Source: Alphaproteobacteria bacterium
Lineage (GTDB): Bacteria; Pseudomonadota; Alphaproteobacteria; Micropepsales; Micropepsaceae
Length of the DNA stretch: 33,852 nucleotides
Assembly: GCA_019242395.1 (NCBI GenBank)
Contig: JAFAVP010000252.1
Coordinates: forward strand, 1-33,852
Reading direction: 5' to 3'
Shown: positions 1 through 33,852 of the stretch, in pieces
Layout: each line of letters begins with the position of its first letter
How positions within the stretch are numbered: position 1 is the first letter of the stretch
Made by a program: the position numbers and the translations under genes
Notes under the pieces: model-generated
Told to the model about the DNA's origin: nothing
Databases searched by the model: none
What the model saw: the letters and a program-made list of their open reading frames with translations, nothing else

Positions 1-684
1 TTCCAGCCATCGGTTTGCATACTGCGCCCACGCGGCCCGCCATTGATTCACATTGCGTTTGGCTTCGAGTTCTTCAAGGACAGCCTTGTCTTCCGGCAGT
101 TCGGTATCGTTGTAACGCTTGCGCGCGTCAGCGACGGCCCGAGCGACATCCTCCCGCTCGTTCCAGTCGCGCTCTTTCTTTGCCGAAAAGCCGGTCTCGC
201 TGGTGGCATCCAGCCGCCGCATGGTGAGTAACACATGCGCGTGCGGCTGCTCCTTGCCGTCAGACGCGTCGGGGCGATGGATGGCGACATCGGCCACCAT
301 TCCCTGACTCACGAAGTGGTCACGAATGAACGACCTTACAAGGTCAATGCATTGCGGCTCCGAAAGCTCGCGCGGAAGAGTGATTTCAACTTCGCGGGCG
401 ACCTGGGCGTCTACCCGCTTCTCGGCGCGCTCCACCATGTTCCAGAGCGTCTGCCGATCGAGCACCCATTCCGGTGCCGGTACGTTTCCCGGAACGAGAA
501 TCTCGGTGTGGATCACGTCCGGTTTGTCGAACTGAAACCACCTGCCTTGGGTAGTGTCATAAAGGCGCTCGCCGGAGCGATAGGCCGCCGCCGCCACAGC
601 CGAGCGACGCATCGCACCGCCGGGTTTGGCAGCGCGGCCAAGAGCACGAGAGATCACCTTCAGACGCAGATGATAAATCGCCAA
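1..684 (-). CDS. MobA/MobL-family (MobQ) conjugative relaxase, N-terminal part, cut by window edge
   Basis: This is the relaxase that nicks oriT and starts conjugal DNA transfer; it is similar in type to Ti-plasmid TraA and RSF1010 MobA. The frame is open for 228 codons from a TTG start at 684-682, which has GAGGGG upstream, and runs off the left edge without a stop. The N-terminus reads MAIYHLRLKVISRA. The motif AAAYRSGER supplies a likely catalytic Tyr at about residue 35. The histidine motif contains H136, then PHAHVLLTMR with H148 and H150, which is the metal-binding HxH signature of the family. The TTG start explains why an ATG/GTG search misses the gene. The C-terminal part, which in TraA-type proteins carries a helicase domain, lies outside, so it cannot be told whether this is a long TraA or a short MobA form. 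Confidence 0.88.
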   Translation of the reverse strand, partial: MAIYHLRLKVISRALGRAAKPGGAMRRSAVAAAAYRSGERLYDTTQGRWFQFDKPDVIHTEILVPGNVPAPEWVLDRQTLWNMVERAEKRVDAQVAREVEITLPRELSEPQCIDLVRSFIRDHFVSQGMVADVAIHRPDASDGKEQPHAHVLLTMRRLDATSETGFSAKKERDWNEREDVARAVADARKRYNDTELPEDKAVLEELEAKRNVNQWRAAWAQYANRWLE

Positions 685-699
685 GCACTGTCCCCTCTA

Positions 700-808
700 T
701 AACGCCTGCCGAAGCGAGTAAGAGAGCTAAACCGCTATGTGTGCACTTATACATCGCTACGCGACGTGGCACTTACAAGGACTCGCTTCAAAGTTTAGTT
801 TGGCGTTA
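700..808. other. candidate origin of transfer (oriT)
   Basis: The site lies directly upstream of the divergently placed relaxase gene. An imperfect inverted repeat has outer arms TAACGCC (700-706) and GGCGTTA (802-808) and inner perfect 9-bp arms GAAGCGAGT (711-719) and ACTCGCTTC (781-789). Inside it, on the minus strand, TAAGTGC occurs twice, as the complements of 743-749 and 769-775, exactly 26 bp apart. MobQ-family nick regions of the RSF1010 type contain TAAGTGCGCCCT, so the TAAGTGC core fits, but the following bases do not match the whole consensus. Location, symmetry and motif together make oriT the best reading; the nick position is not known. Confidence 0.55.
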
Positions 809-858
809 TGTATTCGCCTTATTGGTGCATCGAACACACACTAAGGCGATGGCTTGGC

Positions 859-1174
859 AGGGGTTCACGCACCCCTCATGCACCCGGCGATCCGCTTGCA
901 GCGGAGCGGGGCAAGTCCATGCCCCGCACCCCAGGACTCAGGTTCAGGCCACCCGAGACCGGCGTTCCATTTTCGAGAAAGTGCGAGGTCGCAAGTCACA
1001 CTCGGGTAAACGCTCCGCTCCTGCGGGTGTGCCGACGTCGCGCGCCCAGGCGCTTGCGACCTCGCGCGGCGATATCCCGATTGCCGGTTGGCAATCTCCT
1101 GATGGCCGCAAGTAAATAAGAGGCGGCCCTCTACCGTCTGTCTTACCGATCCGACGTGCCACCGAATCAGACGG
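859..1174. other. hairpin-rich non-coding region between oriT and umuD
   Basis: No convincing gene is seen between 809 and 1423. The open frames here give low-complexity, Arg/Pro/Cys-rich translations without family resemblance. The stretch contains many perfect inverted repeats: AGGGGT/ACCCCT (859-864, 871-876), GCGGGGC/GCCCCGC (906-912, 921-927), GCGAGGTCGCAAG/CTTGCGACCTCGC (983-995, 1053-1065), GATTGCC/GGCAATC (1079-1085, 1090-1096) and CCGTCTG/CAGACGG (1134-1140, 1168-1174). They could belong to the transfer origin region, to single-strand replication start signals or to a structured RNA. The sequence alone does not decide. Confidence 0.4.
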
Positions 1175-1341
1175 CATCCGTTACGGCCGCAACAATGGCT
1201 TTCAGGCATCACGCAGGCCGGAACTCAGATCTTCCCGCCGCACACGTCGCGCGAAGTGACGCGTTCTCATTTCTGGAATTTTGGGAGGCGTGGCGCGCCG
1301 TCCGCTACATGTTGGGGCAAAACACAGCGGCTTGTTCATCG

Positions 1342-1400
1342 CCAACATGTTGGAAAACGAACAGATTTGTTTCATGCAATTTCTCTGTGTTGACAGAGAA
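1342..1400. promoter_or_regulatory. palindromic control region upstream of umuDC
   Basis: Two perfect palindromes precede umuD: CCAACATGTTGG (1342-1353) and TTCTCTGT-GTTG-ACAGAGAA (1381-1400, 8-bp arms). A good -35-like TTGACA (1390-1395) lies inside the second, so a repressor bound there would block it. CATGTTGG also occurs at 1308-1315, 38 bp before its copy in the first palindrome. No alphaproteobacterial LexA box of the GTTC-N7-GTTC type was found, and the spacing does not fit the enterobacterial box (CTGT-N8-ACAG). The regulator is therefore unknown and may be element-encoded. Confidence 0.4.
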
Positions 1401-1423
1401 TCCGGTCCTCCTACCTTGGACGG

Positions 1424-1855
1424 ATGCAATTCCTCCCTACATCCATTGGACACACAGGCTCGCTGAGCTTCCCTGTGCAGGGCTTCGTGTTTGCCGGCAC
1501 GACCGGCTTCCAAAGCCCGGCGGATGACTACGCCGAAGATCGCATCGATCTGGCGGCCGAGCTTGTCACGACGAAGGCGAATACCTTCTGCCGTCGCGTC
1601 GTCGGCACGTCGTGGCAGCCGATGGGCGTCTCTGACGGCGATATCGCCGTGTTCGATTATTCCAAGACCCCAAAAGTAGGCAGCATGGTGCTGGCGCGCG
1701 TGGGCGGCCTCGACATGATGAAAATCGTTCGCCGCATCGACGGCAAGCTGTTCCTGACCGCGCCCGATCAGCAGGTGAAGGCATTGCCGGTCGATGAAGA
1801 GCAGGGCGTTCAGATTCTGGGCGTGCTAACGGCCGTGGTGAAACGGTTCGACTGA
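1424..1855 (+). CDS. umuD: UmuD-type translesion polymerase V accessory protein (S24 protease)
   Basis: UmuD cuts itself with RecA help, and the cleaved form joins UmuC to make error-prone DNA polymerase V. The 143-residue protein has the normal family length. The Ser/Lys pair is visible: Ser63 in GTSWQP and Lys100 in GLDMMKIVRR, 37 residues apart as in E. coli UmuD (Ser60/Lys97). The self-cleavage site should be Thr27-Gly28 in FAGTTGFQSPADDY, at the same distance from the serine as Cys24-Gly25 in E. coli. The residue after the catalytic Ser is Trp, where Met is usual. The stop overlaps the umuC start by one base (TGATG), so the two genes are translationally coupled. No N-terminal DNA-binding domain is present, so it is not LexA. 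Confidence 0.93.
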   Translation: MQFLPTSIGHTGSLSFPVQGFVFAGTTGFQSPADDYAEDRIDLAAELVTTKANTFCRRVVGTSWQPMGVSDGDIAVFDYSKTPKVGSMVLARVGGLDMMKIVRRIDGKLFLTAPDQQVKALPVDEEQGVQILGVLTAVVKRFD

Positions 1856-3141
1856 TGTACGCGCTGGCCGATTGCAACACGTTCTATGCGAGTTGCGAGA
1901 AAGCCTTTCGCCCCGACCTGGCCAGAAAGCCGGTCGTGGTGCTCTCCAACAACGACGGCTGCGTTATCGCCCTGAGCAATGAAGCCAAGGCGCTGGGTCT
2001 CAAAATGGGGTCTCCCTATTTTCAGGTGAAAGAGCTTTGCCAGCGGCAGGGCGTGGTCGCCTTCTCTTCCAACTATGAGCTATACGCCGATATGTCCGCG
2101 CGCGTTATGGAAACCCTGCGCGAGCTGGTGCCTGACGTTGAGGTCTATTCCATCGATGAAGCATTCTTGGACCTCGATAGGATGCCCCATGTCGATCTGC
2201 ACGCCTTCGCCCGTCATCTGCGCAAGACGGTCTCACGTAACACCGGCATTCCGGTTTCCATTGGCGTGGGCACCACCAAAACACTCGCCAAAGCGGCCAA
2301 CCGCTATGCGAAGCGCAAGACAACGGACTTCGCGTGGACCATCGATACCGAGGAAGAGCGCCAGCGCATCTTGACCTGGCTTGAGACCGGCGATGTCTGG
2401 GGCATCGGTCATCGCTTGCAGGCCCGGCTCGCCGCTATGGGCGTTCATACCGCGTGGGACTTCGCCAATCTGGATAGTCGCGTGGTGCGCAAGACGTTCA
2501 GCGTCACCGTGCAACGAGTATTGTGGGAATTACAGGGAACGCGCTGCTACGGCATCGCGCAGGAAAAGCCGAAGAAGGAGATTATCTGCTCGCGGGCTTT
2601 TGGTCGGGTGATCTACTCCAGCGCCGAGCTTGAGCAGGCCGTCGCCAAGTACGTTGCCCGCGCCGCTGAGAAGCTGCGCTCACAACAGGGCTACACCCAG
2701 CGCGTCGTCGTCTATGCGGAAGGCTCCAACCGCTTCAAAGACGATTTGCCGTGGTACTACAGCACGCTCGTTGGCTTGCCGCGTCCAACGGCCAATACTG
2801 GCGAACTGATCACAGCGTGCACCAAGGCGGCGCATTCTCTTTTCGAGAAAAGGCCTCTGCGTCCCGATCCGCGAAATCCATGTTCTGGCTTCCGCAAGGC
2901 AGGAGTGACGCTGACCGACATTACCTGGGCTGGTGAGGCCCAGCGCGAATTGCTGGTGCCGCTTCCCAGCGAACGTAGCGAAAAGCTCATGGCAACGATG
3001 GATCGCATCAACACCCGCTACGGCAGGAATGCGCTGTTCAATGCACGGATGGGAATCGAGCCGCGTTGGCGCATGCGTCGGGAGTTGAAGTCGCCCAATT
3101 ACACGACTCGGCTAAGCGATATCCCGCCAGTGTTTTGCTAG
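1855..3141 (+). CDS. umuC: UmuC, Y-family DNA polymerase V catalytic subunit
   Basis: This is an error-prone polymerase that copies past DNA lesions. The 428-residue protein is full length for UmuC. The catalytic acidic residues are present: Asp6 in ALADCNTFYASCE, and Asp101-Glu102 in YSIDEAFLDL. VSIGVGTTKTLAKAANRYAK and the helix-hairpin-helix stretch around DVWGIGHRL are typical of the family, as is the C-terminal NARMGIEPRWRMRRELKSPNYTT. It is co-transcribed with umuD. umuDC operons are common on plasmids and ICEs (for example rumAB on R391), where they help the host survive DNA damage and raise mutation rates. Confidence 0.96.
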   Translation: MYALADCNTFYASCEKAFRPDLARKPVVVLSNNDGCVIALSNEAKALGLKMGSPYFQVKELCQRQGVVAFSSNYELYADMSARVMETLRELVPDVEVYSIDEAFLDLDRMPHVDLHAFARHLRKTVSRNTGIPVSIGVGTTKTLAKAANRYAKRKTTDFAWTIDTEEERQRILTWLETGDVWGIGHRLQARLAAMGVHTAWDFANLDSRVVRKTFSVTVQRVLWELQGTRCYGIAQEKPKKEIICSRAFGRVIYSSAELEQAVAKYVARAAEKLRSQQGYTQRVVVYAEGSNRFKDDLPWYYSTLVGLPRPTANTGELITACTKAAHSLFEKRPLRPDPRNPCSGFRKAGVTLTDITWAGEAQRELLVPLPSERSEKLMATMDRINTRYGRNALFNARMGIEPRWRMRRELKSPNYTTRLSDIPPVFC

Positions 3142-3217
3142 CGTCTGAAATTGAGCATCGTCCTGCCGCGCCGCGCCTTGGCCTCGGCTTTCCACAAAAT
3201 GCGGTGATTGAAGGGGT

Positions 3218-3265
3218 TATTCGCCGCATATTGTGCGGTGATTATGCTTGCTTTTGCGGCGAATA
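3218..3265. promoter_or_regulatory. inverted-repeat operator candidate upstream of the fic gene
   Basis: A perfect 11-bp inverted repeat, TATTCGCCGCA (3218-3228) and TGCGGCGAATA (3255-3265), lies between umuC and fic. The same neighbourhood repeats TGCGGTGATT-like units (about 3200, 3234 and 3288) and contains TTCACCGCA in opposite orientation near 3275. This clustering suggests binding sites for a regulator, possibly the C-terminal winged-helix part of the Fic protein itself. That link is inference. Confidence 0.45.
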
Positions 3266-3297
3266 GTGCCATATTCACCGCAGAAGGTGCGGCGATT

Positions 3298-4413
3298 ATG
3301 GCGACTTACATTCATGAACTAAAGGGCTGGCCGGAGTTCCACTGGAGCCAGGAACGTCTCGCCGAACGGCTGGCCGCCGTCCGTCACCGACAAGGACGGC
3401 TGATCGGTCGGATGGAAGCACTTGGCTTCCAACTGCGCGCCGAGGCCAATCTTGCGACCCTCACCGAAGAGGTCATCAAGTCCAGTGAGATCGAGGGCGA
3501 GATCTTGGAGAAGGACCAAGTTCGCTCCTCGATCGCCCGAAGGCTCGGCATGGATATTGGCGCGCTTACGCCCGCCGACCGCAACGTCGAAGGCGTCGTC
3601 GAGATGATGCTGGACGCGACCCAGAACTCCGCGAAGCCGCTCACCGACGAGCGGTTATTTGCGTGGCACGCAGCCCTGTTTCCGACAGGGCGCAGCGGTA
3701 TGACCAAGATCGTCGTTGGCGGCTGGCGTGACGACAGTGAAGGCCCCATGCAGGTCGTGTCTGGGGCCATCGGCAAGCAGAAGGTGCATTACCAAGCGCC
3801 CGCCGCCGCGCGCGTTCCGTCGGATATGCGCACCTTCTTGGAGTGGTTCAAGAACGACGAGCCAGCAGACCTCGTATTGAAGGCGGGCGTCGCTCACCTA
3901 TGGTTCGTTACCATCCATCCTTTCGAGGATGGCAATGGCCGCATCGCGCGCGCCATCGCCGACCTGTTGCTCGCCCGCTCGGAAGGAACGGCGCAACGCT
4001 TCTACAGTATGTCCGCGCAAATCCGCGAAGAACGAAAGACCTATTACGATATTCTGGAAGCGACCCAGAAGGGCAATCTCGACATCACCGAATGGCTGGA
4101 TTGGTTCCTACTCTGCCTCGACCGCGCTTTCGACGGCGCGGAAACCACGCTCGCCGCTGTCATGACGAAGGCGCGGTTCTGGGAGACGCACGCCGGCCAG
4201 TCGTTCAGTGATCGTCAGCGCAAGGTCATCAACAGGCTGCTGGATGGATTTGAAGGCAAACTCACCAACGCCAAATACGCGAAGCTCGCAAAGTGCTCAT
4301 CCGACACCGCATTGCGTGACATCGACGACTTGCTGAAAAAAAACGTTCTAACCAAGGACGCGGCTGGTGGGCGTAGTACGAGTTATGCGCTCTCGCTGGA
4401 GAACCAACCATAG
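3298..4413 (+). CDS. Fic family protein with DUF4172-like N-terminus (class II, self-inhibited)
   Basis: Fic proteins usually transfer AMP from ATP to a hydroxyl group of a target protein. The core motif HPFEDGNGR is complete at residues 207-215, with the catalytic His207. An inhibitory motif (S/T)xxxE(G/N) is present as SSEIEG at residues 62-67, on the N-terminal side of the Fic core, which defines class II. The N-terminus (HELKGWPEFHW) resembles DUF4172, and the C-terminal 70 residues look like a winged-helix domain. The start at 3298 was chosen because AGAAGG precedes it and the family-like sequence begins there; an upstream in-frame ATG at 3208 would add a stretch overlapping the repeat region. 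It lies between umuC and the defence operon on the same strand. Target and role (toxin, guard or regulator) are unknown. Confidence 0.9.
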   Translation: MATYIHELKGWPEFHWSQERLAERLAAVRHRQGRLIGRMEALGFQLRAEANLATLTEEVIKSSEIEGEILEKDQVRSSIARRLGMDIGALTPADRNVEGVVEMMLDATQNSAKPLTDERLFAWHAALFPTGRSGMTKIVVGGWRDDSEGPMQVVSGAIGKQKVHYQAPAAARVPSDMRTFLEWFKNDEPADLVLKAGVAHLWFVTIHPFEDGNGRIARAIADLLLARSEGTAQRFYSMSAQIREERKTYYDILEATQKGNLDITEWLDWFLLCLDRAFDGAETTLAAVMTKARFWETHAGQSFSDRQRKVINRLLDGFEGKLTNAKYAKLAKCSSDTALRDIDDLLKKNVLTKDAAGGRSTSYALSLENQP

Positions 4414-4419
4414 CACCAC

Positions 4420-4447
4420 AAATCGCTAGCGATTTTAATATTCGCTA
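4420..4447. promoter_or_regulatory. palindromic operator candidate in front of the druA operon
   Basis: A perfect 16-bp palindrome AAATCGCTAGCGATTT (4420-4435) is followed by another TCGCTA half-site (4442-4447) that pairs with TAGCGA at 4427-4432. It lies between the fic stop and the druA start, about 40 bases before the start codon. This is the expected place for a repressor that keeps a costly defence operon silent. No promoter hexamers stand out. Confidence 0.45.
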
Positions 4448-4473
4448 ATACAATCAGGGCGGGCGGGGTAACA

Positions 4474-5688
4474 GTGAGCAAGAAAAAGCAAAAAAAGGGA
4501 GCCAGCATCGTAGCTATTGCTACGCGTCAGGCTAACCTCAAGCGGCGCGTGCGACGCCATCTCAAGTCCCTAGGCTTTAAGCGTTCCGCAGTGGACGGCC
4601 ATCTAATCGTAGAAGGCACTGGTAAAGACGTAATTCGGGCGCTGCATCAAGCACAGCGCAATGAGAAGCTAAGACTGAACAAGGAATTCATCGCCCAACA
4701 GCTTCCGAAATTGGAGAAGCATTTCGCATCAGGTTCGGATATCGACCCCACAAAGATCAAGCCGGAACTCGAACTCATTCACTCCGGCACGTGGAAAAGC
4801 GACTTATTTAGACTAGCTGCCCTTACATGGGCTGTGCCGGTCTCGAACGGTTTTGGTCGTCGGCTGCGCTATCTTGTGTGGGACAGGCACAATGACAAAC
4901 TGATCGGCCTTATCGCCATCGGCGATCCCGTGTTTAACCTGTCGGTGCGAGACAAGCACATTGGCTGGGATGTAAAGGCCCGCACCCAGCGTCTCGTCAA
5001 TATCCTTGATGCCTATGTGCTAGGTGCGGTGCCGCCGTACAATATGTTGCTTGGCGGTAAACTCGTCGCCTCGCTCATCCGCACTAGAGACATCTACAAC
5101 GACTTCACCAAGGCTTACGGCAACCTCAGAGGCATCATTTCCAAGAAGGAAAAGAATGCCCGCCTGTTGGCCGTTACGACATCTTCATCGTTGGGTCGTT
5201 CATCGGTCTACAACCGCCTCAAGCTCGGAGACACCCAATACTTCTCGGACATCGGCTTTACGCGCGGCTGGGGCCACTTTCACATTCCCGATGACCTCTT
5301 CTTCGAGATGCGCAATTATTTGCGCGATCTCAAACACAAATACGCCGACAAGCACCGCTTCGGCCAAGGCCCGAACTGGCGCCTCAGGACGACGCGCGCC
5401 GCACTTACCGCGCTCGGCTTCAAGGATGATCTACTCAAGCACGGCATCCAGCGGGAAGTCTTTTTCTGCGAACTCGCGAAAAACGCACGTCGGATGCTGC
5501 GAACTGGAAAGGGTCGGGCCGACCTGTCCACCTTGTTGAGCGCCGAGGAAGTGGGAGCGCTTGCCGTCAAGAGATGGATGGCGCCTCGCGCGGAACGCAG
5601 GCCGGAATACAAGGCTTGGCTAGCTTCAAACATCGCCACGTTGCTCACCGAAAAGCGCAACATCGGTAAAGTCGCAGAAATGAGGTAG
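4474..5688 (+). CDS. druA: Druantia anti-phage protein DruA (DUF4338)
   Basis: DruA is the first gene of type I Druantia anti-phage systems; its biochemical role was not established in the family knowledge I have. The 404-residue protein carries a clear DUF4338 region at about residues 100-300, with GRRLRYLVWDRHNDKLIGLI, GDPVFNLSVRD, LVNILDAYVLGAVPPYN and LLGGKLVASL. The N-terminus is very basic (MSKKKQKKG), which suits nucleic acid contact. The GTG start at 4474 is preceded by a GGGCGGGG stretch. The next gene starts 30 bases after the stop, and the helicase gene completes the operon. Identification of the domain is firm; the name DruA rests on the co-occurring DUF1998 helicase. Confidence 0.88.
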   Translation: MSKKKQKKGASIVAIATRQANLKRRVRRHLKSLGFKRSAVDGHLIVEGTGKDVIRALHQAQRNEKLRLNKEFIAQQLPKLEKHFASGSDIDPTKIKPELELIHSGTWKSDLFRLAALTWAVPVSNGFGRRLRYLVWDRHNDKLIGLIAIGDPVFNLSVRDKHIGWDVKARTQRLVNILDAYVLGAVPPYNMLLGGKLVASLIRTRDIYNDFTKAYGNLRGIISKKEKNARLLAVTTSSSLGRSSVYNRLKLGDTQYFSDIGFTRGWGHFHIPDDLFFEMRNYLRDLKHKYADKHRFGQGPNWRLRTTRAALTALGFKDDLLKHGIQREVFFCELAKNARRMLRTGKGRADLSTLLSAEEVGALAVKRWMAPRAERRPEYKAWLASNIATLLTEKRNIGKVAEMR

Positions 5689-5718
5689 GCAGTGGTTCAG
5701 AGCGTAGAGCGATAGGCC

Positions 5719-8562
5719 ATGCCTCTAACGCTCGAAGCATGGCAAAGCCAGATGGAGCAGCATTTCGCTGCTCTCGCTGCTTCACGCGCGACGACGGAAC
5801 TGCCGATATTTGCGCTGGAGCATCCGCTCGCGCCGGAACAGTTTGATGAGATTGCTGCTCAACTAAGGGCGCGCGTCACCCGCAATCTACCGCTGCTTGA
5901 GCATTGGCTACTTTGGGTCATCTATGCAACTGAGGAAGGCTACAGCTACGAAGGCTTAGAGTTCTGGGACTCATTCGAGGCGCACACGCCCAAATGGCGC
6001 GAGCACGAGAGCCGCGCCCAGTTCAAAGTCTGGTTTCGCAAATTTCAGAAAGCCTATAACGGCGTTGAACCGAAGGGGCCGTGGGCACGCCAGTTCAACA
6101 ATATTGTCTGGCCCATCCGCCACGCCATCCTGCCCAAATATCTCCAATATCAATTTGCCGAGGCGCTACATGGGCTTCGCTTTAAACTTGCCCGCTTGAG
6201 TTCCTTAGATGCCGCTGAGGTGGGGCACCTCTTGGCGACGAACTCATGGGATGCATCGAAGCGTCTCCGCGAATTTCTCCAGCAAGAGGAACTGTCAGGT
6301 CGCATTGTCCTGGCACTCCTCAATCACGATGTCGCCGACCAGGAGCTGATTCATAGCCCGACACTAAAACGCATCATCACCGACTTGGAAAAGGTGCATA
6401 AGGCCAAGGTATGGCTCAAGGAGACACGCCACGCAACGGACGTCTTTCGCGGCGCGGAGCGCAAATATAACACGCCCGGCACCGCTAATCCCGCGATGCC
6501 GATCATGCCCGCGCTGGACACCACCCCATTGCAGATGCGCATGCATGTCATGCTGCGGAGGATGGACAAGGAAAGCTGGTCGCCCATTCTCGACCTTCCT
6601 GACTTCTCTCCTGTCGCGGCTTTCAACGCCGACCTCGCGAACTTTTTGCGGAAAACGCGTTGCCAAATCAGCGGTGAAGGTATTTGGCTGCCCGCCGGTT
6701 GGCTGCTCTCCGGCACACAACGCCGCGCGCTCAAAACGTGGCCGGGTACAGGCAAACCCGTTATTCGTTTTGAACAACTCAACGGCATCATAGAAAACAT
6801 ACTCAACGCGGACTTCCGGTTGTCATCTGTTCCTTACTGGCTGTTTCGCATCGGTCAAGATGGATTGGCCTATCAGGTCGTCGGTATGACCATTCGACCG
6901 GGGCAGCGATATGTTCTGCTCACCTCGGAACCGCTGACAATTGAAAGCACCATGCTCAAGCCCTGCAAGGTGCATTGCGAGGGCGTGCATGCAACAGAGA
7001 TCGACGTGCCGAACGCGCTCTGCGACGATGACATCGCGTTCCTCCAAAAACTCAATCTCAATGCGAACCGTACACTTCGGATTTGGCCGGCAGGCTTTGT
7101 CGCGCGCGGTTGGGACGGCGACGGCTATAGCGAATGGTTGACCACCGAAGCCCCGCGCTTTGGCATTGTTCCCGACCATTCGGTCACGGCGTATCACGTA
7201 AGCCTGGACGATTGCGCTATCGACACAATCAACGCCCAGAATCCCGGCAAGCCAACGTTCCTGCAGTTACCGCCCCTTGCGCCGGGGCGGCATTTATTGC
7301 GCGTCCGCGCAAGACGAACAGGGCAGGTCGCGGACAAGGACATGGAAGGTTACCTGAGTCTTAGCGTGCGCGACCCGATATCTTGGCGCGCGGGCACGAC
7401 CGCTTATAGCGGCCTCTTTGTCACTACAGACCCCGCTGACCCTTCGCTGGAACAATTCGCCGATGGCGATTTGTCCGTATCGGTTTCTGGCCCAGAGGGA
7501 GTTCAGGTCTCAGTGCGGCTAGCTCTGGCCGGTCGCAATGGTATCTCGTTGCCTGATCAGGAAATTGCCAAGCTGGACCTTCCAATCACAGCTTCGAGTT
7601 GGGCGCAGAAGGTTGGCCAGCAGCTCTCTCATGGCAATCTCGCATGGAAGCTGATCGAAGGGACTTCGGGTATCCTCAAGATCGGCAATGAGGACCTCGG
7701 CTGGTTCAGCCTCAAGCTGGAACGCGAAGCTCGTCCGCTCCGCTGGGTCTGTCGCAATGTGGACCACGCGACAAAGATTCGACTGACAGATGACACCGGG
7801 TCGGAAGCCGACGCACGCGTGCTCTTCCGTACCTTTCGCCAACCGCTTACCGACAACGTCCTTGGGCATGAGGTCATGTTAGCCGGGCAAACCGTCGCCA
7901 ACCCCGGAGGCATGTTTGTAGCATCCCATGCAGACACGCGCGACGCGCTGGTGGTCAGCACACCAGAGGTGCATGGCTTTGGCGAGCTTCTGGTCAGCCC
8001 GGATGCAAATGCGCTCGTCAACGAGGATGTTCGCTCGCTTCTCTCTGCCGCGAACCTTTGGCAGCAAGCACGGCTTGCAGGCCCATTGGCGAGCCTGCGC
8101 CGGGACCATGTAGTGAATGCGCTCTTGCAAGGCTTTTTTGGAAGACTTTGCGGCGATCGCTGGGCGCGGTTGGAACGCCAATACATGGATCAGCCGAGTG
8201 CCCACAGCACCATAGATGAGTTGGGTCAGATGTTTGACCGCAAATCCGGCGGCTTCAATGTCATCTTGCGCCGCGACTTCGCAAAAATGAACGAAGGGAC
8301 AGGGCCCGGCAGCAACTGGTTCTTCGACATCGCCAGCCGCTACGGCATTTGCTCGGACAGCGAGTTGTGCGAAACGGCGCTGAAGGTGGCCAGTGAGCCA
8401 ACTTTCCTGCTCGCGCAAACGGACGAGGAGATTCAGGACACCGTCGCGGCCCTTGAGAGCCACCCCGGCCTGCTGCGTGGCGCAAGGCTTGTTGCGATCA
8501 CGTCCGTGTTAGCTGAGCCGCACACTGCAAAACGTTTACTTCCGAGCTGGCGATGGCAGTAG
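5719..8562 (+). CDS. large Druantia-associated protein of unknown function (in the DruB/DruC position)
   Basis: This 947-residue protein is encoded between druA and the druE-like helicase. I do not recognise a catalytic domain in it. The first 250 residues look mainly helical and rich in Trp and aromatic residues (LLEHWLLWVIYATEEGYSYE, then FNNIVWPIRHAILPKYLQYQ). The middle, about residues 350-720, looks beta-rich with Ig-like strand patterns. The last 200 residues are again helical. No signal peptide or membrane segment is seen. Canonical type I Druantia has three proteins (DruB, DruC, DruD) here, whereas this operon has two, so this long protein may be a fusion or replacement of DruB and DruC. 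Its stop overlaps the next start by 10 bases, so the genes are translationally coupled. Confidence 0.72.
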   Translation: MPLTLEAWQSQMEQHFAALAASRATTELPIFALEHPLAPEQFDEIAAQLRARVTRNLPLLEHWLLWVIYATEEGYSYEGLEFWDSFEAHTPKWREHESRAQFKVWFRKFQKAYNGVEPKGPWARQFNNIVWPIRHAILPKYLQYQFAEALHGLRFKLARLSSLDAAEVGHLLATNSWDASKRLREFLQQEELSGRIVLALLNHDVADQELIHSPTLKRIITDLEKVHKAKVWLKETRHATDVFRGAERKYNTPGTANPAMPIMPALDTTPLQMRMHVMLRRMDKESWSPILDLPDFSPVAAFNADLANFLRKTRCQISGEGIWLPAGWLLSGTQRRALKTWPGTGKPVIRFEQLNGIIENILNADFRLSSVPYWLFRIGQDGLAYQVVGMTIRPGQRYVLLTSEPLTIESTMLKPCKVHCEGVHATEIDVPNALCDDDIAFLQKLNLNANRTLRIWPAGFVARGWDGDGYSEWLTTEAPRFGIVPDHSVTAYHVSLDDCAIDTINAQNPGKPTFLQLPPLAPGRHLLRVRARRTGQVADKDMEGYLSLSVRDPISWRAGTTAYSGLFVTTDPADPSLEQFADGDLSVSVSGPEGVQVSVRLALAGRNGISLPDQEIAKLDLPITASSWAQKVGQQLSHGNLAWKLIEGTSGILKIGNEDLGWFSLKLEREARPLRWVCRNVDHATKIRLTDDTGSEADARVLFRTFRQPLTDNVLGHEVMLAGQTVANPGGMFVASHADTRDALVVSTPEVHGFGELLVSPDANALVNEDVRSLLSAANLWQQARLAGPLASLRRDHVVNALLQGFFGRLCGDRWARLERQYMDQPSAHSTIDELGQMFDRKSGGFNVILRRDFAKMNEGTGPGSNWFFDIASRYGICSDSELCETALKVASEPTFLLAQTDEEIQDTVAALESHPGLLRGARLVAITSVLAEPHTAKRLLPSWRWQ

Positions 8563-9647
8563 TCGAGATCACATCGCACGAACTACTCCAGCAAGTGCGC
8601 CGGGCATCGGGGTTGCCGATGATAATGGACAATAATCTCGACGATGCGCTTCTCGCGGCGTTGATACGCCGGGCAGCGGGCTTCCTTTGCCCATGCTCCC
8701 GCGCGACGGTCGCGGCAGCTGTGGTCGAAAGCTTAGAGTTTCTCGCTGACACCCCTGAAACATTGCGCGAGCGGGTTGACGCAGCTACGGAAACGCTGAT
8801 TGCGTTCGGCGATCTGTTGGAACTCAATCAAGTTACCATCGATGACCCACAGGCCAAGGGCACCTGGATCTTTGCGGCGCCGCCCGGTTTCGTGAAATTG
8901 CGTAGCGGCACCGTGTTGCTACTTGGCATTTCGCGGGACGAAAGCACACCGTTACCTTCGGAACTAAGCGATCAGGTGATCTACCATCGCTTTGCTCGCC
9001 TCTTGCCTGCCACCGGAAAGGATCAAGCAACGGCTCTTGCTGCATTGGGCCTAACCGCTCACACCGAAGAAGCATGGACGCGAGGGCCGCAGCCAGCAAC
9101 ACCGCAAACACTTGTCGAAAAGTTGGCGAGACGGTTGCTCTCCTCACCTTCCAGCGGAGAACTGCCCGAACTTACCTTCATCCGACCGGATACCGACACG
9201 ACCTATTATCGCGGGCGGTGGGGAGCACCTCGCAACGAGACGGGCGTGTTCATCGGGCGGCGCCCGCAGGACTTCGGCCGAGAAGGCATGTGGGGCGTTG
9301 TTCAACTCGCAAACGGTTTGCCGACGAAATTCCTCGATCTGCCCACCCGGTCGCGGTGGCGCGGCTGCGACGAGGCCTGGTATGTCCAACTGGCATTGGA
9401 TGCCACCCGTCGTACTCCCCAGAAATACCGTGTTCGACCCACTCAGGATGGATCATACTTTGATTTCTTTTCGCCGATCCCAAGCTGGGCGGAGCGTCGG
9501 CTAGCGATTGTGGGCGAGCTAGCCCCCCGCGCGAAGTGTTTGTTCTCATACCGCGTACCTCAGCAAGAGTTGAAGGCTCAGGAAGAGTATCTGCAAAAGA
9601 ACTTGTGGCTTGTTCGACACGATGACAAAAGCGAGACGGAGGGGTGA
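8553..9647 (+). CDS. Druantia-associated protein of unknown function (in the DruD position)
   Basis: This 364-residue protein lies directly before the DruE-like helicase gene. It overlaps the previous gene by 10 bases, and its stop TGA overlaps the helicase ATG by one base (TGATG), so it must be made together with both. I recognise no domain. The N-terminal 95 residues look helical. The middle contains GTWIFAAPPGFVKLRSGTVLLLGIS, and the C-terminal half is rich in Arg, Trp and aromatic residues (YYRGRWGAPRNETGVFIGRR). No membrane segment or signal peptide is seen. Position and size suggest the counterpart of DruD, but I could not align it, so the name is withheld. Confidence 0.68.
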   Translation: MAVVEITSHELLQQVRRASGLPMIMDNNLDDALLAALIRRAAGFLCPCSRATVAAAVVESLEFLADTPETLRERVDAATETLIAFGDLLELNQVTIDDPQAKGTWIFAAPPGFVKLRSGTVLLLGISRDESTPLPSELSDQVIYHRFARLLPATGKDQATALAALGLTAHTEEAWTRGPQPATPQTLVEKLARRLLSSPSSGELPELTFIRPDTDTTYYRGRWGAPRNETGVFIGRRPQDFGREGMWGVVQLANGLPTKFLDLPTRSRWRGCDEAWYVQLALDATRRTPQKYRVRPTQDGSYFDFFSPIPSWAERRLAIVGELAPRAKCLFSYRVPQQELKAQEEYLQKNLWLVRHDDKSETEG

Positions 9648-12600
9648 TGGCGCAGACTATTCAGGAAACGATCAAGCAACTGCACCACTCGTTGCGCGAT
9701 TACATTGAGGCGACGTACCACATCAGCGATCCGGCGCTCATTGAACAGCGCAAGCGGCTCCTCGATAAGCCTGGCATCATTCACCAAGTCCCTTATCTCG
9801 AATCCACGCCCCGCTATAAGTCGGGAGCGATTTTTGCCAGCATGAATGGACTCTCGCCCGCCGCTTTGGAAGTCTACCAGATGCTGTCCAAACCGGACGC
9901 GACGCTGCCGCAAATTCTTTACGACCCGCCCTACAAACATCAATCCGAGGCTATCCAAGGCAGCCTGATCGACGGGCGTAACCTACTCATTATGACCGGC
10001 ACCGGTTCGGGCAAAACTGAGTCATTCTTGCTGCCGATCATCGGCAAGCTGGCCAACGAGGCCGAGTCTTCGCCTAAATCGTTCAGTGACGATTTTGGCA
10101 TCCGCGCGCTGGTTCTCTATCCGATGAACGCGCTCGTGAATGACCAGCTGGGCCGCATGCGGTCGCTCTTTGGCGATCCGCGCGTGGTCAACAAGTTCCG
10201 AACCTGGGCCGGTCGTCCGCCCCGCTTCGCGCGTTACACCAGCCGCACGCCCTATGCCGGAGTGCGAACGAGCAAGAAGGACAGCAATAAGCTAATGCCG
10301 TTCGACAGTTTCTATGTCGAAATCCAAAGGCTGAGCAAAGAGTCGCCATCTGACGAACAACGACAGGCTTCGGCGATTCTCGAGCAACTCAAAAAGCGCG
10401 GTAAGTGGCCCGCGAAGCCGGACTTGCCGGGTTGGTTCGGGAAAAAGGGTTCCCCTTGGCAAGAAAGGAAATCAGGCGAGTGGCTCCGGGCGGTGACGCT
10501 GCCCGAAGACACCGAACTTCTTACTCGGCATGAGGCGCAGGTCACGGCGCCCGATCTGCTTGTGACCAACTATTCGATGCTCGAATACATGCTCATGCGG
10601 CCGATTGAGCGTACTATATTCGATCAGACCAAGGAGTGGTTGAGGAAAAATCCCAAGGAAAAATTTCTAGTAGTTTTGGACGAAGCGCATCTCTATCGCG
10701 GTGCGGCAGGTGCAGAGGTCGGATTGCTGTTACGCCGCCTGCGAGACCGTCTCGGTATTCCACCTGAGCGTTTCCAAGTGATTTGTGCCACAGCAAGCTT
10801 CACCAACAAGGATTATGCCGCCGATTTCGGTGCTCAGCTTGCAGGTGTTCCAGCGTCGACCTTCACCGCGATAACGGGTGATCTCGACCTACGCTCGCCG
10901 GACGGCGCGGGAACGGCAGACGACGCGAATATTCTGGCAGCAGTGGACATTGCGGCCTTCAATGAAGGCGCAGACACTGCGACGCGAGCGGAAGCGATTA
11001 AGCCTTTTCTCGCACATCAGGGCGTCGCACCGACGGGCGACTACGAACGCGACCTGTACGACGCGCTCAAGTCGTTTGCGCCTTTGGGCCGTCTCGTCAA
11101 TAAGACCATGAAACAGGCTATGCCCGTCGCGGAATTGAGCAAAGAGCTGTTCCCCGGTGCATCGCACGCTGAAGAGGCTGTTAGCGCGTTGATGACGCTG
11201 GGCAGCACGGCCAAGAAGGAACCGAATGGCCCAAGCCTTTTGCCTTGCCGCATCCATAACTTCTTCCGTGGGCTGCCAGGTCTTTGGGCCTGCCTCGACC
11301 CCGACTGCTCCGAGGTGCCGAAAGCCGAGCGGAGCGGGATCTGCGGAAAGCTCTATGGCCAGCCGCGTGAGCAATGCGATTGTGGATCGCGCGTTCTTGA
11401 ATTCTACTCATGCCGTTATTGCGGCACGGCCTACGCTCGCGCTTACTCGGATGACGTAGATAGCCCAACATCCCTTTGGTCGGAAGCTGGGCGTCGGTTG
11501 CGTATGGATGGCGGCGAGACCAACGCCATGCTGCCGCTCGATTTGCTGCTTGAGCAGCCCAGCCTTCCCAATCTCGCAGAGGCGGCGGATTACGACCTAG
11601 AAACGGGCCGCCTTAACCCCAATCAGCACAGCAAGCGCATGCGGACCGTCCATCTGCGGCGTGACCGGATCACGCCGGCCGTGGATGAGGACGGCGATCA
11701 GAGCAGGGATTTTGAATCCCGTGGCCAATTCGCGCCTTGCGCTTGCTGCGGCAAGACAGCGAAATTCGGTTATTCCTATGTGCAGGATCACCAGACCAAA
11801 GGCGATCAGCCCTTCGAGGCCCTTGTCTCGACACAGATTCAGATTCAGCCGCCCAGCCCAGTGAAAGCGACGAAGTTCGCACCGCTCAGGGGCCGCAAGG
11901 TCTTGGTATTCTCGGACTCGCGCCAAGTGGCTGCTCGTCTCGCGCCTAACCTTCAAATGTATTCGGTGCGCGACTCGCTACGCCCCCTTATTGTGTGGGG
12001 CTACCGCGAACTCAGCAAAAGCGTCGCCCTGAAAAATCTATTGAGCTTGGAGGATGTGTACCTTGCGGTTCTCCTTGCGTCTAAAAAGCTCGGCGTCCGC
12101 CTTCGCCCAGAATTGAAACAGCATGAAAGTTTCGACGGCGAGGAAACGGTTGAAGCCGCAGTCGCAAGCGGCGCGGCAAGTTCTGAGAACGGGTTACTGA
12201 CGCTAGGCATGCAGTTCCGTTCCGAGAAGCCGCCGGAGGCGTTGCTCGACGACATTATCAACACCATCCAAAATCCATTCTTGGGTTTGGAACCGCTAGC
12301 GCTTGCATCGTTGTGTGAGACCACGACGATTACCGAGGCACTGACAAAGCTTCCCGACATTCCTGGCATTGCCGATACTCCCCAAACCAAGGTCGAATTG
12401 ACCCGTGCCTGGCTGCGCTGTTGGCGCAACTTCGGCTTCTGGTTGAACGCCATGCCGTCAACTTGGTTCATGCGACCCCGCGCGCAAGGCACAAGCGTTC
12501 GCGGCAAGAAAGGCAAAGGCAAGTTTGACGCAATGGACGTGATCCTGACGGATCGGGGCACGCGCAAGATTTTCAATGACTATTGGACACCCGAGTTGGT

Positions 12601-15184
12601 TCGGCTGTTCACACAGGACACTTCTGGCTTTCTGAAACTTCAAGGAAGCAAACTCGCGCTGGATTTCGACGGGCCTTGGGTTCGCTGTTCGAGCTGTAAA
12701 TCGGTACATCGTCCCGTTTCAACGATTGCGCACTGTTTGGACTGTGGGCGCCCGACAGTGGCCCCTCTCGATCCGACTAATGATCCGGCCTTCCTGGCCC
12801 GTAAGGGTTATTACAGAGCGCCCGTCATGGCATCGTTGGCAGACCCCCCGCGTCAGCCGATGGCTCTAATCGCGGCGGAGCACACGGCGCAGCTAAATTC
12901 GCCGCAGAACGAGGACGTATTCTCAAAAGCGGAAGAGAACGAGCTACTGTTCCAAGACGTATCAGTAACGTGGGGTCGCAACGCAAATCGGGCGTCGGCC
13001 ATCGACGTGCTTTCAAGCACCACCACGATGGAGGTCGGCATCGACATCGGTGCGCTGTCCGGAGTGGCTTTGCGTAACATGCCTCCCGGTCGGGCAAACT
13101 ATCAGCAGCGTGCCGGTCGCGCGGGCCGTCGGGGTAACGCAGTGGCTACGGTTGTCGCCTTTGGCAGCGCTGATAGCCATGACGAGCATTACTTTGTGGA
13201 ACCCGATGCCATGATCCGGGGCGATGTGGTTGACCCGAGGCTCACGCTCAACAATCGGGACATCACACAGCGGCACATCCGAGCCTTCCTGCTGCAAAAC
13301 TATCATCAGGACAGGTTGCCCGATGTTGACCCCGCTCAAAATCATGACTTGTTCTCGGTGTTAGGTGATGTTGCTGATTTCCGTAACGGGACGGCGCTGC
13401 TGAATCGCGCAGATTTTGCCAAGTGGCTCAAGAAGAACGAGACCGATCTGCGCAAGCGTATTGATTCTTGGATACCGGAAGAGCTTTCCAAAGAAGATCG
13501 CGCTGCATTGCTCGGCGACTTCATCAGCGATTGCCTTAAAGCGGTTGACCGGGCCATCAAGTTTGATTCCAACGCGGCGGTTGTCTCGAAGGATGAAGAG
13601 GTCGAGGAAGGCGAAGAGGCGGCAGAGGAGGGCGAAGAGAAGCCCATACGCAATACCGAGACAGGAAAGCTGCTCGACCGGTTGCTGTATAGCGGTGTCC
13701 TTCCCCGCTACGCATTCCCGACCGATGTGGCCACCTTCCATGTTTTTGACCGCGCACGCTCCTCTAAATTCCGCGCCGTTATGCGTTTTGCGCCATCGCA
13801 AGGTCTGCCTATTGCGCTGTCGCAATATGCGCCGGGCAAGCAGATTTGGATTTCCGGCAAGTGCTATTCCTCCGGCGCGGTCTATTCTCCCATGCGCGAC
13901 GACCGTGATGCCGCCTGGGAGAACGGGAAACGCCTTTATTGGGAATGCGGTGTATGCGAGTTCGCACAGACCACCGACTATAAGGCAGAGGATAAAGGCG
14001 CCACCGTCGATTGCCCCGCCTGCGGAACGAAGGAATCGTTTGGACCTTCGCGATCATGGCTGCGGCCGCCCGGCTTTGCGCATCCGGTCGATGTGGAGGA
14101 AGTCACATCGCCCGACGACGTGCCGGAGACGAGCTATGCGACCCGCGCAAAGCTAACGATGAAAACGCCGGATCACGAATACGATTGGACACCTGTTAAC
14201 GCGCGAGTCGGCGCCCTAAAAGTTCGCGATCACTTGCTGGTGTCGAACAGTGGCCCCAAGAGCGACGGGTATTCTTACTGCGTCAAATGTGGCCGTATCG
14301 AAGCGGCCACCGAGGAACAGCCGAAGCTGTTTTCCGCGCACCCGAAGCCATATCCTGACGAGAAAGAAGAGACGTGCAGCGGCGATCGCACGGCGCAGCA
14401 TATCGTTCTGGGCACGGATTTCATTACGGATGTAGTGTTGTTCTCGCTCAAGGTCGCAGCGCCACTTCAACTATTACCCGGCCAATATCCGACCGACGTT
14501 GCGTTGCGAACCGTAAGCGAGGCGCTGGCTAAGGCCGCATGCGACCTGCTGGAAATCGAGCCTGGCGAGCTCATGGCGGAGTATCGCCCCGCCCTGACAA
14601 GAGACGGTAGGCTCGGCAAGGAAGCCGAAATTTTCCTATACGACACCCTACCGGGTGGGGCGGGATTTGCCAGCCAGCTTGTGGATCGGGGTCAGAAACT
14701 GTTCGAGCGTGCGCTTCATTTGATGAAGAGCTGTCCCGAACAGTGCGATGCCTCCTGTTATCGCTGCCTGCGCAGCTTCAAGAATAAATTTGAGCACGGG
14801 CTACTCGACCGCCACGTTGGAGCTGAGTTGCTCGAATATTTGCTGACTGGTCATCTACCCGGCTTCAATGCCGAACGGCTGGAAAGCTCAACGAAGCTAC
14901 TGTTCGCTGATTTGCAGCGGCAAGGTCGTACCGACGTAATCTACAAGGAGAATGAAACTATCAAGGTGAACGGCAAGGATGTCGTTGCCCCGATCCTTGC
15001 CGAGCGCGGAGGAAAGAAATTTATCGTGGCGTTAGCTGCGCCACTGACTTCGGCGCATCCGGCTGATCCGAGGATCGCAGCCATCAAAGACGCAAGTGTG
15101 GCAATCATCGTGGAGAATGAACTGCTCGCACGAGGCAACCTGCCCACAACGACGCGGAATGTCGAATTGAAATTAACTCTTTGA
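9647..15184 (+). CDS. druE: DruE-like giant DEAH-box helicase with C-terminal DUF1998
   Basis: This is the large helicase-like protein that defines Druantia systems. The 1845-residue sequence has Walker A GTGSGKT at 118-124, Walker B DEAH at 345-348, a motif III-like CATASF near 382 and motif VI QRAGRAGRRG at 1154-1163, so the two RecA-like halves are far apart and hold large inserts. Several Cys pairs suggest zinc ribbons (around 550-590, near 690, near 1015 and near 1430-1455). The C-terminal DUF1998 region has LPGGAGF and a Cys cluster C1696-x3-C1700-x3-C1704-x2-C1707. An acidic Glu-rich linker lies near 1315-1330. ATG 9647 follows GGAGGGG; a GTG at 9644 is also possible. DISARM also has a DUF1998 protein, but separate DrmA-type genes are absent. 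Confidence 0.92.
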   Translation: MAQTIQETIKQLHHSLRDYIEATYHISDPALIEQRKRLLDKPGIIHQVPYLESTPRYKSGAIFASMNGLSPAALEVYQMLSKPDATLPQILYDPPYKHQSEAIQGSLIDGRNLLIMTGTGSGKTESFLLPIIGKLANEAESSPKSFSDDFGIRALVLYPMNALVNDQLGRMRSLFGDPRVVNKFRTWAGRPPRFARYTSRTPYAGVRTSKKDSNKLMPFDSFYVEIQRLSKESPSDEQRQASAILEQLKKRGKWPAKPDLPGWFGKKGSPWQERKSGEWLRAVTLPEDTELLTRHEAQVTAPDLLVTNYSMLEYMLMRPIERTIFDQTKEWLRKNPKEKFLVVLDEAHLYRGAAGAEVGLLLRRLRDRLGIPPERFQVICATASFTNKDYAADFGAQLAGVPASTFTAITGDLDLRSPDGAGTADDANILAAVDIAAFNEGADTATRAEAIKPFLAHQGVAPTGDYERDLYDALKSFAPLGRLVNKTMKQAMPVAELSKELFPGASHAEEAVSALMTLGSTAKKEPNGPSLLPCRIHNFFRGLPGLWACLDPDCSEVPKAERSGICGKLYGQPREQCDCGSRVLEFYSCRYCGTAYARAYSDDVDSPTSLWSEAGRRLRMDGGETNAMLPLDLLLEQPSLPNLAEAADYDLETGRLNPNQHSKRMRTVHLRRDRITPAVDEDGDQSRDFESRGQFAPCACCGKTAKFGYSYVQDHQTKGDQPFEALVSTQIQIQPPSPVKATKFAPLRGRKVLVFSDSRQVAARLAPNLQMYSVRDSLRPLIVWGYRELSKSVALKNLLSLEDVYLAVLLASKKLGVRLRPELKQHESFDGEETVEAAVASGAASSENGLLTLGMQFRSEKPPEALLDDIINTIQNPFLGLEPLALASLCETTTITEALTKLPDIPGIADTPQTKVELTRAWLRCWRNFGFWLNAMPSTWFMRPRAQGTSVRGKKGKGKFDAMDVILTDRGTRKIFNDYWTPELVRLFTQDTSGFLKLQGSKLALDFDGPWVRCSSCKSVHRPVSTIAHCLDCGRPTVAPLDPTNDPAFLARKGYYRAPVMASLADPPRQPMALIAAEHTAQLNSPQNEDVFSKAEENELLFQDVSVTWGRNANRASAIDVLSSTTTMEVGIDIGALSGVALRNMPPGRANYQQRAGRAGRRGNAVATVVAFGSADSHDEHYFVEPDAMIRGDVVDPRLTLNNRDITQRHIRAFLLQNYHQDRLPDVDPAQNHDLFSVLGDVADFRNGTALLNRADFAKWLKKNETDLRKRIDSWIPEELSKEDRAALLGDFISDCLKAVDRAIKFDSNAAVVSKDEEVEEGEEAAEEGEEKPIRNTETGKLLDRLLYSGVLPRYAFPTDVATFHVFDRARSSKFRAVMRFAPSQGLPIALSQYAPGKQIWISGKCYSSGAVYSPMRDDRDAAWENGKRLYWECGVCEFAQTTDYKAEDKGATVDCPACGTKESFGPSRSWLRPPGFAHPVDVEEVTSPDDVPETSYATRAKLTMKTPDHEYDWTPVNARVGALKVRDHLLVSNSGPKSDGYSYCVKCGRIEAATEEQPKLFSAHPKPYPDEKEETCSGDRTAQHIVLGTDFITDVVLFSLKVAAPLQLLPGQYPTDVALRTVSEALAKAACDLLEIEPGELMAEYRPALTRDGRLGKEAEIFLYDTLPGGAGFASQLVDRGQKLFERALHLMKSCPEQCDASCYRCLRSFKNKFEHGLLDRHVGAELLEYLLTGHLPGFNAERLESSTKLLFADLQRQGRTDVIYKENETIKVNGKDVVAPILAERGGKKFIVALAAPLTSAHPADPRIAAIKDASVAIIVENELLARGNLPTTTRNVELKLTL

Positions 15185-15186
15185 GG

Positions 15187-15204
15187 AGGGGCTGCGCCCC
15201 TTTC
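15187..15204 (+). terminator. possible weak terminator after druE
   Basis: The hairpin AGGGGC-TGC-GCCCCT begins two bases after the druE stop and is followed by only a short T run, so it may end or weaken transcription of the defence operon. A second inverted repeat, CCAAGTGA/TCACTTGG (15230-15237 and 15271-15278), lies before the next ORF. Confidence 0.4.
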
Positions 15205-15360
15205 GCCGTCAAGACTGAGGCGAGCGCCTCCAAGTGACCGTGTAGTCGCTTCGCTCCGGCCCGCACCAATTCACTTGGCTGCGGTCTGTGACGGCTTAAC
15301 CCCGCTCATTGCCGCTGGGCTAGTTCGGTTTGCATTGCGCAAACCATGAAGGAACTAGTC

Positions 15361-15666
15361 ATGAAAACAGAAAATCCCATCATCACCGAAATGCTGGAGT
15401 GGCAGGGCATCACTCTGTCCGTGTCCTGTCAGCGCGGATACGCAGGCATGGAAGGTCTGACCCATCTTTCCATCCATGTGCTGGAGCCAAGCACGTCAAA
15501 GCTACCCATTACCGGGACCGGCTATCGCTCGCATTTCCTGAGCGAGGCGGAGGTCGCCGAGTTGGGCGGGCCGCTCGATTACGTTCGCGCGTGGCTTGAT
15601 GCGGAGGCCGCAACGCCAGAGTGGCGAGCGCAGCAGCAAACCGCGCGTCAGATGACGCTGTTCTAA
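15361..15666 (+). CDS. small conserved protein of alphaproteobacterial plasmids/ICEs, function unknown
   Basis: The 101-residue protein resembles a small family that I associate with conjugative elements of alphaproteobacteria. The family look rests on ITEMLEWQGITLSVSC near the start, LPITGTGYRSHFLSEAEV in the middle and the C-terminal W-R-A-Q followed by TLF. No catalytic motif, signal peptide or membrane segment is seen. The start at 15361 was chosen over ATG 15346 because AAGGA lies seven bases upstream and the conserved part begins there. It is the last gene before the attachment site, so it probably belongs to the element backbone and not to the defence operon. Confidence 0.7.
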   Translation: MKTENPIITEMLEWQGITLSVSCQRGYAGMEGLTHLSIHVLEPSTSKLPITGTGYRSHFLSEAEVAELGGPLDYVRAWLDAEAATPEWRAQQQTARQMTLF

Positions 15667-15920
15667 TGACACCATCCGGCCGCGTGAAAACGCTCTTCAC
15701 CGGCCGATAGGCAGAAGATATTGGACGATGGATTCGCTGGCTTGAAGCGGTTCTGCTGGCAATCCGATCTTTGAAAACGCTATATTCCATCGCAAATTCA
15801 ATCGCTCACGCTTGCGAAAGCGGAAAGCGCTTGGAAGCGCCTGCTCTTACACATCACTTACACAGTGCACATTTTATGAAGATAATATCTAACTATATCA
15901 ATAAGATAAGAAAAACACAA
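15667..15920. other. AT-rich gene-free end of the element with short repeats
   Basis: No gene is seen. GC content drops toward the tRNA fragment. Short repeats occur here: AAGATAA at 15879-15885 and 15903-15909, a palindrome AGATAATATCT near 15880-15890, and repeated GAAAGCG/GGAAGCGC units near 15810-15840. Such features near an attachment site could be arm-type integrase, IHF or excisionase binding sites. This is inference from position. Confidence 0.35.
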
Positions 15921-15980
15921 CCAGACTCAAAATCTGTTGCCTTCACGGGCGTGCTGGTTCGAGTCCGGCCAGGGGCACCA
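15921..15980 (+). repeat. attR candidate: 3' fragment of tRNA-Leu(CAA)
   Basis: The fragment contains the 3' half of a tRNA-Leu: anticodon stem-loop CAGA-CTCAAAA-TCTG (anticodon CAA), variable arm, T-arm GCTGG-TTCGAGT-CCGGC, acceptor 3' strand CAGGGGC, discriminator A and encoded CCA (15978-15980). A matching 5' acceptor strand (GCCCCTG) and a D-arm are missing; the upstream sequence is AT-rich and unrelated. A 3' tRNA fragment running from the anticodon stem to CCA is the usual remnant left when a tyrosine integrase inserts an element into a tRNA gene. It marks the right border of the element. Confidence 0.8.
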
Positions 15981-16060
15981 GTTCATGAGGGCTGTCCGGC
16001 TCCTTCACACGGTGGCTCGAATCTTATAAGCGCACGACCGATCAGGGCTGGGCCAGGCAG

Positions 16061-18388
16061 ATGACCGTTATCGACGCAAACCTCAAGCACACGAACGCAG
16101 CGGCGGAGTTTATCGCCAAGGGCGACCATGCCCGCGATGTCCGGGATTGGCCGGGTGCCCGAGCCGCCTACGAGGAGGCGCTGCGGCTTAACCCCAACTT
16201 GGCGGCCATCTGGATCCAGTTGGGGCATGCGGCTAAGGAGTCGGGTGACCATGCCGCTGCGGAAGGGGCATACCGCAAGGCTCTCGAAATAAACCCGGCC
16301 GATGCCGACGGTCACCTCCAACTCGGTCACCTTCTAAAAATTAGCGGTAATATTTCCGGAGCACTCGAATCCTATGCACAAGCCTTAGCGATCGATCCGT
16401 TGCTGATGGACGCGCACGCGGAGGTCGATGCCCTCAGGCATAAGCTCGCCGCAACGCATGGCGCCAAGGGACCGGATGCCGCGGTGTACCCCACCTTCGC
16501 GAGGCCAAAGCGCGCTAGGGCGGACACGCTGTCGATCGTGTTCGAGGTAAGCGATCTGCTGACCTATTTTCAGGGTTCGCGCCTTCCCACGGGGATTCAG
16601 CGGGTGCAAATGGAGGTGATCAGGAGCGTTGCCGCCATGCGCGACGCTTCATTCGAATATGCGATCGTTTGCTTCGCCCAGGATCGCGGGCTTTGGGTGG
16701 AAATTCCGCTCCACCTGTTCGCAAACTTCTGCAAGCATTCGATTTCCGGCGGAGATGTAACGGCGCCGGAGTGGAAAGCCCTGCTCGTAACACTTGAGGC
16801 GACGCTGAAACGGGGCCCGCGGTTCCAATTTACGGAGGGGAGCCTTTACGTCGACCTTGGGACCTCCTGGTGGCAAAGGAATTACTTTCTCAATCTCCGA
16901 ATGGCGAAGAGCGCCTGCGGCATACGCTACATTCCCTTCATCCACGATCTTATCCCGGTGATGACGCCTGAGTATTGCGGCGCCGATCTGCGGCGTGATT
17001 TCGTGGCATGGATCTCGGGTGTCATGCACCACGCAGACTACTTCCTGGTGAATTCGGAGGCGACGCGCAGCGATCTGAGTACGGTTGCGGCGGAGCTGGG
17101 CCGTCCGCTACGCGAGATTGGGGTGATCAAGCTGGACGCCGATTTCCGGCGCGCACTGGGGACCGCGGGTTCAGACGCGGACGAGGATCCCGTATACTTT
17201 CTCCAATCGCACGATCTGGCAGCGGGCAAATACGTGCTCTGCGTCGCAACGATCGAGGCGCGCAAGAATCACGCCGCTGCGTTTTCCGTCTGGCTTAAGC
17301 TGATCAAGAAGCACGGCCGTCAGAAGGTCCCCATGCTGGTCTGCGTCGGCAAGGACGGGTGGCTGAACGACGGCGTCTACAACATGCTGAAGGCCAGCGA
17401 GATATTGAACAGCCATGTTCTCCTGCTGCAGAACATCTCCGATTCCGCGCTCGCGGCACTGTACCAGAATTGCCTCTGCACGATTTACCCCACCTTTTAC
17501 GAAGGCTGGGGTTTGCCGGTGACCGAAGCTCTCAGCTACGGCAAGGTCCCTGTTGTCGCGAACGTCTCGTCCCTGCCGGAGGCTGGAGGGAATTTCGCCG
17601 AGTATTTCGATATCGGCTCAGAAAACGATCTGCTGGCGAAAATGGAGCGGGTCATCTTCGACCAGCGATACCGGAACGACCGCGAACGCCAGATCGCCAA
17701 AGAGTTTAAGCCCCGCACATGGCAGCAGATCACCGAACAAGTGCTGGACCATTTGAAGCGTTGGGCCGAACCGGCCGCGAAGGGAGCGCAGAACGTCTCG
17801 CACAGGGCCAAAGCAATCGTAGCGGATGCAGAGCTTGGTGTGCTGTACCCGTTGGCCCGTGGGACAGACACCATCCTGTGGCGTGGCCTCGAAGATAGTG
17901 AAGTCTACCGCACGGGGCCGGCTTGGTGGTCGACCGAAGATTGGGGCTGCTGGACCAAGGCGGGCACGCCAGCCACATTATCATTTCAAGTTGAAAATTC
18001 CGGTGGTTCGAAGTTGCTGATCTATGTCGGGCTCCGCGGCCTGACAGACGGCGAATGCCAGTGCATACTGAAATCGGAAGGTGCGAGACCGGTTCAGATT
18101 ACACTTCCGCCTGCCTCAGATGAGGTGGCGATACTTGAATTGGATGCAAGTGGCGAAGCAAAGCGCGCCATTACGGTTTCGATCGCCGGCAGCCGTGCGG
18201 CCGACCTCAGTGTGTGGACTGAGGCCCGGGATCCGCGCGTCATAGGTCCTGGGGTGCTATGGTTTTACATCTGCCGCAATGACGATGTGCTGGCGCGGGT
18301 GAGCATGGCTGAAGCGCTGGCGACCCGCGGTTATGCCCGCTTACAGCGGCAGCCGCCGGCCAAGCCGGACTTTTTCGTGCACACGTGA
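16061..18388 (+). CDS. TPR-containing glycosyltransferase family 4-like protein
   Basis: A cytoplasmic sugar transferase, probably acting on a surface polysaccharide or a protein-bound glycan. In its 775 residues, three TPR repeats come first (about residues 15-118, with AAYEEALRLNPN, AYRKALEINPAD and SYAQALAIDPLL). A GT-B fold transferase of about 400 residues follows. The retaining GT4 signature E-x7-E is visible as Glu481 and Glu489 in FYEGWGLPVTEAL. VLCVATIEARKNH fits the sugar-nucleotide domain start. The last 180 residues form a beta-rich extension I do not recognise. Nearby sulfotransferase genes suggest a shared glycan-decoration task. It is the first chromosomal gene right of the element border. 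Confidence 0.85.
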   Translation: MTVIDANLKHTNAAAEFIAKGDHARDVRDWPGARAAYEEALRLNPNLAAIWIQLGHAAKESGDHAAAEGAYRKALEINPADADGHLQLGHLLKISGNISGALESYAQALAIDPLLMDAHAEVDALRHKLAATHGAKGPDAAVYPTFARPKRARADTLSIVFEVSDLLTYFQGSRLPTGIQRVQMEVIRSVAAMRDASFEYAIVCFAQDRGLWVEIPLHLFANFCKHSISGGDVTAPEWKALLVTLEATLKRGPRFQFTEGSLYVDLGTSWWQRNYFLNLRMAKSACGIRYIPFIHDLIPVMTPEYCGADLRRDFVAWISGVMHHADYFLVNSEATRSDLSTVAAELGRPLREIGVIKLDADFRRALGTAGSDADEDPVYFLQSHDLAAGKYVLCVATIEARKNHAAAFSVWLKLIKKHGRQKVPMLVCVGKDGWLNDGVYNMLKASEILNSHVLLLQNISDSALAALYQNCLCTIYPTFYEGWGLPVTEALSYGKVPVVANVSSLPEAGGNFAEYFDIGSENDLLAKMERVIFDQRYRNDRERQIAKEFKPRTWQQITEQVLDHLKRWAEPAAKGAQNVSHRAKAIVADAELGVLYPLARGTDTILWRGLEDSEVYRTGPAWWSTEDWGCWTKAGTPATLSFQVENSGGSKLLIYVGLRGLTDGECQCILKSEGARPVQITLPPASDEVAILELDASGEAKRAITVSIAGSRAADLSVWTEARDPRVIGPGVLWFYICRNDDVLARVSMAEALATRGYARLQRQPPAKPDFFVHT

Positions 18389-18411
18389 ACTGGTGATCCC
18401 CGTCTGCTCTG

Positions 18412-19113
18412 TCACCGCTCGTAACCGAGCAGCTCGAACTCTTTCTGGCACACCGCATAGATGACGTCCTTCTGTGCGTCCGACAGGATTTCACGCGCGG
18501 GCCTCGGATCTTTGCGGCTTCGGGTTTTCATCCGGCGCAATTCGTCCGCCACAGGAAAGCCAAGCTGCGCGCCGACGCGGCGAAGGTCGTCGTGCAGCGT
18601 TTCCTGGCGAAGAATCTCATCGACGACGGGCTCTCCATCGATCGTGTAGTAGCTATAGGAGGCATAACTTCCGGCGCGCAGGAACTTCTCGAAAAACTCT
18701 TCGAAAGGAGGGTCTTTGCGCGGCTTGTAGACGAAATAGGCGGCCGACACGGCTTTCTCGTACGGATGGCGTTCTACAGTGAGCTTCAGTGCTTTGGACC
18801 AAAAATCAGGCGCCAATTTCTCTTTCACTTGTGACGCTTTCATATGCGCGAAAAACTTGGATTGCTTACGTGCTTTGACATAAGCTTTGGCATCGTCCGC
18901 GAGCAAAGCTGCCTTCAGGGCCTGCTCGACCACCGGGTCCGCGAAGTTGCGGCAGACCGGCTTACCGTGCCCGCGGGCCATTTCGTCATGGGGCCCTAAT
19001 GGGGTGACAATATCATCCGGACCGCACACCTCCGCCAACGCCACTTCGACGGTGGTTCCTGCCGTCTTTTTCGTTTTGATAAAGATGAAATTGTGGAGGT
19101 AGGAAGCGATCAT
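18412..19113 (-). CDS. sulfotransferase family 2-type protein
   Basis: The protein probably moves a sulfate group from PAPS to a sugar or another acceptor. In 233 residues the 5'-phosphosulfate loop is clear at the N-terminus (FIKTKKTAGTT, residues 11-21), like the PKTAGT signature of Sulfotransfer_2 proteins. The 3'-phosphate element is seen as VERHPYEKAVSAAY around Arg115. There is no signal peptide, so it acts in the cytoplasm. It is convergent with the glycosyltransferase gene (23 bases between stops) and divergent from the next sulfotransferase gene. The acceptor is unknown. Confidence 0.82.
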   Translation of the reverse strand: MIASYLHNFIFIKTKKTAGTTVEVALAEVCGPDDIVTPLGPHDEMARGHGKPVCRNFADPVVEQALKAALLADDAKAYVKARKQSKFFAHMKASQVKEKLAPDFWSKALKLTVERHPYEKAVSAAYFVYKPRKDPPFEEFFEKFLRAGSYASYSYYTIDGEPVVDEILRQETLHDDLRRVGAQLGFPVADELRRMKTRSRKDPRPAREILSDAQKDVIYAVCQKEFELLGYER

Positions 19114-19243
19114 CTCTAAGGAGCGCCGTCAGCGAATGCCAAAGGGAATGGCACGGGCCTGCGGCTGCCTTGCGCCATCTCGCCTTTATCCGGCTCTTCG
19201 TCCGCTTGGCAAGAGTGCCCCAGGCTCATGGAGCTTGGGGCGG

Positions 19244-20614
19244 ATGAAGGGCCTTGCACAAAAGGTGGTAGCGGATAGATACAAGGCCGCTCATGCGGGG
19301 CTCGGGCCAATGTTAGGCAAGGAACAATGGGTAGCGATGGCTAACCGTGAACGAAAAGCATTGCTGGGGGCTTCTATCCCCCGATCGGGTCACCACTATC
19401 TTGCCAGGATCCTCAGCCTCTATTTTGGTGGGGCCTTGCATTACTGCGAGTGGTACGGACCTCCCGATTGCTGTCGCCAGGTGCCTTGTACCCGCACCGG
19501 CTATCCGGTCACCTATCAAAAGAGCCACGACTGGGAGTTTGCCTTACCGCGGGACGTGAAAGAGGCGCTCTACGTTATTCAATACCGCCGCCCCGTTCCG
19601 GAGGCCTTGTCAGACCGCGATCTCATGCGCGACAGCATCTCGGGCCCCAGCTACAACTACCGGCTGACCCGGGATCATTATGCCTGGTGGCTGGCAAAGA
19701 AGGCGAGTTACTTCCGGAAATTTCACGAAAAGTGGTTCGAGCGCCGGTTACCCAATTCCGTCTATCTGAATTACGACACTCTGACCCGCCAGCCTCAAGA
19801 AGCCATCGCACCGATCGTTCGATGGGTTGACGGCGCAGTGGATGAGCAAAAACTGGCCGGCGCGGTTGCGGAAGCGAGCAAGTCCCGGGGCGGGCCGCGA
19901 GAAGCCTACAAGCCGCGGGTGGTGGAAGAGAGCGCGCATTTCGACCGGGACCTGCTCTCCGCCTTTGAAGATTATGTGTTGCGGCACTGCCCGAAGCTCG
20001 AGTTCACGGCTGAGTTGCCCGGTTCGTACGAAGGCCATTTCCTGCATGGCCTGATCCTGCTTCAGGATCCGGACGTGCCGCTCCCAGCGGGAGAGCATGA
20101 TCGCCTCGATGCTGCCGCGCGGCTCGCGCCAAAGCACCCAGAGGTCCTGCTCCGGCAAGCGCGGCGGGCGTTGGATCAAGGCGCCACCGATGCAGGCCTG
20201 TCGCTGCTGGAAGAGACCTTGGAGTGCAGCCCCTATTTCGGTCAGGCGTACCGGCTGCTGATCGACGCGTGCAAGAGCGCAGGGAAGGCTCTTCCAGCAT
20301 CGCTAAGCTCCAGCCATGCCATTTTTGCCCTCGCTGAATATCCAGGCGCTTTGGTCGACATTGCAAAGAGCATGCTTGACGAAGAGAGGCTGGTGAATGC
20401 TGTTGCGGCACTGACCTTCGTAACGGTCATCCAGCCGGACAATTTCCGCGCGAACCACCTGTTGGCCAAAACCCTGGGCAACCTCGGCCGATGGAGCGAA
20501 GCCCGGCAGTATGCCGAGAAGGCCGTCGACATAAAACCGGGGAACGAGGCCAACTTGAAACTGCTGGCGAATATCCGCAGCCATCTTGGCCTTGGCAGGG
20601 AAGCCGCGGCCTGA
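19244..20614 (+). CDS. sulfotransferase-like protein with C-terminal TPR-like repeats
   Basis: The protein has a P-loop sulfotransferase-type start, LLGASIPRSGHHYLARIL, followed by Arg- and Tyr-rich family-like stretches (LYVIQYRRPVPEALSD). From about 190 residues before the end it turns into helical TPR-like repeats (DAAARLAPKHPEVLLRQARRALDQG, and AEKAVDIKPGNEANLKLL near the end). The frame is open from an ATG at 19136, but that would leave only 22 bases to the divergent gene and adds a Cys/Pro-rich leader without family character. ATG 19244, with GGAG 11 bases upstream, or ATG 19337, is more likely; the exact start is uncertain. The fold matches the TPR-transferase theme of the neighbours. 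Confidence 0.72.
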   Translation: MKGLAQKVVADRYKAAHAGLGPMLGKEQWVAMANRERKALLGASIPRSGHHYLARILSLYFGGALHYCEWYGPPDCCRQVPCTRTGYPVTYQKSHDWEFALPRDVKEALYVIQYRRPVPEALSDRDLMRDSISGPSYNYRLTRDHYAWWLAKKASYFRKFHEKWFERRLPNSVYLNYDTLTRQPQEAIAPIVRWVDGAVDEQKLAGAVAEASKSRGGPREAYKPRVVEESAHFDRDLLSAFEDYVLRHCPKLEFTAELPGSYEGHFLHGLILLQDPDVPLPAGEHDRLDAAARLAPKHPEVLLRQARRALDQGATDAGLSLLEETLECSPYFGQAYRLLIDACKSAGKALPASLSSSHAIFALAEYPGALVDIAKSMLDEERLVNAVAALTFVTVIQPDNFRANHLLAKTLGNLGRWSEARQYAEKAVDIKPGNEANLKLLANIRSHLGLGREAAA

Positions 20615-20647
20615 GGCGTTGCCGCCCGCAGAGGGCGAGGGCCAAGT

Positions 20648-21562
20648 ATGAGCGGCGACATTCGCATCGGTATATCGGGGTGGCGCTACAAAGGATGGCG
20701 AGGCGTTTTCTACCCGCCCGGCACGCGCCAGAAGGATGAGCTCGCTTACGCGGCACGATCTTTTCGCACGATCGAGATAAACGGAACCTTCTACTCGCTG
20801 CAGCATCCGGACTACTTTCTTGCCTGGCGCCAACAAACACCGGACGGATTTCTATTCTCCGTCAAAGCTCCTCGTTTCATCACGCACATGTTAAAGCTTC
20901 GCAGGGCGGAGACACCGCTGGCGAATTTTTTCGGCAATGGCCTTCTGGCCCTCCAAGACAAGCTTGGGCCCATCCTCTGGCAGCTCCCGCCGAATTTCCG
21001 GTTCGACATGGAAAAGCTCGCGGCCTTCTTCTCTGCGCTGCCGCGGGATACGCAGACGGCAGCTCGCATGGCACGCAAACACGATTATCGCATCAAAGGC
21101 CGCGCCTGGCTGCGGACAGACGCCAAAAGGCCGCTGCGGCATGCCATCGAAATCCGGCACGAAAGTTTCTGCACACCGAAGTTTATCGAGCTGTTGCGGC
21201 GCTTCGACGTGGCCCTGGTGGTTGCAGACACGGTGGACTGGCCGTTGCTCTTCGATGTGACTGCTGATTTCGTCTATTGCCGGCTGCATGGATCCGAACA
21301 GCTCTACGTCAGCGGTTACGGCTCCGGAGCGCTCGATTTATGGGCACAGCGCATCGCAGCATGGGCAAAAGGGCACGAACTGCGCGATGCCCGGTGCGCG
21401 CATCCGCGAAAAGCCCGCAAGCGGGTCAAGCGTGACGTTTTGGTTTACTTCGACAACGATGCCAAAGTGCGGGCGCCATTTGACGCCCGCACGCTGCAAG
21501 ACAAGGTTGACCGGTTGATTTCCCAAAATGTCCACCTTCCTGGTGAAGCATGTCTCTCCTAA
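20648..21562 (+). CDS. DUF72 family protein (YecE-like)
   Basis: A 304-residue protein of the DUF72 family, a TIM-barrel fold of unknown reaction. Family marks are IRIGISGWRYKGWRGVFYP at the start, then TIEINGTFYSL, FLFSVKAPRFITHM, LGPILWQLPPNFRFD, AIEIRHESF and, near the end, VYFDNDAKVRAP. It opens a compact operon: its last 13 bases overlap the DUF1272 gene, which in turn overlaps rlmJ. The co-occurrence with a rRNA methyltransferase gene is suggestive only. Confidence 0.93.
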   Translation: MSGDIRIGISGWRYKGWRGVFYPPGTRQKDELAYAARSFRTIEINGTFYSLQHPDYFLAWRQQTPDGFLFSVKAPRFITHMLKLRRAETPLANFFGNGLLALQDKLGPILWQLPPNFRFDMEKLAAFFSALPRDTQTAARMARKHDYRIKGRAWLRTDAKRPLRHAIEIRHESFCTPKFIELLRRFDVALVVADTVDWPLLFDVTADFVYCRLHGSEQLYVSGYGSGALDLWAQRIAAWAKGHELRDARCAHPRKARKRVKRDVLVYFDNDAKVRAPFDARTLQDKVDRLISQNVHLPGEACLS

Positions 21563-21735
21563 TGAAAGACCGTTGCGAAAGGTGCGCAGCTGCCCTGGCG
21601 TGGAACTCGCCGGATGCACGAATCTGCAGCTATGAATGCACATTCTGTTCAGCGTGCAGCGAAGCCCTGCAGGGCGTCTGCCCAAATTGCTCGGGCGAGC
21701 TTATTCCCCGTCCCCGGCGGGTCAGAGAAGGGTGA
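21550..21735 (+). CDS. DUF1272 zinc-ribbon-like small protein
   Basis: A 61-residue protein with eight cysteines (9, 12, 26, 30, 33, 36, 44, 47) in CxxC pairs, including ARICSYECTFCSACSE and GVCPNCSGELIPRPRR, which is the DUF1272 pattern. It probably binds zinc; the function is unknown. The start overlaps the DUF72 stop by 13 bases, and its stop TGA overlaps the GTG start of rlmJ. Confidence 0.92.
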   Translation: MSLLMKDRCERCAAALAWNSPDARICSYECTFCSACSEALQGVCPNCSGELIPRPRRVREG

Positions 21736-22565
21736 ATTACCGGCACGCTTACCACGCCGGCAACTTCGCAGACGTTCATAAGCACGTCGCTCTGGTTGCG
21801 ATTATTCAGCATATCAAGAAGAAGGATCAGCCGTTCGCGGTGGTGGACGCCCATGCCGGCCGCGGATTGTACGACCTGGCTGGGACCGAAGCATCGAAGA
21901 CAGGAGAGGCTCTTGACGGGATCGGACTACTCCGTGACCACCAGCCACAGTCTCCAGCGGTCGCCGAATATCTGACGGTCGCGCAGGCCTTCGGATCGAA
22001 TCGTTATCCCGGCTCTCCGCTGATCGCGGCCTCGCTCCTGCGGAAGCAGGACCGCCTGATCGCCATCGAGAATCAGCCGGGAGAGTTCTCCTCCCTGCGG
22101 CAGGCGCTGGCCTTCTATCCCAACGCACGGGCCATAGAAGGTGACACCGCCCTGAAACTCCGCGGCCTGCTGCCGCCAAAAGAGCGCCGCGGCTTGATAC
22201 TGATCGATCCGCCCTATGAGATCTCGCAGGAGCTAGAGCAGATTTCCGGTATTGTAGGGGATGCTCTGCGCCGTTTCGCGACCGGCATCTTTGTGATCTG
22301 GCATCCTTTGAAGTTTACGCAGCCGATCGCAACGCTGTGCGGCGAGCTCGGCCATGCAGGAGCCGCACGCGCGCTTCACCTTGCCTTTGATCGGGGTAGG
22401 CAGGAGAGCGATTCGGAGCGTGCGCTCTCTGCTGCGGGACTGCTCGTGATCAATCCGCCGTTTGGCTTCGAAAGGACGTTCGGCGAAGCTGCCCAGGAGT
22501 TGCTAACGGTGCTGCGGCGTGGCCCGGGTGCGGATGCGCGCGCGACCTGGATGCGCAAGGACTAG
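21732..22565 (+). CDS. rlmJ: 23S rRNA (adenine(2030)-N6)-methyltransferase RlmJ
   Basis: RlmJ methylates A2030 of 23S rRNA using S-adenosylmethionine. The 277-residue product starts at GTG 21732 with the typical NYRHAYHAGNFADVHKH; a longer frame from 21636 would add unrelated residues and is rejected. The SAM-binding motif is VVDAHAGRGLYDL (about residues 37-49), and the catalytic DPPY is at 159-162. Length agrees with the E. coli protein (280 residues). GAGAAG precedes the start, inside the DUF1272 gene. Confidence 0.95.
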   Translation: MNYRHAYHAGNFADVHKHVALVAIIQHIKKKDQPFAVVDAHAGRGLYDLAGTEASKTGEALDGIGLLRDHQPQSPAVAEYLTVAQAFGSNRYPGSPLIAASLLRKQDRLIAIENQPGEFSSLRQALAFYPNARAIEGDTALKLRGLLPPKERRGLILIDPPYEISQELEQISGIVGDALRRFATGIFVIWHPLKFTQPIATLCGELGHAGAARALHLAFDRGRQESDSERALSAAGLLVINPPFGFERTFGEAAQELLTVLRRGPGADARATWMRKD

Positions 22566-22611
22566 CTGCGCTTGCGGCGGCTCAGGCCCGCCGATATGTT
22601 CGCGGCCCCGC

Positions 22612-22701
22612 GGACAGGTGGCTGAGCGGTTGAAAGCACCGCACTCGAAATGCGGCATACTCGCAAGGGTATCGAGGGTTCGAATCCCTCCCTGTCCGCC
22701 A
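22612..22701 (+). tRNA. tRNA-Ser(CGA)
   Basis: A complete cloverleaf is visible. The acceptor stem GGACAGG pairs with CCTGTCC before discriminator G and CCA, which is encoded. The anticodon stem-loop CCGCA-CTCGAAA-TGCGG gives anticodon CGA. There is a long variable arm (type II tRNA, as expected for Ser) and a T-arm GAGGG-TTCGAAT-CCCTC. The 90-nt gene lies between rlmJ and a sulfotransferase gene. Unlike the tRNA-Leu fragment, it is intact and has no element next to it. Confidence 0.96.
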
Positions 22702-22755
22702 CATTCCAGAAATGGCTTTGTCTCGATTTGCTGAAGCTTTCCTGAAGGAGCGCAT

Positions 22756-23667
22756 GTGACCCGTTCGCATGGACCGGATTTCATCTGCGTGGGGATGCCG
22801 AAGGCGGGGACCGGCTGGCTGTACGATCAACTGGACGCACATCCAGATTTCTGGATGCCGCCGGTCAAGGAACTTGTTTACCTCAACAAGCCCTACCCTC
22901 CGCTAAACTTCGTGGACGATAACGGGGCAGCCGCGCTTACTCGCGAGCAACGCCTCGCGGCGGCAAACGGCACAGCCTCTCCTGCCGCAGGGGAGCGGCG
23001 CGTAAGGCGCTTTCCGCTGCACAATCGTGATGTCGCCTTTCTCAAATACGCAAGCACAGGCCGCGGCAAGCCGCGCGATCTGGATTTCTATGCGGGCTTG
23101 TTCGCCTTCAAGGGCGATCTCTTGTCCGGCGACATCACTCCGCCCTACTGCAACATCGAAAGCCATCTCGTCTCCGAGATCGGCGGACGCTTTCCGGAAA
23201 CAAAGATCCTGCTGTTGGTGCGCGATCCGGTGGCTAGAGTCTGGTCGCGTATTTGCATGGCCCATGCCGGGGGCAAGGGTTTCGACACGGCACTCCTTTC
23301 CGATGCCGCTGCCTTTCACCGTTACCTGCAGGACACCCACAAGCTGGGGGGCTTGTCCGCCACGCAAACCTATCGGCGCTGGCGCGCCCACGCTCCCAAT
23401 CTGTCTGTGCGCTATTTCTTCTTCGACCATATTGTCGGAGAGCCGCAAACAGTGAGGCGCGACATTCTGGAATTTCTGGGTGCCAATCCGAACGAGACCG
23501 GCAGCCGCCTTCCGCCGGACTACAACCGCAAGGCGAAGGCGAAGCTCGAGATGCCGCCTCTCGCCCGGGCGGTTCTCGTCCACTATTTCAAGGGCGAGTT
23601 GCTGGCCTCGGCGGAGATTTTCGGCGGGCCAGCGGTCACCTGGCCTGCGGCGTATGGACTCTCATGA
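22756..23667 (+). CDS. sulfotransferase family protein
   Basis: A 303-residue PAPS-dependent sulfotransferase of heparan/glycan type by look. The 5' phosphosulfate loop is FICVGMPKAGTGWLYDQL near the start, and the 3'-phosphate site is ILLLVRDPVARVWSR. The GTG start at 22756 has AAGGAG five bases upstream. There is no signal peptide. It is the third sulfotransferase-type gene within 5 kb, which supports a local role in sulfating surface glycans. Its stop lies only one base from the end of the convergent beta-propeller gene. Confidence 0.88.
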   Translation: MTRSHGPDFICVGMPKAGTGWLYDQLDAHPDFWMPPVKELVYLNKPYPPLNFVDDNGAAALTREQRLAAANGTASPAAGERRVRRFPLHNRDVAFLKYASTGRGKPRDLDFYAGLFAFKGDLLSGDITPPYCNIESHLVSEIGGRFPETKILLLVRDPVARVWSRICMAHAGGKGFDTALLSDAAAFHRYLQDTHKLGGLSATQTYRRWRAHAPNLSVRYFFFDHIVGEPQTVRRDILEFLGANPNETGSRLPPDYNRKAKAKLEMPPLARAVLVHYFKGELLASAEIFGGPAVTWPAAYGLS

Positions 23668-23668
23668 G

Positions 23669-24925
23669 CTATTTGCGCATGCCGGCCGGCAGCACATAAG
23701 AGCATACGGCCCCGCAAGATTCATTGGCGACATACAAGCTGCCGTCTACGATCACCGGCGGCAAATAGGCGCTGCTGCCGTAAGGCAAATTGCTCCACAA
23801 GAGAGTGCCTGTCGACCAATCGTAGGCGCTCATTGCCGGCGCTTCTGGCGCACCGCCCACATACATCACGCCGTTTGCGAGCGATGGGGACGATGCAGCG
23901 CCCGCTGCGCTAGACCAGAGTTCAGATCCGGTCTGCGCGTTCAGGGCATGAACCTTCTGGTCGGCTCCGTTGAAATAGACGTTGGTGGCGTTAAGTGCAG
24001 CTGGTGCCTTGTTGCATTCGGGCGCGCCGTAGCTCCACAGCGAAGCCCCGGTCGCCGCATCGAGTGCCACCAGTCCGGCAGACCCGTTGCAGAGGTTGGC
24101 ATATACACGTGTGCCGTCCGTAGACAGCGCGCCGACTGGCGCGCCCATGGGTGTCTTCCACGACAACGCGCCGTCCGGCGTAGAGACCGCACAGACACTA
24201 CCGCCGCAATCGAAATACATGTGCTGCGTCTGGAGGCTATGGATGACGGGGGCACTGCCCAGGGAATTCATGTCGCCGGTCTGGTAGGCGCCGAGAATGT
24301 GCCCGGTAACAGCGTCGGCAACCAGCACGTAGGCCTTGCCTAGTGCACCGCCATTGAAATAGCCGAAGAAGACAAGATGATTATCGTATGTCAGCGGGGT
24401 CACAAGCCTTGCTTCGGGCGAGCAGTCGCACGGATTCTTGAAAACCCATATCCGTTTCCCGTTCGACTTCTTGTAGGCGCACACTCCGCTGTAGTCATAG
24501 CCGTAGGCATCGACTTGGCCGCACTCGCTGAAGATGAGGTTATCGCCTGTCGCAATCGTGTTATTTGTGGCGCCGAACTCCCGGCCTGTGTTGGTTTTCC
24601 AGCGCTGTGCGCCCGTCGCAGCGTCGAGGCTGTACAGGTCGAACGACTGCCCATACGGATGAGTTGTTCTCACGATCACCCGCAGATCATTGAGAACGAA
24701 CGCGCGTACGCTCACACCCTTAAGGGAGGCGGACCATCCTGGTATCAGGGCCGGCACGTTTGAGGGAGAGAGCTTCGTCTCGCGGCTGTTCAGGCCGGTG
24801 TGTCCGGCGTCGGAATAGGTCTGAACCCAGTCCACCGTTCCGGCCCCCGCCAAGGTGGTAAGCCCCAGGGAGATGATCCCTGCCAGCGCTCCAATCGCCG
24901 AGGCTCGCTTTGCCTGCATGACCAT
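23669..24925 (-). CDS. secreted PQQ-like beta-propeller repeat protein
   Basis: A 418-residue protein with an N-terminal signal peptide (hydrophobic AIGALAGIISLGLTTLAGAG) that sends it to the periplasm. Repeats of the form LDAATGAQRWKTNTG, LVALDAATGASLWSYG, VHALNAQTGSELWSS and YDWSTGTLLWS are typical of PQQ-binding-like propeller blades. The characteristic Cys pairs may form disulfides. No quinoprotein dehydrogenase catalytic domain is recognised, so a binding or scaffold role (BamB-like) is as likely as an enzyme. A second in-frame ATG two codons in is also possible as the start. Confidence 0.85.
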   Translation of the reverse strand: MVMQAKRASAIGALAGIISLGLTTLAGAGTVDWVQTYSDAGHTGLNSRETKLSPSNVPALIPGWSASLKGVSVRAFVLNDLRVIVRTTHPYGQSFDLYSLDAATGAQRWKTNTGREFGATNNTIATGDNLIFSECGQVDAYGYDYSGVCAYKKSNGKRIWVFKNPCDCSPEARLVTPLTYDNHLVFFGYFNGGALGKAYVLVADAVTGHILGAYQTGDMNSLGSAPVIHSLQTQHMYFDCGGSVCAVSTPDGALSWKTPMGAPVGALSTDGTRVYANLCNGSAGLVALDAATGASLWSYGAPECNKAPAALNATNVYFNGADQKVHALNAQTGSELWSSAAGAASSPSLANGVMYVGGAPEAPAMSAYDWSTGTLLWSNLPYGSSAYLPPVIVDGSLYVANESCGAVCSYVLPAGMRK

Positions 24926-25070
24926 GCTGATGCTCCAAAACGGGACGTTTCATGACGCCGCTCGGAGACGGCGAAGCATGTGTTGCGCCATCGTGGGCTA
25001 TGCTCGTTTCTTGGAAGCCGGCGAGGGGTAGGCGACAATCGCAAGCTGGAGATGGGGCGTGCGGGTCGCG

Positions 25071-27296
25071 TCACGCGGCCGGAGCCGCGCTCGGTTCCCA
25101 CATCAAGGCCGGCTCCGGCCGTCCGGCCACACGGTCCTCAGGGAGGTGGATCCGAGCGATGGTGCCGCAGCCATACTCGCTCGCCAGCGTGAAGCGTCCC
25201 CCGTGCAGTTCCACGAGGGCCTTGGTTATCGGGAGGCCAAGCCCCACGCCCCCGTAGGAACGCGCATACGTGTTCTCTGCCTGCCCGAACGGCTCCACAA
25301 CTGTGGCGAGCTTCTCTCTGGGAATGCCTTCGCCCTGATCTTTGACCGCAATGTCGACGCCGTCTTCCGTGCGCTCGACACAGACTTCCACGACAGATCC
25401 AGCAGGGCTGAACTTGAAGGCATTGGAAAGAAGGTTCATCAGTGCCTGACGGAACCGCGCCTCGTCGACTCGGACCAGAATATCCGGAGCGCCTAAAATA
25501 CGGAGTGCCCGGTCCGAACAGTCCTGAGACCGCAATGAAGCTACGGCGTCATCGAGGAGCGTGCCAAGGCTGACATGGTGATCTTCCAGCACGATTTTTC
25601 CCGACTCGATTCGCGCCATATCCAGAACACTGTTCAAGATCGCGAGCAGGTGGCGGCCGCCCTCCGCAATATCCGCCGCGTACTCGAGTGATTTCTCGGG
25701 TTTGGTCCGTCCGCCGAGCAAGAGTTCGGAGAATCCGATGATGGCGTTCAGCGGCGTGCGTAGCTCATGGCTCATGTTGGCAAGGAAGTGACTTTTCGCG
25801 CGGCTCGCTTGCTGGGCGGCCTGCATCGCCAAGCGAAGCTGCGACTCCACCGCAGTGCGCCGATCGATCTCCCTATCCCGGGCGGCAAGCGTTTGCATCA
25901 GCTCCGCGTTCTTCTGAGCAATGGCATTGCGGTGGCGCTTGAGGAGCGCGTTTCGCCAGCCAATCCATCCCAGCAACAGCAATCCACCGAAAATGACTCC
26001 TGCGAAAATCATCCCTTGGATCGCTGCTTGGGATTTGCGCAGGCGGATGTCGCGCTCCAGCTCCGCGGACCGCAGATGCGCGATCTCGAGGTCTTGCCGC
26101 GCAAAATCAAATTGCGCGCCAAGCAGCACGAGATTGGCAGATGCCGCAAGGGATCGCCCCTGATCGTCAAGCCGCTTGAATGCTTCGAGATGAAGGATGG
26201 CGTGGGGCAGATCGCCCTTCGCCCGGTAAATGACATAGGCGATGTTGTGCAGGTCGCGGAACGGCGGGGCTGTCGTCTTCAGGTCTAAGCCGCGAAACGC
26301 TTTTTGCACATCGGCTGCGGCGAGATCGAGATTGCCGCGCCGGAATTCGATCTCAGCCTTGGCCCCCCATGAGAACCGCGCCTCCCCATCTTCATCGACG
26401 TGCGCTGCGAGCGCAAAAGCCCGGTCGGCTGCGCGTTCTGCTTCGGGCAGGCGCTGCGTTCTTGCGTAGCTCCGTGCAAGACTGTTCAGAATGTTTGCCT
26501 CGAGAACGGGGCTGTTAAGCCCCCTCACAATGCTTAGCGCACGTTCGAACCTTGGGATGGCTTCCGAATAGCGGCCCATCTGTTCGTAAGCGAACCCCAT
26601 ATTGTTTGCTGCCGCGAGCGCAATGGCAGGATCCCCGGAGAAGGTTTCGGCCGCTTCGTGGTAATACCGGATTTCGCGATCGGAATCCCGAGCCTTCTCA
26701 TACAAGTCGCCCAGACCAAGCAAAGCCAGTGACTGGCTGCGAGGGATGTGCAGGCGTGCGAAGATCGCATGCGCGTTCTGATACTCGCGCAGCGCTTTTC
26801 CGAAATCGCCACTGGACTCGGCAATGCGCGCGCGCGAAAGCGCGAGATCGCCGTCGAGTTTATCGAGCTTGTGGTCTGCGTCCGCGAACCGCGAAGCCGC
26901 ATCGGCGGTTGCTCGTGCCTGTGCTATTCGGTTGGTGCGTGTCAGCGCTTCCGCCTCGAGCCAGAGCGCCATGGCTAAGGCATGATGATAGCGCGGCTCG
27001 CGCCTGTGCCGTTCCGCAATGGCCACAGCGCGCTGCGCCTCTCGCATTCCGGCTTCGGGGTTGGCCATCATGGCGATGGTCTGCGCATGCGTTACAAGTT
27101 TTTGGAACTCAAGCCACTCGGCGTGCCGCTGGTCAGCCGCCCGTGCCTTTAGAACTGGGGTGCTTGCACCCAAGGCAATCAGCGCACCCAGCAACAACAG
27201 AACATTGCAGTTTCTCGCGCGCCACTTGGATGAGATGCCCCGGAGTCCGGTCGCCCGTGGCGCGACAGAGGTTTTGATCACGGCAAATCCCGGCAC
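25071..27296 (-). CDS. orphan sensor histidine kinase with N-terminal TPR repeats
   Basis: This 741-residue protein has a hydrophobic segment near residues 31-50 (signal or anchor), a long helical TPR-rich sensor part (about 60-400, with YSEAIPRFERALSIV) and a membrane segment near 425-445 (IFAGVIFGGLLLLGWIGW). A coiled coil, then a HisKA domain with the phospho-acceptor His510 in NMSHELRTPLNAIIGF, and a HATPase domain follow. The N box (MNLLSNAFKFSP), G1 (DQGEGIP) and G2 (GGVGLGLP) are complete. No receiver domain is fused and no response regulator gene lies next to it, so its partner is unknown. The TPR part probably lies in the periplasm. Confidence 0.92.
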   Translation of the reverse strand: MPGFAVIKTSVAPRATGLRGISSKWRARNCNVLLLLGALIALGASTPVLKARAADQRHAEWLEFQKLVTHAQTIAMMANPEAGMREAQRAVAIAERHRREPRYHHALAMALWLEAEALTRTNRIAQARATADAASRFADADHKLDKLDGDLALSRARIAESSGDFGKALREYQNAHAIFARLHIPRSQSLALLGLGDLYEKARDSDREIRYYHEAAETFSGDPAIALAAANNMGFAYEQMGRYSEAIPRFERALSIVRGLNSPVLEANILNSLARSYARTQRLPEAERAADRAFALAAHVDEDGEARFSWGAKAEIEFRRGNLDLAAADVQKAFRGLDLKTTAPPFRDLHNIAYVIYRAKGDLPHAILHLEAFKRLDDQGRSLAASANLVLLGAQFDFARQDLEIAHLRSAELERDIRLRKSQAAIQGMIFAGVIFGGLLLLGWIGWRNALLKRHRNAIAQKNAELMQTLAARDREIDRRTAVESQLRLAMQAAQQASRAKSHFLANMSHELRTPLNAIIGFSELLLGGRTKPEKSLEYAADIAEGGRHLLAILNSVLDMARIESGKIVLEDHHVSLGTLLDDAVASLRSQDCSDRALRILGAPDILVRVDEARFRQALMNLLSNAFKFSPAGSVVEVCVERTEDGVDIAVKDQGEGIPREKLATVVEPFGQAENTYARSYGGVGLGLPITKALVELHGGRFTLASEYGCGTIARIHLPEDRVAGRPEPALMWEPSAAPAA

Positions 27297-27370
27297 CTGG
27301 TCCGTCCTGCTAGGCCGCCCACCACCGGAGAAACGCGGCCGCTGTCAAGGGATTAGTGTGGCCTGCGGGC

Positions 27371-27389
27371 ACTTTACGGCGCGTAAAGT
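27371..27389. promoter_or_regulatory. perfect palindrome upstream of the kinase and peptide genes
   Basis: ACTTTACG-GCG-CGTAAAGT lies in the 324-base gap between the divergent histidine kinase gene and the peptide ORF. It looks like a dimeric repressor or activator site. A run of eight G bases follows at 27427-27434. Confidence 0.4.
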
Positions 27390-27474
27390 TTAAGCAGGGG
27401 ACGCGAAAATTAAGGACTTCCGTCAAGGGGGGGGACGTTTTGGAAACAAGGCCGTCCACCGGCGTCTGCACGGC

Positions 27475-27536
27475 GGTTAAGGTTAACCTCCGGCGTTGAA
27501 ATTAACGGTTGACAAGGGTTAACAATCCCTTTACCG
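27475..27536 (+). promoter_or_regulatory. promoter/operator region for the peptide ORF
   Basis: TTGACA (27509-27514) is followed 16 bases later by a poor -10-like TTACCG (27531-27536). Around it sit repeated GTTAA motifs: GGTTAAGGTTAACC (27475-27488), TTAAC (27502-27506) and GTTAAC (27518-27523). These could be operator sites overlapping the -35 box. The -10 match is weak. Confidence 0.4.
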
Positions 27537-27620
27537 GTCGTACATCGAGGCCAAGTAGCGGAAGAAAGCGGCTGAGCCGCTCCGTGGATGGCTAGGGCAC
27601 AGGATCAAGCGGGGATTAGA

Positions 27621-27785
27621 ATGAGCACGATTGAAATTGCTGATCTGGACATCGAGTTGTCGGCGATTGGTGGGTACGATTCCGTGAGCGGTATGCCGTG
27701 TGGCTGCCTTCATGGGCCCATCCGCCCTATGCTGCGTCCGGAAGGCGCCGGCGAGGTTTCGAGCCTCGTATCTCTCCAGGACTGA
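27621..27785 (+). CDS. 54-residue small peptide with Gly-Gly leader-like motif
   Basis: The ORF starts at ATG 27621 with GGGG six bases upstream and ends at a TGA at 27783-27785. The product starts with an acidic MSTIEIADLDIELSAIGG, followed by YDSVSGMPCGCLHGPIRP and a Ser-rich tail. The acidic N-terminus ending in ELxxIGG resembles the leader of double-glycine-type secreted peptides or RiPP precursors, though the Glu and Ile positions are one residue off the consensus. A CGC motif sits in the possible core. A terminator follows at once. No C39-peptidase transporter or known modifying enzyme is seen, so the precursor idea is inference, and a simple small protein is also possible. An ATG at 27588 would add 11 residues. 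Confidence 0.5.
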   Translation: MSTIEIADLDIELSAIGGYDSVSGMPCGCLHGPIRPMLRPEGAGEVSSLVSLQD

Positions 27786-27813
27786 CGGTCGTTCCAAAGC
27801 AGATGACCTGATT

Positions 27814-27846
27814 GCCGCGGCTTAGGTCGCGGCCATCGGGTTTTTT
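27814..27846 (+). terminator. rho-independent terminator or attenuator after the peptide ORF
   Basis: The stem GCCGCG/CGCGGC (27814-27819 and 27828-27833) with an 8-base loop is followed by CATCGGG and then six T bases (27841-27846). It separates the peptide ORF from the downstream genes. Partial read-through would give more peptide than downstream protein, as often seen for precursor peptides. Confidence 0.6.
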
Positions 27847-27927
27847 GTCTTGCCCTCTGCCTTGGGACTGATTGGTAGCTCGGAGGAAATGCCTCCACGG
27901 GCGGCTGCAGCGTAAGATGGGCGTACT

Positions 27928-28764
27928 GTGTCCCAGGACACCGATAAATTTTTTCGGATCATCTCTCAGCTTGACGAACTGTTGATACCTGGCCTGGGTG
28001 AAGGCTTTTGGGCGGCCAGGCCGATTTTCGCGGAGATGGATCGCGCCTTCCTCAACGGCTGGAGTATCTGCCGGCTAGAGGAGATGCTGCACGGCAAGGA
28101 GCTGCTGGTCTTCCGGGATCGCAACGCGCTGACAATCAATATCACGAAGGGCTACGCCATTTCCCTCGCGCTGATTGGGGAGCCGCCGCCATCCCTTTTC
28201 CTCTATCCGCAGCACTACATGGCACGAAACGTCGGCGATACGCCGCTGAAGGTCCGCCGCTACAGGCCCGACCGGCCGATGCAGAATGAAATTTACGATC
28301 CGCAACTGCGCTTAGAGCTTCGTGATGAGATAACCCTCGCGCCGGGGGAAATGGTGGAGCGCGATGGGCGGTCGGACGTACTCGACTGGGAATCGACGGG
28401 GAGCACGGGGTACGCGCTCCGGCTGCATTCCGAAGGCTTCGGCCACTACGAGTGGGCTTTTGACCGCGCCACATTGGCCCCGAGTGGCGCAACCGTGCTC
28501 GACAGCTTTTCAAGCCAGGTCACAACGGCCATGCAGATGCTGACCGCGCTCGGTGTCCCGGTGGACCGGGGTTTTATCGAGGCAGGGCTCGCTTCCCCCT
28601 ACTTCCACGTCCGGTGGGAAACGGTTCGGATGATCGGGCAATTGGCGCCTGAAATGAGCGAAGAGGCGCTCGAACGCCTGAAAGACGATCCGCATCCGGC
28701 CATTCGGCGCGCTGTCGAGAAGACCAGGCAGATGAATGCTGGCCGGCAAGCTGCGAGCAACTGA
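27928..28764 (+). CDS. unknown protein with cupin-like middle and C-terminal HEAT-like repeat
   Basis: I do not recognise this 278-residue protein. The middle (about residues 65-190) looks like a beta-barrel (LTINITKGYAISLALIG, then TPLKVRRYRPDRP). The last 40 residues form an HEAT-type helix pair (VRWETVRMIGQL, LKDDPHPAIRRAVEKT). No signal peptide or membrane segment is seen. GTG 27928 is the start; its Shine-Dalgarno is weak. A GGAGG-AAATG-CCTCC hairpin lies just upstream at 27882-27896. The next gene encodes a protein of the same size and order of parts, so the two probably work together, perhaps as related subunits. Confidence 0.75.
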   Translation: MSQDTDKFFRIISQLDELLIPGLGEGFWAARPIFAEMDRAFLNGWSICRLEEMLHGKELLVFRDRNALTINITKGYAISLALIGEPPPSLFLYPQHYMARNVGDTPLKVRRYRPDRPMQNEIYDPQLRLELRDEITLAPGEMVERDGRSDVLDWESTGSTGYALRLHSEGFGHYEWAFDRATLAPSGATVLDSFSSQVTTAMQMLTALGVPVDRGFIEAGLASPYFHVRWETVRMIGQLAPEMSEEALERLKDDPHPAIRRAVEKTRQMNAGRQAASN

Positions 28765-28765
28765 A

Positions 28766-29650
28766 ATGGCGTATTCGTTTCCGGCCAAGACAAATCCGAC
28801 ACCTGTCGAGGTCGACGATTTCATCGATGCAGCTCGGCGAGCATTCAAGGGCGATAACTCGGTCGAGGCAATGGAGGCGGTGACCGAGAAGTTCCAGGGG
28901 CTGGCAGCCAATCGCGAGTACATTCGAGATGCTTTGCTAACGGAACTGAAGCGCATTGGGGACGAGCGTCACAATCTTGCGAGCTTCGCGCCTCAATCCT
29001 TCATCATCCACAGAGCGCCGCCATTTTCCCTGCGGCTGAATTTGTGGCTGCCGCCGGTGGGCAGCTCGCGCAAGATTGAGCAGGAGGCCCGGATCTACTC
29101 CTACCAGAAGGCGCACGATCATAATTTCAGCCTGCTGACTGTGGGCGCCGGTGGACCGGGCTATAACACCCGCGTGTACGAGTACGACCGTGGCACGATC
29201 GAGGGTTACGAGGGTGAACCCGTGGACATGACACATCTGGAGGATACGTCGCTCTCATTGGGTAAGGCGATGATCTACCGCCCCTTCGTCGACGTCCATG
29301 TTCAGCTGCCGCCTGAAGCTCCGTCCATGTCGTTGAATCTTCTGATCGAAGAGAAAGAGATTGTGGACGAGCCGCAGTATTTCTTCGATTTGAAAACCAG
29401 CACCGTGGTTCCGATGAACGACAATGAGGTTGGGCGGCGCGTTAGCTTCTTGGAAGCTGTTGGGCATTTCGCCGATGAGAACTGTGCGTCATTGCTGTTC
29501 GATGTTGCCCGCAAACACAAGACTCCTGACGTCCGGGCGGCTGCTCTGCATGCGATCCGCACCGCATTTCCGGAACGCCAGCCGGAGGTGGACGCGCAGG
29601 CGCGGTCCGACGGACATCCTTTGGTTCTGCGAGAGACGGCGAGCGCCTAA
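28766..29650 (+). CDS. putative cupin-fold protein with C-terminal HEAT-like repeat
   Basis: The 294-residue product has a likely cupin barrel at about residues 80-205. The stretch AHDHNFSLLTVG gives an HxH motif, followed by YNTRVYEYDRG with a Glu, and later FVDVHVQLPPEAPSMSLNLL with a third His. This is the HxH...E...H layout of metal-binding cupins (cysteine dioxygenase-like). The C-terminus has HEAT-like helices (SFLEAVGHFADEN, DVRAAALHAIRTAF). ATG 28766, two bases after the previous stop, is preferred over ATG 28736, which overlaps it. The reaction is unknown; a metal-dependent oxygenase acting on a peptide or amino acid is a hypothesis. Confidence 0.75.
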   Translation: MAYSFPAKTNPTPVEVDDFIDAARRAFKGDNSVEAMEAVTEKFQGLAANREYIRDALLTELKRIGDERHNLASFAPQSFIIHRAPPFSLRLNLWLPPVGSSRKIEQEARIYSYQKAHDHNFSLLTVGAGGPGYNTRVYEYDRGTIEGYEGEPVDMTHLEDTSLSLGKAMIYRPFVDVHVQLPPEAPSMSLNLLIEEKEIVDEPQYFFDLKTSTVVPMNDNEVGRRVSFLEAVGHFADENCASLLFDVARKHKTPDVRAAALHAIRTAFPERQPEVDAQARSDGHPLVLRETASA

Positions 29651-29668
29651 AGACCGTTCGGTCCTTTT
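29648..29668 (+). terminator. possible terminator after the cupin-like gene
   Basis: GACC-GTTC-GGTC, preceded by AAA and followed by CTTTT, sits immediately after the stop. The stem is short (4 bp plus flanking A/T pairing), so this is a weak call. The next gene starts 200 bases later. Confidence 0.35.
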
Positions 29669-29853
29669 CCCCTGTCACATTCTAGGTACAGGAAGTTCTG
29701 TTACAAAAGAACAGCGCAGCCAGTAAGCAGGATGCGCGCGGCCCTGTTCCTCCGGCGGGGACTGCAGTCGATGCACATGGTGGAATCCTGAGGACGGCGT
29801 ATTCTGATCACCAGCTTGAGAATCGAATCGCTCTTGAAGGCTGGAGCTTTCTG

Positions 29854-30678
29854 ATGCGCAGCTTTGGAACCCCCGGACGCCGCCAAGGGGCCTTTGCAGT
29901 CCTGGTGCTTGCCGCGTTGGCCTTAGGGGCGTGCCGGAGCAAGATACCCGAAGAACTTCCGCCCGCTCCAGAGCCGAGTTCTGCAAAGGAACCCGCGGCC
30001 GAGCGACAAGCCGATGTGCAGCACAGCATTGAGCGCGCCGTACGATTGCTCCAGAAAGGGGAAAGTGAAGCAGGGGACGCGGAACTACATGCGGTGTTGA
30101 ATGAAAAGCCGTCCAGCAGATCGGCCCGCTTCCTGATCGCGCAGATTGAAACCCCGATAGGGAAGCTGTTTCCGCAAGAGAGCTTCCCGGTAAGACTGGG
30201 AAAGAACCAGAAGCTTTCGCATCTGGCGAGCAAGTATCTAGGCAATCCGCTGGCGTTCTATGGTCTTGCGCGCTTCAACGGCATAGCCGTTCCGCTCAAC
30301 GTGCATGAAGGTCAGATCATCCGAATCCCGAAAACGCCGGGATCCCTGGTCGCAGCACAAAAGACGGCTGGTGGTCCTCCCTTGCGGTTATCCGGGCCCG
30401 CTTCCGAGTCGGAATTGGCATCGCTCCCTCCAGCCGACGCAGCAGCTCCGGCAGATGCGCCAGCCTCGCAAGGTAAGCCGGCAATCTCGCCGGCCCAGCA
30501 CAGGGCAGCTGAGCGCTTTTATCGCGCCGGCTTGATTGCCTTCCAGCGGCAGGATCTGGACCGCGCTATCGCCCAGTGGCGGAAGGCCGTTGCTGCCGAT
30601 CCGGGCTATGTCGATGCGCGCGTGAGTCTCGCCCAGGCCGAGAAGCTGAAACAGAATTTAAGACAATTGCGGAAATAG
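29854..30678 (+). CDS. lipoprotein with LysM domain and C-terminal TPR
   Basis: The 274-residue protein has a lipoprotein signal peptide with lipobox LGAC and the acylated Cys27. A helical segment follows (about residues 50-95). A LysM domain lies at about 107-158 (FPVRLGKNQKLSHLASKYLGNP, then NVHEGQIIRIPKTPG), which should bind peptidoglycan. A Pro/Ala-rich linker comes next, and the C-terminus is a TPR-like pair (YRAGLIAFQRQDLDRAIAQWRKAV). It probably sits in the outer membrane facing the periplasm. ATG 29854 has GGAG seven bases upstream. Its gene is convergent with the Ser/Thr kinase gene, seven bases between them. LysM/TPR lipoproteins of this kind are often near kinase/PP2C genes. Confidence 0.86.
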   Translation: MRSFGTPGRRQGAFAVLVLAALALGACRSKIPEELPPAPEPSSAKEPAAERQADVQHSIERAVRLLQKGESEAGDAELHAVLNEKPSSRSARFLIAQIETPIGKLFPQESFPVRLGKNQKLSHLASKYLGNPLAFYGLARFNGIAVPLNVHEGQIIRIPKTPGSLVAAQKTAGGPPLRLSGPASESELASLPPADAAAPADAPASQGKPAISPAQHRAAERFYRAGLIAFQRQDLDRAIAQWRKAVAADPGYVDARVSLAQAEKLKQNLRQLRK

Positions 30679-30685
30679 AACCCGC

Positions 30686-32371
30686 TCATCGCGGCTGGCG
30701 CGCGGCGAGCAGCGTCGCATCGGGCGAGCGCGCCGTACGCGCGAGCGTGGGAGTCGGGGGTGCTTCCGGCGCGACGGGCCGGCGTAACGCTGCCTGCATC
30801 TGAACCTGATCCGCCATTCTGTTGAACGCGGCAAACAATTCGCCGATCTCATCCTTCCGCTTCTGCGAGATGCGCACCTCGAGCGAGCCGCTGGCAAAGT
30901 CATCGAGCGACGCTCGCAACGTCCGCAAGGAGCGAAGAAGGAAAGTTCCGAGGATGCGGGAAAGCGCCATGGTTGTGGCTATGGCCACAAGGGCCAGTAT
31001 GGCCATCAGCCAGAGTGTGGCGTTCAGAACCCGCTGCATGCCTGCTTGATCCACCCCGAGGTACGTCCGGCCGACTTCCGTTTTCTGAAAGGTGATCGGA
31101 GTGTCGAACAAAAGGACCGAGCGTCCGTCCGGCAGGGACGACGAGGATACGGACATTGCCGTATCCTGCTCCAGGAGGTTGCCTGAAGGCGGACTGCGAT
31201 AGCGATGTCCGATCAGCCTGGGGTCTGTGGAGGCCTGCACCACATGGCGGTGGTCGGTGATGACCAGGTAATCGAAGCCACGAGCGCGGCCATCCTCGAC
31301 AAACATTCTCAAGGGAAGCCAGTTCTCACCCAGCGCCGGGACCGCGGCATGCAGTGCGACGAAGCGGGCGAGGGCTGCGCCGGACGAGATGGCCTGACCG
31401 CGCAGCACGTTGCGTTCGACGCCATACACGACAGCCATACTGGAAAGGAACAACACTCCCAGTGCCGCGCCGGCCAGCCCTGCCAGTTTCACGGGTAGCG
31501 GCAGGAAGCGGCTCCGCCTTCGGTCCCTTTCGTGCGCCGCGATGGCAGCAAGTTCCCGCTGCAGAGCTTCGACCGTCTTATGTCCGGTCTGAAAACGTTG
31601 CTCCGGCTGTTTTGCGAGCAGCTTCATCACCACCCGCTGCAAACCCTCCGGGACTTCCGGTGCTAGGCTCGAAATGGGCGCAGGATCCTGCTGCACGATC
31701 TGCAGCATCAAAAGAGCAAGGTTGGCGCTGTCGAACGGCTGAACGCCCGTCAGCATCTGATAGAGGATAGCGCCCAGTGAAAACAGGTCGGATCGGCCGT
31801 CGACCTCGCGCCCCATGGCCTGCTCGGGCGACATGTAGCGCGGGGTACCCAGGATGGTCCCCGTTTGGGTGCGTTCGACATTGTGCTTGCTGTCCAGCCG
31901 CGCGACGCCGAAATCCGTGAGCTTGATCGTTTCGCCGCCATTCACCAGAAGGACGTTCTCCGGCTTCAGATCGCGATGCACGATTCCATGCCGGTGTGCA
32001 TGATCGAGTGCCCGTGCGAGCTGGATGGCGATTCCGATCGCCCGCTTCGGCGGCAACCGGGCGTGAGAACTCAGCAATTCCGCAAGGGATTTTTCCGGCA
32101 GGTACTCCATCGTGATGTACGGCCGATTGTTGACCCGGCCAACATCGTAGATGGTGACGATATTGGGGTGCGAGATCGTGCCGGCCGCCTGCGCTTCGCG
32201 CTGGAACCGGGCAAGGAACTCCTCGTCGACATTAGGACCAACCTTGAGGAGCTTGATTGCGACGGTTCTCCCGATGGCCGGGTCCTTCGCGCGATATACG
32301 ATAGCCGTGGCGCCTTCAGCGATTGGCGCTTCAATCTGGTAACGTCCGATGCGTGCCCCTCTGGATTCCAT
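30686..32371 (-). CDS. membrane Ser/Thr protein kinase with extracytoplasmic sensor and HAMP
   Basis: In 561 residues the kinase domain comes first, with a glycine-rich loop (AEGATAIVYRAKD), the ATP-binding Lys40, HRD at 132-134, DFG at 153-155 and GTPRYMSPEQ at 175-184. A membrane segment lies at about 293-315, then a ~135-residue periplasmic region with a single-Cache-like pattern (FDYLVITDHRHVVQASTDPRLIGHRY). A second membrane segment (452-472) and a HAMP domain (473-525) follow. This order, kinase-TM-sensor-TM-HAMP, is unusual; the C-terminus is Pro-rich. Its gene is divergent from the PP2C phosphatase gene, so they may form a phosphorylation on/off pair. Confidence 0.93.
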   Translation of the reverse strand: MESRGARIGRYQIEAPIAEGATAIVYRAKDPAIGRTVAIKLLKVGPNVDEEFLARFQREAQAAGTISHPNIVTIYDVGRVNNRPYITMEYLPEKSLAELLSSHARLPPKRAIGIAIQLARALDHAHRHGIVHRDLKPENVLLVNGGETIKLTDFGVARLDSKHNVERTQTGTILGTPRYMSPEQAMGREVDGRSDLFSLGAILYQMLTGVQPFDSANLALLMLQIVQQDPAPISSLAPEVPEGLQRVVMKLLAKQPEQRFQTGHKTVEALQRELAAIAAHERDRRRSRFLPLPVKLAGLAGAALGVLFLSSMAVVYGVERNVLRGQAISSGAALARFVALHAAVPALGENWLPLRMFVEDGRARGFDYLVITDHRHVVQASTDPRLIGHRYRSPPSGNLLEQDTAMSVSSSSLPDGRSVLLFDTPITFQKTEVGRTYLGVDQAGMQRVLNATLWLMAILALVAIATTMALSRILGTFLLRSLRTLRASLDDFASGSLEVRISQKRKDEIGELFAAFNRMADQVQMQAALRRPVAPEAPPTPTLARTARSPDATLLAARQPR

Positions 32372-32487
32372 CCCGCGGCCCCCTTACGCCGTGGCTGGGA
32401 TCAGTGTTACGTGCAATTGTTTCGATACCGTTAGGCATCGGCCAGAACGGGGCTGGATGGCGCTGCCGCGACGAATAAGATTGTGAG

Positions 32488-33207
32488 ATGCCCGTTCATC
32501 TTTCTTTCCGGTCGGTTAACAGAAGTCATCCGGGACGGGTACGCCCGAACAACGAAGACGCTGTGTTTGCCGATGATGCCAAGGGTTTCTGGGCTGTGGC
32601 CGATGGCTTGGGAGGACATGAAGGCGGCGAGGTGGCAAGCGCCGCTGTCATAGATTCATTGGCGGAAATATCTGCAAATCCGCGCACGCTGGAAGGTGCG
32701 GTGCGGGCAGCGATTATGGGCGTTCACCGCAATATCCACGAGCGAAACAGGGCCGCTGGGGTTGGGCCGGGCATGGGTACGACGGTGGCAGTGTTGGGAG
32801 TCTCGGGGGCAGGCTACTTCTGCCTCTGGGCCGGAGATAGCCGGGTTTGCCGATTGCGAGGAACGGAGCTGACACGCCTTACGCGCGATCATCGCTACGT
32901 CCAGGAGTTGGTCGACGCTGGAGCGCTCACCAGCGAGCAGGCCGCGTCTCACCCACAGCGCAACACCATCACGCGCGCCGTTGGAACGGACCGCGCGTTG
33001 TCACTCGATCGGGTGGGAGGGGAAGCCCGCAAGGAAGACAGGTTCATCTTGATGACCGATGGGGTGAGCGACCTGTGTACCGATGCCGAAATCGCAGCAC
33101 GGATGAGGCTGAGCGATCCCGAAAAAGGCGCGGACGATCTGCTTGCGCTTTGCCTCTCTCGCGGGGCACCGGACAACGTCTCGTTTGTGATCGTGCATCC
33201 TCGCTGA
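32488..33207 (+). CDS. PP2C-family Ser/Thr protein phosphatase (Stp-like)
   Basis: The 239-residue phosphatase removes phosphate from Ser/Thr residues using Mn2+ or Mg2+. The motifs are all visible: N-E-D in RVRPNNEDAV, DGLGGHEGGE, GMGTTVAVL, GDSRVCRLR, TRDHRYVQELV, ITRAVG, LMTDGVSD and DNVSFVIV. It lacks membrane segments. A 116-base gap to the divergent kinase gene must carry both promoters. The likely substrate is the partner kinase or its targets. The stop lies 12 bases from the convergent aprA gene. Confidence 0.94.
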   Translation: MPVHLSFRSVNRSHPGRVRPNNEDAVFADDAKGFWAVADGLGGHEGGEVASAAVIDSLAEISANPRTLEGAVRAAIMGVHRNIHERNRAAGVGPGMGTTVAVLGVSGAGYFCLWAGDSRVCRLRGTELTRLTRDHRYVQELVDAGALTSEQAASHPQRNTITRAVGTDRALSLDRVGGEARKEDRFILMTDGVSDLCTDAEIAARMRLSDPEKGADDLLALCLSRGAPDNVSFVIVHPR

Positions 33208-33219
33208 AGCAGCACGGCG

Positions 33220-33852
33220 TTAATCGACAATGTGGTAGACCGGAGCCTTCTCCATATCCCATGCGCCGGTGTTGCCGTCGTAGCGGGAGAGCGTGAAACA
33301 GTGCCAGTTCGTATCGTCCAACTTGGGATGATCCGCGCGGTAGTAGTAGCCGGGCCAGCGTGTCTCCGTGCGATAGAGCGTGTGGCGAGTCACCGCTTCT
33401 GACGCCAGCACGCGGTGCTGCAGCTCCCATGCGCGCTGGAGTTGATGCAGATCTTCGGCGCCAATCTGCGCCAGGTCTTCTTTCAGCATCTGGAGCAATT
33501 CGAGGCCCCGGGTGAGCAGCGGCTCATTGGTTGTGTAGTTGGCGCTGATGCCGCCCACGTACTCATCCATCAATTTTTCCAGCCGCTGCAGGCCGTGGAT
33601 CGGCAGCAGGTAGCTCGGCGACACGGTGCCGGCGACGATCTCGTTGTGGTACACCGCGTAATGCTCCATCGGCTGGAATACAGTTTTCTTGAAGCGATCG
33701 CATTCCGCTTCGCTCACCTGCGGCTGATCGCGCAAATCGAGTACGTAATTGACAGCCGCCTTCGCCGCGATACGGCCTTCCGTAAAGGAGCCGGAGGAGA
33801 ATTTGTGCGCGGTGCCGCCGATGGTGTCGCCGGCACCGAACAGGCCCTCCAC
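33220..33852 (-). CDS. aprA: adenylylsulfate reductase subunit alpha (AprA), C-terminal part, cut by window edge
   Basis: AprA is the FAD subunit of dissimilatory APS reductase, which interconverts APS and sulfite plus AMP. The C-terminal 210 residues are present. GLFGAGDTIGGTAHKFSSGS is part of the FAD-binding region, and ETRWPGYYYRADHPKLDDTN is a strong family signature. The N-terminus is missing because the window ends, so any aprB partner upstream on the minus strand is not visible. The stop (TAA) is at 33220-33222. In proteobacteria the enzyme usually works in sulfur oxidation, together with sat, but the sequence here does not decide the direction. Confidence 0.93.
   Translation of the reverse strand: MEGLFGAGDTIGGTAHKFSSGSFTEGRIAAKAAVNYVLDLRDQPQVSEAECDRFKKTVFQPMEHYAVYHNEIVAGTVSPSYLLPIHGLQRLEKLMDEYVGGISANYTTNEPLLTRGLELLQMLKEDLAQIGAEDLHQLQRAWELQHRVLASEAVTRHTLYRTETRWPGYYYRADHPKLDDTNWHCFTLSRYDGNTGAWDMEKAPVYHIVD

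What the first reader, a model, noticed from the sequence alone, without database searches (positions are those of the whole stretch)
4474..15184. Druantia type I-like defence operon with only two middle genes
The operon begins with a DUF4338 gene (druA) and ends with a 1845-residue DUF1998 helicase (druE-like). Known type I systems have three small or medium genes between these (druB, druC, druD); here there are a 947- and a 364-residue protein, coupled by overlapping starts and stops (10 bases, then 1 base). This could be a subtype in which DruB and DruC are fused or one is replaced. It could also be a known variant I cannot recall.
Basis: partly seen in the sequence, partly recalled or inferred. 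Interest (0 to 1): 0.78.

Follow-up and report, generated by a model that had tools for sequence, protein, structure and literature searches.

The report
Four-gene Druantia variant, unfamiliar middle gene
This is a bacterial anti-phage gene cluster of the Druantia type I kind in which two of the usual five genes are replaced by one large unmodelled protein built like the phage sensor of another Druantia type; the four-gene layout recurs in unrelated bacteria, so it looks like a real subtype rather than a broken copy.

Summary
Four co-directional genes at 4474-15184: druA (404 aa), a 947-aa protein (M947), a 364-aa protein and druE (1846 aa). PADLOC profiles identify DruA1, DruD1 (the 364-aa protein) and DruE1, each matched nearly end to end; M947 has no match in PADLOC, Pfam or NCBIfam. 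It is not detectably DruB, DruC or a fusion of the two. M947-DruD-DruE recurs in 17 of 17 loci with enough contig, with DruA directly upstream in 16 of 19, across Pseudomonadota, Acidobacteriota and Armatimonadota; two Actinomycetota loci lack DruA. The genes' distance matrices agree, and these DruE proteins form a supported clade apart from DruE of a five-gene system. The M947 model is a helical N-terminus, tandem Ig/FnIII-like beta-sandwiches and a helical C-terminus, the layout of DruH, the proposed phage sensor of Druantia III; sequence homology to DruH is not shown. Full-length M947 relatives also sit with an SNF2 helicase beside DruE-like or DISARM DrmA/DrmB helicases. Best reading: a four-gene Druantia I subtype in which M947 is probably the sensor/scaffold, DruD carries a winged helix and DruE is the helicase effector. 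No activity was tested.

The parts
4474..5688 (+). druA (404 aa, DUF4338/PF14236)
   Evidence: PADLOC DruA1 661 bits; Pfam DruA 279 bits
5719..8562 (+). M947: 947-aa protein in place of DruB and DruC
   Evidence: No family hit in PADLOC, Pfam or NCBIfam; 18 other loci carry homologues in Druantia context; model pLDDT 76
5719..6459 (+). M947 N-terminal helical domain (aa 1-247), the best conserved part; shared with SNF2-partner proteins
6535..7968 (+). M947 central beta-sandwich region (aa 273-750); clearest Ig/FnIII-like domain at aa 451-553 (nt 7069-7377)
   Evidence: Z 9.7, rmsd 2.0 over 86 residues to CbhA FnIII module 3pdd; Foldseek hits to Ig/FnIII and complement-type chains
7981..8514 (+). 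M947 C-terminal helical domain (aa 755-932), among the least conserved parts
8553..9647 (+). druD (364 aa, PADLOC DruD1)
   Evidence: PDLC00010 389 bits over residues 1-359; model pLDDT 86
8628..8927 (+). winged-helix domain of DruD (aa 26-125)
   Evidence: Z up to 8.9 to winged-helix domains of many unrelated proteins
9644..15184 (+). druE (1846 aa, YprA-family SF2 helicase)
   Evidence: PADLOC DruE1 2051 bits; DEAD, Helicase_C, MZB; Walker A GTGSGKTE and DEAH intact
15923..15980 (+). 3' part of a tRNA-Leu(CAA) gene without its 5' part: probable attachment-site remnant at the island edge
   Evidence: 86-95% identical to sites in seven other genomes of the genus (77% in an eighth); the three checked by ARAGORN are intact tRNA-Leu(CAA) genes

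Best explanation
A four-gene subtype of Druantia type I (DruA-M947-DruD-DruE) carried on a probable tRNA-Leu island. Shown: gene content, order, recurrence, parallel divergence of the four genes, absence of detectable DruB/DruC, intact helicase motifs in DruE. Inferred from models: M947 is a modular protein-recognition scaffold of helical N-domain, tandem Ig/FnIII-like domains and helical C-domain; DruD has an N-terminal winged helix. Inferred by analogy with Druantia III: M947 senses a phage-made protein, or another sign of infection, through its beta-sandwich region and licenses DruE, an SF2 helicase, to act on infection-associated DNA; DruD would dock the complex on DNA or couple M947 to DruE. 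The role of DruA is unknown. A cutting activity is not obvious in the four proteins; some relatives add a NERD-like nuclease/SF1 ATPase gene after DruE, but this window does not. Confidence is split: about 0.85 that it is a real four-gene subtype of Druantia type I, about 0.4-0.5 that M947 is the sensor.
For: DruA1/DruD1/DruE1 profiles; 17/17 M947-DruD-DruE and 16/19 DruA upstream, loci from several phyla; distance matrices of the four genes correlate, r 0.81-0.97, 0 of 2000 permutations reach them; DruE clade 100/99 apart from the five-gene DruE; M947 and DruD diverge faster than DruE (mean identity to window 40 and 41 versus 63%), the pattern reported for DruH versus DruE; the M947 layout equals that of DruH, which has helical ends and three Ig-like domains and is proposed to sense phage tail/baseplate proteins (PMC13192584); a mycobacterial type III system is activated by a minor tail protein (PMC13316683).
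Against: No activity data. M947-DruH sequence homology is weak (hhalign P 0.1 full length, 0.014 for the N-domain; above all 60 shuffles in each case, but only just for full length). Ig/FnIII folds are common and the Z values are only a little above the background level given by the tool. DruD is as divergent as M947, so divergence does not single out a sensor, and within M947 the C-domain varies more than the Ig-like part. M947 model pTM is 0.56, so domain packing is unsure.
Confidence: 0.5

Rival explanations
1. M947 is a DruB-DruC fusion, or a very diverged DruB or DruC, so this is an ordinary five-function type I system in four genes.
For: Same position between druA and druD. Genes for defence subunits often fuse (general knowledge).
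Against: No DruB/DruC profile hit to M947 (E up to 0.1 for the window, up to 1 for three relatives); hhalign against canonical DruB and DruC is beaten by 8 and 10 of 40 shuffles; M947 is 236 aa shorter than DruB plus DruC. Only one canonical DruB/DruC pair was at hand, so this test has limited depth.
Confidence: 0.12
2. M947 is a scaffold of a helicase complex, not a sensor: it tethers DruE (or SNF2 in its relatives), and DNA sensing is done by DruE and DruD themselves.
For: Full-length M947 relatives pair with SNF2 helicases near DrmA/DrmB or DruE, so a helicase partner is the constant; YprA-family helicases are reported to recognise DNA architecture (PMC13192584).
Against: Tandem Ig-like domains and fast divergence fit recognition of a variable partner; nothing decides it here.
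Confidence: 0.3
3. A decayed or non-functional remnant of a five-gene Druantia type I system.
For: DruB and DruC absent; some relatives are decayed (L003 has an IS3 element in druE and a shortened M947 frame, L013 lacks M947 and DruA).
Against: All four frames open and helicase motifs intact; the same four genes recur from Armatimonadota to Gammaproteobacteria with close spacing or overlaps.
Confidence: 0.05

Closest known systems
Druantia type I (DruA-DruB-DruC-DruD-DruE)
   Same: DruA1 and DruE1 profiles, a DruD1-labelled gene, druA first and druD-druE last
   Different: No DruB, no DruC; one 947-aa protein of another family between DruA and DruD; the DruD matches PADLOC profiles PDLC00010/12, not PDLC00009 that fits the canonical P. 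putida DruD
Druantia type III (DruH-DruE)
   Same: A large protein (947 versus 1119 aa) with helical ends and Ig-like domains, encoded with DruE; faster divergence than DruE
   Different: M947 has no DruH profile hit; hhalign inconclusive; DruE is DruE1, not DruE3; DruA and DruD present
Unnamed SNF2-partner proteins beside DISARM-like DrmA/DrmB + UvrD + NERD genes (Rhizobium L004, G691 L071) or beside DruE-like helicases (P. versutus L016, Leisingera L020)
   Same: Homologous to M947 over 744 columns (hhalign 99.9%, E 2e-33)
   Different: Paired with an SNF2 helicase rather than DruD-DruE; no PADLOC or Pfam name
ARMADA (YprA-family helicase systems, PMC12458937)
   Same: YprA-family helicase core; ARMADA II adds a GajB-like SF1 helicase gene, as some relatives here add a NERD-like/SF1 gene
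   Different: ARMADA has BrxHII-like and PglX-like genes, not seen here

Membership tests
Druantia type I | DruA (DUF4338) first gene | tested here: met
Druantia type I | DruB | tested here: not met
   No hit in window proteins; no P. putida DruB homologue in any of the four-gene loci searched
Druantia type I | DruC | tested here: not met
   As for DruB
Druantia type I | DruD | tested here: met
   PADLOC DruD1 389 bits. Homology to the canonical P. putida DruD itself is inconclusive (hhalign P 0.06, 2 of 40 shuffles reach it)
Druantia type I | DruE of the DruE1 profile | tested here: met
   2051 bits, next best profile 667
Druantia type I | Protection against phage | not testable with these tools
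   Needs cloning and plaque assays
Druantia type III | DruH next to DruE | tested here: inconclusive
   No DruH profile hit; hhalign P 0.1 full length, 0.014 N-domain; similar layout of domains only
Druantia type II / IV | DruM, DruF, DruG or DruL in the operon | tested here: not met
   hmmscan of the four operon proteins and five flanking proteins finds none
DISARM | DrmA and DrmB as separate genes | tested here: not met
   Helicase and MZB/DUF1998 are in one 1846-aa protein
[quoted passage not shown]
   No such gene among the operon and neighbouring proteins scanned

The most novel reading that the evidence does not exclude
M947 founds an undescribed family of Ig-like infection sensors that plug into different helicase-centred defence systems: DruE in a four-gene Druantia subtype, and SNF2 with DrmA/DrmB or DruE-like helicases elsewhere. 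It would be the functional counterpart, perhaps a distant relative, of DruH.
Probability: 0.3. Interest if true: 0.75.

Novelty: new variant of a known kind. Interest (0 to 1): 0.55.

Why it matters
How Druantia type I senses phage is unknown; no paper found here gives its mechanism. A natural variant that has one protein with the DruH-like layout in place of DruB and DruC suggests that type-specific partners form an exchangeable sensing layer on a common DruE core, which is directly testable by gene deletion and swaps. The libraries searched here do not model the 947-aa family, so such loci would be read as incomplete type I systems.

Tried and rejected
DruB/DruC fusion: profile comparisons negative. 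A canonical DruC family search in 398 Pseudomonadota genomes gave only weak, partial coiled-coil matches. Window druA DNA has no match in E. coli genomes, nor has the P. putida druABC DNA. Viral contigs: no M947, DruB or DruH relatives. No solved structure matches M947, DruD or DruA by sequence. Foldseek and VIA lists for M947 are filled by Ig/FnIII domains; the helical ends were not folded alone and stay untested. A first shuffle control for M947-DruH ran with wrong alignment settings and was discarded; the rerun is. Some DruE branches in the tree are long (P. putida, haloarchaea, Meiothermus), so deep branching order is not claimed. Rfam found nothing at the tRNA remnant, as expected for a partial tRNA.

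Full report
Observation. The window holds four co-directional genes: druA 4474-5688 (404 aa), M947 5719-8562 (947 aa), a 364-aa gene 8553-9647 and druE 9644-15184 (1846 aa, or 1845 from ATG 9647).

Identity of the parts. PADLOC profiles give DruA1 (661 bits), DruD1 for the 364-aa protein (389 bits over residues 1-359) and DruE1 (2051 bits over residues 1-1843); M947 has no hit up to E 0.1. Pfam gives DruA, DEAD, Helicase_C and the MZB zinc domain; Pfam and NCBIfam have nothing for M947. DruE keeps GTGSGKTE and DEAH. So the only unmodelled member is M947, and the only missing type I genes are druB and druC.

Recurrence. DruD and then DruE follow M947 in 17 of 17 loci where the contig is long enough. 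DruA is directly upstream in 16 of 19; the exceptions are the decayed S. medicae copy and the two Actinomycetota. M947 was not found in the 59 other genomes of the genus that were searched, and it is rare: 3 of 398 Pseudomonadota genomes, one of these being the SNF2-partner type. Patchiness fits horizontal transfer.

The four genes diverge in parallel: pairwise distances correlate at r 0.81-0.97 with 0 of 2000 permutations reaching the value. This control does not remove shared host phylogeny, but the loci span phyla. In the DruE tree the M947-linked proteins, with that of G174, form a clade (100/99) apart from the P. putida DruE of a five-gene system and from DruE-like proteins of P. versutus and Leisingera; several outside branches are long.

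Is M947 DruB, DruC or a fusion? The canonical five-gene operon on P. putida pKF715A (L017) served as reference: DruB 558 aa, DruC 625 aa, DruD 260 aa, all confirmed by PADLOC. hhalign of the 15-row M947 profile with DruB and DruC gives P 0.20 and 0.24, beaten by 8 and 10 of 40 shuffles. None of the four-gene loci searched has a DruB or DruC homologue nearby. The test rests on a single canonical DruB and DruC sequence. PADLOC's label DruD1 covers families that hardly see each other: the window's DruD fits PDLC00010/12, the P. putida DruD fits PDLC00009, and direct homology between them is inconclusive. This suggests that the library makers had sampled loci of this kind while leaving M947 without a profile; that is inference.

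Structure. M947 (15-row alignment, pLDDT 76, pTM 0.56): helices to about residue 247, a low-confidence stretch at 228-272, beta-rich 273-750, helices 755-932. The clearest domain, 451-553, aligns to FnIII/Ig domains (3pdd, Z 9.7, rmsd 2.0 over 86 residues). The N-domain is the best conserved (49% mean pairwise identity), the C-domain one of the least (28%). No enzymatic domain was recognised, but the helical ends were not searched separately. DruD (pLDDT 86): winged helix at about 26-125, Z up to 8.9, followed by an alpha/beta part without a clear match.

Mechanism. For Druantia III, a 2026 preprint proposes DruH as phage sensor, with helical ends and three Ig-like domains, faster divergence than DruE and weak binding of a baseplate protein, and DruE as helicase-nuclease effector; it suggests that subtype-specific partners determine how the DruE core is activated (PMC13192584). 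A second study finds a mycobacterial type III system activated by a minor tail protein (PMC13316683). M947 has the same overall layout and diverges faster than DruE (40 versus 63% mean identity to the window). I therefore propose M947 as sensor/scaffold, DruD as DNA-binding coupler and DruE as effector; all functional steps are inference. DruE of types I and II is reported to carry a predicted inactivated Vsr-like C-terminal domain (PMC12458937), so the source of any DNA cutting is open. Sequence homology between M947 and DruH is not established: P 0.1 full length and 0.014 for the N-domain, above 60 of 60 shuffled controls in each case, but by 0.3 score units only for full length.

A wider family. 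Proteins of 959-1012 aa that pair with an SNF2 helicase are homologous to M947 over 744 columns (E 2e-33). They lie beside DrmA, DrmB, UvrD-like and NERD genes in G691 (L071) and the same arrangement in Rhizobium (L004), and beside DruE-like, DUF4338, NERD-UvrD and MzaB-like genes in P. versutus and Leisingera. This family therefore attaches to more than one helicase system. In seven of the M947 loci a further gene follows DruE, with a NERD-like N-terminus (judged by eye) and an SF1-type ATPase part (weak Pfam/PADLOC hits); the window lacks it.

Setting. About 740 bases after druE lies a 58-base 3' part of tRNA-Leu(CAA) without its 5' part; relatives carry the intact gene. This is probably the right edge of an integrated island that carries the operon, with a fic gene and umuDC-like genes to its left; no integrase was recognised among the proteins scanned, and the left edge is not in this contig.

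Verdict. Real and recurrent; a new variant of Druantia type I, with no sign of decay and no sign of a DruB-DruC fusion. The sensor role of M947 is the most likely reading but unproven. Whether other authors list this variant in supplementary tables could not be checked.

Noticed in passing
window 15923-15980: 58-base 3' part of tRNA-Leu(CAA) lacking its 5' part, directly right of the operon: probable attachment-site remnant of an integrated island.
   Followed up: partly
L011 16752-18728, L024 19539-21539, L025 12308-14284, L027 19572-21551, L022 19568-20617, L003 17217-18740, L070 15981-17945: Seven M947 loci carry an extra gene after druE: NERD-like N-terminus plus SF1-type ATPase (about 655 aa). 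The window lacks it.
   Followed up: partly
L004 7995-13888; L071 8903-15047; L016 17793-23545; L020 21008-27015: Full-length M947 relatives paired with SNF2 helicases beside DISARM-like DrmA/DrmB/UvrD/NERD genes or beside DruE-like/DUF4338/MzaB-like genes; no library name.
   Followed up: partly
L013 9027-10508 (-): In genome G174 the druD part is preceded by a hydrophobic, membrane-like segment in place of its winged helix; no M947 or druA upstream: decayed or rearranged locus.
   Followed up: partly
L034 5015-8152 and 9926-12835: Mycobacterium locus has two M947 paralogues on the same strand before druD-druE, and druE is split into two frames.
   Followed up: no
window 1424-4413: UmuD-like peptidase and UmuC-like polymerase genes and a Fic-domain protein (PADLOC SoFic 153 bits) just left of the operon.
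   Followed up: no

Follow-up and report, generated by a model that had tools for sequence, protein, structure and literature searches.

We found that a short gene for a 54-residue peptide (P) sits beside two genes for paralogous proteins (A and B), and that small ORFs next to A-B pairs recur in other alphaproteobacteria and on a gammaproteobacterial plasmid. Our leading interpretation, which we hold with modest confidence, is that P, A, and B form a RiPP-like module and that P is modified by a pair of predicted barrel-HEAT proteins, of which B would be active and A inactive. We do not claim that the module belongs to the RiPPs, as the known RiPP enzymes are absent. The window (the whole stretch of DNA that we analyzed, 33,852 nucleotides) carries the module on its forward strand in the order P, a hairpin ending in six T, A, and B. 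P, a putative precursor or client peptide (MSTIEIADLDIELSAIGGYDSVSGMPCGCLHGPIRPMLRPEGAGEVSSLVSLQD), is encoded at 27621..27785. A (278 amino acids, GTG start) is at 27928..28764, and B (294 amino acids) is at 28766..29650, with its ATG one base past the stop codon of A.

A and B are full-length paralogs. In a profile-profile comparison with hhalign (34 rows for A and 37 for B), the two aligned over their full lengths with a probability of 98.9 and a P-value of 1.8e-16. (The A alignment contains 32 sequences from 78 A-B copies, plus those from the window and from locus L013.) The HEAT part alone gave a P-value of 1.2e-8. The beta part alone gave 1.2e-4 (with a probability of 28 or 55 in two runs), as compared to 0.0098 for a reversed control and 0.44-0.98 for five column shuffles. 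At the C-termini of A and B from the window, HEAT_2 matches with E = 0.00097 and 0.011, below Pfam's cut-off. When 38 aligned sequences were scanned, HEAT_2 matched 13 of them at E ≤ 0.1, with a best E-value of 3.1e-9. (The 38 sequences that we scanned against Pfam and PDB are 37 B proteins and one A protein, L127:7365-8144.) Pfam and NCBIfam otherwise returned nothing but sub-threshold noise for A and B and no known RiPP enzyme family, which agrees with an earlier sequence-only reading of this DNA that the usual peptide-modifying enzymes are missing. PADLOC assigned A, B, and the B protein from Alteromonas to 0 families, and profile searches of PDB returned helical HEAT or alphaRep repeats and chance chains alone.

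We then examined the conserved residues. In B, Trp94, His117, His119, Gly130, Gly132, Tyr133, and Ser187 are invariant (37/37 rows), and Asp176, His178, and Gln180 are each present in 36 of the 37. (His178 is replaced by arginine in L090.) A has no conserved counterpart of the HxH motif: just 7 of its 34 rows hold an HxH, at scattered places. Instead, A has an invariant tryptophan (34/34) that follows a near-invariant arginine (32/34). The conservation of B is as expected of a catalytic site, with A as the divergent, degenerate paralog.

The sequence-only reading had seen the HxH...E...H metal layout of a cupin in B. The histidines of this layout (His117, His119, and His178) are near-invariant, but the glutamate is found in 23 of the 37 rows, and Pfam found no cupin or other barrel family among the 38 aligned sequences. 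AlphaFold2, run on three sequences (those of the window, L012, and L013), gave a mean pLDDT of 40.8 for B and 44.9 for A. In these low-confidence models, both proteins run from helices to strands to helices, which is consistent with a barrel-HEAT architecture and proves nothing. Of the earlier description of two similarly built proteins, a barrel followed by HEAT repeats, the relatedness and the weak C-terminal HEAT_2 matches hold up, but neither profiles nor models back the barrel. The layout of B resembles that of cysteine dioxygenase, a 3-His cupin: HxH, a histidine about 60 residues on, and then SxS or SxN. B differs from CDO_I (PF05995) in having extra helices and HEAT repeats; CDO_I did not match any of the 38 aligned sequences at E ≤ 0.1, nor was it found in the window genome. 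We consider B to be a putative peptide-modifying metalloenzyme, with a cupin fold that is predicted from the motif.

The 54-residue ORF that had been noticed at 27621-27785 has homologs in two genomes of the same genus and is under purifying selection. Among 100 relatives searched, P matched G042 (E = 4.9e-21) and G056 (E = 1.8e-25), and nothing else apart from a chance match in G065 (L008), which we dropped because it is antisense to an acyl-CoA dehydrogenase-like ORF. The window genome (G000) has a single copy of P. (A second match, at E = 0.57, is noise.) All three genomes have P, A, and B: the gene order in G042 is again P-A-B, and the locus in G056 is split across two contigs, with both pieces consistent with that order. 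P is 73-84% identical among the three. In the three pairwise comparisons, dN is 0.14-0.21 and dS is 1.2-1.7, for a dN/dS of about 0.11-0.14; between the window and G042, for instance, there are differences at 22.5 of 122.8 nonsynonymous sites and at 26.5 of 39.2 synonymous sites. Because dN is far below dS, P has the signature of a translated and constrained peptide. The conserved part within the genus is IADLDxELSAIGGYDxxSGMPCGxLxGPIRPxxRPExxGxVxSLV. P has no match in Pfam or NCBIfam.

The module is rare within the window's order: B is found in 3 of 96 genomes, exactly the three that have P. Across the class, a three-row profile of B matched 6 of 385 genomes. For one of the alphaproteobacterial families identified in this way (f12, perhaps the Sphingomonadaceae, to judge from gene content), 134 of 397 sampled genomes encode a relative of B. 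At the level of the phylum, a 16-row profile matched 15 of 398 genomes and added two families: f196, in one genus of which 6 of 61 genomes have a relative of B, and f190, with relatives in 4 of 118 genomes. Relatives are also encoded on two gammaproteobacterial plasmids, pASTE61-200 of Alteromonas stellipolaris and one from Vibrio sp. ED002, where both are annotated as "hypothetical protein." Among phages and IMG/VR contigs, there was no relative of B. Against one genome per species, B as a single-sequence query found no relatives, and the three-row profile found just the two known genomes.

From among these relatives, we collected 79 copies of B, which are part of those listed: 45 in a first set (from 44 loci), 20 that were held out, and 14 in a last set (from the two plasmids, f196, and f190). 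In 78 of the 79 copies, an ORF of at least 180 amino acids on the same strand abuts B, ending between -80 and +100 nt of its start. The exception, in the last set, is the A protein of L127, which was itself caught by the B profile.

Is a peptide also linked to these A-B pairs? We built a profile from 31 peptides of the first set, which were chosen by a pattern and by eye, and scored it against every ORF of the other loci, counting matches of at least 8 bits. In the held-out set, 19 of 20 loci have a match 5' of A, with scores of 20.7-77.1 bits and at -1074 to -1183 nt relative to the start of B. In none of the 20 loci was there a match of at least 8 bits anywhere else. At the remaining locus, L149, a similar small ORF abuts A (MPIVIPQLAIEDIADLPDPVSPFALSDGGELDISLMDVVIAIIDQP; identified by eye). 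In the first set, with the training loci included, 42 of 45 copies have a match, and matches away from A come solely from L073. (This locus, on contig C30 of G758, has two tandem P-A-B modules on one strand, with differing peptides.) In the last set, the profile recognizes a peptide for 5 of 14 copies. For most of the rest, inspection by eye reveals a small ORF at the corresponding position, which is weaker evidence than a profile match; at L127 we saw none.

The sequence-only reading had suggested looking for a small ORF that is always beside A and B. We searched the held-out loci for A-B pairs that lack one and found none, counting the one at L149 that was seen by eye. So the linkage of precursor to partner proteins that characterizes RiPP pathways is present here, both between the peptide and A (19/20 held-out loci) and between A and B (78/79 copies). 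This supports the earlier idea of a new peptide-processing pair.

A caveat is that P from the window does not resemble the other peptides. It scores 1.7 bits against the profile, while the best of 2,000 shuffles of P scores 9.9 bits. It starts 1,145 nt 5' of the start of B, which is where the profile-recognized peptides of other families lie. P is thus tied to the family through its place and its partners, not through its sequence. We had equated the IGG of P with the EVGG of other peptides, but dropped this; homology at the sequence level could not be demonstrated.

The IGG had been read as the end of a Gly-Gly leader, which we consider a weak reading. It is conserved within the genus, but most relatives lack a double glycine there and have VGxxG or other residues, so that the site is not conserved across homologs. 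Only the peptides of L130 and L131 have, by eye, a classical double-glycine leader (LTLEDAEFVSGGG). We also did not recognize a C39 peptidase or an exporter beside the module in the window. The resemblance to double-glycine/C39 systems is confined to the IGG or GGG of these peptides and of P in the window lineage; no C39 transporter was recognized beside the module.

The Cys-Gly-Cys core that had been described in P did not survive comparison within the genus. One cysteine is common to the three genomes, and the second is a serine in G042, which gives Cys-Gly-Ser. Among the 31 related peptides, 15 contain cysteine and 16 do not, so we dropped cysteine chemistry as a common feature. This matters for another suggestion of the sequence-only reading, that the genes handle metals. 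P could be a metal-binding or metallophore-like peptide, with A and B as its loaders. The 3-His motif of B and the cysteine of P in the window lineage would fit with this. But P lacks a conserved pair of cysteines, many of the related peptides are Cys-free, and we did not recognize a metal transporter or a metal regulator near the module, so we give this explanation little credence.

The C-terminal halves of most related peptides are hydrophobic, with tails that are rich in glycine, valine, and isoleucine. The median hydropathy of the best 12-residue stretch is 2.29 for the 31 peptides and 2.8 for 11 divergent ones. P from the window lineage is hydrophilic (median of 1.08 for three peptides). 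The hydrophobic stretches raise the possibility that P is a small membrane or signaling peptide that A and B bind without modifying. The 3-His barrel of B would then sense a ligand or a metal, A and B would sequester or release P, and within the genus they might be wired to a histidine kinase. This kinase (25074..27296 on the reverse strand, with TPRs and matches to HisKA and HATPase_c) is divergent from P, which it adjoins in each of the genus's three P-A-B genomes, and is a possible regulator. The genomic context in f12 would also suit such a role. Many of its modules share one conserved chromosomal neighborhood of a housekeeping kind, and many loci of this stable sort are without exporters. 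Other f12 modules adjoin sigma-factor-like or response-regulator-like genes, as judged by eye.

On the other hand, the kinase does not track the module. Its family has two copies in the window genome (G000 C204 and C78) and, across the genus, is represented in 13 of 69 genomes, while within the order, B is found only in G000, G042, and G056. We therefore dropped the idea of a tight linkage; most of these kinase genes do not have P-A-B alongside. The existence of these paralogs, the catalytic-site-like conservation of B, the exporters in some clusters, and the hydrophilic P of the window lineage all argue against a sensor that leaves P unmodified, and we consider it unlikely. (The closest relative of the kinase outside the genomes with P-A-B, at L156 on contig C146 of G022, adjoins a fragment of A that lacks the beginning of the gene and extends to the end of the contig. 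G022 has this remnant of A and neither P nor B, and it is a decayed or truncated copy of the module.)

Exporter genes accompany the Alteromonas module, and ABC-like genes, as judged by eye, accompany some f196 modules. On the Alteromonas plasmid, genes for HlyD, an ABC ATPase, a MacB permease, two small ORFs, A, B, another ABC ATPase, and an ABC-2 permease all run in one direction. In the plasmid record, the small ORFs immediately 5' of A are left without a gene annotation. (Because the peptide genes are very short, annotation can miss them.) In f196, the loci L124, L125, and L128 have ABC-like genes downstream of B, as judged by eye. L128 (from G1253) has two copies of B that are separated by about 6 kb; MacB-like and ABC-like genes, also identified by eye, lie in this interval and past the second copy. 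On the Vibrio plasmid (L095, 6152-8745), a short A and B lie between recombinase and restriction-modification genes; a 59-residue ORF overlaps the end of B, and there is no clear peptide 5' of A.

These transporters, together with the hydrophobic tails, would be compatible with an exported bacteriocin-like peptide for which A and B are dedicated chaperones or immunity proteins instead of enzymes. That would leave the near-invariant 3-His motif of B to be accounted for, and we did not recognize an exporter or a peptidase beside most alphaproteobacterial copies, so this explanation seems quite improbable to us.

The sequence-only reading had placed a strong terminator after P. The region 27783-27860 folds with -36.4 kcal/mol (z = -4.5), and none of 200 dinucleotide shuffles was as stable. 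The stem and its run of six T are at 27805..27847 (forward strand) and might be a terminator or attenuator, or might stabilize the 3' end of the transcript. The stable hairpin and the T run fit the earlier description, but a simple terminator scan did not list them. Rfam had no match in 27400-28000 of the window. With dinucleotide shuffles, the same region has z = -4.4 in G042 and z = -0.6 in G056.

More broadly, we folded the 90 nt past P at 66 loci with a profile-recognized peptide. The mean z was -2.58, as compared to -0.14 in a control region 400 nt downstream, and 40 of 66 loci had z < -2, as compared to 2 of 66 for the control (Wilcoxon p = 2.4e-10). This comparison used mononucleotide shuffles, and the control stretch is probably coding DNA. 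A run of five T is present in just 3 of the 66 stretches, so most of these hairpins are not classical terminators.

A constrained peptide, a pair of paralogs of which one has a 3-His motif, the hairpin, and the exporters of some clusters suggest that the module works like a RiPP pathway. In the mechanism that we favor, P would be made by the ribosome and its N-terminal half would be recognized by the A/B pair. B would bind a metal, probably iron, through the three histidines of a small beta-barrel, and would oxidize or otherwise modify P. A would be a catalytically dead paralog that helps to bind and position P, and both proteins would use their C-terminal HEAT repeats. The hairpin may lead to more of the peptide than of the enzymes. 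The ABC transporters would export the product in some gammaproteobacterial clusters, while in other clusters, including the one in the window, it may remain in the cell or the membrane. We infer the barrel fold, the metal, the formation of a complex, the chemistry of modification, and the function.

Several observations weigh against modification of P by A and B: the missing evidence for the fold, the lack of a sequence match for P from the window, the rarity of the module in its own order, the failure to recognize an exporter or a peptidase beside the window's copy and most alphaproteobacterial copies, and the housekeeping placement of many of the latter, which is unusual for a natural-product cluster. 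With more hesitation, we suggest that the modules could represent an undescribed RiPP class of alpha- and gammaproteobacteria, in which a heteromeric pair of barrel-HEAT paralogs, one with a 3-His metal site and the other dead, oxidizes short and often strongly hydrophobic peptides, and that in many alphaproteobacteria the product could be a housekeeping membrane peptide. If this is true, then these are peptide-modifying enzymes that are not named by any family library that we searched, the three genes are a cassette with a predicted metal site, and an orphan conserved neighborhood would be explained.

There are precedents for cupins in peptide modification. PbsQ is a cupin-type enzyme that modifies a RiPP precursor (PMC12257519). 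As in P-A-B, the biphenomycin-like clusters of PbsQ and BpmG have a small precursor gene near the gene for a cupin-like, peptide-oxidizing enzyme (a cupin/JmjC-type hydroxylase). But in those clusters the cupin belongs to a larger set of enzymes, along with an MNIO and a B12-rSAM (PMC12257519), and we saw no such genes beside P-A-B. P-A-B also differs in having a predicted barrel that is fused to HEAT repeats, an inactive-looking paralog, and no match to a cupin family. Similarly, some proteusin-type clusters have a cupin-family gene (cupin_4) beside the precursor, but these have NHLP leaders and other families (PMC9426513), and B matches no cupin in Pfam. In a search of the open-access literature with narrow terms, which does not establish absence from print, we did not recognize any paper on the P-A-B trio; PMC12710340 mentions neither HEAT nor cupin.

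Other genes in the window include a Druantia-like defense system (4474-15184, forward strand). PADLOC identified DruA (E = 2.1e-199), DruD (3.7e-117), and DruE (E = 0, with the DruE1 model), and the system includes a 947-residue protein with no PADLOC match. Ahead of it is a Fic-like protein (3208-4413) that matches SoFic (3.3e-45). Downstream of the module are a lipoprotein-like TPR gene (29854-30678) and, near it, a serine/threonine kinase with a HAMP domain by Pfam (30686-32371, reverse strand). Divergent from this kinase is a gene (32488-33207, forward strand) that, by eye, resembles a PP2C-type phosphatase.
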